Both the position numbers and the translations under genes were made by a program. A DNA stretch of 64,000 nucleotides from Pseudonocardia sp. CNS-139. Lineage in GTDB: Bacteria > Actinomycetota > Actinomycetes > Mycobacteriales > Pseudonocardiaceae. A model generated the notes under the pieces. It made no database searches. It was not told where the DNA came from and saw nothing but the letters and a program-made list of their open reading frames with translations. Of the stretch, positions 1 to 64,000 are shown in pieces (position 1 is the stretch's first letter; each line of letters begins with the position of its first letter). The DNA is taken from the NCBI GenBank assembly GCA_001942415.1, contig MKJX01000111.1, positions 1-64,000 of the forward strand, read 5' to 3'.

Positions 1-346
1 CAAGCGGGACGTCTTCCCGATGCCCGAGGTCAACGACCAGGACAACGTCTGGCAGATCGACTCGATCGACCGCGAGGGCGCCTTCGTCGGCCGCTGCGCG
101 GAGCTGTGCGGCTCGTACCACGCGATGATGAACTTCGAGGTCAGAGCGCTGTCCCCGGCGCTGTACGACCGCTGGCTCGGCTTCCGCGAGCAGGTCAACC
201 CGGCCACCGGGCAGCCCTTCACGGCCGGCGAGGCACTCGCCGAGCTGCGCTGCGGCCAGCTCTGCACGCCCGAGGCGTACACCACCTATCCGTTCAACAC
301 CGACCGCACCGCCCGTTCCGCGTCGCAGCCGGTCTCCGGGAGCTGA
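1..346 (+). CDS. ctaC: Cytochrome c oxidase subunit II, C-terminal part (cut by window edge)
   Basis: This is the end of the copper-binding subunit of the aa3 terminal oxidase, which takes electrons from cytochrome c and passes them to subunit I at the outer face of the membrane. The frame is open from base 2 and lacks its start. The CuA centre is visible as GRCAELCGSYHAMM, which supplies the two cysteines, the histidine and the methionine that ligate the copper pair. A tail of about 60 residues follows. The stop at 344-346 is three bases before ctaF, as in the usual actinobacterial ctaC(D)F cluster. The family assignment is firm; the amino-terminal membrane segments lie outside the window. 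Confidence 0.95.
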   Translation, partial: KRDVFPMPEVNDQDNVWQIDSIDREGAFVGRCAELCGSYHAMMNFEVRALSPALYDRWLGFREQVNPATGQPFTAGEALAELRCGQLCTPEAYTTYPFNTDRTARSASQPVSGS

Positions 347-349
347 GCC

Positions 350-747
350 ATGAAGGTTGAAGCCCGCATCTTCGAGCTCGTGATGGCGTTCTTCTTCCTG
401 GCCGCCATCGTCTACGCGATCCTCGCCCGGGAGCCCGTCGGCATCGCCGGCCTGTTCCTCACCGGCGGCCTGGCGCTGATCATCGGCACGTACTTCCGGT
501 TCGTCTCCCGCCGCATCGAGGAGCGGCCGGAGGACAACCCGGACGCCGAGGTGTCCGACGGGGCCGGCGACGTCGGCTTCTTCTCCCCGGGCAGCTACTG
601 GCCGATCGGGGTCGCCGCGGCGGCGCGGTGTGCGGTGTGGCGCTCGCGTTCTTCTACGTCTGGCTGCTCGTGATCGGCGGCGTGCTGCTGCTCATCGCGG
701 TCGGCGGGCTGGTCTTCGAGTACCACCTGCACCCGTCCGACCACTGA
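350..747 (+). CDS. ctaF: Cytochrome c oxidase subunit IV, frameshifted
   Basis: Small membrane subunit of the actinobacterial aa3 oxidase, normally about 130-140 residues. The start MKVEARIFELVMAFFFLAA and two early hydrophobic helices are typical. The frame breaks near base 620-628, inside a GCG-rich run. If one missing base is restored, it continues in another frame through a hydrophobic segment to FEYHLHPSDH and the stop at 745-747, giving the expected length and ending. It sits 3 bases after ctaC, so the two are surely co-transcribed. The single-base loss in an essential gene suggests a consensus error, not a real pseudogene. Confidence 0.88.
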
Positions 748-804
748 CGCCGACCGCTCGGCGAAGCAGTTTCCTAGATCACTGATGTTGCGCCGTTCGC
801 CGCG

Positions 805-833
805 TTGACCCCGGGCCCGAGCTGCCCTTAGCG
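805..833 (+). promoter_or_regulatory. Possible sigma70-type promoter for the NCS1 permease gene
   Basis: TTGACC at 805-810 and TTAGCG at 828-833 are separated by 17 bases and lie 32 bases before the GTG start at 865. The spacing is ideal but the -10 hexamer is poor. This is a sequence match only. Confidence 0.3.
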
Positions 834-864
834 TGCGCCGGTCAACACGGGCGGAGGGGCGGAA

Positions 865-2343
865 GTGGTCGACGTACAGAGTGCGCCGGACGGAGATCCG
901 GCGACCAAGGCGGCCGGGCCGGCCGCGCTTCAGATCGAGGCGAACGGCATCAACGTCATCGCCGACGAGGAGCGCCACGGCCGGCCGCGCGACCTGTTCT
1001 GGCCGTGGTTCGCGGCCAACGTGTCGGTGCTCGGGCTGAGCTACGGCTCGTTCGCGCTCGGGTTCGGGATCTCGTTCTGGCAGGCGCTGGTCGCCGGCGT
1101 GATCGGGATCGTCTTCTCGTTCCTGCTCTGCGGGTTCGTGGCGCTCGCCGGCAAGCGCGGCTCGGCGCCGACCATGGTGATGAGCCGCGCGGCGTTCGGC
1201 GTGCGCGGCAACAAGCTCCCCGCGGTCATCTCCTGGCTGTTGACGGTCGGCTGGGAGACGGTCCTCACGATGACGCTCGCCACCGCCACGGTGTTCACCC
1301 GGCTCGGCTGGGGTGGCGGCACCGGCACGATGGTGGTCGCGCTGATCGTCGTCGCCGCGCTCACCGTGCTCGCCGGCGTGCTGGGCTTCCGCCTGATCAT
1401 GCGGCTGCAGACGGTCATCACGGTCGTCACCGGGGTGCTGACGATCGTCTACGTCGCGCTCGTCGCCGGGCAGGTCGACTGGGGCACCGTGTCCGCGCTG
1501 CCGGCCGGCTCCACGCAGCAGGTCATCGGCGCGCTCGTGTTCCTCATGACGGGCTTCGGCCTCGGCTGGGTCAACGCCGCCGCCGACTACTCCCGCTACC
1601 TGCCGCGCAACTCCTCCGGCCGCGGTGTCGTCGCCTGGACGACGATCGGCTCGGCCGCCGCGCCGATCGTGCTCTTCACGTTCGGGCTGCTGCTCGCGGG
1701 CTCGTCCACGGACCTGAGCAGCGCGATCGCCGCCGACCCGATCGGCGCGCTCGCCGCGAGCCTGCCCACCTGGTTCCTGGTGCCGTTCGTGCTGGTCGCG
1801 GTGCTGGGCCTGGTCGGCGGCGCGGTGCTGGACATCTACTCGTCCGGGCTTGCGCTGCTCGCGCTGGGCGTCAAGGTGCCGCGCTTCGTCGCCGCGCTGA
1901 TCGACGGCGCGATCATGGTGCTGGGCACCGTCTACGTGGTGTTCTTCGCCGGCGAGTTCTTCGCCCAGTTCCAGGGCTTCCTGATCACGCTCGGCGTGCC
2001 GATCGCGGCGTGGTGCGGCGTGATGCTCGCCGACATCGCCCTGCGCCGGAAGGACTACTCCGAGGCCGACCTGTTCGACCCGGCCGGCCGCTACGGCGAC
2101 GTCCGCCCGCTCCCGATCGCCGTGGTCGTCGTCGGCACGGTGCTCGGCTGGGGCCTCGTCACGAACGCCTCGGCCGAGTGGCTGGCCTGGCAGGGCTACC
2201 TGCTCGAACCGTTCGGGCTGGGCGGTCGCGAGGGCGACTGGGCCTACGCCAACCTCGGCGTGCTGCTCGCGCTCGTGCTCGGGTTCGTCGTCACCTACTT
2301 CGGCACGAAGTCGGCGGTGCGCGCGCAGGAAGCGGCTGCGTGA
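865..2343 (+). CDS. NCS1-family purine/cytosine permease
   Basis: A 492-residue integral membrane protein of the nucleobase:cation symporter-1 family, which imports cytosine, purines, allantoin or hydantoins with a cation. After a hydrophilic head of about 45 residues the motif RDLFWPWFAANVSVLGLSYG opens the first of about 12 hydrophobic helices; GWVNAAADYSRYLP is the conserved segment of helix 6 and its loop. The GTG at 865 is chosen because a GGAGG-like site (CGGAGGGG) lies just upstream. The substrate cannot be read from the sequence. The stop overlaps the start of the cysteine hydrolase, so uptake and hydrolysis of the same compound are probably coupled. A second NCS1 permease lies at 60795-62392. 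Confidence 0.88.
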   Translation: MVDVQSAPDGDPATKAAGPAALQIEANGINVIADEERHGRPRDLFWPWFAANVSVLGLSYGSFALGFGISFWQALVAGVIGIVFSFLLCGFVALAGKRGSAPTMVMSRAAFGVRGNKLPAVISWLLTVGWETVLTMTLATATVFTRLGWGGGTGTMVVALIVVAALTVLAGVLGFRLIMRLQTVITVVTGVLTIVYVALVAGQVDWGTVSALPAGSTQQVIGALVFLMTGFGLGWVNAAADYSRYLPRNSSGRGVVAWTTIGSAAAPIVLFTFGLLLAGSSTDLSSAIAADPIGALAASLPTWFLVPFVLVAVLGLVGGAVLDIYSSGLALLALGVKVPRFVAALIDGAIMVLGTVYVVFFAGEFFAQFQGFLITLGVPIAAWCGVMLADIALRRKDYSEADLFDPAGRYGDVRPLPIAVVVVGTVLGWGLVTNASAEWLAWQGYLLEPFGLGGREGDWAYANLGVLLALVLGFVVTYFGTKSAVRAQEAAA

Positions 2344-2882
2344 CCGGCGCCGGCCGGGACGGGCACCTGGTCGTCATCGACATGCAGGACGTGTTCGCCG
2401 ACCCCGGGAGCGAGTGGGCCACGCCGCGGTTCGCGGAGATCGTGCCCACCGTCCGGGCACTGGTGGACGCGTTCGCCCCGGCCGTGACGTTCACGCGGTT
2501 CGTCGCCCCGGCCGAGCCGGCCGGGGCGTGGCGCGACTACTACGCCCGGTGGCCGTTCGCGCTGGTCGAGCCGGACTCGCCGATCTACGACGTGGTGCCC
2601 GGGATCGCGCGACCGGCCCCACGGTGGACGCGACGACGTTCTCCAAGTGGGGCCCGGACCTCGCCGCCCGGGTCGGCGCCTCGACGATGGTGCTGGCCGG
2701 GGTCTCGACCGACTGCTGCGTGCTCTCCACGGCCGCGCCGCGGCGACGCGGGGGTGCGGGTGCAGGTCGTCTCCGACGCGTGCGCCGGCGTCGACGACCC
2801 GAGCCACGAGGCGGCCCTGCACGTCATGGGGCTCTACGGGCCGCTCGTGGAGGTCGTCGACGCCAAGACGCTCCTGGGCTGA
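2340..2882 (+). CDS. Isochorismatase-family cysteine hydrolase, two frameshifts
   Basis: Cysteine hydrolase of the isochorismatase/nicotinamidase superfamily, about 180 residues. The three catalytic residues can be placed only by following the protein through three segments: Asp in LVVIDMQDVF at the N-terminus, Lys in FSKWGPDL (about 2645), and Cys in STDCCVLSTA (about 2710). Single-base losses near 2605-2620 and near 2740 split the frame. The GTG start at 2340 overlaps the permease stop by four bases, so the two are translationally coupled. With an NCS1 transporter as partner, a ureide or carbamoyl amide derived from a nucleobase is a likely substrate class. That is inference from context; the exact reaction is unknown. 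Confidence 0.82.
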   Translation: MTGAGRDGHLVVIDMQDVFADPGSEWATPRFAEIVPTVRALVDAFAPAVTFTRFVAPAEPAGAWRDYYARWPFALVEPDSPIYDVVPGIARPAPRWTRRRSPSGARTSPPGSAPRRWCWPGSRPTAACSPRPRRGDAGVRVQVVSDACAGVDDPSHEAALHVMGLYGPLVEVVDAKTLLG

Positions 2883-2887
2883 AGGCG

Positions 2888-3541
2888 CTACCGCACGCGG
2901 GCGACCAGGAACCCGTCGTAGCCCTTCGCCCCGACGGTCTGGATCACGGTGGCGTCCACGCGGGGCTCCCGCCCGACCGCCTCGACGAGGCGCCGGGTGC
3001 CCGTGACCGCGGGGCTCGGGTCGTCCGCGTCGGCCACCTGCCCGGCGCGCACGACGTTGTCGACGACGAGCAGGCTCCCCGGGCGGGACATCCGCAGGGC
3101 GTGCTCGAAGTAGGCGAGGTTGTTCTCCTTGTCCGCGTCGATGAACGCGAGGTCGAACGGGCCCTCCAGGCCCGGGAGCGTGTCGAGCGCCGGGCCGACC
3201 CGGATGTCCACCACGGCGTCGAGCCCGGCCCGCTTGACGTTGGCGGCGGCCACCTCGGCGTGGTGCTCGTTCACCTCGCAGGTGACCAGCCGGCCGTCCG
3301 CCGGGAGGGCCCTGGCCAGCCAGATCGTCGAGTAGCCGCCCAGCGTGCCGACCTCCAGGACGCGACGGGCGCCGACCGAGCGGGCCAGCAGGTTCAGCAG
3401 CGCGCCCTGCGCCGCGGAGACGTCGATGGCGGGGAGCCCGGCCTGGTCGTTGGCGGCGCGCGCGGCCTCCAGCAGCGGGTCGGGCGGGAGGAGCTGCGTG
3501 GTGACGTAGTCGTCGACGGTCTTCCAGAGATCCTCTGACAT
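2888..3541 (-). CDS. SAM-dependent O-methyltransferase (family 3)
   Basis: A 217-residue methyltransferase of the caffeoyl-CoA/catechol O-methyltransferase type, complete and in one frame. SAM-binding motif I is VLEVGTLGGYSTIWLA, motif II is the acidic CEVNEH, the metal-binding motif is FIDADKENNLAY, and VVDNVVRAG is the conserved aspartate-asparagine pair that also binds the divalent metal. These proteins methylate catechol-like hydroxyls in small molecules; no substrate can be named. It converges on the hydrolase gene with only 5 bases between the stops and is divergent from the sensor kinase gene. Confidence 0.9.
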   Translation of the reverse strand: MSEDLWKTVDDYVTTQLLPPDPLLEAARAANDQAGLPAIDVSAAQGALLNLLARSVGARRVLEVGTLGGYSTIWLARALPADGRLVTCEVNEHHAEVAAANVKRAGLDAVVDIRVGPALDTLPGLEGPFDLAFIDADKENNLAYFEHALRMSRPGSLLVVDNVVRAGQVADADDPSPAVTGTRRLVEAVGREPRVDATVIQTVGAKGYDGFLVARVR

Positions 3542-3633
3542 GAGTCGCAGCGTAAGGAGGTTTCGGGTTGGCCCTACTTGCTGCGGAGGTGCACCGGCTG
3601 GGGGCCGGGCGGGGGAGGGGCGAGGGTGGGGGC

Positions 3634-4932
3634 ATGACCGAGCACGTGTCCGCCGCGCCCGTCCCGATCACCGGCCGCACCCGCTTCTGGCGGGGGTACG
3701 GGTACCTGCTGGGTGGGCTGCCGCTGTGCATCGTCGGGTTCGTCGTGGCCATCGCCGGGTTCTCCGCGGGCGTGAGCACGCTCGTCGTCTGGCTGGGGCT
3801 GCCGATCCTCGCGGGCACGCTCCACGTGTGCGGCGGGCTGGCCGGCGTGGAGCGCCGGGCCACCGAGTGGGCCACCGGCCGCGCGCTGCCGCCGCACCAC
3901 TACCGCGAGGTGCGCGGCACCGGCATCGCCCGCCTGTTCAGCATGCTGGCCCGGCCGCAGTCGTGGCGCGACCTGCTGTACGAGGTGCTCGCGTTCCCGG
4001 TCCGGCTGACGCTGTTCATCCTCGCCGTGACGTGGACGGTCGGCGGGCTCGGGGCCCTGCTCTACGTCACGTGGCAGTGGGCGCTGCCCGTCGAGGACGG
4101 CGAGGGCGGGCTCCTCTGGCTGATCACCGGCATCCCCGGGCGGACCGGTGAGATCGTGCTGAACACGGCGATCGGCGCGGTGATGGTCGCGACGTCGCCG
4201 CTGGTGGTCCGCGGGCTCGTCGAGGTCCGGGCCGCGCTGGTCCGGGCGCTGCTCACCAACCAGACGGCCGCGCTGCGCGCCCGCGCCAGGCAGCTGGAGA
4301 CCAGCCGCCGGGCCGCCGTCCAGGCCGAGGCGCAGACGCTGCGCCGGCTCGAACGCGACATCCACGACGGCCCGCAGCAGCGGCTCGTGCGGCTCAACAT
4401 GGATCTGGAGGCCGTCGCCCGGCGGCTCGACGACGACCCGGAGCGGGCCCGGCCGCTCGTCGCCGAGGCGCTGGAGCAGAGCCGCGAGGCGCTCGGCGAG
4501 CTGCGCAACCTCTCCCGCGGCATCGCGCCGCCGATCCTCGCCGACCGCGGGCTCGGCCCGGCGCTGGCCGCCGCGGCCGCGCGGTCCCCGGTGGAGGTCT
4601 CGCTCGACGTCGCCCTGCCGGACGGGCGGCGGCTCGCCGCGGCCGTCGAGAACACCGCCTACTTCGTGGTGACCGAGGCCCTGACGAACGTCGCCAAGCA
4701 CGCCCACGCCACGCTGTGCACGGTGGTCGTCAGCGCCGACGCGCAGCGGCTGCTCGTCCAGGTCCGCGACGACGGCCGCGGCGGCGCGCACCTCGCAAGG
4801 GCCACGGCCTCGCCGGGCTGGCCGACCGGCTGGCGACCGTCGAAGGGGTGCTGGACGTGGTCAGCCCGCCCGGCGGGCCGACCGTGCTGACCGCGGAGAT
4901 CCCGCTGGTGGGGCTGGGGGGAGGAACTCTAG
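3634..4932 (+). CDS. NarL-type sensor histidine kinase, two frameshifts
   Basis: Membrane sensor kinase of the HisKA_3 class. The N-terminal half has four hydrophobic helices that look like the actinobacterial putative sensor domain. The phospho-acceptor is His in LERDIHDGPQQRLV (about base 4360), and the ATPase N-box is VVTEALTNVAKHA (about 4670). Near 4795 the frame slips by one base, so the G-box and tail (GLAGLADRLATVEGVL) lie in another frame. A second slip in the G-run at about 4912-4920 restores the frame that stops at TAG 4930-4932. I start at ATG 3634, after a purine-rich stretch; an in-frame TTG lies at 3568. The stop touches the response regulator GTG at 4933, so the pair is one transcription unit. 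Confidence 0.86.
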
Positions 4933-5574
4933 GTGCGGGTGGTGCTGGCCGAGGACTCGCTGCTGCTGCGCGAAGGGCTGGTCCGGCTCCTCGACGAGGC
5001 GGGGGCGGCGGTGGTGGCGGCCGTCGGCGACGGGGACGGGCTGGTCACGGCCGTGCAGGAGCACCGGCCCGACGTCGCCGTCGTCGACGTGCGGATGCCG
5101 CCGACGTTCACCGACGAGGGCCTGCGCGCGGCGCTGGAGGTGCGGCGCACCGTCCCGGGCACCGCGATCCTGGTGCTCTCCCAGTACGTCGAGGAGTCCT
5201 ACGCGTCGGACCTGCTGGCGGCCGGCGGCGGCGTCGGCTACCTGCTCAAGGACCGGGTCTCGAAGCTCGCCGACCTCTCCGACGCGCTGCAGCGGGTGGT
5301 CGACGGCGGCACGGTGCTCGACCCCGAGGTCGTCTCGGCGCTGTTCTCGCACCGCCGCCGGCGCGACCCGCTCGCCGAGCTCTCGCCGCGGGAGCGCGAG
5401 GTGCTCGCGCTGATGGCCGAGGGCCGCACCAACACCGCGATCGGCCGGACGCTGGTGATCTCGCAGGGCGCCGTCGAGAAGCACATCTCGTCGATCTTCA
5501 CGAAGCTCGGGCTGCCGCCGTCCTCCGACGACCACCGGCGGGTGATGGCCGTCCTGACGTGGTTGGGTGCGTGA
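4933..5574 (+). CDS. NarL/FixJ-family response regulator
   Basis: A 213-residue response regulator and partner of the kinase immediately upstream. The receiver domain shows the acidic pocket (LAEDS), the phosphorylation site Asp in VAVVDVRMPP (about residue 53), the conserved Ser in LVLSQYV and Lys in YLLKDR. The C-terminal LuxR/GerE helix-turn-helix runs from LSPREREVLALMAEG to EKHISSIFTKLGL. GTG 4933 begins directly after the kinase stop. It is complete and unbroken. Its target genes cannot be read from the sequence. Confidence 0.93.
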   Translation: MRVVLAEDSLLLREGLVRLLDEAGAAVVAAVGDGDGLVTAVQEHRPDVAVVDVRMPPTFTDEGLRAALEVRRTVPGTAILVLSQYVEESYASDLLAAGGGVGYLLKDRVSKLADLSDALQRVVDGGTVLDPEVVSALFSHRRRRDPLAELSPREREVLALMAEGRTNTAIGRTLVISQGAVEKHISSIFTKLGLPPSSDDHRRVMAVLTWLGA

Positions 5575-5637
5575 CCGATGAGTTCCCGGGCCGGGCGGAG
5601 TTCTACGTCCGGTCCGACCGAGAACGAAGGAGCCGTC

Positions 5638-6054
5638 ATGGACTGGAAGCTGGAGCTGGTCGTCGCGCCCGTCACCGACGTGGACCGCGCGAAGGAGTTC
5701 TACGTCGACAAGCTCGGGTTCACCCTCGACGTCGACCACAAGGCCGGTGACGCCTTCCGCGTCGTCCAGGTGACGCCGCCGGGCTCGGCCTGCTCGATCA
5801 CGTTCGGGATCAACGTCGGGGCCGGCGAGCCGGGCACGCTCAAGGGCGTGCACTTCGTCGTGGAGGACATCGAGGCCGCGGCCAAGCATCTCGACGCCGC
5901 CGGGATCGAGCACAGCGGCCCGCAGCACTTCGAGGACGGCAGGCAGACGGCGGGGGTGCACCCGAAGCGCGAGAAGTACGGCTCGTTCGTCTTCTTCGCC
6001 GACCCGGACGGGAACTCGCTGGTCCTCCAGGAGGTCCGGGCGCAGGATCGCTGA
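5638..6054 (+). CDS. VOC-superfamily (glyoxalase/bleomycin-resistance-like) protein
   Basis: A 138-residue protein with two beta-alpha-beta-beta-beta units. VVAPVTDVDRAKEFYVDKLG opens the first unit, HFVVEDIEAAAKHLDAAG the second, and FFADPDGNSLVLQE is the usual C-terminal strand with a metal-ligand Glu. ATG 5638 is preferred because GAAGGAG lies just upstream. Members include dioxygenases, lyases and antibiotic-binding proteins, so no reaction is assigned. The gene stands alone 64 bases after the response regulator. Confidence 0.85.
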   Translation: MDWKLELVVAPVTDVDRAKEFYVDKLGFTLDVDHKAGDAFRVVQVTPPGSACSITFGINVGAGEPGTLKGVHFVVEDIEAAAKHLDAAGIEHSGPQHFEDGRQTAGVHPKREKYGSFVFFADPDGNSLVLQEVRAQDR

Positions 6055-6061
6055 CGCAGCC

Positions 6062-6101
6062 GTGACGTCTTGATGACGTCACTGTGGTGGCATACCATGC
6101 C
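6062..6101 (+). promoter_or_regulatory. Palindromic operator and probable leaderless promoter of the DUF1707 gene
   Basis: A perfect inverted repeat has arms GTGACGTC (6062-6069) and GACGTCAC (6075-6082) around TTGAT. It overlaps a -35-like TTGATG (6070-6075). A -10-like TACCAT (6093-6098) follows after 17 bases, and the ATG starts at 6105, so the mRNA would begin at or next to the start codon. A second short inverted repeat, GGCAT-ACC-ATGCC, covers 6089-6101. The binding protein is unknown. Confidence 0.5.
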
Positions 6102-6104
6102 GTC

Positions 6105-6658
6105 ATGCCTGAGCTGGAGCTGCGGATCTCCGACGCGACCGCGAGCGGGCCGCCGCCGTCCTGCACACGGCCGTCGGCGAGGGCCGGCTGACGTGGGTGG
6201 AGCACGAGGAGCGGCTGGCCGGCGTCTACGCGGCGCGCACCGCGTCGGAGCTGACGCCGTGGCTGGCCGACCTGCCGGCGGCGCGGGCGGCCACCCGACC
6301 CGCGTCGGTCGCGGGCGACCAGCCGCTGCGGGTGGTGCTGGGCAAGGTGCGGCGCCGTCCGGACCCGGCGGCCGGCCGCATCGAGGTGGACGCCGTGCTC
6401 GGCGCTGCCGTGCTGGACCTGCGCGACCTCCCCGCCGGCGCCGTGCTGGACGTCGTGGCGAACTCGCTGCTGGGCAAGGTCGAGGTGTACGTCTCGCCGG
6501 GCACGCGGCTGGTCGACTCCGGCACCGCCGGCCTCGGCAAGCGCACCACCGTGGACCACACGCGCCGCGGCGTCCGTCCCATCCCGCGCGCCGACGCGCC
6601 GGTCGTCCGGCTGGCCGGGCACAGCCTGCTCGGCCACGTCCGCGTCACGATCCTCTGA
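6105..6658 (+). CDS. DUF1707 domain protein, frameshifted near its start
   Basis: Actinobacterial DUF1707 protein of about 184 residues. Family members begin with a short amphipathic module of the form RxSDADRERxxxxLxxAxxEGRL. Here ELELRISDA is encoded from ATG 6105 and RERAAAVLHTAVGEGRLTW in another frame, so one base is missing near 6135-6140. From about 6140 the frame is open to 6658. The second half (VLGAAVLDLRDL, LLGKVEVYVSPG, LAGHSLLGHVRVTI) has repeated short beta-strand units like the cell-wall-active or DUF2154-type domain. The function is unknown. The start is supported by the promoter and palindrome directly upstream. Confidence 0.75.
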
Positions 6659-6659
6659 C

Positions 6660-6800
6660 GCACCGATCCAGCGACTCGCGCACACCAATCCAGCGACTCG
6701 CGGGGGCGCGGAGCGCAAGCCCCGCGAGTCGCTGGAAAAGTGCGCGCGAGTCGCGCTGTGAGTGCGCGCGAGTCGGGCTCTGGGTGCGCGCGAGTCGCGG
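6660..6800. repeat. Palindromic intergenic repeat cluster, copy A
   Basis: The space between the DUF1707 and NHL genes is filled with variants of GCGACTCGCG and its complement. A perfect 16-bp inverted repeat (6690-6705 with 6720-6735) forms a strong hairpin with a 14-base loop. Units with the core GCGCGAGTCG follow on the other side. The genes on both sides end here, so it may act as a bidirectional terminator. The same arrangement recurs at 8680-8840. Confidence 0.7.
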
Positions 6801-6832
6801 GCGTCAGCCCTCGACCGCGCGCAGGGCGAGCG

Positions 6833-8644
6833 TCAGCTCGGCCGGGCGCCCGGGACCAGGCGGACGGGAATGCCCCAGTCCTGCTGGTAGCGGTGGCACG
6901 CCGCGAACACGCCGTCCCCGGCCTCCCCGCCGTCGTCGCAGGACGCGGCGGCCACGCTCACCTGCAGCACGCCCTCGGCCGGGCCGTCCGGCGCGAAGGT
7001 CAGGGTCCGGGTGAGGCCCGGTGCCGTGCCGGTGCCGGCGGCGAGCAGCCCGGGCGGCGACGCCGTGACCGTCAGCGAGGTCGGGTCGCCGAAGCGGGCG
7101 TCGAGGTGCTGGCCGGTGGGCGGGACGAAGTCGACGCGCAGGGCGAGCGCGCCGGGCGCGAGGTCCGTGCGGGCCCGCCGGATGCGGTGCGCGCCGCGGT
7201 CGACCCGGGTGCTCGCCGGGATTCGCACCCGGACGAGCCGGTGCGCGGCCGACTCCACGACGACGAGTGTGTCCCCGTCGACGAGCAGGTCGCTCGGTTC
7301 CCGCAGGTCGCGGGCCAGCGTGCCGACGGTGCGGGTCCCGGGGTCGTAGCGGCGGACGGCCCCGTTGTAGGTGTCGGCGATCGCGACCGACCCGTCCGGC
7401 AGCAGCGCCACCCCGAGCGGGTGCTGCAGCAGCGCGGGCTCGTCGCCGGTGTCGGCGGGGCCGTCGCGGAAGCCGAAGTCGAACAGGCCCAGCCCGACGG
7501 CCGTCGTCACGGCGGCGCCGACCGCCGGCCCGGCGACCACCGAGCGCAGCGCGGACGTCTCGGAGTCGGCGACCCACAGCGTCCCGTCGGGGCCGGTTGC
7601 GAGCCCGGAGGGCTGCGCGAAGAACGCCTCGTCCGGCGGCCCGTCGCGCAGGCCCTCGTTCGTCGTGCCGGCGAGCACGGCGAGCGCGCCGGTGGCCGGG
7701 TCGAACGACCACAGCTGGTGGACGCCCGCCATCGCGACGACCGCCCGCCCGTCCCACCAGGCGAGGTCCCACGGCGTCGAGAGCTGCGCGGCCGTTCCCC
7801 CGGGCGCGACGCGCTCGCGCAGCTGCTCGCCGGTGCCGGCCACCGTCGTGACCGTGCCGTCGGCGAGCCGCAGCCCGCGCAGCGCGTGGTTGACGCTGTC
7901 CGCGACCAGAACGTCGTAGCCGGCCTCGGCGGCGACCGCGTCCGGCAGCACGAGCAGGCCCTGCGGCTCGGCGAACCGCGGCGCCCGCCCGTCCGCGAGC
8001 CCGCGTTCCCCGGTGCCGATCCGGCGGCGCTCGGTGCGGAGGTCCGGTTCCAGCTCGACGAGCTGGTGGTGCGCGGTGTCCGAGACGAGGAACGTCCCGC
8101 CGGGCAGCCGCACGACCTTGCCCGGGAAGCGCAGCGCGGTGCCGGGCTCCGGCGGCGGGACGTACGGGCCGTCGCCGCGGTGCAGGGTGCCGGCCGCCTC
8201 GTGCTCGGCGACCAGCTCGTCGACCAGCATCGCGAGCCCGTGCGCGTGCCCCTCGCCGGACATCTGCGCGACCACGTAACCCGTCGGGTCGACGACGGCG
8301 AGCGTCGGCCACGCCCGCGGCGTAGGCGTCCCAGGTGGTCAGCCCGGGGTCGTCGAGCACGGGGTGGTGCACGCCGTAGCGTTCGACGGCCGCCTCGACG
8401 CGTCCGGGTCGGCCTCGTGCACGAACTTCGGCGAGTGCACGCCGACCACCACGAGCACGTCGGCGTAGCGCTCCTCCAGCTCCCGCAGCTCGTCGATGAC
8501 GTGCAGGCAGTTGACGCAGCAGAACGTCCAGAAGTCGAGCAGCACGATCTTGCCGCGCAGCGCGGCGAGCGACAGCGCCGCGCCGCCGGTGTTCAGCCAG
8601 CGCCGTCCGGTCAGCTCCGGGGCGCGAACCCGCGATCGACCCAC
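6833..8644 (-). CDS. NHL-repeat protein with N-terminal thioredoxin-like domain, two frameshifts
   Basis: About 600 residues. The N-terminus (GTG 8644, with GGGAGGGC upstream) is a TlpA/thioredoxin-like domain carrying LLDFWTFCCVNCLHVIDEL, in which CVNC is the redox motif. The remainder is a six-bladed NHL beta-propeller, with repeats such as VSDTAHHQLVEL, VADSVNHALRGL, VADSETSALRSV and IADTYNGAVRRYD. Two one-base losses, near 8400 (GCGGTC read as GCGTC) and near 8310, break the thioredoxin domain. The propeller from about 8275 to the stop at 6833 is intact. Homologues with this architecture occur in actinobacteria and animals (NHLRC2). No signal peptide is seen, so a cytoplasmic location is likely. 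Confidence 0.85.
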
Positions 8645-8679
8645 GCCCTCCCCAACGCCGTCCCCACCGGCCCTCTTCC

Positions 8680-8840
8680 ACCGCGACTCGCGTGCACTCA
8701 GCCCGCGACTCGCGTGCACCAATCCAGCGACTCGCGTGCACGAATCCAGCGACTCGCGGGGCGCGGCGCGCCCGTTGCCGCGAGTCGCTGAAATAGTGCG
8801 CGCGAGTCGCGCTCTGGGTGCGCGCGAGTCGCGGGCCGGG
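8680..8840. repeat. Palindromic intergenic repeat cluster, copy B
   Basis: Second copy of the repeat seen at 6660-6800, between the divergent NHL and Fpg/Nei genes. Units of 22 bp built on GCGACTCGCGTGCAC and ending AATCCA are arranged in tandem (about 8692-8760). A perfect 13-bp inverted repeat (8747-8759 with 8778-8790) follows, then units in the opposite orientation (GCGCGAGTCGCG). Since both flanking genes start near here, termination is not its only possible role. Confidence 0.7.
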
Positions 8841-8859
8841 CGTGCGTGAGACTGGCCGC

Positions 8860-9668
8860 ATGCCCGAGCTGCCCGAGGTCGAGAACGCGCGGCGGGCGTT
8901 GGAGACGGCGCTCGGCCGCGAGATCGTGCGGGTCGACGACCGCGACGAGTGGGTCTGCCGCCCGCACCGGCCCGGCGAGATCGCGTCCGCGCTGGTCGGG
9001 GCCGGCTGTCCGCCGCGCACCGGCTCGGCAAGGCCATGTGGTGCGACACCGTCACCCGCGACGGCGAGCCCGGCCCGCGGCTGGGCGTCCACCTCGGGAT
9101 GGGCGGGCGGATCGTCGTCACCGGCCCGGACGGCGAGCACGGCGGCGGCGAGCCCGTGCGCCCCGACCGGACGCCGTTCAAGGCCGCATGGGACCGCTTC
9201 ACGGTCGACTTCGCCGACGGCGGCCGGCTGCGGCTCTTCGACAAGCGCCGGCTCGGCCGCGTCCGCCTGGAGCCGGACCTCTCCGGCCTCGGCCCCGACG
9301 CGGAGGCGATCGGGCCCGACGAGTTCCGCGCCCGGGTCGGCCGCGGCCGGGCGCCGGTGAAGGCCCGGCTGCTGGACCAGTCCGTGCTGGCAGGGGTGGG
9401 CAACCTGCTCGCGGACGAGACGCTGTGGCAGGCCGCGGTGGCGCCGTCCGTCCCGGTCGACGAACTGGACGCGGCCGCGCTCGACCGGCTGTACGTCGCG
9501 CTGCAGCGGGCGCTGAAGGCGGCGGTCGCGGGCGGCGGCGTGCACACGGGTGAGGTGATCCCGTTCCGGCACGCCGCGGCGGCGTGCCCGCGCTGCGGGG
9601 CGCCGATGGTGCACGGGAAGGTCGGCGGCCGCACGACCTGGTGGTGCTCCGACGAGCAGGCGAGTTAG
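8860..9668 (+). CDS. Fpg/Nei-family DNA glycosylase, frameshifted
   Basis: Bifunctional base-excision-repair glycosylase/AP lyase of about 269 residues. It starts MPELPEVENARRAL, where the processed N-terminal Pro2 and Glu3 are the catalytic residues. After VGAG (about base 9005) one C is missing and the protein resumes as LSAAHRLGKAMW. The helix-two-turn-helix is LLDQSVLAGVGNLLADETLW. The C-terminal zinc finger reads CPRCG...WWCSDEQAS: three of the usual four cysteines are present and the fourth position is not Cys. Fpg (8-oxoguanine) and Nei (oxidised pyrimidines) cannot be separated with confidence. It converges with PAP2; the stops overlap by four bases. Confidence 0.87.
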
Positions 9669-10266
9669 GAGGCGGCCGGCCGGTACCGGCTCCACACCGC
9701 GCCGCACACCGCGAGCCACGCGGCGCCCACCAGCCATCCGGCGACGACGTCGCTGAACCAGTGCACGCCCAGGTAGACCCGGCTGCCCCCGACCGCCGCG
9801 GCCCACGCGGCCGCCGCCGTCACCATCGCGACGCGCGCGGCCGGGCCCCGCGCGGCCCAGGCGAGGGCGACCAGCGATCCGACGACCGCGACGGCCATCG
9901 TCGCGTGCCCGGACGGGAGCGACTCGTTCTCGGCGGCGACCAGCTGCCCGAGCAGCGGTGGACGGGGCCGGTCGAGCAGCACCTTCAGCAGGTTGAACAG
10001 CCCGATGGAGCCGGCGGCGGCCGCGAGCACGAACGCGCGTCGGCGCGCCGACCGCGGTGCCAGCACCACGCCCCGACGGCGGCCGCGAGCGCGGCCATCA
10101 CGATCGTGCTGCCGGCCTCGCTGACGCCGACGGCGAGTGCAGTCAGCCCGGTGGAGCGGGCCTCCATCGTCTCGACCATGAGCGGCCCGTCGGCGCGTGC
10201 CGGGCCGCGGCCGGTGAACGCCGCGAACAGCCCACCCGCCGCGGCCAGCGCGAGCAGCACGGCCAC
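9665..10266 (-). CDS. PAP2-family membrane phosphatase, frameshifted
   Basis: Membrane phosphatase of the type-2 phosphatidic acid phosphatase/UppP-like superfamily, about 200 residues. The three active-site motifs are present: KVLLDRPRPP, PSGHA with the general-acid His, and SRVYLGVHWFSDVV with the nucleophilic His. Hydrophobic helices lie between them. The N-terminal 65 residues are in a different frame; one base is lost near 10050-10065. GTG 10266 is the only reasonable start after the pgi stop at 10322, which suggests co-transcription with pgi. The substrate (phosphatidate, undecaprenyl-PP or other lipid phosphates) is unknown. Confidence 0.82.
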
Positions 10267-10321
10267 GGTGGGACCGCGCAGCGGGTGGGTGTCGCGGGCG
10301 TCCAGGGAGGTCTCCGATCCG

Positions 10322-12780
<2,459 letters not shown>

Positions 12781-12900
12781 CGCCCGGGTCCTCCTCGTCC
12801 CTCGCCCGCCGGAACCGTATCCGGGCGGGGGAACGGACGCACGTCGACCGGCCGGGCGCGGCCCGCGGGAGCGTGGTAGCAGGTGCTGCTCCGCTGGGAC

Positions 12901-14126
12901 TCAGATGGCCCCGTCCACCGGGAGCACCGGCACGTCCACCGGCACGGTGTCCGGGTATAGCAGCCCGCTGCCGGTGTTGAGCACCACCACGTCCTCGCCG
13001 CCGGCGAGCCAGCCCGACTCCCGCAGCTGCGCGACCGCGGCGAAGCACGCCGCGCCCTCCGGGCACACCCAGGTGCCCTCGTCGCGGGCCAGCGCGGCCT
13101 GCGCGGCGAGCAGGTCCTCGTCGGTGACGGCCACGGCGGTGCCGCCGGTCGAGCGCACGGCGTCCAGCACGAGGAAGTCGCCCAGCGCCTTCGGCACGGT
13201 GATGCCGAACGCGACGGTGTGCGGGTCGGGCGGCGGCGTGCTCTCGGCCAGGCCCGCGTGGAACGCGTCGACGATCGGGGCGCAGCCCGTCGCCTGCACG
13301 GCCACCAGGCGCGGCAGGTCGCCGGTGAGCCAGCCCAGCTCCCGCAGCTCCAGCAGTGCCTTGTGGATCGCGATGATCCCGACGCCGCCGCCGGTGGGGT
13401 AGAGGATCACGTCCGGCGCCCGCCAGCCGAGCTGCTCGACGATCTCGTAGCCCATCGTCTTCTTGCCCTCGATCCGGTACGGCTCGCGCAGCGTCGAGGT
13501 GTCCAGCACGCCCGGCCGGCCGGCGACCGCCGCCGCGACGAGCCGCCCGGCGTCCCCGATCAGCCCGTCGACGAGGTACAGCTCGGCGCCGGCCACCACG
13601 CACTCCCGGCGGGTGATCACCGGGGCGTCCACCGGCATCGCGACCAGCGCGGACAGCCCGGCGCGCGCCGCGTAGCAGGCCCAGGCCGCGCCGGCGTTGC
13701 CGTTCGTCGGCATCGCGATCCCGCGGACGCCCAGCTCGGCCGCGCGCGAGACGCCGACGGCCGCGCCGCGCGCCTTGACGCGCCCGTCGGCACCAGGCCC
13801 TCGTCCTTCATCCGCAGGCCGGGCACGCCGATGCGGGCGCCGTGGCGGGGCAGGTCGAGCAGCGGCGTCATGCCCTCGCCGAGCGTCACGACGTTCGCGG
13901 GGTCCCGCACGGGCAGCACCTCGTGGTAGCGCCACAGGTCCGGCGGCCGGGCGCCGATCTCGGCCGGCGTGACGGCGGCCGCGGCGCGTTCCAGGTCGTA
14001 CCGGGCGAGCAGCGGCGCGCCGAGCGCCGACGTGCCCTGCACGACGTCGGCGTCGTAGCGGGAGCCGTCGCGGGAGCACTCCAGGTGGGAGAGGGCCGAG
14101 AACGCGGTGGTGATCGGGAGGGCCAC
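12901..14126 (-). CDS. Threonine synthase-like PLP enzyme, frameshifted
   Basis: Fold-type II PLP enzyme of the threonine synthase/threonine dehydratase group, about 410 residues. The zinc-ribbon-like head ([18 protein letters not shown]) has lost most of the cysteines seen in some relatives. [13 protein letters not shown] precedes the PLP-lysine segment. That segment should read TGASFKARG, but one base is missing near 13790 exactly at the Phe codon, so the lysine lies in the downstream frame (VKARGAAVG). [12 protein letters not shown] and [16 protein letters not shown] bind the substrate and the PLP phosphate. A longer GTG start at 14192 is possible; 14126 matches the family's usual start. 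It may be a paralogue and not the primary ThrC. Confidence 0.82.
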
Positions 14127-14377
14127 CGTCGCAGGCAAGCCCGGGCCGGGCCGTCGCGTCAACGGCGGCCCGCCTGCCGTGGCGACGGTCACCGCGGTTG
14201 ATCACTGAAAGCGACCGCTCGTGTGCATCCTGTCGCACGCTCGTCGCGTTGGGCCGACTGCTCGCCGCGCACAGCCGGTCGGCTGCCGCCCGGTCGCCCG
14301 ATCGGGCGTGATCATGCGGGCCGGTCCGGTTCACTGGTGACGCAACGAAGTCGTATCGTCACGCTCCGGAGGAATCG

Positions 14378-14851
14378 ATGAACCGGCCGCTCCCCGCCGC
14401 CCGTGACTGGTCGCTCCTGCTCGCGCGGGTGCTGATCGGCGTCGTGATGTTCGCGCACGGCTACCAGAAGATGGTCGTCAACGGGATCGGCCGCACCACC
14501 GACGGCTTCGAGAACCTCAGCATCCCGGCCGCGATCGTCGCGGCGTCGTTCGTGACGGTCGTCGAGTTCGTCGGCGGTGCGCTGCTCGTCGTCGGCGGGC
14601 TCACCACGATCGCGTGCGGGCTGATGCTCGTGATCATGGTCGGCGCGGCCGCCTACGTGCACGTCCCCCACGGCATCTTCATCGCGGACGGCGGCTGGGA
14701 GCTGGTCGGCGTGATCGCCGCCGGGCTCGTGATGCTCGCCGGCGTCGGCCCGGGCCGCTACAGCGTCGACCACGTGATCAGCACCCGGCAGCGCCGGCTC
14801 CAGAGCGAGCTGGAGCGCATCACGACCGGCGTCCCCGGCGTCAGCAGGTGA
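14378..14851 (+). CDS. DoxX-family membrane protein
   Basis: A 157-residue four-helix membrane protein of the DoxX/DoxD family. LLLARVLIGVVMFAHGYQK is the usual first helix with the His-Gly pair. Three more hydrophobic helices follow, and a charged tail (ISTRQRRLQSELERI) is likely cytoplasmic. ATG 14378 has an excellent CGGAGGA site. Members are linked to quinone redox and oxidative-stress complexes in mycobacteria, but the role here is unknown. It is divergent from the threonine synthase-like gene. Confidence 0.85.
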   Translation: MNRPLPAARDWSLLLARVLIGVVMFAHGYQKMVVNGIGRTTDGFENLSIPAAIVAASFVTVVEFVGGALLVVGGLTTIACGLMLVIMVGAAAYVHVPHGIFIADGGWELVGVIAAGLVMLAGVGPGRYSVDHVISTRQRRLQSELERITTGVPGVSR

Positions 14852-14903
14852 CCGGGAGCCGGTGCACGCCGCCGCTGCCCGGGCGAGTTCGTAGGGTGGG
14901 CGG

Positions 14904-15743
14904 ATGCTGCGGCACGTCACAGCGATCCGGTACGTCACGCCGCTGCGCGAGGGCGGGTCGCTGCCCGGGCTGATGGAGGCCGACGACCTCGGCACCTACG
15001 TCGTCAAGTACCACGGCGCGGGGCAGGGGCCGAAGGCGCTGGTCGCGGAGATCGTCAGCGGCGAGCTGGCCCGCGGGCTCGGGCTGCCGGTCCCGGAGCT
15101 GGTCACCGTCGAGCTGGACCCGGCCCTCGGCGCGTCCGAGCCCGACCAGGAGGTGCAGGAGCTGCTGCGCGCGAGCCCCGGGCTCAACCTCGGCATCGAC
15201 TTCCTGCCCGGCGCTCTCGACCTCGATCCGCGGGCGTTCCCGCCCGACCCCGGGTTCGCCGGCCGGGTGCTCTGGTTCGACGCGCTCGTCGGCAACGTCG
15301 ACCGCTCCTGGCGCAACGTCAACATGCTGTTCTGGCACGGCTCCCCGTACCTCATCGACCACGGGGCCACGCTCACGTTCCAGCACAGCTGGGCGGGCGC
15401 CGACGCGTGGGTGGCGCGGCCCTACGACGCGTCCGCGCACGTCCTGCTCGGCGCCGCCCCCGACCTCGACGCCGCCGACGCCGCGCTCGCCCCGGCCGTC
15501 ACCGACGAGGCGCTGCGGGCGGCCGTCGCCGCCGTGCCGGACCGGTGGCTCGCCGGCGAGCCCGGGTTCGCCGACGCGGACGCGGTGCGTGCGGCGTTCG
15601 TCGCGCAGCTGCTGGCCCGCCGGGACGCGCGGGAGGTGTGGCTGCCCGGCGTGCGGGACGCGGTGGCGGCGCGGGCCGGCGCGGACGAGCCGCGGACCCG
15701 GGAGCCGCAGGTGTCGTACTGGGCCGCGCGAGGGTCGTCGTGA
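14904..15743 (+). CDS. HipA-like kinase domain protein
   Basis: A 279-residue protein of the standalone HipA-family kinase group. Recognisable parts are the nucleotide-binding strand GTYVVKYHGAGQGPKALVAE, the catalytic loop FDALVGNVDRSWRNVNMLFW (GNxDR..N, matching the HipA catalytic Asp/Asn) and LIDHGATLTF (the DFG-like metal-binding Asp). It lacks the N-terminal HipA domain and has no HipB antitoxin nearby. The stop overlaps the GTG of the DUF3037 gene, so the two form a translationally coupled pair. The target is unknown. Confidence 0.82.
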   Translation: MLRHVTAIRYVTPLREGGSLPGLMEADDLGTYVVKYHGAGQGPKALVAEIVSGELARGLGLPVPELVTVELDPALGASEPDQEVQELLRASPGLNLGIDFLPGALDLDPRAFPPDPGFAGRVLWFDALVGNVDRSWRNVNMLFWHGSPYLIDHGATLTFQHSWAGADAWVARPYDASAHVLLGAAPDLDAADAALAPAVTDEALRAAVAAVPDRWLAGEPGFADADAVRAAFVAQLLARRDAREVWLPGVRDAVAARAGADEPRTREPQVSYWAARGSS

Positions 15744-16147
15744 CCGCGCGGGCCCCGTTCGAGTACGCGCTGCTGCGTGTGGTGCCGCGGATCGAGCGCG
15801 GCGAGGCCATGAACGCCGGCGTGCTGCTCTACAGCCGCCCGCTCGACTTCCTCGGCGCCCGCGTGCACCTGGACGTCCCGCGGCTGCGCGCGCTCGACCC
15901 CGGCGCCGACGGTTCCCTGATCGGGCGCGCGCTGGAGTCCGTCGTCGTGCAGTGCGGCGACGGGCGCACCGGGGCCGCCCGCTACGCCGGGCCCGCCGGC
16001 GAGGAGGACCGCGGCCGCCGGTTCCGCCGGCTCACCGCCCCGCGCAGCACGATCGTGCAGGCCGGGCCGGTGCACACCGGTCTCACCGCGGACCCGGTCG
16101 CCGAGCTGGACCGGCTGCTCACGGCCCTGGTCATGCCGCTCGGGTAG
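15740..16147 (+). CDS. DUF3037 protein, partner of the HipA-like kinase
   Basis: A 135-residue DUF3037 protein. FEYALLRVVPRIERGEAMNA is the characteristic opening, followed by VLLYSRPLDFLGARVHLD. The GTG at 15740 overlaps the upstream stop (GTGA). DUF3037 genes commonly follow HipA-like kinase genes, so it may be a substrate, regulator or antitoxin-like partner. That is inference from conserved neighbourhood; the domain has no known activity. The stop is 3 bases before the convergent VOC gene. Confidence 0.85.
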   Translation: MTARAPFEYALLRVVPRIERGEAMNAGVLLYSRPLDFLGARVHLDVPRLRALDPGADGSLIGRALESVVVQCGDGRTGAARYAGPAGEEDRGRRFRRLTAPRSTIVQAGPVHTGLTADPVAELDRLLTALVMPLG

Positions 16148-16150
16148 CCG

Positions 16151-16564
16151 TCACCGCACCGGCTGCCCGATCCCGATCAGGTTGCCCTCGCTGTCGTGGA
16201 ACCAGACGCCCAGCTCGCCGCGGCTGTGCTTGCTGGGGTAGTTGCCCTCGACCTCCGCGATGCCGTCCACCGTGCGCAGGCCGGGCATGTCGTACTCCTC
16301 GAACACCACGCCGCGGGCGCGCAGCTCCGCGACGACGGGGGCGAGGTCGTCGACCTCCCAGCCCATCTGCGTGTGGTCGCCCGTGGCGGAGCCGGTCGAC
16401 GCGAACAGCGCGAACTCGCCGCCTGCGCACCGGTAGCGCAGGCCGCCGGGACGCTCCTCGGCCGGCTCCAGGCCCAGCTTCTCCGCGTAGAACCGGCGGG
16501 CCCGCGCGAGATCCTGCGCAGGCAGCCGGGTCGCCACCCGGCCTCCGGCCAGCATGCCCGTCAT
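16151..16564 (-). CDS. VOC-superfamily glyoxalase-like protein
   Basis: A 137-residue VOC protein. ATRLPAQDLARARRFYAEKL opens the first unit, FALFASTGSATGDHTQMGW carries the metal-ligand His, and GVWFHDSEGNLIGI closes the second. The ATG at 16564 is preferred because GGGAGGA precedes it. No substrate can be assigned. It is unrelated in sequence detail to the VOC gene at 5638. Confidence 0.85.
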   Translation of the reverse strand: MTGMLAGGRVATRLPAQDLARARRFYAEKLGLEPAEERPGGLRYRCAGGEFALFASTGSATGDHTQMGWEVDDLAPVVAELRARGVVFEEYDMPGLRTVDGIAEVEGNYPSKHSRGELGVWFHDSEGNLIGIGQPVR

Positions 16565-16624
16565 GACGTCCTCCCTTTCGTCGGGTACGCCATGACGACC
16601 GCCCCGGGCCGCCGGACTCATCGG

Positions 16625-17948
16625 TCAGGCGTCGACCGTCGCGGGGGAGAGGTGCGCGGGCATGGCGTCGTAGCCGCGCAGCACGCGGGTGGGCCGCCGG
16701 TGCGGGGCGCCGTCGAGCGTCAGGTCCGGGAAGCGGTCGAACAGCGCGCGCAGCCCGACCTCGCCCTCCATCCGGGCCAGCGCGGCGCCGAGGCAGAAGT
16801 GCGCGCCGCTGGAGAACGCGAGGTGGTCGCCCGCGTTCTCCCGGGTGACGTCGAACCGGTGCGGGTCGGGGAACACCGCCGGGTCCCGGTTGGCGCCGCC
16901 CAGCAGGATCAGCACGGCCTGCCCCTCGGCGACCCGCTCGCCCGCGACCTTCGTGGTGCGGTGCGCGATCCGGCCCGTGCGCTGCACGGGGGACTCGTAG
17001 CGCAGGATCCTCGTCGACCGCGTTGGGCCAGCCCTGCGGCTCGGCGCGCAGCAGCGCGAGCTGGTCCGGGTGGCCGGTGAGCAGCGCGATCCCGTTGCCG
17101 ATCAGGTTGACGGTGGTCTCGAAGCCCGCGGCGAGCAGCAGCATCGCGATGCTGGTCAGCTCGTCCTGCGTGAGCCGGCCCTCCTCGCTCTGCGCGTGCA
17201 CGAGCGTGGAGAGGATGTCCTCGCCGGGCTCGCGGCGCAGCTTCTCGAAGTGGCCCGCCATCCAGTCCTCCATCGCCTGGAGCTTGCGCTCCGATGTGCG
17301 GAACTGGCGGTAGGAGAGCCCCGCGTCCAATGACAGTGCCCCGCCCGCGCCCCAGTCGAGGAACTGCCGGCGCATCTCCAGCGGCGCGCCCAGCATCTCC
17401 GCGATGACCGTGGCCGGGAGCAGGCTCGCGTAGTCCTCGACGAGGTCGGCGCGGCGGCCGCGCGCCGCGAGCCCGTCGAGCAGCTCGGCGGCCACCTCCT
17501 CGGTGCGCGACCGCAGCGCGGCCACCGCACGGGCGCTGAACGCCCTGGTCACGAGCTTGCGGTAGCGCGTGTGGTCCGGCGGGTCGGTGGCCAGCATGGA
17601 CGGCGGCTCGACGGGCCCGAGCGGCCCGCGTCCGGCCGCCCGCACCGCGTACCGCAGCGTGGCCGGCGTGCGTCCGCTCGGTCCGCCGATCACGCCGAAG
17701 TCCGGGCTGCGCAGGACCGCCGTCGCCACCTCGTGGTCGACGGTGTTGAGCACGATCGAGTTGTCGACGAGCCGCCCGCGCGCCCGGATCTCGTCGTAGG
17801 TGGGGAACGGGTCGGCGATCAGCGACTGGTCGATCATCAGCCGGGCCGTGACGTCGCCGTCGCGCATCCGGCGCTCCACCATGCGCCGGACCATGCCGTG
17901 CCGCAGCCCCCAGCGGATCGCCCGCCGCACTTCCGTCACCGCCGCCAT
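16625..17948 (-). CDS. Cytochrome P450, frameshifted
   Basis: Bacterial class-I P450 of about 440 residues. Helix I has LLLAAGFETTVNLIGNG with the O2-activating Thr. The heme-binding loop is FSSGAHFCLGAALARME, with the axial Cys at about base 16800. SMLATDPPDHTRYRKLVT is the B'-C region. One base is lost near 17005, so the K-helix (expected ExxR) is scrambled while MQRTGRIAHRT onward lies in the next frame. Redox partners are not encoded nearby. A perfect palindrome at 17984-17996 sits just upstream and may be its operator. The substrate is unknown. Confidence 0.88.
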
Positions 17949-17983
17949 CCCGGACCTCCCGCTCTCGTGACCCGAGGCCGAAC

Positions 17984-17996
17984 TTACCGCCGGTAA
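17984..17996. promoter_or_regulatory. Perfect palindrome, possible TetR-type operator
   Basis: TTACCG-C-CGGTAA lies 36 bases upstream of the P450 start and 84 bases upstream of the divergent metallophosphoesterase. The symmetry and position fit a TetR-family operator, but no TetR gene is in this window. Confidence 0.45.
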
Positions 17997-18079
17997 CCCG
18001 CGGTGGCCGGAGCGGCGTGACTCCGGTCTCAGCGAACTGCCAGGTCGATCTCGCCGCCCGCCGTCCGGTAGGCAGGGGA

Positions 18080-18945
18080 GTGGACCAACCGCGGCTGCTG
18101 GCCGTCAGCGACCTGCACGTCCGGTACCCTGAGAACCGGGCGATCGTCGACGGGCTGCGGCCCGCGTCCGACGCCGACTGGCTGATCGTCGCGGGCGACG
18201 TCGCGGAGGGCGTCGAGGACGTCGCGTGGGCACTGGGCGTGCTGCGGGAACGCTTCGCCACCGTGATCTGGGTGCCGGGCAACCACGAGCTGTGGACGCG
18301 CCCGAAGGACCCCACCGGGCTGCGCGGCGTCGCGCTCTACGACGCGCTCGTCGCCGCCTGCCGCGGCCTGGGCGTGCTCACCCCCGAGGACCCGTTCCCC
18401 GTGTGGGACGGCCCCGGCGGCCCGGCCACCGTCGCGCCGCTCTTCACGCTCTACGACTACTCGTTCCTGCCGGACGGCACGACGACGTCGGAGGAGGGGC
18501 TGGCCGTCGCGCAGCAGGCCGGCGTCGTGTGCACCGACGAGCACCTGCTGCACCCCGACCCGTACCCGGACCGGGCGGCCTGGAGCCGCGCGCGCCTGGA
18601 CGAGTCGGAGCGCCGGCTCGCCGCCACCGACCCGGACCTGCCGACCGTGCTGGTCAACCACTGGCCGCTCACCAGGCTGCCGACGCGCGTGCTGCGGCAC
18701 CCCGAGTTCGCGCTCTGGTGCGGATCGAGCCGCACCGCGGACTGGCACGTCCGCTTCAGAGCGGTCGCCGTCGTCTACGGCCACCTGCACATCCCGCGCG
18801 TGACCTGGGAGGACGACGTCCGGTTCGTCGAGGCGTCGCTCGGCTACCCGCGCGATGGAAAGCGCGTGACGAGCGTTTCGGCATCGTCACGCGCGACCTG
18901 CTGCTCCGGCAGGTGCTGCCGGAGCCGCGGTCAGCGGGCGCGTGA
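18080..18945 (+). CDS. Calcineurin-like metallophosphoesterase, frameshifted near the end
   Basis: Dinuclear metal phosphoesterase of about 288 residues. The metallophosphoesterase motifs are clear: [14 protein letters not shown] (DxH), IVAGDVAEG (GDxxE-like), [10 protein letters not shown] (GNHE), VLVNHWPLT (H) and [10 protein letters not shown] (GHxH). One base is missing near 18855; restoring it leads to [19 protein letters not shown] and the stop at 18943-18945. The start GTG 18080 follows GCAGGGGAG. Substrates in this superfamily range from phosphoproteins to cyclic nucleotides, so none is assigned. It converges with rpmE2 and the two overlap by 15 bases. Confidence 0.86.
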
Positions 18946-19182
18946 CCCGTAGCGGCGGCGGAACTTCTCCACCTGCCCCGCCGAGTCGAGCACACGCTGC
19001 GCGCCCGTCCAGAACGGGTGCGAGTAGGCCGTCATGTCCACGCGGATCAGCGGGTAGGTGTTGCCGTCCGACCACTCGATCGTCTCGCGGGAGGTCTCGG
19101 TCGAGCGGGTGAGGAACGCGTCGCCCGTGGCCTGGTCCTGGTAGACGACCGGTCCGTAGCTGGGGTGAATGTCGGGTCGCAT
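18931..19182 (-). CDS. rpmE2: Type B (zinc-free) 50S ribosomal protein L31
   Basis: An 83-residue L31 paralogue. [20 protein letters not shown] and [20 protein letters not shown] are typical of type B. The Cys residues of the zinc-binding type A form are absent, so this form can replace L31A and release zinc when zinc is scarce. A Zur-like box lies upstream at 19229-19243, which fits zinc-starvation control. The frame is complete. Confidence 0.93.
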
Positions 19183-19228
19183 CGGCGACCTCCCTCGTCT
19201 CGTCGGGCTCTGCTACGGTCATCGTAAA

Positions 19229-19243
19229 CGAGAACGATTGTCA
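19229..19243. promoter_or_regulatory. Zur-type operator between rpmE2 and the ferredoxin-like gene
   Basis: CGAGAACGATTGTCA resembles the actinobacterial Zur consensus TGANAAYGATTNTCA, with GA.AA...TT.TC symmetry. It sits between divergent starts (19182 minus, 19264 plus), so one dimer could shut both genes when zinc is plentiful. Confidence 0.65.
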
Positions 19244-19263
19244 TTTTGTTTCCGGAGGTGGCA

Positions 19264-19641
19264 GTGGCAACCGGGTACACGGCGGTCGTCTGCCGGGCGA
19301 CCGGTTGCGGGCGCGGCAACGCCGGCACGGTCGCGGCGCAGCTGTTCACGGCGCTGCAGGATGCGGTCCGGGCGAGCCCGCAGGGCGTGCTGGTCAGCAC
19401 CGGGTGCCTGCTCGGCCGGTCGGCGTGCGCGGGCCGCGCGGTCGCGCCGGTTGTTCTCGTGCAGGCGTGCGACGCCGACCGCGCGCCGGTCGGCACCGCC
19501 GTGCGGGTCGGGCCCCTGCGCACCGCCGCGGACGTCGCGACGGTGGCGGACTGGCTGCGCGCCGGGGACCTCGACGCCCGGTTGCTCCCGGCACAGCTGC
19601 TCGGCGTGCACCGTCAGGTGGCGGCGGCCCCGCTCAACTGA
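19264..19641 (+). CDS. Small Cys-rich protein, (2Fe-2S) thioredoxin-like ferredoxin type, Zur-linked
   Basis: A 125-residue protein starting at GTG 19264, with GGAGG seven bases upstream. Cysteines occur as VVCRATGCGRGN near the N-terminus, then STGCLLGRSACAG and VVLVQACDADRAP. The helix between them (TVAAQLFTALQDAVRASPQG) and the strand pattern resemble thioredoxin-like [2Fe-2S] ferredoxins. Small proteins of this kind accompany Zur-controlled L31B or CobW genes in actinobacteria. A metal-handling role is an inference from the operator and the cysteines. The last bases overlap the end of the convergent prenyltransferase. Confidence 0.65.
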   Translation: MATGYTAVVCRATGCGRGNAGTVAAQLFTALQDAVRASPQGVLVSTGCLLGRSACAGRAVAPVVLVQACDADRAPVGTAVRVGPLRTAADVATVADWLRAGDLDARLLPAQLLGVHRQVAAAPLN

Positions 19642-20407
19642 CCCGGCTCCGGCGCAGGGCGTACGCGCGCAGGGCGCGCAGGAGGTCGATGCGGCGGAAG
19701 CCCGGCCAGTACGTGTCGCAGAACTGCAGCTCGGCATGCGTCGACTGCCAGAGCAGGAACCCGGAGAGGCGCCGCTCGCCGCTCGTGCGGATCACCAGGT
19801 CGGGGTCGGGCGTGCCGGCCGTGTAGAGGCGGGCGGCGATGTCGCGGTCGGTGACCCGCGCGGCCACGTCGTGCAGCGACTCGCCGGCCCGCGCGGCGTC
19901 GGAGAGCAGCGACCGGACCGCGTCGACGATCTCGTCCCGGCCGCCGTAACCGATCGCGACCGTCACGTCCGCGCCGGGCGGCCGGTCGCGGGTCAGCTCC
20001 TCGGCCTCCTTCAGGGCGCGGGCGCAGGACGCCGGCAGCATGTCGAGCCGCCCGGCGAGGTGCACCCGCCACGGGCTCGCGGGGTCGGCCAGCTCCCGCG
20101 CGGTGACCTCCTCGACCATGCGCATGAGGTGGTCGATCTCGGCGGATTCGCGCGAGACGATGTTGTCCGTCGACGCCACGAACAGCGTGACCTGCGCAAT
20201 CCCGAGATCGCGGCACCAGCCGAGCACCCGGCCGGCGTGCGCGGCGCCGTAGCGGTGGCCGATCCCGGCGTCCGCGAACCCCATCCCCCGGGCCCACCTG
20301 CGGTTCCCGTCCATCACGAGCCCGACGTGCCGCGGGCGTGGGCGACCGCGCAGCCACGCCTCCAGACGGCGTTCGGCGAGGAGCCGGAGCGCGTCGGCCG
20401 GCCTCAC
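19634..20407 (-). CDS. cis-Isoprenyl diphosphate synthase (UppS/Z-FPP synthase family)
   Basis: Z-prenyltransferase of about 257 residues, adding isopentenyl units in cis configuration. [17 protein letters not shown] carries the catalytic Asp and the diphosphate-binding Asn/Arg. [31 protein letters not shown] and the C-terminal [19 protein letters not shown] are all canonical. The short product-length region and an actinobacterial context suit either short-chain (2Z,6E)-FPP synthase or decaprenyl/undecaprenyl synthase. GTG 20407 overlaps the stop of hxlR by four bases, so the two are coupled. The frame is intact. Confidence 0.9.
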
Positions 20408-20742
20408 GTGTGCGCCGGCCCGACCAGATGCCCGAAGTGCTCGTCGCCCCACGCGCTCAGGTCGGCGAGCGCGAGGAAGAGCTGCCGGCCGCGCGGCGTC
20501 AGCGCGTACTCGACGCGGGGCGGGACCTCGTCGTAGCAGGTGCGCTCGACCAGGCCGTGCCCCTCCATCTCCTTGAGCTGCTGGCTCAGCACCTTCTCGG
20601 TGACGCCCTCCAGGTCGCGGCGCAGCTGCCCGAAGCGCGTCGGCCCGTTGGCGTCCAGCACCATCAGGATCGGGGGCTTCCACTTGCCGCTGATGGCGGC
20701 GCGGGCGGCCGCGAGCCCGCACTCGTAACGCTCGGTGGGCAC
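20404..20742 (-). CDS. HxlR-family transcriptional regulator
   Basis: A 112-residue winged-helix regulator. [20 protein letters not shown] is the HxlR opening with the single conserved Cys. [20 protein letters not shown] is the recognition region, and [14 protein letters not shown] forms the wing. Many HxlR proteins sense aldehydes or quinones through the Cys. It is divergent from the aldo/keto reductase gene; the inverted repeat at 20777-20792 between them is the likely operator. Confidence 0.9.
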
Positions 20743-20776
20743 GCACCCACCCTAACCACGCGGAAAGCGCCCACCA

Positions 20777-20792
20777 ACAAGTGCGTACTTGT
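20777..20792. promoter_or_regulatory. Inverted repeat, probable HxlR operator
   Basis: ACAAGT-GCGT-ACTTGT has perfect 6-base arms and lies between divergent hxlR and the aldo/keto reductase gene. The GTACTT half is the type seen in HxlR-family sites. Assignment to this regulator is by position. Confidence 0.55.
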
Positions 20793-20823
20793 CCGGTTGC
20801 GGCCCCGCGGCGAGATTGGGCCC

Positions 20824-21722
20824 GTGCGACAGACCGCGCTGGGAGCGCTGACCGTGCCGGGGCAAGGGCTCGGCTGCATGCGGATGACGGACCCGCCGGC
20901 GCCGGGCACGGACCCGGCCGACGTCGTGATCGGCCGCGCGCTCGACCTCGGAGTCACGTTCCTCGACACCGCCGAGCTGTACGGGAGCGGCCGCAACGAG
21001 GAGATCGTCGGGCGGGCACTGCGGCGCCGCCGCGCCGAGGCCGTGCTCGCGACGAAGTGCGGGGTGCGATGGGGCGGGGGCGGCGACGCCGACCACATCG
21101 GCGACCCGGCGTCCATCCGCGTGTCCTGCGAGGCCAGCCTGCGCCGGCTCGGCACGGACGTGATCGACCTCTACTACCTGCACCGGCGCGACCCGAACGT
21201 GCCGATCGAGGAGAGCGTCGGCGCGATGGCCGAGCTGGTCGCCGCGGGCAAGGTGCGCCACCTCGGCCTCTCCGAGTCACGGCCGACGAGCTGCGCGCGG
21301 CGCACGCCGTGCACCCGATCGCGGCGCTGCAGTCGGCGTGGTCGCTCGTGGTGCGGCGGGTGGAGGCGGTGTTGCCCACGTGCGCCGAGCTGGGTGTCGG
21401 GCTCGTGCCGTGGGGCCCGACCGCGCACGGCCGGTTCGCCGCCGCCGGCCCCGCCGACTCCACGGAGCTCGCCGACCTCGCCGCCGCCGTGCGCGACGTC
21501 GCGCGGGCGCACGGCGCGACGCCGAGCCAGGTCGCGCTGGCGTGGCTGCAGCAGCAGTCCGGCGTCCGGGGTGTGCCGGTGGTGCCGATCCCCGGTACCA
21601 CCCGCGTCCGTCACCTGGAGGAGAACGCGGGCGCGCTGGACCTGCAGCTCGACGCCGCCGAGCTGGCCCGCCTGGACCGCTTGTCCCGGCCCGTCGGGAC
21701 GGGGACGGTCACCGGATCGTGA
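20824..21722 (+). CDS. Aldo/keto reductase, frameshifted
   Basis: NADP-dependent aldo/keto reductase of about 299 residues. The catalytic tetrad is visible: Asp in FLDTAELYG, Tyr in the same segment, Lys in [11 protein letters not shown] and His in [31 protein letters not shown] is the cofactor-phosphate segment. A one-base loss near 21277 (GAGGTC read as GAGTC) separates GLSE from [15 protein letters not shown]. The start GTG 20824 gives the usual N-terminal strand. With HxlR divergent, induction by a reactive carbonyl is plausible but unproven. Confidence 0.87.
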
Positions 21723-21778
21723 CCCCGAACGCCGGCGGGGCACCCGGCAGGGGAGGACGGCCGACCGGAAAGCGAAAC

Positions 21779-21806
21779 GCTCCCTGACGTTGGTTCGTCA
21801 GGGAGC
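21779..21806 (-). terminator. Hairpin terminator of the tRNA cluster
   Basis: A perfect 11-bp stem (21779-21789 with 21796-21806) with loop TTGGTT lies 9 bases beyond the CCA end of tRNA-Val on the transcribed strand. A short T-containing stretch follows. It is well placed to end the Gly-Cys-Val tRNA transcript and could also stop the aldo/keto reductase mRNA from the other side. Confidence 0.75.
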
Positions 21807-21815
21807 CGTGTCAGA

Positions 21816-21890
21816 TGGTGGGCGATACAAGGATTGAACTTGTGACCTCTTCCGTGTCAAGGAAGCGCTCTCCCACTGAGCTAATCGCCC
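21816..21890 (-). tRNA. tRNA-Val(GAC)
   Basis: A full cloverleaf reads on the minus strand: acceptor GGGCGAT/ATCGCCC, D-arm TAGCTCAGTGGGAGAGC, anticodon stem CTTCC/GGAAG with loop TTGACAC (anticodon GAC), a T-arm with GTTCAATCC, and an encoded CCA end at 21816-21818. Confidence 0.96.
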
Positions 21891-21891
21891 G

Positions 21892-21963
21892 AGGCGGAGG
21901 CGGGAATCGAACCCGCGTACAGGGCTTTGCAGGCCCTTGCCTAAGCCACTCGGCCACTCCGCC
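21892..21963 (-). tRNA. tRNA-Cys(GCA)
   Basis: Minus strand. Acceptor GGCGGAG/CTCCGCC, anticodon stem GGGCC-type around loop CTGCAAA (anticodon GCA), T-loop GTTCGATTCC, discriminator T. CCA is not encoded. It lies one base from tRNA-Val(GAC). Confidence 0.95.
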
Positions 21964-22039
21964 AGAACTCTAGGGCCGAAGTCCCGGAGCGTTCCGTGGA
22001 GTTCGTTCCGTGAGGGTGACGGGACCCGAGGTTCCTCCG

Positions 22040-22112
22040 AGCGGACGACGGGACTCGAACCCGCGACCCTCACCTTGGCAAGGTGATGCGCTACCAACTG
22101 CGCTACGTCCGC
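22040..22112 (-). tRNA. tRNA-Gly(GCC)
   Basis: Minus strand. Acceptor GCGGACG/CGTCCGC, D-arm TAGCGCAGTTGGTAGCGC, anticodon stem TCACC/GGTGA with loop TTGCCAA (anticodon GCC), and T-loop GTTCGAGTC. First of the Gly-Cys-Val series; CCA is not encoded. Confidence 0.95.
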
Positions 22113-22216
22113 CTGTGCAGCTCCCGCTGCGTTGATGGGAGAACTTTAGCGCAGTCGCTGCGGGCCCTCCACATCGGCCCCCGCGTTGTCTCTCGCGGGG
22201 CCCTGACCTGCGGTGA

Positions 22217-22644
22217 TCAGTCGCGGGCCGGGTAGTTCAGCAGCCCGGAGAGCGCGACGCGAAGTCCAGCCAGGAGTACTCGGTGTCCGGCGGCACCGCC
22301 ACGTAGGTACGGTGCAGGAAGTCCCCGAGGGTCTGCGCGCAGGTCGTGAAGACCGCGTGCCCCGACGGCGACGACAGCTCCAGCTGCACCCGGGTGGGGT
22401 TGTGCGGCATCGGCTGCACCCGGACGTCGCCGGTGCCGGCCGGACCGATCAGCCCGTCGTGCAGGAGGTCCCGCGCAAAGACCCAGTCGACCGCGGTACC
22501 GTTCCCCGTCCGGAACGAGGCTTGAACTGCGTAGGGGTCGCGGCTGTTGTAGGTCAGGTCCACGTTGACGGGCACCACGGGGGCGTCCGGAGCGATCAGC
22601 TCGAACACCGCCGGTGAGCAGATGACCGTGTGCTCGTCGCGCAT
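22217..22644 (-). CDS. ssgB: SsgB/SsgA-like sporulation and cell-division protein, frameshifted at the end
   Basis: SsgA-like protein of about 142 residues. VPVNVDLTYNSRDPYAVQAS, WVFARDLLHDGLIGPAGTGD and VRVQP are the family's core. In filamentous actinomycetes SsgB helps place FtsZ rings, and one SALP is conserved even in non-sporulating members. The tail should read DFAVALSGLLNYPARD. One G is missing near 22258 (GCGGTC read as GCGTC), so the frame closes early without it. ATG 22644 has AGAGGA upstream. The symbol is by best resemblance. Confidence 0.82.
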
Positions 22645-22987
22645 CGTGCGTCCTCTTTCATGTCCCGCGTGGTTCGTCATCGGGGAAACGACCGGACCGC
22701 GAAGATGTGACGGGTGGAGAGGCGAACTCCCTCCCGTTTGCCCCCCGGTGTCACCCTGACGGCGCAGTGCGGCCGGTTTCCGGACACCCGCGGTACCACT
22801 CGGCGCCGATCGCGGCGACCAGCACGAACCCGACCGTCGTAACCCCGTCCGGACCCTCGCGACCCGGACGGCACGGGTGGCGCGCGTCACCGTCCCCACC
22901 CGTCCGGGTCGCCGTCGCGGCCCCTTTGTCCGGTCCCAGTACGATCGGCGGCGGGTGGCCGGCCACCCGGTCGACGGCGCTGGGCAG
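22645..22987. other. Intergenic region between ssgB and the TIGR02611 gene
   Basis: About 340 bases between divergent starts. No protein-coding frame looks real. The ssgB ribosome-binding site is at its left end. No promoter can be named with confidence. Confidence 0.4.
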
Positions 22988-23464
22988 GTGGACGATCTGA
23001 GCGGCATCGAGGGACAGCAGGTCGAGCAGCAGCGGTCCCCGCTGCGCACCCGGTTCGACGCACTCCGCGGCCGGGTCGAGGCGTGGCGCGAGCGCATCGA
23101 GGCCAAACCGACCCTCCGGCGCACCTACCGCGTCGTCATCTCCGCGATCGGCGGCATCGTCCTCGTCGCCGGGATCATCATGATCCCTTACCCCGGCCCC
23201 GGCTGGGCCGTCGTCTTCATCGGCCTCGCCGTCCTCGCCACCGAGTTCGCCTGGGCCCGCCGGCTCCTGCGGTACGCCCGCTCCAAGTACGACGCCTGGA
23301 CCGACTGGCTCGCCCGCCAGACCTTCGCCGTCCGGCTCCTCGTGCTCGCCGCCACCGGCCTCGTCGTGCTGGCGACGCTGTACCTGCTCAACGTCTACTA
23401 CCTCGTCGCGGACGTGGTGGGGCTGGACGCGTGGACCTGGTTGCAGAGCCCGTTGTTCGGGTGA
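22988..23464 (+). CDS. TIGR02611-family transmembrane protein
   Basis: About 158 residues. RRTYRVVISAIGGIVLVAG and IMIPYPGPGWAVVFIGLAVL form the first helix pair with the family signature PxPGPGW. EFAWARRLLRYARSKYDAW is a cytoplasmic amphipathic stretch, and a third helix (VLAATGLVVLATLYLLNVYY) ends the protein. The function is unknown. The GTG at 22988 is the best start after a non-conserved upstream extension; 22955 is an alternative. The gene ends 19 bases before tRNA-Val(CAC). Confidence 0.78.
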   Translation: MDDLSGIEGQQVEQQRSPLRTRFDALRGRVEAWRERIEAKPTLRRTYRVVISAIGGIVLVAGIIMIPYPGPGWAVVFIGLAVLATEFAWARRLLRYARSKYDAWTDWLARQTFAVRLLVLAATGLVVLATLYLLNVYYLVADVVGLDAWTWLQSPLFG

Positions 23465-23483
23465 GGTAGGGTCTGCGCAGCAC

Positions 23484-23558
23484 GGGCGATTAGCTCAGGG
23501 GGAGAGCGCTTCGTTCACACCGAAGAGGTCACTGGTTCGATCCCAGTATCGCCCACCA
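23484..23558 (+). tRNA. tRNA-Val(CAC), integration target of the downstream element
   Basis: Acceptor GGGCGAT/ATCGCCC, D-arm TAGCTCAGGGGGAGAGC, anticodon stem CTTCG/CGAAG with loop TTCACAC (anticodon CAC), T-loop GTTCGATCC and an encoded CCA. Bases 23528-23556, from the anticodon-stem side of the variable region through the T-arm and the acceptor 3' strand, are repeated exactly at 35298-35326, so this gene is the attB of the element. Confidence 0.97.
23528..23556. repeat. attL of the integrative element (29-bp direct repeat)
   Basis: Identical to 35298-35326. It covers the 3' end of tRNA-Val(CAC) up to the first two bases of CCA, as usual for tRNA-targeting tyrosine integrases that regenerate the tRNA on insertion. 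Confidence 0.93.
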
Positions 23559-23565
23559 TGCCGAT

Positions 23566-23596
23566 AGGCCCCTGACCTGCAAGGTTGGGGGCCTTT
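23566..23596 (+). terminator. Terminator of tRNA-Val(CAC)
   Basis: AGGCCCC (23566-23572) pairs with GGGGCCT (23588-23594), with an inner ACCT/AGGT stem and TTT at the end. It lies 8 bases after the tRNA CCA. A near-identical hairpin follows attR at 35336-35366. Confidence 0.8.
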
Positions 23597-23622
23597 GGCT
23601 TTCCCGGCCCGGATTCGTGCCC

Positions 23623-24384
23623 TCAACGTGCCCTCGTCTCGTCCAGCGCGGAGAGCGCCGCCGCGTTCATCGGCGTGGCGTCGGCCCACACGCGCTCGAA
23701 GCTGTCGGCGTACGTGGCGAACATGCCGCCGGGCTCGGTGCGGCGCAGGTGCAGGACGGGCGCGTAGGCGGCCGCGATGCCGTGCACCTGCGGGTTGATC
23801 AGCATCTCGTCGTCGGCCCGGAAGATCGAGTTGTAGAGCACGGTGTCGTGCTGGCGGGCCTGGACGCCGTCCGTCTCCAGCAGCGGGCGGAACAGGGCCA
23901 CGGCGTTCTGCACGCGGGCGGCGACGGCGGCGCCGATGCCCTCCTCCGCTCCGCGTTCCGCCACCCGATCAGAGCTGGGGTCGGCCAGCAGTAGCCGCAC
24001 GGCGACGCCGGAGCGCGCCTTCTCGGCCAGCAGCCGGACCACCTCGACGTCCTCGGCGAGGAACAGCGCGGCGTAGACGAGGATGCCGATCTCGCGCTCC
24101 GCGCCGGAGAACAGCCGTTGCCACACGTCGCGGGGTACGGCGCTGCGGTGCGGGTAGCTGACCCTGATCTCGTGCGAGATCCGCGGGCCGTGCCCGTCCG
24201 GGTCGGGCCACAGTTCGCGCTCCTCGCGGCGCAGGAGGTCGGCGACGGCCCAGCGGTGCCGCGGGTGCGGTACCCGGCCGGCTATCCATCGCTGCACGGT
24301 CTTGGGATCGACGTCGAGCGCCGCTGCCACGTCGGTCTCGCGAAGCCTCGCGTCGGCGAGCGCACGGCGCAGTGCCTCGTTCAC
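23623..24384 (-). CDS. XRE-type regulator with C-terminal DUF5919 domain, copy 1
   Basis: About 253 residues. The N-terminal helix-turn-helix is RLRETDVAAALDVDPKTVQR followed by WIAGRVPHPRHRW. The C-terminal DUF5919 domain includes VSYPHRSAVPRDVWQRLF, SGVAVRLLLADPSS and LYNSIFRADDEMLINPQVHG, with a phospholipase-D-like sensing fold suggested by this pattern. GTG 24384 follows AGAGGGG. A paralogue lies at 26850-27587. It is divergent from the GntR gene, with a shared GACGTCC box between them. This family accompanies actinomycete integrative elements; control of excision or transfer is inferred. Confidence 0.83.
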   Translation of the reverse strand: MNEALRRALADARLRETDVAAALDVDPKTVQRWIAGRVPHPRHRWAVADLLRREERELWPDPDGHGPRISHEIRVSYPHRSAVPRDVWQRLFSGAEREIGILVYAALFLAEDVEVVRLLAEKARSGVAVRLLLADPSSDRVAERGAEEGIGAAVAARVQNAVALFRPLLETDGVQARQHDTVLYNSIFRADDEMLINPQVHGIAAAYAPVLHLRRTEPGGMFATYADSFERVWADATPMNAAALSALDETRAR

Positions 24385-24432
24385 TTGATCCCCCTCTGAC
24401 CAGCGGATACGGCGAAGGCTAGCAGAGGAAGT

Positions 24433-24451
24433 CCTAAGACGTCCTGGGGCG
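24433..24451. promoter_or_regulatory. Element operator box 1
   Basis: The core AGACGTCCTGGGGCG lies between the divergent XRE/DUF5919 and GntR genes. It matches boxes at 24971-24989 and 27601-27619 to the pattern GACGTCCTGRGRCG. Confidence 0.5.
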
Positions 24452-24493
24452 TGGTAGAAGCGTTCCCGGTCGTTCGGGACGCTGCCGCAGGGG

Positions 24494-24964
24494 ATGAGCG
24501 GCGGGAGGAACGTGGGCGGTCCGAGACCCGGCATGTTCGACGCATTGGCCCAACCGCTCCGTGCGCAGATTCGCACCGGTGAACTCGCCCCCGGTGCGCT
24601 CCTGCCGTCCGAGTCCGAGCTTGCCCGGGTTGCCGGTACGAAGCGGTACTCGATCCGCAAGGCGCTGTTCCTGCTCCGTGACGAAGGGTTGATCGAGCCG
24701 GTGCCGGGGCGAGGTTGGTCGGTGGTCGGCCACGGTGAGACCACACCGCGAGCGCTTCCGCGGTATCGCGAGATCGCGGCCGAGCTGCGCGCGGCGATCG
24801 CGGTCGGTCTGCTCGCACCGGGCTCGGCCCTCCCGAGTGAGGCCGAGCTGATGGCCCGGCACGCGGTGTCGCGGGCGACCGTCCGGCAGGCCCTCGCGCT
24901 CCTGGACGTTGAAGGATTGATCAACACTCATCCTGGCAAGGGCAGGTACGTCCGAGACGGATGA
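24494..24964 (+). CDS. GntR-type regulator made of two tandem winged helices
   Basis: A 156-residue protein with no effector domain, built from two GntR winged-helix units. Unit 1 has LRAQIRTGELAPGALLPSES and ELARVAGTKRYSIRKALFLL. Unit 2 has LRAAIAVGLLAPGSALPSEA and ELMARHAVSRATVRQALALL. Each ends with the wing (GRGWSVV and GKGRYVR). GntR proteins control transfer in pSAM2-type elements (KorSA), so this is a likely element repressor that could bridge two half-sites. It is complete; ATG 24494 is used, and a second ATG at residue 14 is also possible. Confidence 0.85.
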   Translation: MSGGRNVGGPRPGMFDALAQPLRAQIRTGELAPGALLPSESELARVAGTKRYSIRKALFLLRDEGLIEPVPGRGWSVVGHGETTPRALPRYREIAAELRAAIAVGLLAPGSALPSEAELMARHAVSRATVRQALALLDVEGLINTHPGKGRYVRDG

Positions 24965-24970
24965 TCATGC

Positions 24971-24989
24971 GGACGTCCTGAGACGTCTT
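24971..24989. promoter_or_regulatory. Element operator box 2
   Basis: GGACGTCCTGAGACGTCTT, directly after the GntR stop and upstream of the HD gene. It is the most complete instance of the box, with two GACGTC half-sites 11 bases apart. Confidence 0.5.
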
Positions 24990-25025
24990 CGACAGGTGCA
25001 CACGTGTCGTGGGTAGCCTCCGGAC

Positions 25026-25570
25026 GTGGGTCAGGTCGGAGATGCGCGTGGGCTCGCCGAGAGGTTCCTTGCCGAGCCGCTCCCGCGACGCTGGGCGCAC
25101 ACGCAGGGCGTGGCGGCGACGGCACGCCGGCTCGCCCCGGTCCTCGGTGACGACGCGGAACTCCTGGAAGCCGCCGCCTGGCTCCACGACATCGGGTACT
25201 CCCCGGACATCGCCGAGACGGGCTTCCACCCCCTCGACGGCGCCCGCCATCTCCGCGACGCCGCGCACGCGCCCCCGGCCCTGTGCAGCCTGGTCGCGCA
25301 TCACACCGGCGCGATCCACGAGGCCCGGGAGCGCGGCCTCGCGTCGGACCTGACCGGCGAGTTCGCGGCTCCACCGCAACCGCTGGCCGACGCGCTGACG
25401 TACTGCGACATCACGACCGGCCCGGACGGCGCCCCGATCGACGTCGAGCAGCGTTTGGCCGACATCCACAGCCGCTACGGCGACGATCACCCCGTCAGCG
25501 CGCCGTCCGTTGCGCGGGACCGTCCTACATCGCGAGTGTGCGAGCCATCGAGGCCCTGCTGAGGCCGTAG
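25026..25570 (+). CDS. HD-domain hydrolase, frameshifted near the end
   Basis: About 181 residues of the HD phosphohydrolase superfamily. Metal ligands are His in RRWAHTQGVAATA, His-Asp in AAWLHDIGYSPD, His-His in LVAHHTGAIHEA and Asp in ADALTYCDITTGPDG. Relatives hydrolyse nucleotides or signalling phosphates, but no substrate is indicated. Near 25500 one C is missing; restored, the C-terminus reads AVRCAGPSYIASVRAIEALL and stops at 25570. An operator box lies between the GntR gene and this gene, and HD genes are common in this part of AICEs. Confidence 0.82.
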
Positions 25571-25589
25571 CGTTCTGTGGCACTGTGAT

Positions 25590-25617
25590 GGGACGTTTCT
25601 GACGTTTCCAACGTCCC
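25590..25617. promoter_or_regulatory. Element operator box 3 (variant)
   Basis: The inverted repeat GGGACGTT (25590-25597) and AACGTCCC (25610-25617) has a central GACGT. It resembles the other boxes but with TT in place of C at the half-site ends. It lies upstream of the small zinc-ribbon gene. Confidence 0.45.
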
Positions 25618-25728
25618 GAACAGTCCGAGAAGCGCGGTTCATACGCCCTCGCTCCGCTGGTGTTGTTATGGCGCTCGCGGGACGGGTGCTCCTGCGAGTC
25701 GACATTCACCGACTACGCGGGAGGCGAC

Positions 25729-26013
25729 ATGGGCGAGCACAGCTCGCACTACACGACGCCGGTCACCGCGCAGTTCGGAGACCGGCTCGCGCACGAGGTC
25801 TCCGACCGCGATGTCTACGAGCGGAATGATCGTGGCGCGATGCGGGCTCTCTGTGGAGAATGGTTCGTCCCGGCGCCGATGATGTCACCGGTGGGCAAAC
25901 CCTGCCCGGCATGCGTGTCGAACCTCGACCACGCTGCGATCCGCCGCTTGCCGAACGACCACCGCAGTGACCATGTGGCGTGGCGGATAATTCGCCGCTT
26001 CGCCCTCCTGTGA
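25729..26013 (+). CDS. Small zinc-ribbon-like protein of the element
   Basis: A 94-residue protein. The central pattern ALCGEWFVPAPMMSPVGKPC with a following PAC gives Cys-x16-Cys-x2-Cys, a partial zinc-binding site found in many small actinobacterial proteins of unknown role. ATG 25729 is used; GGGAGG lies just upstream. The stop overlaps the GTG of the next small gene. Confidence 0.6.
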   Translation: MGEHSSHYTTPVTAQFGDRLAHEVSDRDVYERNDRGAMRALCGEWFVPAPMMSPVGKPCPACVSNLDHAAIRRLPNDHRSDHVAWRIIRRFALL

Positions 26014-26294
26014 CCTCTTTTGGAGCATTGATCTTGCCGTGTCATCTCGTCGTGCTCGATGGCCTTCCGGAAGCCGATGACGGGCTTGAGCAGCTCGCCA
26101 AGGTGCTTGTCCTGTGGACATCCTTGACGGCGACGTTCGTCGAGAAGCATGTTGACGACGGGACAGGCCGTTGTGTCGCCTGCGACCTGCGCGGGATCGC
26201 TCGTCAGCTCTGGCCGTGCTCGATCTACAACCTGGCCGTGCGCGCTCGTGCGTACGAGGTTCCCGATCTGCAAATCTGCCGGCGAGACGGGTAG
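26010..26294 (+). CDS. Small Cys-rich protein, coupled to the previous gene
   Basis: A 94-residue protein. GRCVACDLRGIARQLWPCSI carries a CxxC and a WPC element seen in small proteins of actinomycete integrative elements. GTG 26010 overlaps the upstream TGA. A longer GTG start at 25980 is possible. Function unknown. Confidence 0.5.
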   Translation: MTSFGALILPCHLVVLDGLPEADDGLEQLAKVLVLWTSLTATFVEKHVDDGTGRCVACDLRGIARQLWPCSIYNLAVRARAYEVPDLQICRRDG

Positions 26295-26365
26295 TCGTGC
26301 TGTGCCTCCGAACTCCGGCCGGCGCAATAGTGCCCCCCACGTTGCGCGGCCGGTCCTCCACTGCA

Positions 26366-26845
26366 TTATTCGAGATAGGGCGTTCCGTTGAACTCCAGGA
26401 AGCGGCGAATCCGTCGCTCCTGGGCGGGCGTCATCGGGAGATCGAGCACGTCCTCCCGGTCGTGCCAGGCGACCTCTCGTGACTCCGAGCTGTCCGCGAT
26501 CCATCCGCCGATTGCTCGACCCGCCAGCAGGATCGAGAACTCCTGGCGTATCTCGCCGTCGCTGGTGAACTCGACGACGTTCCGTGGGCTGCTGAAGATG
26601 CCGATGAGGCCGGTGATCTCGCACGTGATGCCGGTTTCCTCGTGTACCTCACGCCTGGCCGCTTCAAGCGGGGTCTCGCCCACCTCTTGCGCGCCACCGG
26701 GGATCGCGAACATGTCGTTGTCGGTGCGCTGGATCATCAGCAGTTGACCGGCGTCGTTCGTGACGGCGACGGCCACGCCGGGGACTATCCGTGTCGGCCG
26801 GGGCGCGTCGGGGTCGTCGAAGTAGTCGATCCGCCGTCCGCTCAT
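26366..26845 (-). CDS. Nudix hydrolase
   Basis: A 159-residue Nudix protein. The box is complete: GGAQEVGETPLEAARREVHE then ETG, following GxxxxxExxxxxxxREUxEExG. VAVTNDAGQLLMIQRTDNDM is the preceding strand. Nudix genes are regular members of pSAM2-like elements. The substrate is unknown. Its start lies 4 bases after the stop of XRE/DUF5919 copy 2, so both are probably on one transcript. Confidence 0.9.
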   Translation of the reverse strand: MSGRRIDYFDDPDAPRPTRIVPGVAVAVTNDAGQLLMIQRTDNDMFAIPGGAQEVGETPLEAARREVHEETGITCEITGLIGIFSSPRNVVEFTSDGEIRQEFSILLAGRAIGGWIADSSESREVAWHDREDVLDLPMTPAQERRIRRFLEFNGTPYLE

Positions 26846-26849
26846 GTCC

Positions 26850-27587
26850 CTACTCTAGCGGCTTGGCGGTGGCCCAGATCGTTTCGAAGCTCTCCCGGTA
26901 GAGGGTCACCATGTCCCCGCCCGGAACCTTCCGCAGGTGCAAGGCAGGGGCGTTCGATCCGGCGACGCCGTAGACGTGTGCATTCACGATCAGGTCGTCG
27001 TCGGACCGGAAAATCGACGTGTACAGGCACGCGTCGTGTAGCCGGAACTCGATGCCCTCGACGCCCACCAGCGGACGCAGGAGTGCGAGCACGTTCCGGA
27101 TTCGGAAAGCCACAACCCCCGGGCCGGTGTCCTCTTCCTTCTCGCGCAGCGCGACTGCCGGCGACTCCGGATCACTGATCAGCAGCCGGATCGGTACGCC
27201 CGATTCTGCCTTCTGCCGGAAGAGCTGCACCGTGCCGGAGTCCTCGGCGATGAACAGTCCCGCCATCGTAAGCATGTCGATCGCCTCGCGGGCATTCGCG
27301 AAGTGCTGGGCCCACACGTCCCGCGGAACCGCCCAACGGTGCGGATAGACGCTGATGATCTCGCTCTGCGAAGCAGCGGTGATCTGATCGCGGGGGAGTG
27401 CGTCCGGCCAGAGGTAGGACTCCTCGACGCCGAGCAACGTCGCGACGGTGAAACGGTGTTTCCGGTAGGGAACGCGCCCACCGATCCAGCGTTCGGTGGT
27501 CTTGAGGTCCACGGCGAGCTGTTCCGCGAGCTGCGCCGGAGTCATCCCTTTCCGGAGCAGAGCCGCCCGCAGACGCTCGTTCGACAA
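26850..27587 (-). CDS. XRE-type regulator with C-terminal DUF5919 domain, copy 2
   Basis: A 245-residue paralogue of the protein at 23623-24384. The helix-turn-helix is GMTPAQLAEQLAVDLKTTER followed by WIGGRVPYRKHRF. The DUF5919 part includes ISVYPHRWAVPRDVWAQHFA, SGVPIRLLISDPES, LYTSIFRSDDDLIVNAHVYG and ALHLRKVPGGDMVTLYRESF. It is intact. It is transcribed with the Nudix gene and is divergent from whiB, with an operator box between them. Confidence 0.85.
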   Translation of the reverse strand: MSNERLRAALLRKGMTPAQLAEQLAVDLKTTERWIGGRVPYRKHRFTVATLLGVEESYLWPDALPRDQITAASQSEIISVYPHRWAVPRDVWAQHFANAREAIDMLTMAGLFIAEDSGTVQLFRQKAESGVPIRLLISDPESPAVALREKEEDTGPGVVAFRIRNVLALLRPLVGVEGIEFRLHDACLYTSIFRSDDDLIVNAHVYGVAGSNAPALHLRKVPGGDMVTLYRESFETIWATAKPLE

Positions 27588-27600
27588 AGCCGCACCTCTC

Positions 27601-27650
27601 AGGACGTCCTGGGACGCCTGTGACCTTAAGGGGACGTCATCAACACGTCC
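27601..27650. promoter_or_regulatory. Element operator boxes 4 and 4b
   Basis: AGGACGTCCTGGGACGCCT (27601-27619) matches boxes 1 and 2. A second block, GGGGACGTCAT...ACACGTCC (27630-27650), lies 10 bases on. Both are between XRE/DUF5919 copy 2 and whiB. Confidence 0.5.
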
Positions 27651-27697
27651 AGTCAGGTGGTGATCATGTCACCGCCTCCGCGGCGAATCTCGGCGCC

Positions 27698-28057
27698 ATG
27701 AACAAGCGCAGCCACGAAGAGACCGCCGCTGAACTCGACGAACTGGCCGCCGTGCCGACCGACGTGCTCGCGGCGTGGGTGACCGACCGCGGCCGGTGCC
27801 TCTGGGAGACCACGTTCGGCGAGCCGCCTGCGTGGATGGGCGAGCACGAGCCGGACCGGGAGTTGGCCACGCAGATGTGCACGGGCTGTCCCGTCCGCTC
27901 CGAGTGCCTGGAGTTCGAACTCCGCGTCGCCGGTGCGGACACGCTCGGCGTGTGGGGTGCGCTCAACGAGAGCGACCGGCAGGCCCTGCACGCGGTGTGG
28001 TCGCAGCGACGCCGCAGTGACCTCGTGGCGATGCCGGAGGACGGTGGCCAGCGATGA
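27698..28057 (+). CDS. WhiB-family iron-sulfur regulator
   Basis: A 119-residue WhiB-like protein. The four cluster cysteines are Cys in DRGRCLWE, Cys-x2-Cys in QMCTGCPV and Cys in SECLEFE. The G-[VI]-W-G turn follows as TLGVWGALNESDR. ATG 27698 is preferred over upstream starts. WhiB proteins hold a [4Fe-4S] cluster and bind sigma factor. It begins the rightward transfer operon of the element. Confidence 0.9.
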   Translation: MNKRSHEETAAELDELAAVPTDVLAAWVTDRGRCLWETTFGEPPAWMGEHEPDRELATQMCTGCPVRSECLEFELRVAGADTLGVWGALNESDRQALHAVWSQRRRSDLVAMPEDGGQR

Positions 28058-28100
28058 CCGGCATGGAACTGTTCCTCGGCGGCAGGCCGCGCTCGCCGTC

Positions 28101-28382
28101 ATGTCGGTGCTCGTCAAGGCGCGGTCTCGAACCAGGCGAGCGCAGGCAGCGGCGGAGATCGCTCGCGTCGGGACGAGCCCGGTGTCTCTGCTCGGTCGCG
28201 TCGTCGTGACCGCGCTGGTGATCGCCGGTGTGCAGCGGGCAGTGATCACCCACGCGGACGACGACGGACTGATCTGGGCAGCGCTCGCGCTCCCAGCCCT
28301 GGTCACCGCCTACACGATCACGAAGGCGCTCACCCTCGTGACCGTCGCCCCGTCAGCACGCCGGACGCGTGAGCGCCGATGA
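28101..28382 (+). CDS. Small membrane protein of the transfer operon
   Basis: About 93 residues. A basic N-terminus (ARSRTRRAQAAAEIAR) is followed by two hydrophobic helices (LLGRVVVTALVIAGVQRAVI and LIWAALALPALVTAYTITKA). An upstream ATG at 28054 overlaps the whiB stop (ATGA) but is in another frame; one lost base near 28080 would join them. Function unknown. It overlaps the start of the translocase. Confidence 0.55.
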   Translation: MSVLVKARSRTRRAQAAAEIARVGTSPVSLLGRVVVTALVIAGVQRAVITHADDDGLIWAALALPALVTAYTITKALTLVTVAPSARRTRERR

Positions 28383-30535
28383 CCGCCCACGACGGCGACG
28401 CCCGGACGGCTTGCCCGGGCCGGTCTACGAGGCAGAGATCGTCGACGCGTCGGCCGATGATCAGAGCGCAGCGCTCGTACGTCGGCCGACCGCGGACCTG
28501 GCGCGGCGCCGACACGAGCCGGCGCGGCGGGTTCTGTTCCGGACCGCGGTCGGCGTCTGGCGTACGGATCAGGTCGTCCGTACCCGGTCGGTGCTCGGCT
28601 ACCGAGCGCGGAAGCTGCCGCACGACCTCGCGCGGATGACCTGGTTCCTGATCCGCGGGCACGTCCGCTGGATCACAAAGGCGTGGGCCTTCTTCACCTA
28701 CGGCGACCTCCGCGCGGACGCACGGGCGGCGCGCGTCGCCGGAGACGTCGAAGCGCGGCGCGAGGCGCAAGAGCTGATCCGCGCGGACTCGCGTGCCGGT
28801 GGACCCGTCTCGCCATGGTGCTCGAAAGCGTCGGTAAGGGCGTAGCAACGCTCGGAGGGATTGGGCTGCTCTTATGGCTGCTCGACTCACTGATCCCGCG
28901 GGAGGAGATGTGGCCGTGGCTGGCGGGCCTGTACGAGCTGCTGACGGCGTCGGGGGCGGCGACAACGACGCTTGCCCCAGCTCTTGTCGTGCTCGTCCTG
29001 CTCGCCTGGCTCGTCGCGGCCGTGTACGAGGGGCGCGACATGGAGCCGGGCGCGAGCTTCCTGGTCCGCCCCGACCGGGACGACGCCGATTCGTGGTTCG
29101 CGAGCGGATGATCTCCCGGGCCCTCGCGCATCTGGGCATCGCGCCGCTGGACCGGTTCTTCAAGGATGGTGGCGAGCTGATCTACACCGTCCCGGCCCGC
29201 CTCGACGGCAACGGCACGTTTGCGCAGGTGCGGCTCCCGCTCGGCGTGACGGCCGACATGGTCGCGGACCGCCGGGACCGGCTCGCGGCGAACCTCGGCC
29301 GCGCGAAGCTGGAGACCTGGCCCACCGAGGGCACCGAAGCCGGCCTGCTGGACCTGTGGGTTGCCGACAAGGGCCGGCTCGGCAGCGGGGCCGGTCCGTG
29401 GCCGCTGCTCGTCGACGGTGAGGTGGACGTCTTCGACGGCGTGCCGTTCGGCCGGTCGCAGCGGGGCGAGGTGCTGAACGCGCCGATCATGGAGCGGAAC
29501 TATTTGATCGGCGGCCGTCCGGGGCAGGGGAAGTCCTCGGCCGGCCGCACCCTCTGCCTGGGCTGCATCCTTGATCCGACCGTGGAACTCCGCGTCCACG
29601 TGTTCGCCTCGAACCCCGACTTCGACCCGTTCAGGCCCCGCCTCTCGGCCTACGTCAAAGGTGACGATGACGAGGCGATCGCGGCCGGGCTTGCTGAACT
29701 GCGCTGGCTCCGCGACGAGGTGACGCGCCGTGGGCAGCTCCTTGAGCGCCACGGCGCCGCGAAGGTGACCCGCAAACTCGCGAGCACTGTCCGAGGACTG
29801 CATCCGGTCGTGGTGATCTTCGACGAGTGCCACGAGATGTTCGAGCATCCGCAGTTCGGCAGCGAAGCCGGATCGCTCGCGATCAAGGTAATCAAGAAGG
29901 CGCGGAAGTGCGGGATCACGCTCGTGTTCTTGACGCAGTCGCCCACAGCGACGTCGATCCCGAAGGACCTGACCCGCAACTGCTCGAACGGCGTCGCCTT
30001 CGCGGTCGCGGACCAGGTCGCCAACGACGGGCTACTCGGGTCGGGCACCTTCCGCCAGGGCATCCGCGCGACCGAGCTACGACCCGGCGAGGACCGGGGT
30101 ACAGCCGTCTGCGTCGGCCTCACGGCCAACCGCTTCGAGTTGGTCAACACGTTCTACGTCGCCTTCGACGAGGACCGCGACGAGGTCACGCCCGTCATCG
30201 TGCGCGCCATGGCGCTGCTCGACGAGCACGGCCGAAGCGTGCCCGTGCCACTGTCCGAGAACGACAAACCGGACGAACCGCGACCTGATCACCTCGCCGA
30301 CATACACAGCGTTCTATGCGGAGAGACGCGCGTCCGAACGCAGATCGTGCTGCGCCGGCTCGCCGACCTGAACCCCGCCGAGTACGGCGAGTGGTCTTTC
30401 CAAGACCTCGCTGCAGCGCTCGTTGCGGCGGGCCTCGCGGCTCGCAAGTCCGACGGCGTCATGGTCGTCCGCGCGGTCGACGTCGTCCGTGCGCTCGCCG
30501 AACGTGACGCGGACGGAGACGATGCGGATGAGTAG
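28369..30535 (+). CDS. TraB/FtsK-like conjugative DNA translocase, frameshifted
   Basis: About 720 residues, the single transfer protein of AICEs that pumps double-stranded DNA between mycelia. The N-terminal part has a basic stretch (RRRHEPARRVLFRTAVGVWR) and two membrane helices (VATLGGIGLLLWLLDSLIP; LVVLVLLAWLVAAVYEG). The motor domain has Walker A YLIGGRPGQGKSSAGR and Walker B VVVIFDECHEMFE, then LTQSPTATSIPKDLTRNCSN. A C-terminal winged-helix-like stretch is at EWSFQDLAAALVAAGLAARK. Single-base losses near 28795 and 29095 split the reading. The GTG at 28369 is in frame; ATG 28379 (ATGA overlap) would need another shift. The motor domain is intact from about 29100. Confidence 0.85.
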
Positions 30536-30779
30536 CGGGAAGGGACGAGCACAGGGGGGTGGCCAGGGAAGCAGGGAGTACTCCGGCGCTGCCACCCACG
30601 GCGTTCTCCCCGGCTCTACCAGCGCTGATGGCGTCCAGGGAGGCAACAGCCGGGCCACGGTCAACCCCCGGAAAGCAGCCGACAACGGAAGTCGCCGGGA
30701 CAACAGTCGCCGGTCCTCCCTGGCAGGCGAAAGGACGGCTTCACGGTCGCAACGGGGTGCGAGCGGATCGCGACGGCTG

Positions 30780-30950
30780 ATGAGCCTCTCTGCAGCGGCT
30801 GCCCACACGGACGTCTCCGTTCGGACGCTGCGTCGGTACATCGCGCAGGGGAGGCTGACCGGCTACCGCGTCGGTCCTCGCCTACTGAAGGTCGATCAAA
30901 GCGAGTTGGAGATGTTGGCCCGGCCTATACCAACGGCAGGGCCGAGCTAG
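30780..30950 (+). CDS. xis: Excisionase-type MerR-like helix-turn-helix protein
   Basis: A 56-residue protein: SLSAAAAHTDVSVRTLRRYI followed by AQGRLTGYRVGPRLLKVDQS, a winged helix of the HTH_17/excisionase type. The size and its position between the transfer gene and the integrase fit an Xis. The 244 bases upstream (30536-30779), where AICEs normally carry rep, hold no convincing gene. Confidence 0.72.
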   Translation: MSLSAAAAHTDVSVRTLRRYIAQGRLTGYRVGPRLLKVDQSELEMLARPIPTAGPS

Positions 30951-31175
30951 TAGTACTGCCTTCGGCTGCGTGATTCCTATCGGCCAGCCCATTTCTCTGC
31001 TGCTCGGCTCGGATGGCGATACCCAACGCCTGATAACCGCGACCGTACCGGTTGCACGCGTGTCTAGGTTTCCTGTCTGTTCAACGCGCTATTTCTGGTA
31101 GCGCCGCAACGCTCGCGGGTGAGGCGCACTCTGCTTGCCGGCCCCCGCTCACCGCATGGGCGCGGAGTGCTCCCG

Positions 31176-32108
31176 CTACGGCCGGACAGTGGACGATGCG
31201 TCGTCGAGCAGTTCGTTAATGAGAGACTCTTCTGACGGGACTCCTCCGCGCTCCAAGATGCTTCGAAAGCATGCCATTAGGAGTGACCAGGCGCGGTCCC
31301 ACTCATCCGTCCGAGGCAGTTTGTCGAACCGCCCGTGGGCAACCTTCGATCTGTCGCCATACGACCGACGTGCCTGATTGAACATATCTATTCGTGAAGA
31401 CTGTGATCCGGTCATCTGTGCGATATACATCGCCAGGCGGAAGCTGACCTCTGTCTGGACTCGAGGAAATATGGATTCAAGCCCGGTCCAGATGTGCAGC
31501 AAGGATTGGTCGATTGCGGGGAGCGTCGGCGCGGTCAGTGCAACTCGCTCGAGCATCACACATTCGGACACATTTCGTCGGATTTCAAGCCACCGCTCGG
31601 CATCTTCCACCGCTTGGCAAAATTTGGCCGCCGTCAATTCCAGTGTGAGTGCTTCACTTCTTACATATGAGCCTGACGGATAAGCTCCGCCAGACTTGGA
31701 TAGCGACCTCGCTGCTGACCACTCCTCGCCGACGCGCGGGAGGGAGTAACTCCACCGCCTGCGGAGTCTTACGAGCGCAGATGTCGGAGTAGTCGTTGAT
31801 CGAGTGGGTGGCAATCATCTGGGTCGAAAATGGGTGAACTTGGTTGACGTACAGCATTAAATGGAGCGCAGACAGGGACTCTGTCGCACTCTCAAAATTC
31901 TTACTATTGACAGTCAGCTCCAAGTTGCAGCTTTGGAGTAGGTTGTCGGCAACGCTGAACGGAATCTCTACGCTGTGTCGCGACCCGAGCTCGGCCCAAT
32001 CAAAGATGCTGACGCCCCATTTGCGCGTTACTGCACTGAATCGGCCTTGCTGAATATTGTCGTCTTCAGTCGGCAGGAGCAATGACACTGGAGCAAAGAA
32101 GTCTGGCA
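31176..32108 (-). CDS. HEPN (Apea-like) domain protein, frameshifted
   Basis: About 310 residues in AT-richer DNA. The C-terminal half is a HEPN domain: LLHIWTGLESIFPRVQTEVS, then MFNQARRSYGDRSKVAHG, where RSKVAH is the Rx4H catalytic motif of HEPN ribonucleases. It ends WSLLMACFRSILERGG. The N-terminal half (FFAPVSLLLPTEDD to LHLMLYVNQVHPF) is of unknown type, perhaps a sensor. One base is missing near 31768 (CICA/LVRL junction). The true start is uncertain: GTG 32108 is used, but the frame is open further upstream. It is divergent from a PIN-domain gene. Confidence 0.7.
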
Positions 32109-32612
32109 CTAGCCTGTTATACCAGTCTCGGTGGCGATTGAGTGCCCGGCGTCCTCGTCGGTCGGGCAGGCCTCTGGGATGGGTCGACCGCCCATCTCCT
32201 CGGTCTCCTGGCGATGTGCCACGCAGCCTCCGATGGGCGGGGCCTGGGCGACGTTGGGTCGGCGTTTTGCGTCGCGGCTGCCTGCAAGCGGCCGCGGGCC
32301 TGCCACTCGGGTCGACGGATGTGGCTATGGGTGAGTGGCTGATACGTTGACCAGGGCAGAATGCGTCATCGACCTCGGGTGGCACCGCCAACTAGACGGG
32401 TGCGACGAGGCGCGACGTAAGGCGCCCGAAGTCCTGGTGGGTCGGAATGAAGCGGTCCATCAGGTCTGTGAGAGTCTGTATCGACCGTTCGCTGCTATCC
32501 GGCATCGTTGCACGCACCGGTCGAGTAGGTTGGGTCGATAGGTCAGGCCACTGGGCCGTCTGCGGGAGGAGAACTCCATGCGGGTGCTCGATTCGCGGAG
32601 AGAGTTCATGTA
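32109..32612. other. Region between the HEPN and PIN genes
   Basis: About 500 bases, GC-rich on the left and mixed on the right. Small open frames exist on both strands, but none has recognisable composition or motifs. The left part might hold an N-terminal extension of the HEPN protein in another frame. The promoters of both cargo genes must lie here. Confidence 0.4.
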
Positions 32613-33796
32613 ATGGGCGTGACGCAAGTTGTGGTCGTCGTAGACACGACCACAATCTTTCCGGACGTTATGATGTCGCGTACGCGATGGATGCAATTAC
32701 TTTCGCTTTGCGCCAAGAGTGATATCCGGCTAGCGATCCCGGAAATCGTCCTTCGTGAGACCGCTCGACACTGGGAGGTGGAGGCCAAGAATGCGGTCGG
32801 CGCACTCGAGAGTCGAATTGATCGAATCGCAAGTTCTCGGGATCGGCTAAGCGCTCTAGGGCTCGACATTCCGATCCATGTTCCGCCTCCCGTCTCCGAT
32901 GTGGTGATCGACCGGCGACTTTTTCTCGCTAAGGCGACTGCCGCCTTCTAGCGTTAAGTGTTGAAGTGCTACCTCTGCCCGATGTGACAATTGGGCAGGT
33001 TCTAGAGCGTGATCTTGAGGGCCGCAGGCCCTTTGCGGCTAGCGGCAAAGGATTTCGGGACTCTCTTATTTGGGAGTCGGTGCGGCAGTTCGCGCACGGG
33101 CTCGATGCTTCTAGTGTCCTTTACTTCATTACCGATAACGCTGAAGACTACTGTCTTGGCGACGAGCTGCATCCGGACCTCGCGGCTGAGATTGAGGGTG
33201 CGCAATCTGAGGTTCGGCATGTGAAGAATCTTGAGGCTCTCTTCTCTGAAGCTGACCTCGGGGCCATGGTGGCAGGTTTGGTGGCAGACGACACTGAACT
33301 CTCTAGGTTCCTGGCACGAGCAATGGAGCCGCGCGAGCCTGACTATGAATTGCCTACGGTGGAAGAAATTGTGAGATTGGCCGTTATAGGCGCCGCCGAA
33401 GGCTTGGTTAACGAAGAAGTTAAGCGTGAGGGCTTCGCTAGTTCTGGGCTGGATTTCACTGCCATTGCGATCCCTTCGGAAATTCAGAGTCCAATGGTCT
33501 CGTATGTTGAGTGCGATGAGCAATCGGTGGACTGGGAATCTTTTGAAACGTACGACGACACGACCCTGCTGGTTAGGGCGACTGTCGACGCGAATGTTAG
33601 CCTCGAAGGCTTTGTCTATAAGAGCGACTACGTCGTAGTCGATCACGGTATCGTGCAACTTAGAATGTGGGATTGGAATGATCATATGGCTCATGTATCG
33701 ACGACCGTTCACGCACGCTTGGTGTTTCAGCTCCGGGTGGAGGTCGGCGTTGGCGTAGACGATGTCGAGTTTGAGAGCGCGGAGCCGTTAGCCTAA
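32613..33796 (+). CDS. PIN-domain (DUF4935-like) protein, frameshifted
   Basis: About 394 residues. The PIN nuclease fold is visible: VVVVDTTTIFPDV with the first catalytic Asp, RLAIPEIVLRETARHWEV with the conserved Glu, GFRDSLIWESVRQFA with the third acidic residue, and VLYFITDNAEDY with the last Asp. One base is missing near 32940-32948, between LAKATAA and LALSVEVLPLPDVT. The C-terminal 150 residues (IQSPMVSYVECDEQSVDWES onward) form a beta-rich domain of unknown type. It is AT-richer than its neighbours, so probably acquired. RNA cleavage is expected from the fold but not shown. Confidence 0.75.
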
Positions 33797-34013
33797 CGGG
33801 CGAGGCTGGGAAGGTTGGTTGAGTCCTGGGCGCTGGTCAGGCTGCTCCACGTCAACAGCAGCTCCGTCCCGAGCCAGTCAACGGATGCGTCCCGATGCGC
33901 CTCGAAGTGAGGGATAAGGCTGGAGTGGCGCGGGGCCTCTAGTTGGCTGCCTAAGAGTCAGTTGACCGGATATTGTCGCTCCTTCAGGAGCATGTGTTGC
34001 TGCCTCGATTGAA

Positions 34014-35146
34014 TTAATGTGCGCTCACTAACGCAGAGAGCGCCGCCGCGATCACCCGATCACGCTCCTCGGCTGCATGCTGATACCGCAATGCAGCCGC
34101 GGGCGTGAGTGGCCAAGCCTGGCCATCAACTCAGCCAGGGTCGCTCCGGTGGAAGCCGCAAGGACTGCGCCCGTGTGCCGCAGATCGTGGAACCGCAGGT
34201 CCGGCCGCTTTGCCTTCTCTCGCGCAGGGTAGTAGACCTTGTACAGCGTCGACGGCGCGAGCTGGGCACCGTGGCCAGCGGGGAAGAGTAGCCCGTTCCG
34301 CCCCGGAGCCGCGTGGTCGCGGAGGTGGTCACTCACCATCGGGACGAGGTGCGGCGGGATCGCCACTCGCCGCTTTCCGGCTTCGGACTTGGGGTCCTTC
34401 ACCTTGCGGCCGGTCTTCGTTCGCACCACGCCCCGCTGCACATGGACGACGGCGGTCGGCACGTCGACGTCGCTTCGGCGCAGCTCGGCCAGTTCCCCGA
34501 AGCGCAGCGCGAGCCAGGCGGCGAACAGCACCATGAGCTGGTACTTCTCTGGCATCGCCTTAGCGATCGTCTCCAACTCGGGGAGCGTCGCGGGCTTGAT
34601 CTTCTTCGCGCGTTTGGTCTGGCCGGCGCGCGTATGCGGCAGGGGTTCGCGGCGAGCAGGTCGTCGTCGATCGCGGTCTTGAGGATGCTGCGCAGGAGGT
34701 CGGTAGGCGTGCGCGCGGGCGGGTCGGGCCGGGTGCCGGGAGCTGAGCGCGGCGTACCAGGTGCGGACCTTGACGGGGTTGATGTCAGGTACCAGGAGAT
34801 CGCCGAGGGTCGGGTTGACGTGGTCGCGGAGCAGTTGTTCGTAGTGCTCGCGCGTGCGGTCTTCGAGGTCACGTTGCTTCACCCACGCGTCGGCGTACTC
34901 GCGCAGCGACGGGGGAGGGGCCTGGGGCTCGGCCGGCGGCAACCACTCCTGACGCAGGATCTCGGAGTGGCGCATGGCGAGCCACGCTTCCGCGTCGCCC
35001 TTGGTGTCGAAGGTCAGCCCGCGTCCGTCGGCCCGTTGGGCGGCGCGGCGCTGGCCGTCCGGGCCGATGTAGCGGGCCTGGTACCGGCCGGAGGGCAGCT
35101 TCCGGACGCTTCCGAAGTGCCGAGCTGCGGGCTTCCGCGTGGGCAT
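34014..35146 (-). CDS. int: Tyrosine recombinase/integrase, several frameshifts
   Basis: About 378 residues. The N-terminal AP2-like DNA-binding part is RYQARYIGPDGQRRA, and the SAM-like core-binding domain is LREYADAWVKQRDLEDRTRE. Catalytic residues are Arg in WLALRFGELAEL, His-x2-Arg in RFHDLRHTGAVLA, His in ARLGHS and Tyr in ALRYQHAAEERD. The tyrosine lies in a different frame from the rest. One-base losses near 34120, near 34640 and near 34735 break the gene. With them repaired the stop is at 34014-34016. It lies 150 bases from attR, the normal place for the enzyme that inserts the element at tRNA-Val. Confidence 0.85.
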
Positions 35147-35297
35147 GCCCTCAATGGTAGCGGTGTGCCCTCAACGTGCCCAGAGATGAGGGAATCTGTG
35201 TCCACGAATGTCCACCTCTGACCGGCGATACTGGGTGCTGAACCAGCAGCTCAGAGCCTATATCGCGACGGAAGGTGTGACGGCCGGATGAGGCCGT

Positions 35298-35326
35298 GTC
35301 ACTGGTTCGATCCCAGTATCGCCCAC
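35298..35326. repeat. attR of the integrative element
   Basis: 29 bases identical to attL (23528-23556). After it, a further stretch of about 48 bases is similar but not identical to the sequence after the tRNA, including a copy of its terminator. Confidence 0.93.
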
Positions 35327-35335
35327 GTTGCTGAC

Positions 35336-35366
35336 AGGCCCCTGACCTGCAAGGTCGGGGGCCTTC
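35336..35366 (+). terminator. Second copy of the tRNA-Val terminator hairpin, beyond attR
   Basis: AGGCCCC with GGGGCCT and an inner ACCT/AGGT stem, differing from 23566-23596 at a few bases. No tRNA body precedes it here, so it probably marks the original downstream flank of attB. Confidence 0.6.
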
Positions 35367-35430
35367 GGCATTTCCGGAAGCTGCCGCGCCTCCCGCCCCA
35401 GCCAGGATGTCCTGGCAGATGTCCTGAGCG

Positions 35431-37108
35431 TCACGGGATGACGCAGACCTGGAGCCGAACCCCCAGTCGTTGGAAAAGGACTGCGGCTGAGGCGAGTTCG
35501 GACCGGGCGAACGTGAAGAGGCGATCCGGGGTGAGCAGGCCGTTGCTGCGGTGGATGGCGAACACAAGCGTGTGGGGACGGTCGCCGAGTCCGTCCGCCC
35601 GGGCCGGGTGCTGCTCCCGGACGAGATCGACGAACTGGTGCCAGGTCTCGCGGTCGGTGAGGCTGTCGACCGCGACGATGCCCTGGGCGAAGAGGTGGCT
35701 GAGCGGTCCCGACCCGGTCCGCCGGCTGATCTTCTTGACGTGCACCAGCTCGCCGTCGGGTCCGAGGAGGTCGCATGCCTCGAACCCGCGGCGGTGCGCC
35801 GGCGTGCGGACGAGCTTGCGGTCGAGGCAGACGAACCCCTCGACGCGGTCGGCGACGTAGCGGTTGTAGTCCTGCTCCTCCCACCGTTCGCCCGGACGGT
35901 GGCCTTCGGCCCAGGCGGGCAGGTCCCATTCCGGTCGGTCCGCGAACGCGGCGTCGACCACGCGCGCGACGTGCTGGCGGTAGCGTCGGAGGTGTCGTAC
36001 CACTCGCCGTCGAGCAGGACGAGTCGCTGGTCACGGTCGATGTCAACCTGCGCGGTGAGCCACTCGGCGGCAGGTGCGTCCGTCGCCAGCGGCTCACCCG
36101 ATGAGTCCAGGCCGCCGATGCGTGAGGTCTGCAGCACCCGCAGTCGCCGCGAGCGGTCGACAGTGGCCAGGCCGTCGCGGAGGTCGACGAGGGCGAGCTG
36201 CGGGTCGTCGATCCGGTGGCGACCGATCTGCCCGACGTACCGGCGCACGTCCGGCCCACCGTGAAACCTGCCCGGGTAGGCGAGGCTGACTGCGTCGTCC
36301 AGCAACGCGAGCTTGTCCAGTGCGATCTCCCAGGCACGGTCGGTGATGTCGGTGCGGTCCGGCGGGACGCGGCGGACCCAGCGCAGCGGGGCCAGGCTGG
36401 GATCGATCTCGTGCTCGTGCAGGACCCGCGCGATCTCCCGCAGGTCCGCCACGAGGAGCTGTGGTGACTCGGGAAGGGGGAGTCGCATGCGATCGGTGCA
36501 GTCGATCGGGACGGTGTCGGTCCGTCGCCGAGAACGACGGGAGTGGGACAGGTCCATCCGGGCTTTCGAGCTGATGGTGCCGGCAAGCTGCCGGACGAGC
36601 TCAGCGTGCTCGCGGATGCCGAACGACCACAGCTCTTGACCCGAGGGAACGAGATTGGTGTCCACACGGGCCTTGGCGCTGAGGTACTGGCGTCGGACCT
36701 GGCGCACGGCGTCGGCGCGAGGACCCGGAGGGCGAGGTCGAGGCCGAACTCTCGGTCGACAAGATGGGTGCGCAGCAGCCGGCGACCGCTGAATGCCGAA
36801 CGTCAGCGCGAATGTCTCGCCGTCGATGCGCACGATCAGGAGCGCTGCTGCGTCCGAGGACAGGTATCCGAGATCGAGTCCGGTGAGTGAGCGAACGTGC
36901 TCCACCCAGGCACGTGGCTTCGGAGGCCGCTCTCCGAACACAAGCAGAGCCTGGTCTCCGAGGTCGCCCACGGGGTCCGACGCGTAGTCGTCCGCAGCCG
37001 CCTCGTCGTGTACGTCCCAGTACGAGTCCAGGTCATGCCCTGGTTCGAGTCGGTAGATCGACACGTCGTGGGTGCGGTCGGCGGGTTCTCCGTCTGTGAC
37101 GTGGGCAT
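35431..37108 (-). CDS. TIGR04141/DUF6119 sporadically distributed protein, frameshifted
   Basis: About 560 residues. VSIYRLEPGHDLDSYWDVHD is the opening, LDLGYLSSDAAALLIVRIDG and NLVPSGQELWSFGIREHAEL are in the first half, and GFEACDLLGPDGELVHVKKI lies in the C-terminal part. The pattern matches the TIGR04141/DUF6119 family, which is patchily spread and often lies beside restriction and other defence genes; its activity is unknown. One-base losses occur near 36800, near 36700 and near 36000. The C-terminal 190 residues are intact. The start is uncertain: ATG 37108 would require one more shift, and the core frame is open to 37130. It stands between attR and the R-M cluster and is divergent from an XRE regulator. 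Confidence 0.7.
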
Positions 37109-37164
37109 CGGGCGTCTGACGATGCAGCAACTGCCGTCACCTTTCACCAATGGGCGGCCAGCGT

Positions 37165-37177
37165 CTGCAGTTTGCAG
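37165..37177. promoter_or_regulatory. Inverted repeat between TIGR04141 and XRE genes
   Basis: CTGCA-GTT-TGCAG is a perfect 5-base-arm palindrome. TTGCAG recurs at about 37185. The site lies about 50-60 bases before the XRE start and may be its operator. Confidence 0.4.
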
Positions 37178-37228
37178 ATTGTAGGTTGCAGTATGCTGCG
37201 CCGCTGAGATCAAGACAAGGGGGACGGG

Positions 37229-38070
37229 ATGGCCAGCCCCACCGTCGGTCGCCGCCTCCTTGCGGCAGACCTGCGCAGATACCGGCTTGCGTCCGGCCGG
37301 ACGATCGAGGAGGTCGCGGCTCATCTGGAGTGCTCGCCGGCGAAGGTCTCGCGGATGGAGACGGGGATCGTCAAGGTCGGTCCGCAGGACCTGCGCGCGA
37401 TCTCGAGCTCTACGGGGTGGGTGGGGCGGCGCGGGACGCGCTGTTCGACCTGGTCCGTCAGGCCCGGGCGCGGGGTTGGTGGGAGGCCTACGCCGACGTC
37501 GTGCCGCCGGGCTCGGCCCGGTTCTACGGGTTGGAGGACGGTGCGGAGCTGATCGCCCAGCATGTTGCATCGCTGGTGCCGGGGCTGCTGCAGACCGAGG
37601 GCTATGCGCGAGCGCTGGTCGGGTCGGTGCCGGGGCTCGACCCGGTAGTCGTGGAGCGTCGGGTCGAACTGCGGCTGCGCCGGTCCCGGCTGCTCGACCG
37701 GCCGGATCCGCCCCGGCTGGACGTGCTCCTCGACGAGGCGGTGCTGCGCCGGGTGATCGGCGGCCGCGAGGTCTTCGCCGGGCAGCTGCGTCATCTGCTC
37801 GACGTCGCCCACCGGCCGTCGGTCACGCTTCGGGTGATCGAGTTCGATGCGCCGGTGCACCCGGCCGTCGGGGTCACGTTCAGCGTGTTCCGCTTCGCCG
37901 GTGATCCCGCCGGGGTCGTCTTCCGCGAGCAGCTCGACGCCAACGGGTTCCTCGACGAGCCGAACGCCGTCGCCGTCTACGAGGAGTCGCTCGTCGCGGC
38001 GGCGGCGGTGGCGGCCGACAGGGATCGGTCACGTCGTCTCGTCGCCGCCCGCCTCGCCGAGGTCGGCTGA
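37229..38070 (+). CDS. XRE regulator with DUF5753 domain, frameshifted
   Basis: About 280 residues. The N-terminal Cro/C1 helix-turn-helix is LASGRTIEEVAAHLECSPAK followed by VSRMETGIVKV. The DUF5753 domain has ELIAQHVASLVPGLLQTEGY, a conserved LLDRPDPPRLDVLLDEAVLR and HPAVGVTFSVFRFAG. One base is missing near 37403 (RA/DLELYGV). Such genes pair with DUF397 genes and regulate development or antibiotic genes in streptomycetes. The DUF397 gene here lies on the opposite strand and overlaps its end. Confidence 0.83.
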
Positions 38071-38304
38071 ATGCGGGAGCTCGAACTCGCCGGCCTTTGC
38101 GCCGCAGAGGAACACCCGCCACTCGGCCGGGGTGAACCGCAGCGTCGGGCCTGCCGGCTCCTTCGAGTCGCGCACCGCGACGGCATCGCCGAGGAAGGCG
38201 ACGTCGACGCAGGTCTGGTCGGCGCCCTGGCTGCACGTGCTGTGCCGCCAGCGCAGGGACAGCGGGCCGGTCGCCTGCCGATGTCCGTGGATGCAGGAGT
38301 GCAC
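38029..38304 (-). CDS. DUF397 protein
   Basis: A 91-residue DUF397 protein: LRWRHSTCSQGADQTCVDVA is the W-x-S-x-x-S...C-V-x-V-A signature, then VAVRDSKEPAGPTLRFTPAE. GTG 38304 follows GAAAGGAA. DUF397 proteins usually act as partners or antagonists of the adjacent XRE/DUF5753 regulator. Here the gene converges on the regulator with a 42-bp overlap, which differs from the common same-strand order. Confidence 0.85.
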   Translation of the reverse strand: MHSCIHGHRQATGPLSLRWRHSTCSQGADQTCVDVAFLGDAVAVRDSKEPAGPTLRFTPAEWRVFLCGAKAGEFELPHSADLGEAGGDETT

Positions 38305-38330
38305 GAAGGTTCCTTTCGTCGGGGGACTGC

Positions 38331-38726
38331 TCACAGAGCTGATCGGGGGCACCGGAGGGGGTGAAGGTGCCGTCGATCGGTGGCGCGCCGGCCGCGGACT
38401 CCACGGCGGCCGGCGCTGTCACTCTCGCCGGGGCCGGTGATGACCGCCGGCAACTCGGCACGCCGGCCGGGCGACGAGGTCCGCTGCTGCGGAACGTGCG
38501 GGCCGGAGCGCCACACCGGGATCGCCGTCAGGTGCCAGCCGTCGCAGGTCGGGCAGTGGTAGGAGCGCACCGGGTCCTTGGTCCGGGCGCGGCCGCGGGA
38601 CCGGATCAGAGCGAGGGCGAGGTCGGCGGCGATGCGATCGGCGTACCAACGCTTGCCGCAGGAGCGGCGGCGCTCGGCGGCCGGCGCGAACGCGGTGACG
38701 GCCCGGGCCTGGCGGTGGTGGTGCAC
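38331..38726 (-). CDS. Small Cys-containing protein of unknown function
   Basis: About 131 residues. The conserved-looking part is KRWYADRIAADLALALIRSR with a preceding Cys, then RSYHCPTCDGWHLTAIP, a CxxC with a following His that may bind zinc. Small proteins with this Y-x-C-x2-C-x-G-W-H pattern are common in actinobacteria without known role. The Arg-rich C-terminus is not conserved in appearance. It is divergent from the pseudomethyltransferase gene. Confidence 0.6.
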   Translation of the reverse strand: MHHHRQARAVTAFAPAAERRRSCGKRWYADRIAADLALALIRSRGRARTKDPVRSYHCPTCDGWHLTAIPVWRSGPHVPQQRTSSPGRRAELPAVITGPGESDSAGRRGVRGRRATDRRHLHPLRCPRSAL

Positions 38727-38772
38727 GGCGACCTCCTCGATCGGGTGATGGTCGTGAACGATAGGTCAGTCT

Positions 38773-38795
38773 GTGAACATCGTCAAGATGTTCAC
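38773..38795. promoter_or_regulatory. Operator-like inverted repeat upstream of the R-M operon
   Basis: GTGAACATC-GTCAA-GATGTTCAC has perfect 9-base arms. Further half-sites GTGAAC (38754) and GTTCAC (about 38817) flank it. It sits 30 bases upstream of the GTG at 38826, between divergent genes, and is the obvious candidate for control of the restriction operon. Confidence 0.6.
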
Positions 38796-38825
38796 GGCCT
38801 TGACAGGGTGGATAGTGTTCACGGT

Positions 38826-40474
38826 GTGGACATCGAGGAGCGTGAGCACGTCACCGCGGCGTGGATCGCGCGTCAGGCCGGCGTGGGCCGGGCCGCGGTC
38901 GCAACTGGCGTAAACGGCATGCCGACTTCCCGGAGCCGGTGGCCGGCGGGCCGACCACCCCGCTGTTCTCCTGGCCGGCCGTGCGGCAGTGGCTGCTCGA
39001 CACGGGGAAGAGCGAGCAGCTCGCTGTGGCCGGCCGCACCGACACCGGTACGCAGCAGATCGGCGACGCGAGCCTCGATCGCTCGCTCACCGGCCTGAGC
39101 CCCCGCGAGCTGCTGGCCCGCGTCCTGGTGGCGCTGCTGCCGGGGCTCGGAGAGGGTCGACGCCCGGCGACGACGTTCGAGGCCCCGTTCGTCCTCGATC
39201 CGGCCTGCCGCGATCCGGCGGTGCTGACCGCCCTCGCCGAGCGGTTCGCCGACCACGTCCGGCTCGCGGGCCAGGGCGACAGCGTTCCCGTGCCGGAGGG
39301 CACCGACCTGCGCCGCGGTGATGCGCTGCGGCACGACCGGTTCGCCGAGGTGCGTGGCACCGCGCGGGCCGTGGTGTGCGTGCCGCCGTCGACGCGGACG
39401 TGGCCGGCCGCCGACCTCGCCGCCGATCCGCGGTGGCGGTTCGGGCTGCCCGATCCGGCGGACCCGGACCTGGCGTGGGTGCAGCACTGCCTTGCGCACC
39501 TGCGGCCTCGGGGGACCGCGGTCGTGGTGGTGTCGCCGGTCGCCGCGGTTCGCCCGTCCGGGCGGGCGGTGCGCGCAGCACTCGTCCGCGCCGGGGTGCT
39601 CAGCGATGTGATCGCGCTGCCCACCTCGCTCGACGGCGTCGGGCAGGTGTGGGTCCTGCAGCGCGACCTCGACGCGCGCGCGGTGCGCATGATCGATCTC
39701 TCGACGCTCGCCGACCCGGCCGACGTCCCGCAGAACTGTGGCGAGTGGGACGAGCTGCGCGCCACCGAGGATCGAGCGGTCGTCCGGGCGGTGCCGCAGG
39801 TGGAGCTACTTGACGAGGAAACGGCGCTGACGCCGGCCCGCTACCTCGAGGTCCGCGACGCGACCACGCCCACTGAGCTCGGCCGCATTACCGACCGACT
39901 GCGCCGCCTCTACGCCGATCTCGGCCGCGCGTTCCCCGAGCCGGTCGCCCCGCCGGCAGCGGCACGGCACTCGCCCGTGACGCTGGCTGAGCTGGAGCGG
40001 ACGCGGGCGATATCGATTCTGCCTCGCGACGCCACCCCTCGCGCCGGCGACCTGCTCTTCCGGGTACTGGGGCAGGACCCGGTGGTGGCCACCGGATCGC
40101 CCGACGATGAACGCGGCGTCGCCCAGGTGGTGGGGATCGACACCGACCGCCTCGATCCGCACTTCGTGGCCGCCTTCGTCCGTGCGGACGCCCGGGCGGC
40201 CCCCGTCGCCAACACCCACGGTGCGTTGACCCGTGACGACGTGCGCCGTTGCCGCGTCCCGCGGCTCCCGATCGCCGAGCAGCGCCGCTACGGCGATGCC
40301 CTCCGGTACCTGCTGGACCTGCGGAAAGTAGCGGCTGGGCTGGCCGCGGCGACCGATGCGGTGATCACTCAAACCGTTCACGGGCTCACCGTGGGTGCCC
40401 TCAGCCCGTACCCCGCGCCTCACCGCGAGACCATCACCCCCGAGACCCAGCCGAACGGAAAGACGACACCGTGA
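38826..40474 (+). CDS. HTH plus degenerate N6-adenine methyltransferase-like protein with TRD-like tail
   Basis: About 548 residues, first gene of the R-M operon. The N-terminus is a DNA-binding helix-turn-helix (HVTAAWIARQAGVGRAAVA) followed by NWRKRHADFPEP. One base is lost near 38905. The core aligns with HsdM-type methyltransferases, but SAM motif I reads VLDPACRDPAVL instead of DPACGxG, and the catalytic NPPF/Y reads VVCVPPSTR, so methyl transfer is unlikely. The C-terminal third looks like a specificity subunit half: RAGDLLFRVLGQDPVVATG, DPHFVAAFVRADAR and a coiled-coil-like end (AEQRRYGDALRYLLDLRKVA). It may be a regulator or accessory specificity factor. The stop overlaps the hsdM start. 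Confidence 0.72.
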
Positions 40475-42449
40475 CCACCAGTACCGGACCCACGCACCAG
40501 CGGATGGCGAACGACATCTGGTCGGTCGCGACCTTCTGCGCGGCGACTACAAACGCCACGACTACGGGAAGGTGATCCTCCCGTTCACGCTGCTGCGCCG
40601 GCTCGACGCCGTGATGGCCCCGACCCGCGAAGCCGTCCGCGAGCGGGATGTCGCGCTGCCCGACATGCAGAACAAGCAGCTCCTCCTGGAGCGCGCGGCC
40701 AAGTTGCCGTACTACAACACGTCTCTGCAGGACTTCGCCTCCGTTGCCGCCGACTCCGGCAACGTGGCGAAGAACCTGCGCGACTACGTCAACGGCTTCT
40801 CGCCGAACGTGCGGGAGATCCTCGCCGAGTTCAACCTCGACGAGCAGATCATCCGGCTCAACAGCGCGAAGCTGCTGTACCTCGTGGTCGGGCGGTTCGC
40901 GGCCATGAAGGACCTCGACAAGCTCTCGAACGAGCAGATGGGATACGTGTTCGAACACCTCATCCGTAGGTTCGCAGAGGACTCGAATGAGACCGCCGGT
41001 GAGCACTTCACCCCGCGCGAGGTCATCAAGCTGATGGTGAACCTGCTGATCGCGCCGGACGCCGACGCGGTCGCGGGTGAAGGTCAGGTCATCAACATCC
41101 TCGACCCCGCGTGCGGGACGGGCGGCATGCTCGTCGCCGCTGAGGACCACATCAAGGCGATGAATCCGAACGCGCAGGTCTACCTCTTCGGGCAGGAGGT
41201 GAACGGCGAGTCGTGGGCCATGTGCCAGTCGGACATGCTGATGAGCAACCACCGCGGCGCGATTGCCCGCGCCAACACGTTCAGCGATCCGAAGCACCAG
41301 GACAAGAAGTTCGACTACATGCTTGCCAACCCGCCGTTCGGCGTGGAGTGGAAGAAGGTCAAGGACGACATCGAGCGCGAGGCCGAGATCGGCCACGCCG
41401 GCCGCTTCGGCGCCGGGTTGCCGCGCATCAACGACGGCTCGTTCCTCTTCCTTCAGCACATGATCCACAACATGGAGCCGCGGGAAGGCAAGGGCTCGCG
41501 CATCGCGATCGTCTTCAACGGCTCACCGCTCTTCACCGGCGCCGCCGGCTCGGGCGAGTCGCGCATCCGGCAGTGGATCCTGGAGAACGACCTCCTCGAA
41601 GGTATCGTCGCCCTGCCCGACCAGCTCTTCTACAACACCGGCATCTCCACGTACTTCTGGATCCTCTCCAACCGCAAGGACCGTGCTCTTCGGGACAAGG
41701 TGATCCTGCTCGACGCCCGCGACCAGTGGGTGAAGATGCGCAAGTCGCTGGGGGACAAGCGCAAGGAGATCAGCGACGAGCAGATCGACCACATCACGTC
41801 GGTGTATGCGAAGGCTGTGGAGATCGCCGCAGATGAGTCGCACCCCGACCACACGAAGGTGAAGGTCTTCCGCACCCGCGAGTTCGGCTACCACCGCATC
41901 ACGGTCGAACGCCCGCTCAAGCAGCGGTTCGAGATCAGCGACGACATCCTCGCCGCGCTGGAGCACGCCAAGCCCCTCGCCCGCTGGGACGCCCGCGACG
42001 CCTTCATCGAGGCGGTCCGGCCGCTGCTCGGCGTGGTGTGGTGGACGAAGGCCGAGGCCGCCGACGCGCTCCGGTTGGCGCTCGTCGGTGCCGGTGAGCT
42101 CTGGCCGAGCTCCGCGCCGATCCAGAAGGGCATCTGGGGTGCGGTCGCCGTCGCTGATCCCAAGGGGGAGGTGCAGAAGGCAAAGGGCGAAGTGCTCCCC
42201 GATCCTGACCTGCGCGACTACGAGAACGTGCCGCTCGACGAGGACATCGAGGAGTACTTCCGGCGCGAGGTCATCCCGCACGTGCCCGACGCGTGGATCG
42301 ACCACGACAAGACCAAGGTCGGCTACGAGATCCCCTTCACCCGGCACTTCTACGTGTACACGCCGCCTCGGCCGCTAGCGGAGATTGATGCCGATCTCCA
42401 CGACCTTGAGCTGCAAATCCAAGCTCTAATTCGAGGTGCTGCACGGTGA
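40471..42449 (+). CDS. hsdM: Type I restriction-modification methyltransferase subunit, frameshifted at start
   Basis: About 660 residues. N-terminal HsdM_N: HQRMANDIWSVA, then after a missing G near 40530, LLRGDYKRHDYGKVILPF. SAM motif I is ILDPACGTGGMLVAAEDH and the catalytic motif IV is MLANPPFGVEWKK, both intact, so m6A methylation of DNA is expected. The C-terminal extension (LARWDARDAFIEAVRPLLGV) is longer than in classic EcoKI HsdM. GTG 40471 overlaps the upstream TGA and its own stop overlaps hsdS. Confidence 0.93.
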
Positions 42450-43701
42450 GATCAATGTGGCCAGAGGTTCCTCTGTATTCGATTGCAGACGAGGTTCGGG
42501 TTGCGATAGATCCTGCAGTCTACGATGGCGAGGTTTTTCATTATAGCATTCCGGTAGTAGAAGAATTCGGTACCGGAAGGGTTGAGTTGGCTGCAGGGAT
42601 TGCGTCCAGCAAGCTCCTCCTGCGAGGGGGCGAAGTTCTGGTCAGCAAGCTCAACCCCCGCAAGGTCGAGTACTCATCGCCGAGAATTCGATACTGCCGA
42701 TCCTGGCCTCGCCCGAGTTCGTCGCCTTCAATCCAGGCCCGCTTGTGTCTGGCAGGTTTCTAGCCTACTTGCTGGAAAGCTCGGCAACGCGATCCGTTCT
42801 CGAAGCAGGAGTTCAGTCGGTCACTAAGAGTCATCAGAGAGTCTCGCCGGAGATGATCAGGCATCTACATTTTGCGCTCCCCTCGACGGTTGAGCAGGAA
42901 GCGGTGACGCACTTCCTTGATGTGGAGCTGAAGCGGATAAGCGATCTGATGGACATCTCGCTGGAGCAGCAACGTGCCACTAGAGAGCGCTTCGCGGAGT
43001 GTATTCGGCTGAGTACAACGGGTAGTGGCGATGAGTGTGTGATGCCCACGGGAATCGATTGGATGCCGACAATCGGCGCTTCCTGGAAGTTGTTCAAGGT
43101 TGGACGTGAGTTTCTCACTTCGAGTGGCACAACTCCTGATGCTCAAGACGAGAGATTCTATGATGGTCCGTATCCCTGGGTGGTTAGTTCGGAACTAATC
43201 GACGATGACATCTTCTCGGTCTCTCATTCTGTTAGTCGTGCCGCGTTGGTGTCGTACGCTGCACTTCGCGTCCAGCCGGTGGGTGCACTCCTGGTGGCGA
43301 TGTATGGGCAAGGCCAGACGAAAGGGCGCACCGGTCTCTTAAGGGTGGCGGCGTGCCTGAATCAGGCTTGCTGCGCACTTATTGAACGCGGGCAAGTGTC
43401 GGCCGAGTTTGCGCAATACTGGTTTAAGGCCCACCGTGACGGCGTTGTGGCCCTTGCTTATGGAGCTGGTCAGCCGAATCTGAGTCAGGAGCTCCTTCGT
43501 AGCCTTCGTATACCTGCGCCGGAGCGAGTCCAGCAGGATTGCATCGTTCGCAGATTGCGGGAGCAAGAACAGGACTACCGTCAGCAACTTCGTCTGCTGG
43601 AACTCAGGCAGAAACTCTTGCTCGAGCGCCGCCAGGCGTTGATCACCGCGGCGGTTGCCGGTCAGATCGACATGAGCACCGCGAGGGGAGTCGAAATATG
43701 A
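42446..43701 (+). CDS. hsdS: Type I restriction-modification specificity subunit, frameshifted
   Basis: About 418 residues. The first target-recognition domain starts WPEVPLYSIADEVRVAI. After a one-base loss near 42660 it continues GRVLIAENSILPILASPEFV and ends LPSTVEQEAVTHFLDVELKR, the conserved spacer helix. The second TRD starts PTIGASWKLFKVGREFLTSS and ends RVQQDCIVRRLREQEQDYRQ with a second coiled coil. It sets the DNA sequence recognised by HsdM and HsdR. It is markedly AT-richer than hsdM and hsdR, as usual for swapped TRDs. Confidence 0.9.
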
Positions 43702-46700
43702 GCCCCGGCATCCACACTGAGAAGGCGTTTGAAGCCCGCGTCGAGCACGAGCTGCTCGAGCAGGGATGGGAGCGGGCGGAGGGCTTCTACCGGGCCGACC
43801 TCGCGATCGACACCGGCGCACTGTTCACCTTCATCGGCCGCACTCAGCAGAAGATCTGGGACAAGCTGATTGACCTGTACGGCGGTGACCTGCCGACCGC
43901 GCAGAAGCAGTTCGCGCAGCGCCTCGCCGCCGAGATCGACGCGCGTGGGGTCCTCGATGTCCTGCGCCGAGGAGTGAAGGACCGGGGTGTCCTCATAGAC
44001 CTGGCTTACTTCCGCCCCGGCCACACCCTCGCCGCCGACGCACTACGCGAGTACCACGGGAACGTGTTCACGGTCGCGCGGCAGGTGCACCTCAGCCGCG
44101 ACCACGCAAAGAAGTCCGTCGACATGGTGCTGTTCGTGAACGGCCTCCCCACAGCGACGGTGGAACTCAAGAACCCGAACACTGACCAGAACGTCGAGGA
44201 CGCGATCGCGCAGTATCGCGACCGCGATGTCCACGAGCCGCTGTTCGCGAAACGGGCGGTTGTGCACTTCGCAGTGGACCCCGATCGTGCGTACGTGGCG
44301 ACGCGGCTCCAGGGGCGCGACACGCGCTTCCTGCCGTTCAACATCGGCACGAACGGTCCGGGAGTCAGCGGTGGGGCCGGGAACCCGACCCCGGAGGCGG
44401 GTAGCTATGCGGTGGCTTACCTGTGGGAGCAGATCTGGCAGCGGGACAACTGGCTGGAGATCCTGCAGCGGTTCGTGCACGTCGAGTCCTCGACGAAGAA
44501 GGGCGTGAAGAACGACCCGCACACGGCGCCGCGGATCTTCCCGCGCTACCACCAGTGGCACGCCGTTCAGCAGATGGTCGGGCACGCCCGCGTACACGGC
44601 GCTGGGCAGAACTACCTGATCCAGCACTCCGCGGGCTCGGGTAAGTCGAACACCATCGCGTGGCTCGCACACCGCCTCTCCACGCTGTTCGACGATCAGA
44701 ACCAGCCGGTGTTCCACAAGATCGTGGTGATCACCGACCGCACCGCGCTGGACCAGCAGCTACAGGGCACGATCTTCCAGTTCGACCACGAGCCCGGCGT
44801 CGTCAAGAAGATCGACGAGGACTCGTCGCAGCTGGCCGCCGCACTCGACGACGCCACGTCGAAGGTCGTGATCAGCACGATGCAGAAGTACCCCTACATC
44901 CTGAGCAAGATCGCGGGGATGGATCTGGCGGGCCGCCGCTACGCCGTGATCATCGACGAGGCGCACACCTCCCAGGGCGGCGACGCGGCGCTGCGGCTCA
45001 AAGAGGCGTTGGGCGTCAACGCGGTCCGGGAGGACGACGAGGACGAGGCCACCTACTACACGCGAGTGCGCGGCAAGCAGCCGAACCTGTCGTACTTCGC
45101 GTTCACGGCCACCCCGAAGTCGCCGACGCTGAAGCTGTTCGGCACCTGGGACCCGCTGCGGGTCAACCCGCACACCGGCGAGCAGGGCATGCATGTGCCC
45201 TTCCACGTCTACTCGATGCGCCAGGCCATCGAGGAGGAGTACATCCTCGACGTGCTGTCCAACTACCTGACCTACGAGACGAAGTGGCGGCTGCGCAACA
45301 CCGCCCGCGACGCCGCGATCGCCAACCCGGAAGTCGACGAGGCGAAGGCGAAGGCGAAGCTCGTCCAGATGGCGCTGCGGCACCCGACGTCGGTGGCGCA
45401 GAAGGCGAAGCTGATCGTCGAGGACTTCCAGGAGGAGCTCGCCGGCAAGCTGGGCGGTCGTGCGAAGGCGATGGTCGTCACCGGCGGCCGCCAGGATGCG
45501 CTCACGCTCTACCAGGCGATCCGTCGCCGCATCACTGATACCGGCGCCGGCATCGGGGTGCTCGTCGCGTTCTCCGGGAAGCTGGAGGACGACGCCGGGT
45601 CGGACGCACGGAGGCCCAGCTCAACGGGTTCAGCGAGAAGCAGTTGCCCGATCGGTTCGGCTACACCAAGGCCGACGACCCGCAGGCGGTCGCGCGCGAT
45701 CAGGATGAGTACCGGCTGCTCGTGGTGGCGGAGAAGTATCAGACGGGCTTCGATCAGCCGTTGCTGTGCGGGATGTACGTCGATAAGACGCTGGGTGGTT
45801 TCGATGCGGTGCAGACGCTCTCACGGCTGAACCGCATCCACCCGCTCAAGAGCCAGGACGACGTGCGGATCCTGGACTTCGTCAACGACGCCGAGGCGAT
45901 CAAGAAGTCGTTCGAGCCGTGGTTCGAGACGACCATCACCGATGCGGCCGACGCCAACATCCTCTACGACAAGCAGCGGCTGGTGATGGAGTACCAGGTG
46001 CTCGTGGCCTCGGAGATGGACGCGTTCCTGCGGGTGCTGCAGGAGGCCGGGTCGGCGACACTGAAAGGCGCGGCCGAGAAGCAGTATCACGCGAAGCTGA
46101 CCAACTCACTGAAACCGGCCCAGGATCGGTTCGCCGAGCTCGACGTCGATGAGCAGAGCGGTTTCCGCGGCGAGCTGCAGGTCTACGTCCGCGCCTACGG
46201 CCTGCTCGCCCAGATCATCGACTGGGGCGATCCCGACCTCGAGCGGCTCTACCAGTTCGGCTCCGTACTGCTGAAGCGGATCGGCGGGCCGGCCGCGGCG
46301 GCCGTCGACATCGGCGACGCCGACCTCAGCCACTTCCGGTTGCAGTTCACCGGCCGCCACAACGTGTCACTGACCGAGGTCGGGGACCGCGACGTGCGCG
46401 GGCACGCCGCGGACGGCGGCGGCCGCCGCGAGCCCGAGATGGCGCCACTGGCCGAGGTGATCGCCGAGCTGAACGACCGGTTCGGGCTCGACCTCGGCAC
46501 GTCGGACGAGGTCCTCATCCTCCAGCAGGTCGCCGGCCTGGTCAGCGACACCGCGGTGGCGCAGGTCGGGCTGATGAACGACGAGGCCCGGTTCGCCCAG
46601 GTCGCCGACGACCGGCTCGACGACATCGTCGCCGACAACGCCGAGCGGAACACCGACTTCGTCAAGCACTACTTCGACAACGACGAGTTCCGAACCCTGG

Positions 46701-46807
46701 TCAAGGAGGCCGCCCGCAAGCGCGCCTACCAGATCATCAACGCTCCGGTCCGCGACGAGGCGCTGGCGAAGCTGCGCGCGGAGATGGAGCGGGAGACCGG
46801 CCTGTGA
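43698..46807 (+). CDS. hsdR: Type I restriction endonuclease subunit, one frameshift
   Basis: About 1037 residues. The N-terminal nuclease has the PD-(D/E)xK element VDMVLFVNGLPTATVELKNP. The helicase has Walker A IQHSAGSGKSNTIAWL, DEAH box VIIDEAHTSQGGDAA and motif III YFAFTATPKSPTLKLFG. One base is lost near 45605, between DDAG and TEAQLNGFSEKQLPDRFGYT. Motif VI is QTLSRLNRIHPLKSQDDVRI. The enzyme translocates DNA and cuts unmodified sites. ATG 43698 overlaps the hsdS stop and its stop overlaps rhuM. Confidence 0.93.
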
Positions 46808-47820
46808 TCGAGCCCGGGGGCGAGCTGGTCGTCTATCGCAGCGACGACGGTCGCGCGGAGGTGCAGCTGCGCGCAGTGCAGGGCACGGTGTGGTTGACCC
46901 AGGCCCAGATGGCCGCGCTGTACGACACCTCCGTCCCGAACATCGCGCAGATCATCCGCCGCGTCCTCGCCGACGGCGAGGTGACCGACGCAACCATTAA
47001 CTCAGAGTTAAGGGTTGCCGCCGAGGGGGCACGGCAGGTCCGCCGCGAGGTCAAGATCTACGACCTCGACATGGTGCTGGCGGTCGGCTACCGGGTCACC
47101 ACGCCCCGGGCAGTGCAGTTCCGCCAGTGGGCCACGACCGTGCTGCGCGAGTACCTCGTGAAGGGCTTCGCGCTCGACGACGCGCGGCTGAAGGACATCC
47201 CCGGCGCCGACTACTTCGACGAGCTGCTCGAACGCATCCGGGACATCCGGGCGTCGGAGAAGCGCTTCTATCAGAAGGTCCGTGACGTGTTCGCCACAAG
47301 CGTCGACTACGACTCGGGCACCGAGACCGCCCGGACGTTCTTCGCCACGGTCCAGAACAAGCTGCTCTACGCGATCACGGGTCACACGGCCGCGGAGCTG
47401 GTGACGAAGCGTTGCGATCCGGCAGCACCGAATCTCGGGCTCACGAGCTGGGCCGGGTCGCGCGTGCGGAAGAACGACGCTCCGGTCGCGAAGAACTACC
47501 TCACGCAGGACGAGATCAGCGATCTGAACCGGCTCACCACGCGGTTCCTCGACGATGCGGAGGACCGCGCTCGGCGGCGCCTCGCAACGACCATGGCCGA
47601 TTGGGTCGACCGCGCCGACCGCTTCCTGACCTTCGCCGAACGGGACGTCCTCGCCGGCGCCGGATCCGTCAGCGCCGATGCGGCGAAGGAGGTCGCCGCG
47701 GCGCGCTACACCGAGTTCGACGACCGCCGCCGAGCGGAGGAGGCCACGCGCGCCGCCGCCGAGGAGGAGGACGACCTCCGCCGCCTGCTCGAGATCGAAC
47801 GGGAGGGGCCGCCGTCGTGA
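46804..47820 (+). CDS. rhuM: RhuM-family protein
   Basis: A 338-residue RhuM protein. The N-terminal KilA-N-like/HTH part is VWLTQAQMAALYDTSVPNIA, followed by VKIYDLDMVLAVGYRVTTPR and VQFRQWATTVLREYLVKGFA, all family signatures. The C-terminal half ends in a charged helical tail. RhuM was named from a Salmonella pathogenicity island and is very often encoded inside or beside R-M operons; its biochemical role is unknown. GTG 46804 overlaps hsdR and its stop overlaps the kinase start. The frame is intact. Confidence 0.9.
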   Translation: MIEPGGELVVYRSDDGRAEVQLRAVQGTVWLTQAQMAALYDTSVPNIAQIIRRVLADGEVTDATINSELRVAAEGARQVRREVKIYDLDMVLAVGYRVTTPRAVQFRQWATTVLREYLVKGFALDDARLKDIPGADYFDELLERIRDIRASEKRFYQKVRDVFATSVDYDSGTETARTFFATVQNKLLYAITGHTAAELVTKRCDPAAPNLGLTSWAGSRVRKNDAPVAKNYLTQDEISDLNRLTTRFLDDAEDRARRRLATTMADWVDRADRFLTFAERDVLAGAGSVSADAAKEVAAARYTEFDDRRRAEEATRAAAEEEDDLRRLLEIEREGPPS

Positions 47821-49365
47821 CGTCGGGGAAGGTGCGCCTGCTCAGCGGGCGTTACCGCGTCGGCGACCTGCTCGGCCGGGGCGGGATGAGCGAGGTCTAC
47901 CACGGTTACGACGAGCGCCTCGACCGCCCTGTCGCGATCAAGATGCTGCGCCAGCCCACCGGCGACGTCCCTGACGACGGCAGCCCGGAGGCGTTGGAAC
48001 TGCTCGAAGCCCGGCGCCGCGACCGTGCCCGCTTCCTGCGTGAGATCCGTACTGCAGCCCGCCTGGAGCATCCGGGTACCCCCGCCGTCTACGACACCGG
48101 CGTCGACGAACAACCTGACGGCTCGGATCGCATTTGGCTGGTGATGCAGCTTCTGCGCGGCAGCACCCTGGACGCCGCGATGACCACGGAGTACGCGGAC
48201 CAGCTGCCGGAGATCGCGTGGGCAGCCGCGATCGGAGCGCAGATCGCGGCGGTGCTCGCCGACCTGCACCGCGTCGACATCGTGCACCGCGACATCAAGC
48301 CCGCCAACATCATGATCGTCGACGGTGGGCTGGTGAAGGTCCTCGACTTCGGCATCGCCATCCTGCGCGGGGCCGGCGCGCTGCCGCGGCTCACTCAGGT
48401 CGACAAGACCGTCGGCACCCCGGCCTACATGTCGCCTGAGCAACACCTCGGTCGCCCGGTCACCGCCGCGTCCGACGTGTACTCCCTCGGCTGCATGCTC
48501 CATGAGCTGGTCGGCGGCGATCAGCCGTTCCTGCCCACCCCGAGCATGCCGCTGCGGGCCCATCACCTGCAGACCCCCGTCCCGTCACTGAGTGCCGCCC
48601 GCCCCGGCGTCCCCGAGCCGCTCGCACTGCTCGTCGCGCGGATGATGGCCAAGGAGCCGGACACACGGCCGACAGCCGAGCAGGTCTACGAGGAGCTGAC
48701 GCCGTCGTGCGTGGAGCGTCCGGCGTCTCCGACCGCGACCCCACCCGGCCGTTCCACACGCCGCTGCTGTCTCCGGCTCCGCACGACGCCACTGCTGCCG
48801 TGATCGGGCCGCCGCTCACGGACGCCCAGTATGAGGCTCTGCGTGCCGAGGCGCCCGGTTGGTGGACGAGGGCTCGGCCGACGAGGCGGTGCGTGTGCTG
48901 GAGGACGGCCTCGCGAAGTTGGCGAAGAGCCCGTTCCTGGCCCTGGAGCTGCGCAACGTCCTCGGCATCACGCTGTTCTTCGTCGGGGAGTACCGCCGGG
49001 CTGCGACGCTGCTCGACGACGTCGGAGCGGAGTATCGCCGGCGCGGCATCGAGAACTCCCATCAGATCGTGCTGGAGTGTGCGTACCACGCCGGTCACGC
49101 CTACGCCGAGATCGGCATGCCCCTGAAGGCGCTTTCCCACTTGCGCTTCTACGTGGCGAACGCTGATGCAGACAGCTCCGAGAGCGCGGAGCAGGTGCTG
49201 GAGAGCAGGTTCGTGATCGCGCAGATGCTCGCCGCCGACGACCGCGCCCAGGAGGCGCTGGCTGAGCTCGAAGCCGTCCGCCCGCTTTTCGGAGCCGTGT
49301 ACGGCGACGGTTCCACGCACGTCCGCAACATCGAACGACAGATCCAGCGGCTCAGGGTCGCATAG
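47817..49365 (+). CDS. Serine/threonine protein kinase with C-terminal repeat domain, two frameshifts
   Basis: About 516 residues. The kinase domain is complete: glycine loop LLGRGGMSEVYHGYD, Lys in VAIKML, catalytic loop VHRDIKPANIMIV, DFG in KVLDFGIAIL and VGTPAYMSPEQHLG. After TAEQVYEELTP the frame slips near 48705, and again near 48855. The tail (ADEAVRVLEDGLAKLAKSPF; FFVGEYRRAATLLDDVGAEY) is a TPR-like helical repeat with no membrane helix, so the kinase is cytosolic. It is the last gene of the six-gene overlap series, which suggests a role in the restriction system, perhaps sensing or switching. Confidence 0.87.
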
Positions 49366-49663
49366 GGCGATCCTCTGGTGGGATCGCGGTCAGATGATCA
49401 AACTCGGCGGCGCTGCGGCTCCGTGTACAACGATTGGTGTCGCGGGCGCATCCGCGCCAGGTCAGGAGTCTCGCGTGGCTGCGACAGATCGGGTATTCGT
49501 TCCCTGCCTGACCAGTGATCAGGCAGAACAGATTCGTCGGAGAGGCCTGCGGGAATTCGATACCCAGGTACCCCGTGGTACGGCGTCACCGGCGACAGGA
49601 CGTTCACCGTGCTGGTGGAGACCTCTCGGCAGTCGGCCGGCTGGCGGATCTTCGGTGTGGCTG

Positions 49664-49915
49664 TCGGCCGTCGAACTGCAGGGCGAGGAAGTGCTGGCCA
49701 TGATCGCGCGCGAACTGGTCGCCGTCATGCGCCGCGACGTCAAGACCGACTGGATGGTCCGCGACGACGTTCGGGCGAAGTTCCGGTCGTCGATCAGACG
49801 CCTGCTCGTGAAGCACAGGTACCCGCCGGACAAGCAGCCCGACGCGATCCGGCTGGTTATCGAACAGATGGAGGCCATGGCTCCCCGTTACACACAACAG
49901 CGTGACGCCGGGTGA
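49664..49915 (+). pseudogene. Remnant of a type I HsdR C-terminal (DUF3387) domain
   Basis: The readable part, MIARELVAVMRRDVKTDWMV then SIRRLLVKHRYPPDKQPDAI and a terminal helix, matches the last 75 residues of DUF3387-type HsdR subunits. No motor or nuclease is attached: the region from 49394 to 49660 is unrelated in all frames. It is a decayed or recombined end of a second restriction subunit, left between the kinase gene and the Wadjet operon. A short functional protein from an internal start is possible but less likely. Confidence 0.6.
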
Positions 49916-49958
49916 TCCAGCGGAGTCCGCCGAGCCGGGAAGGTCCTATTTGTGGAAC

Positions 49959-51537
49959 ATGTCCCGCCGCAGCGATGCACCGCCTACGATGATCGCCATG
50001 GACGATGAGGATGGCCCGCTCGAGGCAGGCACGTCCGATTCCTGGGCCGGGCATCTGCCCGGCCAGGATCTCGTCCCTGCCTATCTTGTGTCGCGCTTCG
50101 CCGCCCAGTACCGCGTGATCGTTGAGGTGCTCCTCTCGGCCCAGGAAACGAGCCTGACCGGCGTGCCGCACGCCGAGATGGTGCCGTTGATCCGCGCACA
50201 CCTCACCAGGTCGCTCGATGCAGACGTGGTCGACGCGCTGCTCGTAGATCCGGGTTTCCGGCTCGACCCGCGACTGGAGCGGCTCCATCGCTGGGGCGTG
50301 CTGACCGTGTGGCAGGAGCCGGCCCGGTCCGGCGAGGACTTCCTACGACGCCGCGATCGCTATCAGCTCACCCCGGCCGCCGCTCGGCTGCATGCGTTCT
50401 GGACGCAGGAGACCACGCTCGACGACGAGGCCGCGGCGACCTCACACTGGCTCCTCGAGCGATCCGGGACCGCCTGGCCACCTTTGCCGCAGCCCTGCGC
50501 GACGGTGACTCCCTGATCGCCGCGGGCGAGTATCAGCAGATCATCGCGCTCCACCACGCCATGGCCGCCGCGGCACGCGTATGGCAACGTGCGCTGGCCC
50601 ACGCCGTGTCGGGCGGGCCCGACCAGGACAAGCAGGACGTGCTCTGGCGCACTCTCCAGGCCTACGTCGGGATGTGGGGTGATCAGGTCGACATCCACAC
50701 ACCGCAGATCGCCGTGCTGCTGCAGGAGCTGGACACGCTCCTGTCCGAGCCCGTCTGGCGGGCCTGCGCCTCCGCGGCGACCGAGGCGCCGCGGACGAGC
50801 TGATCAACAGCCAGGTCCGACGCTGGACGACGACGTGGACCGCCCTGCACCACTGGTTCGACGGATCCGAGGGTCAGGCTCGGCGGCTGCGGCGGCAGCT
50901 GCGCGATCTGGTCGCACCGTGGGCCCGCAACATGCAGTTGCTGATGGAGTCGGGCGGCGCCGTCACGCGGCGGGCCGAGCTGCTTCGGCTCGCGGTCGCG
51001 ATCGAACGGGCGCCGGACGATGTCGCGGCCTGGCGGTTGTGGGACACGGCGACCGGCGCTTTCGCGGCCCGGCATCTCCTGCTGCCTGCCGCAGCCGGTG
51101 AGGACGGCTCGCTGTCGTGGGCGGAGGCACCGTCGGCGCCGGTGACGGCCCGGTTTCGAGAGCAGGGCACCCGGGCCGCTGTGGGCCGCCGACCCGCGGC
51201 CCGCGACTTCTCCGCGGGCCGGGCCGTCGCGCGGCGTGCTCGTGCTGCCGCGCTGGCCGCCCGCAGCGAGGCCGAGGCGTCGCTGCGACAGCGCAGCGGA
51301 TCGAGGCTCTCGACGTGGGGGCGGATCACTCGGCCTGAGTTGGACCTCTTGCTGGAGCTGCTCGGAGCGGTCCATCGGGCAGCCCCGCGACCGACGCGCA
51401 CCGCCGTCACCCATGACGGCCGGTGGCGAGTCTCCCTGACCCGGCCTGACGACGGCACGCGCACGGCCGTCCTGGACGGACCCGACGGCCGGCTCGTCGT
51501 CACCGACGGCAGGTTCGACCTGGAGCCGACCCGGTGA
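49959..51537 (+). CDS. jetA: Wadjet type III JetA (DUF2397/TIGR02677), two frameshifts
   Basis: About 526 residues of the TIGR02677 family, the kleisin-like subunit of Wadjet, an SMC complex that traps and cleaves plasmid DNA. Recognisable stretches are AAQYRVIVEVLLSAQETSLT, RLHRWGVLTVWQEPARSGED and, after slips near 50458 and near 50780, LATFAAALRDGDSLIAAGEY and NSQVRRWTTTWTALHHWFDG. The start is uncertain: ATG 49959 is used, and ATG 49989 and 49998 are alternatives. The stop overlaps jetB by four bases. Confidence 0.85.
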
Positions 51538-52699
51538 GTCGCGACGACGCCGAGCGCCGGACGGCGTTCACGGCGTTGCTCGGTCACCCCGTGCTCGACC
51601 GGAGCCGTCATCCGGCGCTGTTCGGGCTCGTCCGCAACCCCCGGCACCGTCCGGTGCTGACCGACTGGTTCGCATCGCGGCTCGGGTACCGCCTCGTCGT
51701 CACCGAGACCGCTGCGCGACTCTTTCGCCCACCTCTGCACGGCAGGGTCCTCGCGCCGGTGCGGATCGGTGCCCCGTCCCGCCGGGTCGCCGTGCTGGCC
51801 CTGCTGGCCGCGGCCTGTGCGGAGAGCGCGGAGGACGTGACCACCACCCAGGACCTCTCCGACCGGGTGCGGCTGCTCACCGGTCGGGAGGACGTCGACC
51901 TCGCGCCTACGATCCGGATCGGTTCGCCGAGCGGCTGCTGTTCGTCGCAGCGCTGGAGCTGCTCGTGGATCTCGGGGCACTGCGGAGGATCGGCCGCGAC
52001 GATCACGAACAGAGCGAACGATGGGCCCATCGGCGCACGACGGTGGGTGCTGCATTCGATGTTGATCGTTCGTTGCTGCTGCGGGCGGTCGATCCTGCGG
52101 GTCTGCGTGCCGCAATGGCGGGCGGTGATCACGAAGATCTTCCCGGACCCGACGATGCGGCCCGGTTCGGCGTCGTGCGGCGGATCGTGGAGCTGCCCGT
52201 CTGCTTGCTGGACGACCTCAACGCCGCAGAGCGAACCTACCTCGCGAGCCAGCGCCACCGGATCGTCGCGTGGTGCGAGGAGATGACGGGCTGGCCGGTC
52301 GAGCAGCGTCGGGAGGGGCTCGCACTGGTCGCTGCCGATGAGGCCGACACCGATGTCCCGTTCCCGCGGCTGCGTGCTGTCGACTTCGCGGCGGTCATGA
52401 CGCTGGACCAGCTGACCCGCCGCGTCGGAGCCGGTCGCAGGCTCTCCGACGCCGATCTCCTGGCCGTCGCCGCCGATGTGCGGCTGCGCCATCCGCGGGC
52501 GATGACGAAGGAACTGGATTCCGATGTGGCCGTGCGTGACCGGGCGGTCGAGGTGCTGACGGCGCTGGACATGATCCGCCCGCTGCCCGAGCCGGGAACA
52601 TGGTGGCTCTCGCCGGCAGCCGCCCGCTACCGCGATCCCGAGGTCGTCGCGGTCACCACCCGGATCGACGCCGCGGAGACCGGTGAGGAGGCAGGGTGA
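51534..52699 (+). CDS. jetB: Wadjet type III JetB (DUF2398/TIGR02678), frameshifted
   Basis: About 388 residues of the TIGR02678 family, the KITE-like winged-helix subunit of the complex. ERRTAFTALLGHPVLDRSRH is the opening, and DRSLLLRAVDPAGLRAAMAG and RFGVVRRIVELPVCLLDDLN lie in the second half. One base is missing near 51908; restored, it reads AYDPDRFAERLLFVAALELL. The GTG start overlaps jetA and its stop overlaps jetC, so the three are made together. Confidence 0.87.
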
Positions 52700-55600
52700 C
52701 CGACGGTCCAGCGATGTCCGCGGACGACGCTCGCGCATGGCTCGAGGCGGCCACCGGAGGTGGCCTCCCCCACCCCGTCCGGTCGCGGTGGCAGCCGATG
52801 CGCGTCGGCATCGTCGATCTGTGGGAGTACGACGAGCAGGAGTTCTGGGCAGCTGACGGACGGCTGGTGCTGCGCGGCGGCAACGGTGCCGGCAAGACCA
52901 AAGTGCTGGAGCTGACCACGCTGATGCTGCTGCGCGGCGAGATCGGCGCATCGGTCCTCGATCCATTCGGCTCCCAGCACCGGACGATGCGCTTCAACCT
53001 GCTCCCGACCGGTGAGGCCGACGATCCACGACCAGCAGCCGACTCCGGGCTCGGCTACGCGTGGGCCGAGTTCGGCCGGATCGACGAGACGGGCCGGGCC
53101 CGGTTCCTGGTGCTCGGCATGGGGATGAGCGTGCGTCGAGGCACGGGCACCACCCCGATCACCCCGTGGTGCTTCGTCACGGAGCTACGGCCCGGGAAGG
53201 ACCTCCCGCTCCGTGCGGGTGGCCGTGCGCTCGATCAGAAGGATCTCCGTAAGGTCGACGGGGTCTGGATCGCTCCGACGGCGGCCGCCTACCGGATGCG
53301 TGTCGCAGAGGATCTCTTCGGGCTGTCGGCTTCGGCGTACGACAACCTCACCGATCTGCTCAAGCAGCTGCGCCGACCCAAGCTCGGCGAGCGGCTGAAC
53401 CCGACCGCGCTGGCCGAGACGCTTCGGGACGCCCTGCCACCGCTGGCCGAGCACGAGCTGACCCAGCTCGCCGAGGGCTGGGACCGCCTCGACCGGCTCC
53501 GCACCGCCGTCGAAGCGACCGAGCAGGCCGCGCGGGCGGTGGCCGGCTTCGTGCGCAGCGGATGGCGGCCGTGGGCCCGCCTCGTCGTCCGGCACGCGGC
53601 CGACGCCATGACGTCCGCAACGACCACCCTGGACAACACCACCAGAGCCACGCGAGAGGCCGAGCTGGCGCTGGAGACGGCCCGAGCCGCGGTGCGGACC
53701 GCGGACGGCGAACTCACCTCCGCCCGCGGGCAACTCAGGGACCGGCGGGCCGAGCTGAGCGAGCTCCTCGACAGCACCGCGTACCAGGACGCGGCGAGCG
53801 CGGCCGAACGCGTCCAGAGCCTGCGCGAGAAGCTGGCCGAGGCGGGCGGGCGCTCTCAGCGCGCGGTGGCGGCGAGCGAGAAGCAGCAAGAGCGGCTCGA
53901 GGCGGCCCAGAAGGGCTGGACGACAGCGGAGGACCACCGCCGCACGGCCGATAGCGCAGTGGTTTCGGCCGAGGGCACGGTGCGAACGGCAGGCCGGGAG
54001 GCCGGGCTCACCAGGCCTGTGGAGCGGCACCTCCCCGATCGCGATCATGTGTCGCTCCGCGCGACCCTGACCATCCGGCAGGAGCGGTTCGAGCACCTCG
54101 GGACGTTGTCGGCCGCGCACGAGCAGGCGGACCGGATGGTCGAGAAGTCCGCGGCGGACGTCGAACGGTGCTCCACCGCCGTGCGCGACGCCGAGATGGA
54201 AGAGCGGGCCGGTCGCGGCGAGGTGATCAGCCGGGCGTCGGTCCTCGACACCGCGATCCGGGAGTGGGCGGCCATCGCTGTCCTCGTCCCGGCCGGGCCA
54301 GAGGTCGTCGAGGGCTGGTGCGCTCTCGTTCCGGGGCTGACCGTGATCGACGACCTGAGCGGGAAGACCGACCCGGGTCCGTCGGTCACCGATGCGTTCC
54401 GCGAGCACCTGACTGCCCGTTTGCGGGACGTGCAGCGGGCCGACAGCGCCGTGCGTGTAGAGCGGGAGCCGCTCGCCACCCGCCGCCAGGTCGTCGCCGA
54501 CGAGCTGGCGGCGGTCCGGGCGCAACGGATGAGCCGCCACCTGCCCCGACCACGTGGCGCCGCCGCTCGCGTCCCGATCTTGCCGAGGGCACGGCGCCCC
54601 GCTCTGGCGGTTGGTCAACCCGGTTTCCGGGGTCGACGGTGCACGACTGGCCAGGCTGGAAGCAGCACTCGCGGCGTCCGGCCTCCTTGCGTCTGGCTCT
54701 CGCCCGACGGCAGTGTCCGCGGCGCGGATGGCCGTCTGCGGCAGGACGTGACCACCATCGGCAAGCTCCGGCACCGGGACGGACTGGGAACGGTGTTGGT
54801 GCCGGACACCGCCGGTGGTGTCCCGGCCGAGGCCGTCGGCGCGGTCCTCGACTCAGTCGGCTGGCACGAGCAGGCCCCGGCCGACCTGCCCGGTCCGTGG
54901 GTCGCCGCCGACGGGTCATGGCGGATGGGCGACCTGACCGGCCGCGCCGAGCCGGCCGGGGCCGCGTCCTACCTTGGCGCCGCCGCGCGGGCGGAGGCCC
55001 GGCAACGGCGCATGGACGAGCTGGAGGCCGAACTGTCGAATCTCGACGAACGCCTCGCCGCGCTGGACGACCGGTTGGAGCGGCTGGCGGCCGAGCTGGC
55101 CGAACTCGTCAGCCAGTCCGAGGCCGTTCCCGCCGACATCGAGCGCAAGCTGGGCGAGGAGGTCGTTCGCCTGGGCGAACGGATCAAGCGGCTGACTGCC
55201 TGCCGTTCCGCCCTCGACGTGGTGCGACGTGCCCATGACGAGGACCTCGTCCGGCGTGACAACGCCTGGGCAGCGTTCACCGACTACGCCGGGCGGCACG
55301 GCTTCGCCGTCGACGATCTCCCGGGGCAGGAGCGCGCACTGACCCGATTCGCCGACGCCCTCACAGCACTGAAGAGCGCCCTCGAGGTTCTGGACCTGCG
55401 GACCGAGGCGGTCTCGACCGCCACCGAGGCGCGTGAGGATTGCGAGCAGGATCTCCAGGCTGCTGATGAGGAAAGGCACGCGGCTGAGGAGGCCGAGCGC
55501 GCGGTGCGCGTCCGGCTGCGGACCGCGGAGTCGACGATGACGTCGGACGTCCGGCAGGTGCTGGGCCGCCGGGAGGAGCTCGACGGGCTCGTCGAGCAGG

Positions 55601-56895
55601 GCGATGCCGACGTCGAGAGACTGGCGCGCGAGCTGACGGCGGCCGAGAAGAGACGGCCGCCGCCGATGCGTGCTGCGGCGGACCGCCGCGCGGCCGCCGA
55701 GACGGTCCGCAACACTGCCGCCGACGTGCTGTGGTCCGTGGTGGACGCCCGGCTCATGGCGGCGGTCGGCGTGCCGGTCCCGGAACGGCGCACGGTCACC
55801 GCGGCCCGTGACCTCGCCGTGGCTGTCCGCCGGGAGACCGGGCCTCCCACCGACGATGTCGACCGGGTGTGGCGCCGGTGTTACGGGCGGCTTGAGGAGC
55901 TGAGGCAATGGTTGCTGCCCGACCGCGACGCACATGTCCTCGACGACGTCGAGGGCCCACCACGGGTGGAGATCCTCGCCGATCTGGAGCGCGGATGGGA
56001 GCCGCCCTTCGCAGCTGCCGACTCCCTGGCTCAGCGCGCTGCACAGCAACGTGCCGGCTACGACGCCGAGCAGCAACAGGTGCTCACCACCCTGCTCGGC
56101 TCGACGTTCATCGAGCACCTCAAGGAGCGCCTCGACCACACCGAGCACACGCTCGCCCGGATCAACGAGAAGCTCGCCGCGCACCCGACGCGGTACGGCC
56201 ACACGGTGCGGGTGCTGCGGGACGCTGCTCCTGGTGACGCCGACGCCGCGGCGGTGGTGGCTGCGCTGAGCGGTCGCGGGTATCACGAGCTGTCCACAAC
56301 GAAGCAGGACATGGTGCGCGCGTTCCTCGCTCGTCGGATCGACGACGCGCGGTCCGACAGCTCCGACGCCACCGCGTCGGACTGGAGAGAACAACTCGTC
56401 GCGGCGCTGGATTACCGGCGCTGGCTGCGGCTGACCCTGCAGTACCGAGCCGGCCCCGGGGCGCCGTGGGCGGTCTTCGACGTGGCCCGACACGGCGCGA
56501 AGTCCGGCGGGGAGAAGGTGGTGCTGCTGTCGCAGCCGCTCTTCGCGGCAGCCGTCGTCGCCTATGACGCCGCCGGTCCGCACGCGCCGCGGTGGGTCTG
56601 GCTCGACGAGGCCATGACCGGTGTCGATGCTCCGGTGAAGGCCTCGTTCATGGGCTTGACCGTCGACTTCGAGCTCGACGTGATGCTGACTGCGCACGAC
56701 GAGTGGTGCACCTACCCCACGGTCCCGGCAGTCGCGATCTGCGATCTCGCCCGCCATGCCCACATTCCCGGGGTGGACGTGGTGCCCTACCTGTGGTGCG
56801 GCGGCGACCTCACCCGTCTGGACGTGGAACGGCTCGGCGAGCGGGCGGAGCCCGATCTCCCGGGCGACGGGCTCTTCGGGATCGACGATGCGTGA
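52696..56895 (+). CDS. jetC: Wadjet type III JetC (TIGR02680), SMC-like ATPase
   Basis: A 1399-residue SMC/MukB-like motor. Walker A is RGGNGAGKTKVLELTTLML near residue 55. A long helical region with hinge follows. The ABC signature is AKSGGEKVVLLSQPLFAA and Walker B is APRWVWLDEAMTGVD near residue 1310. The frame is formally open, but residues about 605-675 do not look like SMC sequence. The family-like text is in other frames there (TWRRRSRPDLAEGTAP, then LWRLVNPVSGVDGARLARLE), so three one-base losses between about 54510 and 54690 compensate each other. The protein drives loop extrusion on DNA. Confidence 0.92.
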   Translation: MTDGPAMSADDARAWLEAATGGGLPHPVRSRWQPMRVGIVDLWEYDEQEFWAADGRLVLRGGNGAGKTKVLELTTLMLLRGEIGASVLDPFGSQHRTMRFNLLPTGEADDPRPAADSGLGYAWAEFGRIDETGRARFLVLGMGMSVRRGTGTTPITPWCFVTELRPGKDLPLRAGGRALDQKDLRKVDGVWIAPTAAAYRMRVAEDLFGLSASAYDNLTDLLKQLRRPKLGERLNPTALAETLRDALPPLAEHELTQLAEGWDRLDRLRTAVEATEQAARAVAGFVRSGWRPWARLVVRHAADAMTSATTTLDNTTRATREAELALETARAAVRTADGELTSARGQLRDRRAELSELLDSTAYQDAASAAERVQSLREKLAEAGGRSQRAVAASEKQQERLEAAQKGWTTAEDHRRTADSAVVSAEGTVRTAGREAGLTRPVERHLPDRDHVSLRATLTIRQERFEHLGTLSAAHEQADRMVEKSAADVERCSTAVRDAEMEERAGRGEVISRASVLDTAIREWAAIAVLVPAGPEVVEGWCALVPGLTVIDDLSGKTDPGPSVTDAFREHLTARLRDVQRADSAVRVEREPLATRRQVVADELAAVRAQRMSRHLPRPRGAAARVPILPRARRPALAVGQPGFRGRRCTTGQAGSSTRGVRPPCVWLSPDGSVRGADGRLRQDVTTIGKLRHRDGLGTVLVPDTAGGVPAEAVGAVLDSVGWHEQAPADLPGPWVAADGSWRMGDLTGRAEPAGAASYLGAAARAEARQRRMDELEAELSNLDERLAALDDRLERLAAELAELVSQSEAVPADIERKLGEEVVRLGERIKRLTACRSALDVVRRAHDEDLVRRDNAWAAFTDYAGRHGFAVDDLPGQERALTRFADALTALKSALEVLDLRTEAVSTATEAREDCEQDLQAADEERHAAEEAERAVRVRLRTAESTMTSDVRQVLGRREELDGLVEQGDADVERLARELTAAEKRRPPPMRAAADRRAAAETVRNTAADVLWSVVDARLMAAVGVPVPERRTVTAARDLAVAVRRETGPPTDDVDRVWRRCYGRLEELRQWLLPDRDAHVLDDVEGPPRVEILADLERGWEPPFAAADSLAQRAAQQRAGYDAEQQQVLTTLLGSTFIEHLKERLDHTEHTLARINEKLAAHPTRYGHTVRVLRDAAPGDADAAAVVAALSGRGYHELSTTKQDMVRAFLARRIDDARSDSSDATASDWREQLVAALDYRRWLRLTLQYRAGPGAPWAVFDVARHGAKSGGEKVVLLSQPLFAAAVVAYDAAGPHAPRWVWLDEAMTGVDAPVKASFMGLTVDFELDVMLTAHDEWCTYPTVPAVAICDLARHAHIPGVDVVPYLWCGGDLTRLDVERLGERAEPDLPGDGLFGIDDA

Positions 56896-58141
56896 ACCTC
56901 CGGCGGGGCTCGTCCGGTGGGCCCGGCTCGGCGGGCCGGCGATCGTTCTCGACGCCGTCCGGTCCCGAGCCCGGCGAGGCTACGCGACCGAACGGGGCAC
57001 GCTCCGCCTGACACTCACCACCGAGCAGCGGCGGGAGGTAGCCCGACTACTGGGCACCTCGTGGGGGGCCGGGAACGGCGCTGTGACCCTCCAGCTCCTG
57101 GCCGCGGCGCTCGCTGAGGACGGTTTCACCGTCCGCCAGTTCGTCGAGGCCCTCGACGGCCGGCCGCTGTGCGACGAGCGTGCCGCCCGTCGCGCGCTGG
57201 CCGACGCTGCCGGCCTGGAGCGCGCGCAGGTGGTGGAGCTGGTCGTCAACCTCGGGGTGTCTCCCGACGTCGCCGAGTCATGGGTCGCAGATGCCGGGCT
57301 TCCGCGGGCCGGAGAAGGCCTGCTCGCCCTGGCCCGGGAGGTGGCTGGGGTGTGGGCCCGGCTCCCGGGCAGGAACCGGCCACCGGTGCGGCTGGCGTCG
57401 TTCGCGAGTACGTGCACCCGTGACGCGCATGCCCTGGACCACGATCAGCCGCTTGGCCGCGCTACCGCGCGACTGGTCGCAGCCCACGCGGGCCTCCCAC
57501 GACCGGGCAGCGGAGGACGCGAATGGCGTTCGGCATGGGCAGCCGCCGGTGTCCTGTGCGACGAGGTGTCGTCGCGGGTGCTGGTGCTCAACCTGCCGTT
57601 GCGCGGCGACGCAGCGGCAGCCCGGCTCTGCACCGCAGTGCCGGGCGAGCCGACGTGGCTCACCCTCCGCAGCCTCGCCGGCGGCTGGTCGGTGGATCCC
57701 GGCACAGCAGTTCACATTTGCGAGAACGTGACGGTCGCCGAGGCAGCCGCCGATCTGCTTGGACCTCGATGTCCTCCACTGGTCTGCACCGACGGCGTGC
57801 CGTCCTTCGCCGCGCTGGATCTCGTGGCGGGTCTCGACGCCACCGGAGCCCGCATCACCGTCCGTGCGGACGTCGACGCCGGTGGTTTCGTCGTCGTCGA
57901 CCAGATCAGACGAGTGGCACCGTCCAGCACGACATGGCGGTTCGACGTCGCGACCTACACCCTCCACTGCAGCCTCGCCGAAGCCCCGGTGAACGATCTG
58001 GAGGACGCCGAGCAGCTCCGCAACCTGTTCTGGCAGCACCAGGTCCCGCTGCACGAGGAATCCGTGCTGGACGAGCTGCTCGTCGACCTCGGCGCCGTTC
58101 GGGACGAGGCCGACGACCCGCGTGCGACGAGGTCACTCTGA
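56888..58141 (+). CDS. jetD: Wadjet type III JetD (DUF2399/TIGR02679), Toprim nuclease subunit
   Basis: About 417 residues of the TIGR02679 family. The N-terminal arm region includes ERGTLRLTLTTEQRREVARL. The C-terminal Toprim-like domain has the catalytic Glu in HICENVTVAEAAADL, then PPLVCTDGVPSFAALDLVAG and the DxD of TVRADVDAGGFVVVDQI. JetD cuts the DNA that JetABC has bent or looped. ATG 56888 overlaps the end of jetC by eight bases. It is intact and completes the system. Confidence 0.88.
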   Translation: MREPPAGLVRWARLGGPAIVLDAVRSRARRGYATERGTLRLTLTTEQRREVARLLGTSWGAGNGAVTLQLLAAALAEDGFTVRQFVEALDGRPLCDERAARRALADAAGLERAQVVELVVNLGVSPDVAESWVADAGLPRAGEGLLALAREVAGVWARLPGRNRPPVRLASFASTCTRDAHALDHDQPLGRATARLVAAHAGLPRPGSGGREWRSAWAAAGVLCDEVSSRVLVLNLPLRGDAAAARLCTAVPGEPTWLTLRSLAGGWSVDPGTAVHICENVTVAEAAADLLGPRCPPLVCTDGVPSFAALDLVAGLDATGARITVRADVDAGGFVVVDQIRRVAPSSTTWRFDVATYTLHCSLAEAPVNDLEDAEQLRNLFWQHQVPLHEESVLDELLVDLGAVRDEADDPRATRSL

Positions 58142-58731
58142 ACTGTGGTCTGTCCTCGGTCGTCGAGTTCATGGGCCGAAATCGCGATCACACGTTCGCT
58201 CCATGGTGAAGAGCCAGCGGACGGGATTGGCCGCACGTCCGACCAAGGTTCCGCGGCCGCCGCTGATCAGTGCGATTGCCTGGCCATCGCCGTTCGGCTG
58301 GGGCCGATTGTCAGGCGGCGACGCCCTAACCTCGCACGACGGTATTGAGAACGCCGACTGGAAGATCCACCAGATGCGCGTGCCCCGAACCTGCATCCCA
58401 GGCGATGGTTCGAACCCTTCTGCACGGGGGCGGAAGTCGCCTTGAGTGGTGGTCGGTACGCCGGACTGACCTGCGGAAGCAGGCGGGAACACCGTCGGTG
58501 AGCACCAGGAACAGGCAGTTGCGCCGAACGAGTGTGAAGGAGGGTGTACGGCTCCGAACGGACGTACACCTGCCTGCAGGAGTCGTGTTTCCGCAGGTCA
58601 GCGGACTCTGCTAGGAATAGTTCACCCAGAAGAGGGCCTTGCATTCCGGCCGCGCACCCGCAGGACGTCGAACGGGCGCGGAGACGACATTCGTCCAAGA
58701 CCCGTGCGTCCGGGTCCACGACGGTGGGTGC
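58142..58731. other. Gene-poor region at the right edge of the defence island
   Basis: About 590 bases after jetD. No open frame has coding character. A T-arm-like GGTTCGAACCC occurs at 58407-58417, but no cloverleaf can be built around it. It may hold a degraded boundary sequence. Confidence 0.35.
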
Positions 58732-59651
58732 ATGAACAAGCTGCGGATCGTGGTGGCCGTTCCGGTTGCCCTCGCCGCGCTGCTGCTGGTCAACGCCGTC
58801 GTGGTGGCGCAGGAGGACGCGCCGGCCACGGGGACCCCGACCCTGTCCGTGGGCGGTGCGCAGGTCCACGTCGCGCAGGACGGTCCGCAGGATGCCCCGG
58901 CGCTCGTGCTGATCACGGGCTCGTCCGCGTCGACGAGGGTGGACCGGCTGGTCCCGGCCTGCTGGTCGGGCGCCATCGCCGTCGTCCGCCATCGACCGTG
59001 CGTCGGGCACGGCCAGGTCGGCCAAGCCGGACCGGTGACGGCTACGCGATCGCCGACCAGGGGCGCCGGGTCGGTGAGGTCCTCGACCGGCTCGCAGTCG
59101 CGCGTGCCGTCGTGGTCGGCCACTCCACCGGCGGGTCGGTCGCCACCGCGCTCGCCGAGCAGCGGCGCGAGCTGGTGGCGGCGCTCGTGCTCGTGAACAC
59201 CGGTCCGCGTCTCGACGCGTTCGTCGAGCAGGGGCCCGTCAACCAGCTCCTCGAGGTGCCCGTCGTCGGGCAGCTGCTGTGGCGGCTGCGCACCGAGTCC
59301 CTGGTCCGCCGGGCGGCGGCCACGGCCGTCACGCGCGACGTCCCGATCCCGCAGGCAGTCGTCGACGACGTGCTCGGCATGACCTACCACGCGTTCACCG
59401 CCACGTCCCGGGCCGCGGGCGACTACCTCACGCAACGTCCGCTGCCCGACCGGCTGGCTGCCCTCGGGATTCCGCTGCTGGTCGTCTTCGGCGGGGACGA
59501 CCGGCGCTGGCGGTCGTCCTCCGCCGCCGACTACCGGACGGTGCCGGGGGCGCGCATCGAGATGCTTCCCGGCGTCGGGCACTCACCTCCGATCGAGGAT
59601 CCGGAGCGGACCGCCGACCTGCTTCTGGCCTTCGCTGCGGATCGGGCGTGA
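58732..59651 (+). CDS. Alpha/beta-fold hydrolase with N-terminal signal or anchor, frameshifted
   Basis: About 307 residues. KLRIVVAVPVALAALLLVNA is a signal peptide or membrane anchor, so the enzyme acts outside the membrane. The nucleophile elbow is VVVGHSTGGSVATAL, the acid is in LLVVFGGDDRRWR and the His is in GVGHSPPIEDPERT. Between 58960 and 59035 the frame changes at least twice, where one expects GRHRVVRxDxxGHGRS. The substrate is unknown. It converges with the alanine dehydrogenase gene, 20 bases apart. Confidence 0.83.
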
Positions 59652-59671
59652 CGCGGTACGGCCCGCGCGCC

Positions 59672-60787
59672 TCAGCCGGCCAGGGCCTCGGCGACCGTCC
59701 GGGTGGGCATTCCGTGCGCCTGCGCGATCTCGGCGTTGGTGAGCTCGCCCGCATGGGTGGACAGGCCGGCGGCGAGCGCCGGGTCGGCGCGCAGGGCGGG
59801 TCCCCACCCGAGCTCGGCAAGCCGGAGCACGTACGGCAGCGTGGCGCTCGTCAGAGCGTGCGTCGACGTGTGCGGGACGGCGCCCGGCATGTTCGCCACG
59901 CAGTAGAAGACGGTGTCGCGCACGCGGAAGATCGGGTCCGCGTGGGTGGTGGGGTGGGTGTCGGCGAAGCATCCGCCCTGGTCCACGGCGATGTCGACCA
60001 GCACGGCCCCGGGCCGCATCCGGGAGACGATGTCGTTCGACACCAGGGTCGGGGCCTTCGCCCCCGGGACGAGCACGGCGCCGATCACGAGGTCGGCGTC
60101 GAGCACGGCCCGTTCGAGCGTGTAGTCGTTCGAGTGCACGGTGTCGACCTTCCCGGCGTACCGCGCGTCGAGGGCGCGGAGCTTGTCGAGGTCCAGGTCG
60201 AGCACGGTGACGCGGGCTCCCATGCCGACGGCGACGTGCACGGCGTGCGCGCGGAGCGCGGCGCCGATCACGACGACGTGCGCGCGGGGCGCCCCCGGCA
60301 CCCCGCCCATCAGCACGCCCCGCCCGCGGCTGGCGCTCATCAGGTGATAGGCGCCGACCTGCGGCGCCAGCCGGCCGGCGACCTCGCTCATCGGGGTGAG
60401 CAGGGGCAGGCGTCCGTCGGCGGTGCGGACGGTCTCGTAGGCGATCGCCGTGGTGCCGGCCGCGAGCAGCGCGGTCGTGCAGGCGCGGGACGCGGCGAGG
60501 TGCAGGTAGGTGAACACGACGAGATCGGAGCGCAGCCGGTGGTACTCGGGCCCGGTCGGCTCCTTGACCTTGAGCAGCAGCTCGGCGCAGGCCCACACGT
60601 CGTCCGGGTCGTCGAGGAGGCGGGCCCCGGCCGCCTTGTACTCGTCGTCGCTGACCGCCGAGCCGGTGCCGGCGCCCGCCTGCACGACGACCTCGTGCCC
60701 GCGGCGCACGAGCGCGTGCACGCCGGCCGGGGTGAGCGCCACCCTCAGCTCGTTGTCCTTGACCTCGCGCGGCACGGCGATGCGCAC
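59672..60787 (-). CDS. ald: Alanine dehydrogenase
   Basis: A 371-residue enzyme that reversibly deaminates L-alanine with NAD. MRIAVPREVKDNELRVALTP and GHEVVVQAGAGTGSAVSDDE form the N-terminal part with the pyruvate-binding Arg and Lys (LLLKVKEP). The catalytic His and Asp lie in FTYLHLAAS and VDIAVDQGGCF. The NAD loop, normally GAGxxGxxA, reads VVIGAALRAHAVHVAVGMGA, so two glycines are missing. This may be another local sequence error. GTG 60787 follows GAGG. It is 7 bases after the NCS1 permease stop and co-transcribed with it. Confidence 0.9.
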   Translation of the reverse strand: MRIAVPREVKDNELRVALTPAGVHALVRRGHEVVVQAGAGTGSAVSDDEYKAAGARLLDDPDDVWACAELLLKVKEPTGPEYHRLRSDLVVFTYLHLAASRACTTALLAAGTTAIAYETVRTADGRLPLLTPMSEVAGRLAPQVGAYHLMSASRGRGVLMGGVPGAPRAHVVVIGAALRAHAVHVAVGMGARVTVLDLDLDKLRALDARYAGKVDTVHSNDYTLERAVLDADLVIGAVLVPGAKAPTLVSNDIVSRMRPGAVLVDIAVDQGGCFADTHPTTHADPIFRVRDTVFYCVANMPGAVPHTSTHALTSATLPYVLRLAELGWGPALRADPALAAGLSTHAGELTNAEIAQAHGMPTRTVAEALAG

Positions 60788-60794
60788 GGGAACC

Positions 60795-62392
60795 TCACTT
60801 CGTCTCGTGGATGGCGGCGCGGAAGAGCGCCGGGTTGTTCCGGGCGTGCTCGGCGCAGACGGCCTCATACCCGGCGGACGGGTCGCGGTCCATCTCGACC
60901 GCCAGGTAGGAGCGCCCGTCGACGTGGCACCGCACGTGCACCGCCCACGGGTCCTCGACCTCGTCGCGCGGGTCGTGCGGGCGGTCCAGGACGGTCTGGC
61001 CGCGGCGGCGCAGCGCCATCCCGCCCGCCTGGAGCGCGGCGGAGACGAGGAACGCGAGCGGCAGTGCCCAGGTGCCGGTCCAGGAGGCGGCGTCGCCGAA
61101 GGCGAGCAGGCCGAAGCCGACGAGTGTTCCCGTGGCCCACGCCGTGACGCCGACGGCGTCGAAGCGGGGGAGCCGGCCGGGCCGCCACTCCGGTGTCCCG
61201 CGCACGCCGACGGTCGGGCCGACGACGATGAAGGCGAGCGCGCAGGCCGTCCAGGTCACGGTCAGGACGGCCTGGTAGCGCAGGGCCACGAGGATGAAGT
61301 CGAAGACGTTGCTCAGCATGATCAGGAACACGACCACACCGACGAGCACGCCCCAGACGACCCGGCTGAGCCGCACCCGGGACAGCCGCGACAGGAAGCT
61401 CTCCAGGTTCGTCACGGCGAGGTAGAAGTTGGTCGTGTTGATCCGCGTCTGGCTCACCCAGACGAAGATGAGGCCGGCGAGACCCATCAGCGCGACGAGG
61501 CCCAGCACCCCGGACGTCTCGCTCAGCGGGCCGGTCGTCGGGATGGTCAGCGCGACGAAGATCCCCACGACGCCGTTGACGACGATCGTGAAGAGGTAGA
61601 AGACCGGCCCGAACGTGACGACCGCGTGGAACCTCTGGTCTCCCCGCGTGGTGCGGGCGAACCGGGCGAAGTCCCAGGTCGCCATCATCAGCACGAAGTC
61701 GGCCATGTACACGGTGAAGGCCCACCACCAGCCGGGGCCGCTCACCGGGAGGACCTCCGGCCGCTGGGTGAGCCAGTCGCCGCCGTAGCCGTGGACGGTG
61801 CCGGTCCAGACCACGGCGGCGACCAGCCCGGCGAGGTAGAGCGGGAACAGCAGGCCGTTGAACTTGTCGAGGAACAGCCGGAGCGCACCGAAGATCAGCG
61901 GAACGCTGTAGAGGACGACCACGGCGTACCAGAGCTGCACCGGCCCGCCGAGGTAGGCCTGCAGCGCGATCGCGATCACCGAGCCCTCGAAGCAGGCGAA
62001 GTAGATCGCGGTGACGGCCACGAGGATCGGTGCGATCACCGACCGCGGGTGCCGAAGAGCGCGTTCGAGAAGAGGTTGGACGTGAGGCCGGTCCGGGCGG
62101 CGTGCCGGGCGAAGACGGCGTTGATCCCGCCGTAGACGAGGGCGGCGAGCACCATCCCGATGACGGCGTCCACGGTGCCGACGGTCAGCGCGACGAGGGC
62201 GCCCAGGATCAGCCAGAACATGGCGCTGGCCAGCGCCCACCACACACTGGCCAGCGAGAGCCGGCCCATCCGCCAGGAGAGCGGGGTGACGTGGAGCGTG
62301 TAGTCCTCGGTCGCGGCGGCGGCCACGACGGCGGGGTCGTCGGTGTCGGACAGCACGAGCGCGGGGAGGGACCGTTCGGCGGCAGAGGACAT
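60795..62392 (-). CDS. NCS1-family purine/cytosine permease-like transporter, frameshifted
   Basis: About 532 residues with some 12 hydrophobic helices. MSSAAERSLPALVLSDTDD starts at ATG 62392. MGRLSLASVWWALASAMFWL is helix 1, and the break near 62045 separates LFSNALFGTRG from SVIAPILVAVTAIYFACFEG. MADFVLMMATWDFARFARTT and VSQTRINTTNFYLAVTNLES are conserved loops. The cytoplasmic tail (VHVRCHVDGRSYLAVEMDRD) is unusual and domain-like. It is divergent from the hydantoinase gene and in operon with ald, suggesting uptake and breakdown of a nitrogen compound. Confidence 0.83.
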
Positions 62393-62399
62393 GGCTGCT

Positions 62400-62687
62400 C
62401 CGGCTCTGTGACGACGGCTCTGTGACGGACGGGAACCGCCTCGACCGCACTGCGGGGCAGTCGGCGGTGGTGGTCCGGAATCGTTCGTCGCGGAGCGGGG
62501 GACCGGATATCCACGGCTCGGACAAAGGCGGTGCCGCCCGGGTTGTGCAGTCCGACCGGGTCGGACGTATCGGGCGGCGGTGCAGCGAACTGCCCTGATC
62601 ATCACATGAGATTCAGCAGATTGTCAGGTGTGCGCGGGCGGTGCGCTCCCTACGGTCTTCCGCAACGCCGCTTCTCCAGGAGGCCAC
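62400..62687. promoter_or_regulatory. Divergent control region between permease and hydantoinase genes
   Basis: CGGCTCTGTGACG occurs twice in tandem at about 62401-62427. The AGGAGG at 62678-62683 is the ribosome-binding site of the hydantoinase gene. The promoters of both units must lie here; no -35/-10 pair stands out. Confidence 0.35.
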
Positions 62688-64000
62688 GTGCGGATAGGGA
62701 TCGACGTCGGTGGCACGAACACGGACGCCGTGCTGATCGACGGGGACACGGTGCTCGCCGAGGTCAAGGCGGCGACCAGCCCGAACGTCACCTCGGGGAT
62801 CGTCGAGGCGCTGCGCGGCCTGCGCGCCCGCCACACGTTCGACCCGGCGGACGTGCGGGCGGTCATGATCGGCACCACGCACTTCATCAACGCGATCACC
62901 GAGGCGCAGCGGCTCGCGCCGACGGCCGCGCTGCGCCTGGGCCTGCCGGCGACCGCGGCGCTCCCGCCGTTCTGCGACTGGCCGCGGCGGCTGGTGGACG
63001 CCGTCCGCGGCCGGGCGCACCTGTGCCACGGCGGCCACGAGTTCGACGGCCGGACGATCGCGCCGATCGACCGCAACGAGATCCTGCGCGCGGTCGAGGA
63101 CATGGCAGCGCACGGCGTGCGCTCCGTGGCGGTCTCGTCGGTGTTCAGCCCGGTCAACGCGGCGATGGAGCAGGAGGCCGCGGCGATCGTCACCGAGCAG
63201 CTGCCCGACGTGCACGTGAGCCTCTCGCACGAGATCGGCCGGATGGGGCTGCTCGAACGGGAGAACGCGACGATCATCAACGCCTGCCTGCGCGAGCTGG
63301 CCGAGCAGATCTGCGACGGCCTGTCCGGCGCGCTGACGGGCGAGGGCTTCACCGGGGCGCTGTTCCTCAGCCAGAACGACGGCACGCTCATGGACGTCGA
63401 GTACGCGCGCCAGTACCCGGTCGCGACGTTCGCATCCGGCCCGACCAACTCGATGCGGGGCGCCGCGTTCCTCTCCGGGCTCGACACGTGCGCCGTCGTC
63501 GACGTCGGCGGGACGACCACCGACGTCGGCGTCCTGCAGGGCGGGTTCCCGCGGGAGGCGACGACCGAGGTCAGCGTCGGCGGGGTGCGCACGAACTTCC
63601 GCATGCCCGACGTGCTCTCCGTCGGGATCGGCGGGGGCAGCCGGGTCCGCGCGGACACCGCCGCTCCCGCCGTCGGCCCGGACAGCGTCGGCTACCGGCT
63701 GCGGCAGGAGGCGCTGGTGTTCGGCGGCGCCACGCTGACCGCGACCGACCTCGCCGTCGCGGCCGGGATGGCCGACATCGGCGACCGGTCGGCGGTGGCG
63801 GGGCTCGACCGGGCGACCGTCCGGGCCGGGCTGGACCACATCGCCGCCGAGACCGTGCGGATCGTCGACCGGATGCGCACGAGCGCGCGCTCCGCCGGTC
63901 GTGCTCGTCGGCGGCGGGAGCATTCTGTTGCCCGACGCGCTGCCGGGTGTCCAGGCGGTGCACCGGCCGGAGCGGTTCGCCGTGGCCAACGCGATCGGCG
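62688..64000 (+). CDS. Hydantoinase/oxoprolinase family protein (HyuA-like), N-terminal part
   Basis: The first 437 or so residues of an ATP-dependent hydantoinase A/oxoprolinase-type enzyme. MRIGIDVGGTNTDAVLIDGD is the N-terminal phosphate-binding strand of the actin-like fold, VRAVMIGTTHFINAI is the conserved catalytic region, LLERENATIINACLREL is the central helix, and VVDVGGTTTDVGVL is the second phosphate loop. GTG 62688 has AGGAGG upstream. One base is lost near 63892, after which PVVLVGGGSILLPDAL continues in another frame. The gene runs off the window. Together with the NCS1 transporter, a cyclic amide or ureide substrate is likely. Confidence 0.87.
   Translation, partial: MRIGIDVGGTNTDAVLIDGDTVLAEVKAATSPNVTSGIVEALRGLRARHTFDPADVRAVMIGTTHFINAITEAQRLAPTAALRLGLPATAALPPFCDWPRRLVDAVRGRAHLCHGGHEFDGRTIAPIDRNEILRAVEDMAAHGVRSVAVSSVFSPVNAAMEQEAAAIVTEQLPDVHVSLSHEIGRMGLLERENATIINACLRELAEQICDGLSGALTGEGFTGALFLSQNDGTLMDVEYARQYPVATFASGPTNSMRGAAFLSGLDTCAVVDVGGTTTDVGVLQGGFPREATTEVSVGGVRTNFRMPDVLSVGIGGGSRVRADTAAPAVGPDSVGYRLRQEALVFGGATLTATDLAVAAGMADIGDRSAVAGLDRATVRAGLDHIAAETVRIVDRMRTSARSAGRARRRREHSVARRAAGCPGGAPAGAVRRGQRDR

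Follow-up and report, generated by a model that had tools for sequence, protein, structure and literature searches.

Two genes for proteins that look like RNases, an HEPN gene and a PIN gene, stand back to back beside the integrase of a mobile element. The question raised by this locus is whether the two genes form one system or were carried separately, and what function they serve. The window, which is the whole stretch of 64,000 nucleotides that was analysed, is located on contig C111 of the Pseudonocardia sp. CNS-139 genome (7.1 Mb, 250 contigs, 78.5% completeness). An earlier note, made from the sequence alone, had described the genes as RNase cargo beside the integrase. The RNase-like folds, the foreign-looking composition and the tRNA-integrated element were upheld by the analysis, while the HEPN–PIN unit was not.

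The tRNA-Val element and its cargo genes

The ends of the element were set by a 29-bp repeat of the tRNA-Val(CAC) 3′ end, which occurs twice, 11.8 kb apart. A second repeat of 20 bp was found 38 bases past each att start, at 23566 and 35336. The following features were identified, apart from the HEPN and PIN genes:

23484..23558, plus strand: tRNA-Val (anticodon CAC), the integration site (ARAGORN; Rfam RF00005)
23528..23556: attL, 29 bp of the tRNA-Val 3′ end (exact direct repeat)
24494..24964, plus strand: GntR regulator of the element (PF00392)
25026..25562, plus strand: HD hydrolase of the element (PF01966)
26366..26845, minus strand: NUDIX hydrolase of the element (PF00293)
26850..27587, minus strand: DUF5919 protein (PF19319 over the cut-off) with a weak HTH match (PF13693 under the cut-off)
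27620..28057, plus strand: WhiB-like regulator (PF02467)
28874..30535, plus strand: FtsK/SpoIIIE-like translocase (PF01580, E 1.4e-4, 21.8 bits, below the cut-off of 24)
30780..30950, plus strand: excisionase-like HTH_17 gene (PF12728, E 2e-5, 25.2 bits, below the cut-off of 27)
34052..35146, minus strand: tyrosine integrase, apparently frame-disturbed too (PF00589 and PF14659; breaks judged by eye)
35298..35326: attR, copy of the 29-bp tRNA-Val 3′ end (exact direct repeat)

The HEPN and PIN genes are placed between the excisionase-like HTH_17 gene and the tyrosine integrase. RepSA (PF20199) was not found in the element; the single RepSA match of the genome was on contig C233. The FtsK-like protein also matched PADLOC mad8 (E 4.7e-9), probably via the common ATPase domain.

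The insertion site was compared in ten same-genus loci, fetched as matching the tRNA region. All ten had the tRNA followed by other DNA, and the element matched only short stretches of them, of 143 bp (L072) and 94 bp (L066). In L067, the 29-bp repeat recurred about 11.2 kb on, with integrase, Rep-like and FtsK-like ORFs between the copies (by eye), so tRNA-Val(CAC) is a used insertion site. This stretch (L067:1600-12960) appears to be a different element of about 11.2 kb in the same tRNA-Val(CAC) of a relative. In another genus of the family (L009:9113-18228), a PIN relative is likewise close to this tRNA cluster, and an integrase adjoins tRNA-Val(CAC) there. On the other side of the element, a DUF6119/TIGR04141 gene in two frames (35151-37130) lies mostly just beyond attR. 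Next, at 38861-47820, come genes for type I restriction-modification (two PADLOC MTase_I matches, at 38861 and 40395), together with specificity, restriction and RhuM-like ORFs (by eye). The DNA to the right of the element thus resembles a defence island.

The two cargo genes consisted of the following parts:

31176..31691, minus strand: C-terminal part of the HEPN gene, which includes the HEPN domain, in the other frame (profile 143-306, E 1.4e-74)
31332..31352, minus strand: RSKVAHG, the Rx4H active-site motif
31640..31692, minus strand: zone with the HEPN frame change (alignment and profile)
31684..32109, minus strand: N-terminal part of the HEPN gene, with GTG at 32109 as its probable start (profile 2-144)
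32613..32951, plus strand: PIN N-terminal part with VDTT and PEIVLRE (PIN_12 profile 1-71, 24.2 bits)
32860..32951, plus strand: zone with the PIN frame change (ORF/profile comparison)
32933..33796, plus strand: PIN C-terminal part with GFRDSLIW, FITDN and a tail with DWNDH (PIN_12 profile 114-172, 37.5 bits)

The HEPN-type gene with an Rx4H motif that had been claimed was confirmed: RSKVAHG was present, and its R and H were the same in all six aligned members. The N-terminal part aligned from residue 1 of a Novosphingobium homologue, and its frame is open to a stop near 31657; the C-terminal ORF ends at 31176, with an aligned piece of 31691-31200. The Novosphingobium homologue is one continuous protein, whereas the window gene needs two frames (32109-31684 and 31691-31200). 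The protein of about 310 aa is predicted to consist of an alpha/beta N-terminal domain followed by an HEPN-type RNase domain.

The divergent PIN nuclease was likewise found, as a PIN_12 (PF16289) gene on the plus strand. One ORF ends at 32951 and another frame is open from 32933; only the second half exceeded the PIN_12 cut-off of 32 bits. The protein has about 395 aa, and about 210 residues after the PIN_12 match lie beyond the Pfam model. The closest relative, L088, had 38% identity over 71 aa in the N-terminal part and 37% over 285 aa in the C-terminal part. As assembled, neither HEPN nor PIN is the plain gene that had been assumed: each is split by a frame change rather than being one open frame.

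The GC content was 54.5 and 56.1% for the HEPN pieces and 56.2 and 54.3% for the PIN pieces, compared with 65.4–74.0% for eight other element genes. The earlier note had stated that the base composition differed from that of all neighbours. This held against the eight element genes but not more widely, since 42251-43250, outside the element, was equally low (55.8%); the composition of HEPN and PIN is therefore unusual in the window, not unique. The distinct codon use that had also been proposed agreed with GC3, the one measure by which it was judged (57–66% in the HEPN and PIN pieces vs. 74–87% in the eight other genes).

The cause of the two splits was investigated by aligning proteins of same-genus relatives to the window. 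Five of nine conserved chromosomal genes switched frame, with six switches in total (8845-9662, 9680-10215, 10331-11971, 12946-14138, and 16628-17978), and four were intact (12028-12804, 59678-60832, 60798-62072, and 62688-63881). The split calls at 9680-10215 and 16628-17978 came from one relative each (L045 and L048, respectively). Rows with less than 55% identity or fewer than 40 residues and ORFs failing the codon-bias filter were dropped, as were, by eye, one antisense row on the plus strand (w11478-12825) and, near 12003-12605, shadow segments. Because chromosomal genes at 8845-17978 switch frame too, the assembly seems rich in indels.

The HEPN and PIN genes could also be real pseudogenes, the decaying cargo of a defective element. 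One frame change per gene, the disturbed look of the integrase and an element without RepSA would fit such decay. The similar switching of the conserved chromosomal genes makes this unlikely, as do the HEPN and PIN frames, which are otherwise open and keep their active-site motifs. From these alignments, assembly indel errors are the likelier and simpler cause of both splits, and HEPN and PIN may be active at present. Frame-broken genes in this assembly are not to be read as decayed.

Families and predicted folds of HEPN and PIN

HEPN relatives were found at five loci among 56 pattern-matched stretches of species genomes: two in Streptomyces and the others in Roseibium, Mesorhizobium and Sphingomonas. 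Relatives were also present in three plasmid records, among them one truncated gene and one sister paralogue. No HEPN relative was found among 23 matched stretches of viral contigs, and phage records gave no match for HEPN or PIN. The GC content of HEPN was under that of its locus in five cases (L058, L059, L060, L061, and L013) and over it in L062. The C-terminal HEPN region matched a single PHROG, 28161, with E 9.1e-7 for the window HEPN part and E 2.4e-17 for the Streptomyces relative L058. No HEPN model of Pfam (e.g., Apea-like) was matched at E ≤ 10 by the two window pieces or the L013, L014 and L015 proteins, and the family gave nothing beyond chance in NCBIfam or PADLOC. In Sphingomonas zeae (L062:5334-7171), two HEPN paralogues were found in tandem with an overlap of up to 4 bases, possibly a two-HEPN operon. 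An HEPN match in genome G132 (L003, E 4.7e-5) was rejected as false; it lies inside a longer ORF resembling a PucR-type regulator (by eye).

The fold was studied with an AF2 model (mean pLDDT 76) of L058, which is 49% identical to the window in the HEPN part. The best row of VIA-align was 2hsb (HEPN), with Z 7.2, rmsd 4.2 and 113 aligned residues; this value is under the helical-bundle bar of the tool, at a level that VIA-align calls common for helical bundles. Csm6 had Z 6.2, and HEPN proteins made up four of the best five rows. Foldseek against the PDB gave nothing significant (best E 2.7), and the best match of the model to viral structures had E 0.32. The N-terminal domain of the L058 model had weak matches to unrelated alpha/beta folds (best Z 4.0). 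The motif and the moderate structure matches suggested that the family likely has an HEPN fold.

Eleven PIN relatives of 351–433 residues were compared. All contained the first D, the E and the (R/A)D motif (loose patterns), and six contained a DxDWNDH-like motif. By BLASTP, the C-terminal piece of the window PIN reached the tail of nine of the eleven relatives; L064 and L091 aligned in the PIN domain only. Three intact relatives matched PIN_12 over its whole length. Relatives were also found in 14 plasmid records and two viral contigs. The GC content of L088 was not low: at 70.0%, it exceeded that of its locus (66.9%). A PIN fold was supported by the model of the relative L063, which matched PIN proteins with a best Z of 9.6 (VapC, Z 9.1). 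A viral structure search with the PIN model found one strong match, A0A8S5M7Q9, 'PIN like domain' (E 1.1e-10, TM 0.45, rmsd 14.9). The PIN profile against PDB sequences gave unrelated matches only (E 0.35–0.47), and single-protein rescans with L063 and L064 returned only themselves. The tail had been described as beta-rich. Its presence is common to relatives, but its beta-rich character is not proven, because the predicted strands had pLDDT mostly below 50 in the L063 model.

Two further arrangements were observed. L092 matched only the tail part of the PIN family profile; at L092:7740-8351, the tail domain stands alone without a PIN domain, and an adjoining protein has a sub-threshold Mrr_cat match. 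In two genomes, at L012 and L093, a ParA-like ATPase gene (by eye) immediately precedes a more distantly related PIN gene; the arrangement resembles a conserved two-gene unit.

Independent occurrence and probable function

The recurrence of the HEPN–PIN pair was investigated in the loci of the relatives. Within the flanks, PIN was absent from all nine HEPN-relative loci (L013–L015, L058–L062, and L094, a weak match in G323 kept solely for this count), and HEPN was absent from all 14 PIN loci (L009–L012, L016, L017, L063, L064, and L088–L093). The flanks were mostly 6–10 kb, some being ended by the contig, and L063 and L064 stop about 300 bases past PIN. In the family sample of 297 genomes, PIN was found in five (own genome included) and HEPN in two, namely the own genome and one judged false. 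In the class sample of 394 genomes, PIN was found in nine (own included) and HEPN in two, and only the own genome was common to both. The earlier note had named a lack of co-occurrence elsewhere as the first half of its own refutation of a pair, and no co-occurrence was found. The pair hypothesis was rejected on this ground.

A single two-gene system, for example a toxin and a regulator with a common divergent promoter, would account for the divergent arrangement of the genes, with about 500 bp between them, and for the unusual composition that they have in common. It is highly improbable given that no relative's locus holds both genes and that the genome samples overlap in the own genome only. 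The promoter and terminator scan (sigma-70-type promoters, 30900-34200) also gave nothing over chance, with one site found and 1.0 expected. The adjacency of HEPN and PIN appears to reflect the cargo slot rather than a common function. Neighbouring RNase genes in one cargo slot need not form a system.

The neighbourhoods of the relatives were then considered. A CBASS cyclase (E 1e-88), accompanied by annotated ThiF and patatin genes, is located 3.3 kb from the truncated Sinorhizobium HEPN relative; no PADLOC model matched the patatin beside the cyclase. In Agrobacterium, GajA and GajB (Gabija) are found 1.5 kb from the sister HEPN paralogue. The PIN relative L064 is preceded by a P2-like gpA (PF05840) and by a KAP NTPase that matched PDC-S49 (E 1.7e-119). 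In the available part of PMC9122126, the interval from gpA to gpQ is described as a hotspot of defence genes; the L064 contig ends before any gpQ. Other PIN relatives follow an integrase (L063) or adjoin a divergent Mrr-TIR (L088), Vsr (L091) or a resolvase (L089).

Tool-annotated mobile or nuclease/defence genes, picked by eye and without a random-locus baseline, occurred in nine of the 14 PIN loci (L009, L016, L017, L063, L064, L088, L089, L091, and L092, the last with the sub-threshold Mrr match). By the same picking, again without a baseline, they occurred in five of the nine HEPN loci (L013, L014, L015, L059, and L062). The integrase profile had no match in any of these nine loci. Plasmid PIN neighbourhoods came from two of the 14 records, and L085 and L086 (class-sample PIN), with short flanks only, lie outside these counts. 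As the neighbours were chosen by eye without a random control, the context is suggestive only, and the neighbours of some relatives may point to conflict genes.

The best explanation is that HEPN and PIN are two independent single-gene RNase effectors carried as element cargo, probably in anti-phage or inter-element conflict; its chances are about evenly balanced. Under this explanation, an 11.8-kb integrase-bearing element in tRNA-Val(CAC) would carry two unrelated RNase genes back to back. In HEPN, the RNase domain would be preceded by an alpha/beta N-terminal domain, and PIN would be a PIN_12 nuclease extended by a C-terminal tail. Each protein would probably remain inactive until infection or a competing element is sensed by its extra domain, and the activated HEPN or PIN would then cut RNA, stopping replication. 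Counted against this explanation were the splitting of both genes, the lack of PADLOC or NCBIfam matches, and the KAP (L064) and Vsr (L091) relatives without tail alignment. The GC content of L088, which is not low, the integrase profile found in none of nine HEPN loci, and the tail pLDDT below 50 were counted against it as well.

A further reading goes beyond this, with two uncatalogued one-protein RNase immune systems in one element, whose extra domains would be new infection sensors. HEPN would then be thinly spread from Streptomyces to alphaproteobacteria, and PIN_12 with the tail would occur on actinobacterial chromosomes, plasmids and an integrase-bearing viral contig. It is held only tentatively, as possible but short of probable.

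HEPN and PIN might be addiction toxins that stabilise the element, with antitoxins unrecognised or acting in cis, as RNase folds are used by toxins and both families ride mobile DNA or plasmids. With their large extra domains, HEPN and PIN are unlike small toxin–antitoxin toxins, and no small upstream partner was seen by eye in three PIN relatives (L063 with the integrase, L091 with Vsr, and L088 with Mrr-TIR), so this reading is improbable. A position flanked by the excisionase-like gene and the integrase would also suit a service to the element itself, namely RNA-level control of transfer, excision or copy number instead of defence. The relatives are found in contexts unrelated to each other (chromosomal loci, plasmids, and a viral contig with an integrase), and no accompanying element gene was seen with them by the integrase profile and by eye, which leaves such a service quite unlikely. 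If the preferred reading of two independent effectors is true, two compact single-gene RNase families join the defence or conflict genes of small actinobacterial integrative elements. Intact relatives of HEPN and PIN exist for direct testing.

Comparison with known systems

The element resembles the AICEs, for which the available part of PMC3218068 describes a tRNA-directed integrase and an HD-NUDIX-XRE cluster. It likewise has a tyrosine integrase in a tRNA 3′ end with direct repeats, an FtsK-like gene (PF01580 below the cut-off), and HD and NUDIX genes with a regulator. Of the replication initiators that characterise AICEs (RepSA, RepAM or Prim-Pol), RepSA was the one looked for, and it was not found in the element.

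Several known toxin and effector systems were compared with the cargo genes. For HEPN-MNT toxin–antitoxin, no MNT nucleotidyltransferase was found among the element proteins scanned, and the neighbours of HEPN are PIN and HTH_17. For the CARF-HEPN proteins Csm6 and Csx1, the N-terminal domain of the window family gave unrelated alpha/beta matches, with a best Z of 4.0. With respect to VapBC, the window PIN of about 395 aa has a tail and a divergent HEPN neighbour, and is not a small toxin with VapB. PADLOC gave chance matches only for the HEPN and PIN proteins scanned (TGT, E 0.059; Cmr5, E 0.035). PHROG 28161 matched the window HEPN at its C-terminal part only and has no assigned function.

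For PIN_12 (PF16289), both window PIN halves matched the profile, although the window gene is split and its tail is beyond the Pfam model. PIN_12 is also called DUF4935, its older name. DUF4935 is named in PMC6722718. HEPN suicide RNases are discussed in PMC3710099, as far as its available text extends. Titles and the starts of abstracts in the literature contained none on this HEPN family or on PIN_12-plus-tail proteins as defence genes.

Two further parallels are by description, not by sequence. According to the available portion of PMC13092281, DefensePredictor DS-3 (PIN) and DS-11 (CBS-HEPN) are one-protein systems whose catalytic residues are needed for phage defence. As described there, DS-3 is a one-protein PIN without a cognate antitoxin, as the window PIN is read here, and its PIN is split between the N and C terminus. 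DS-11, in the same portion, is a one-protein HEPN with an extra CBS domain, to which the window HEPN is likened. The HEPN and PIN genes would thus be further members of known RNase effector types.
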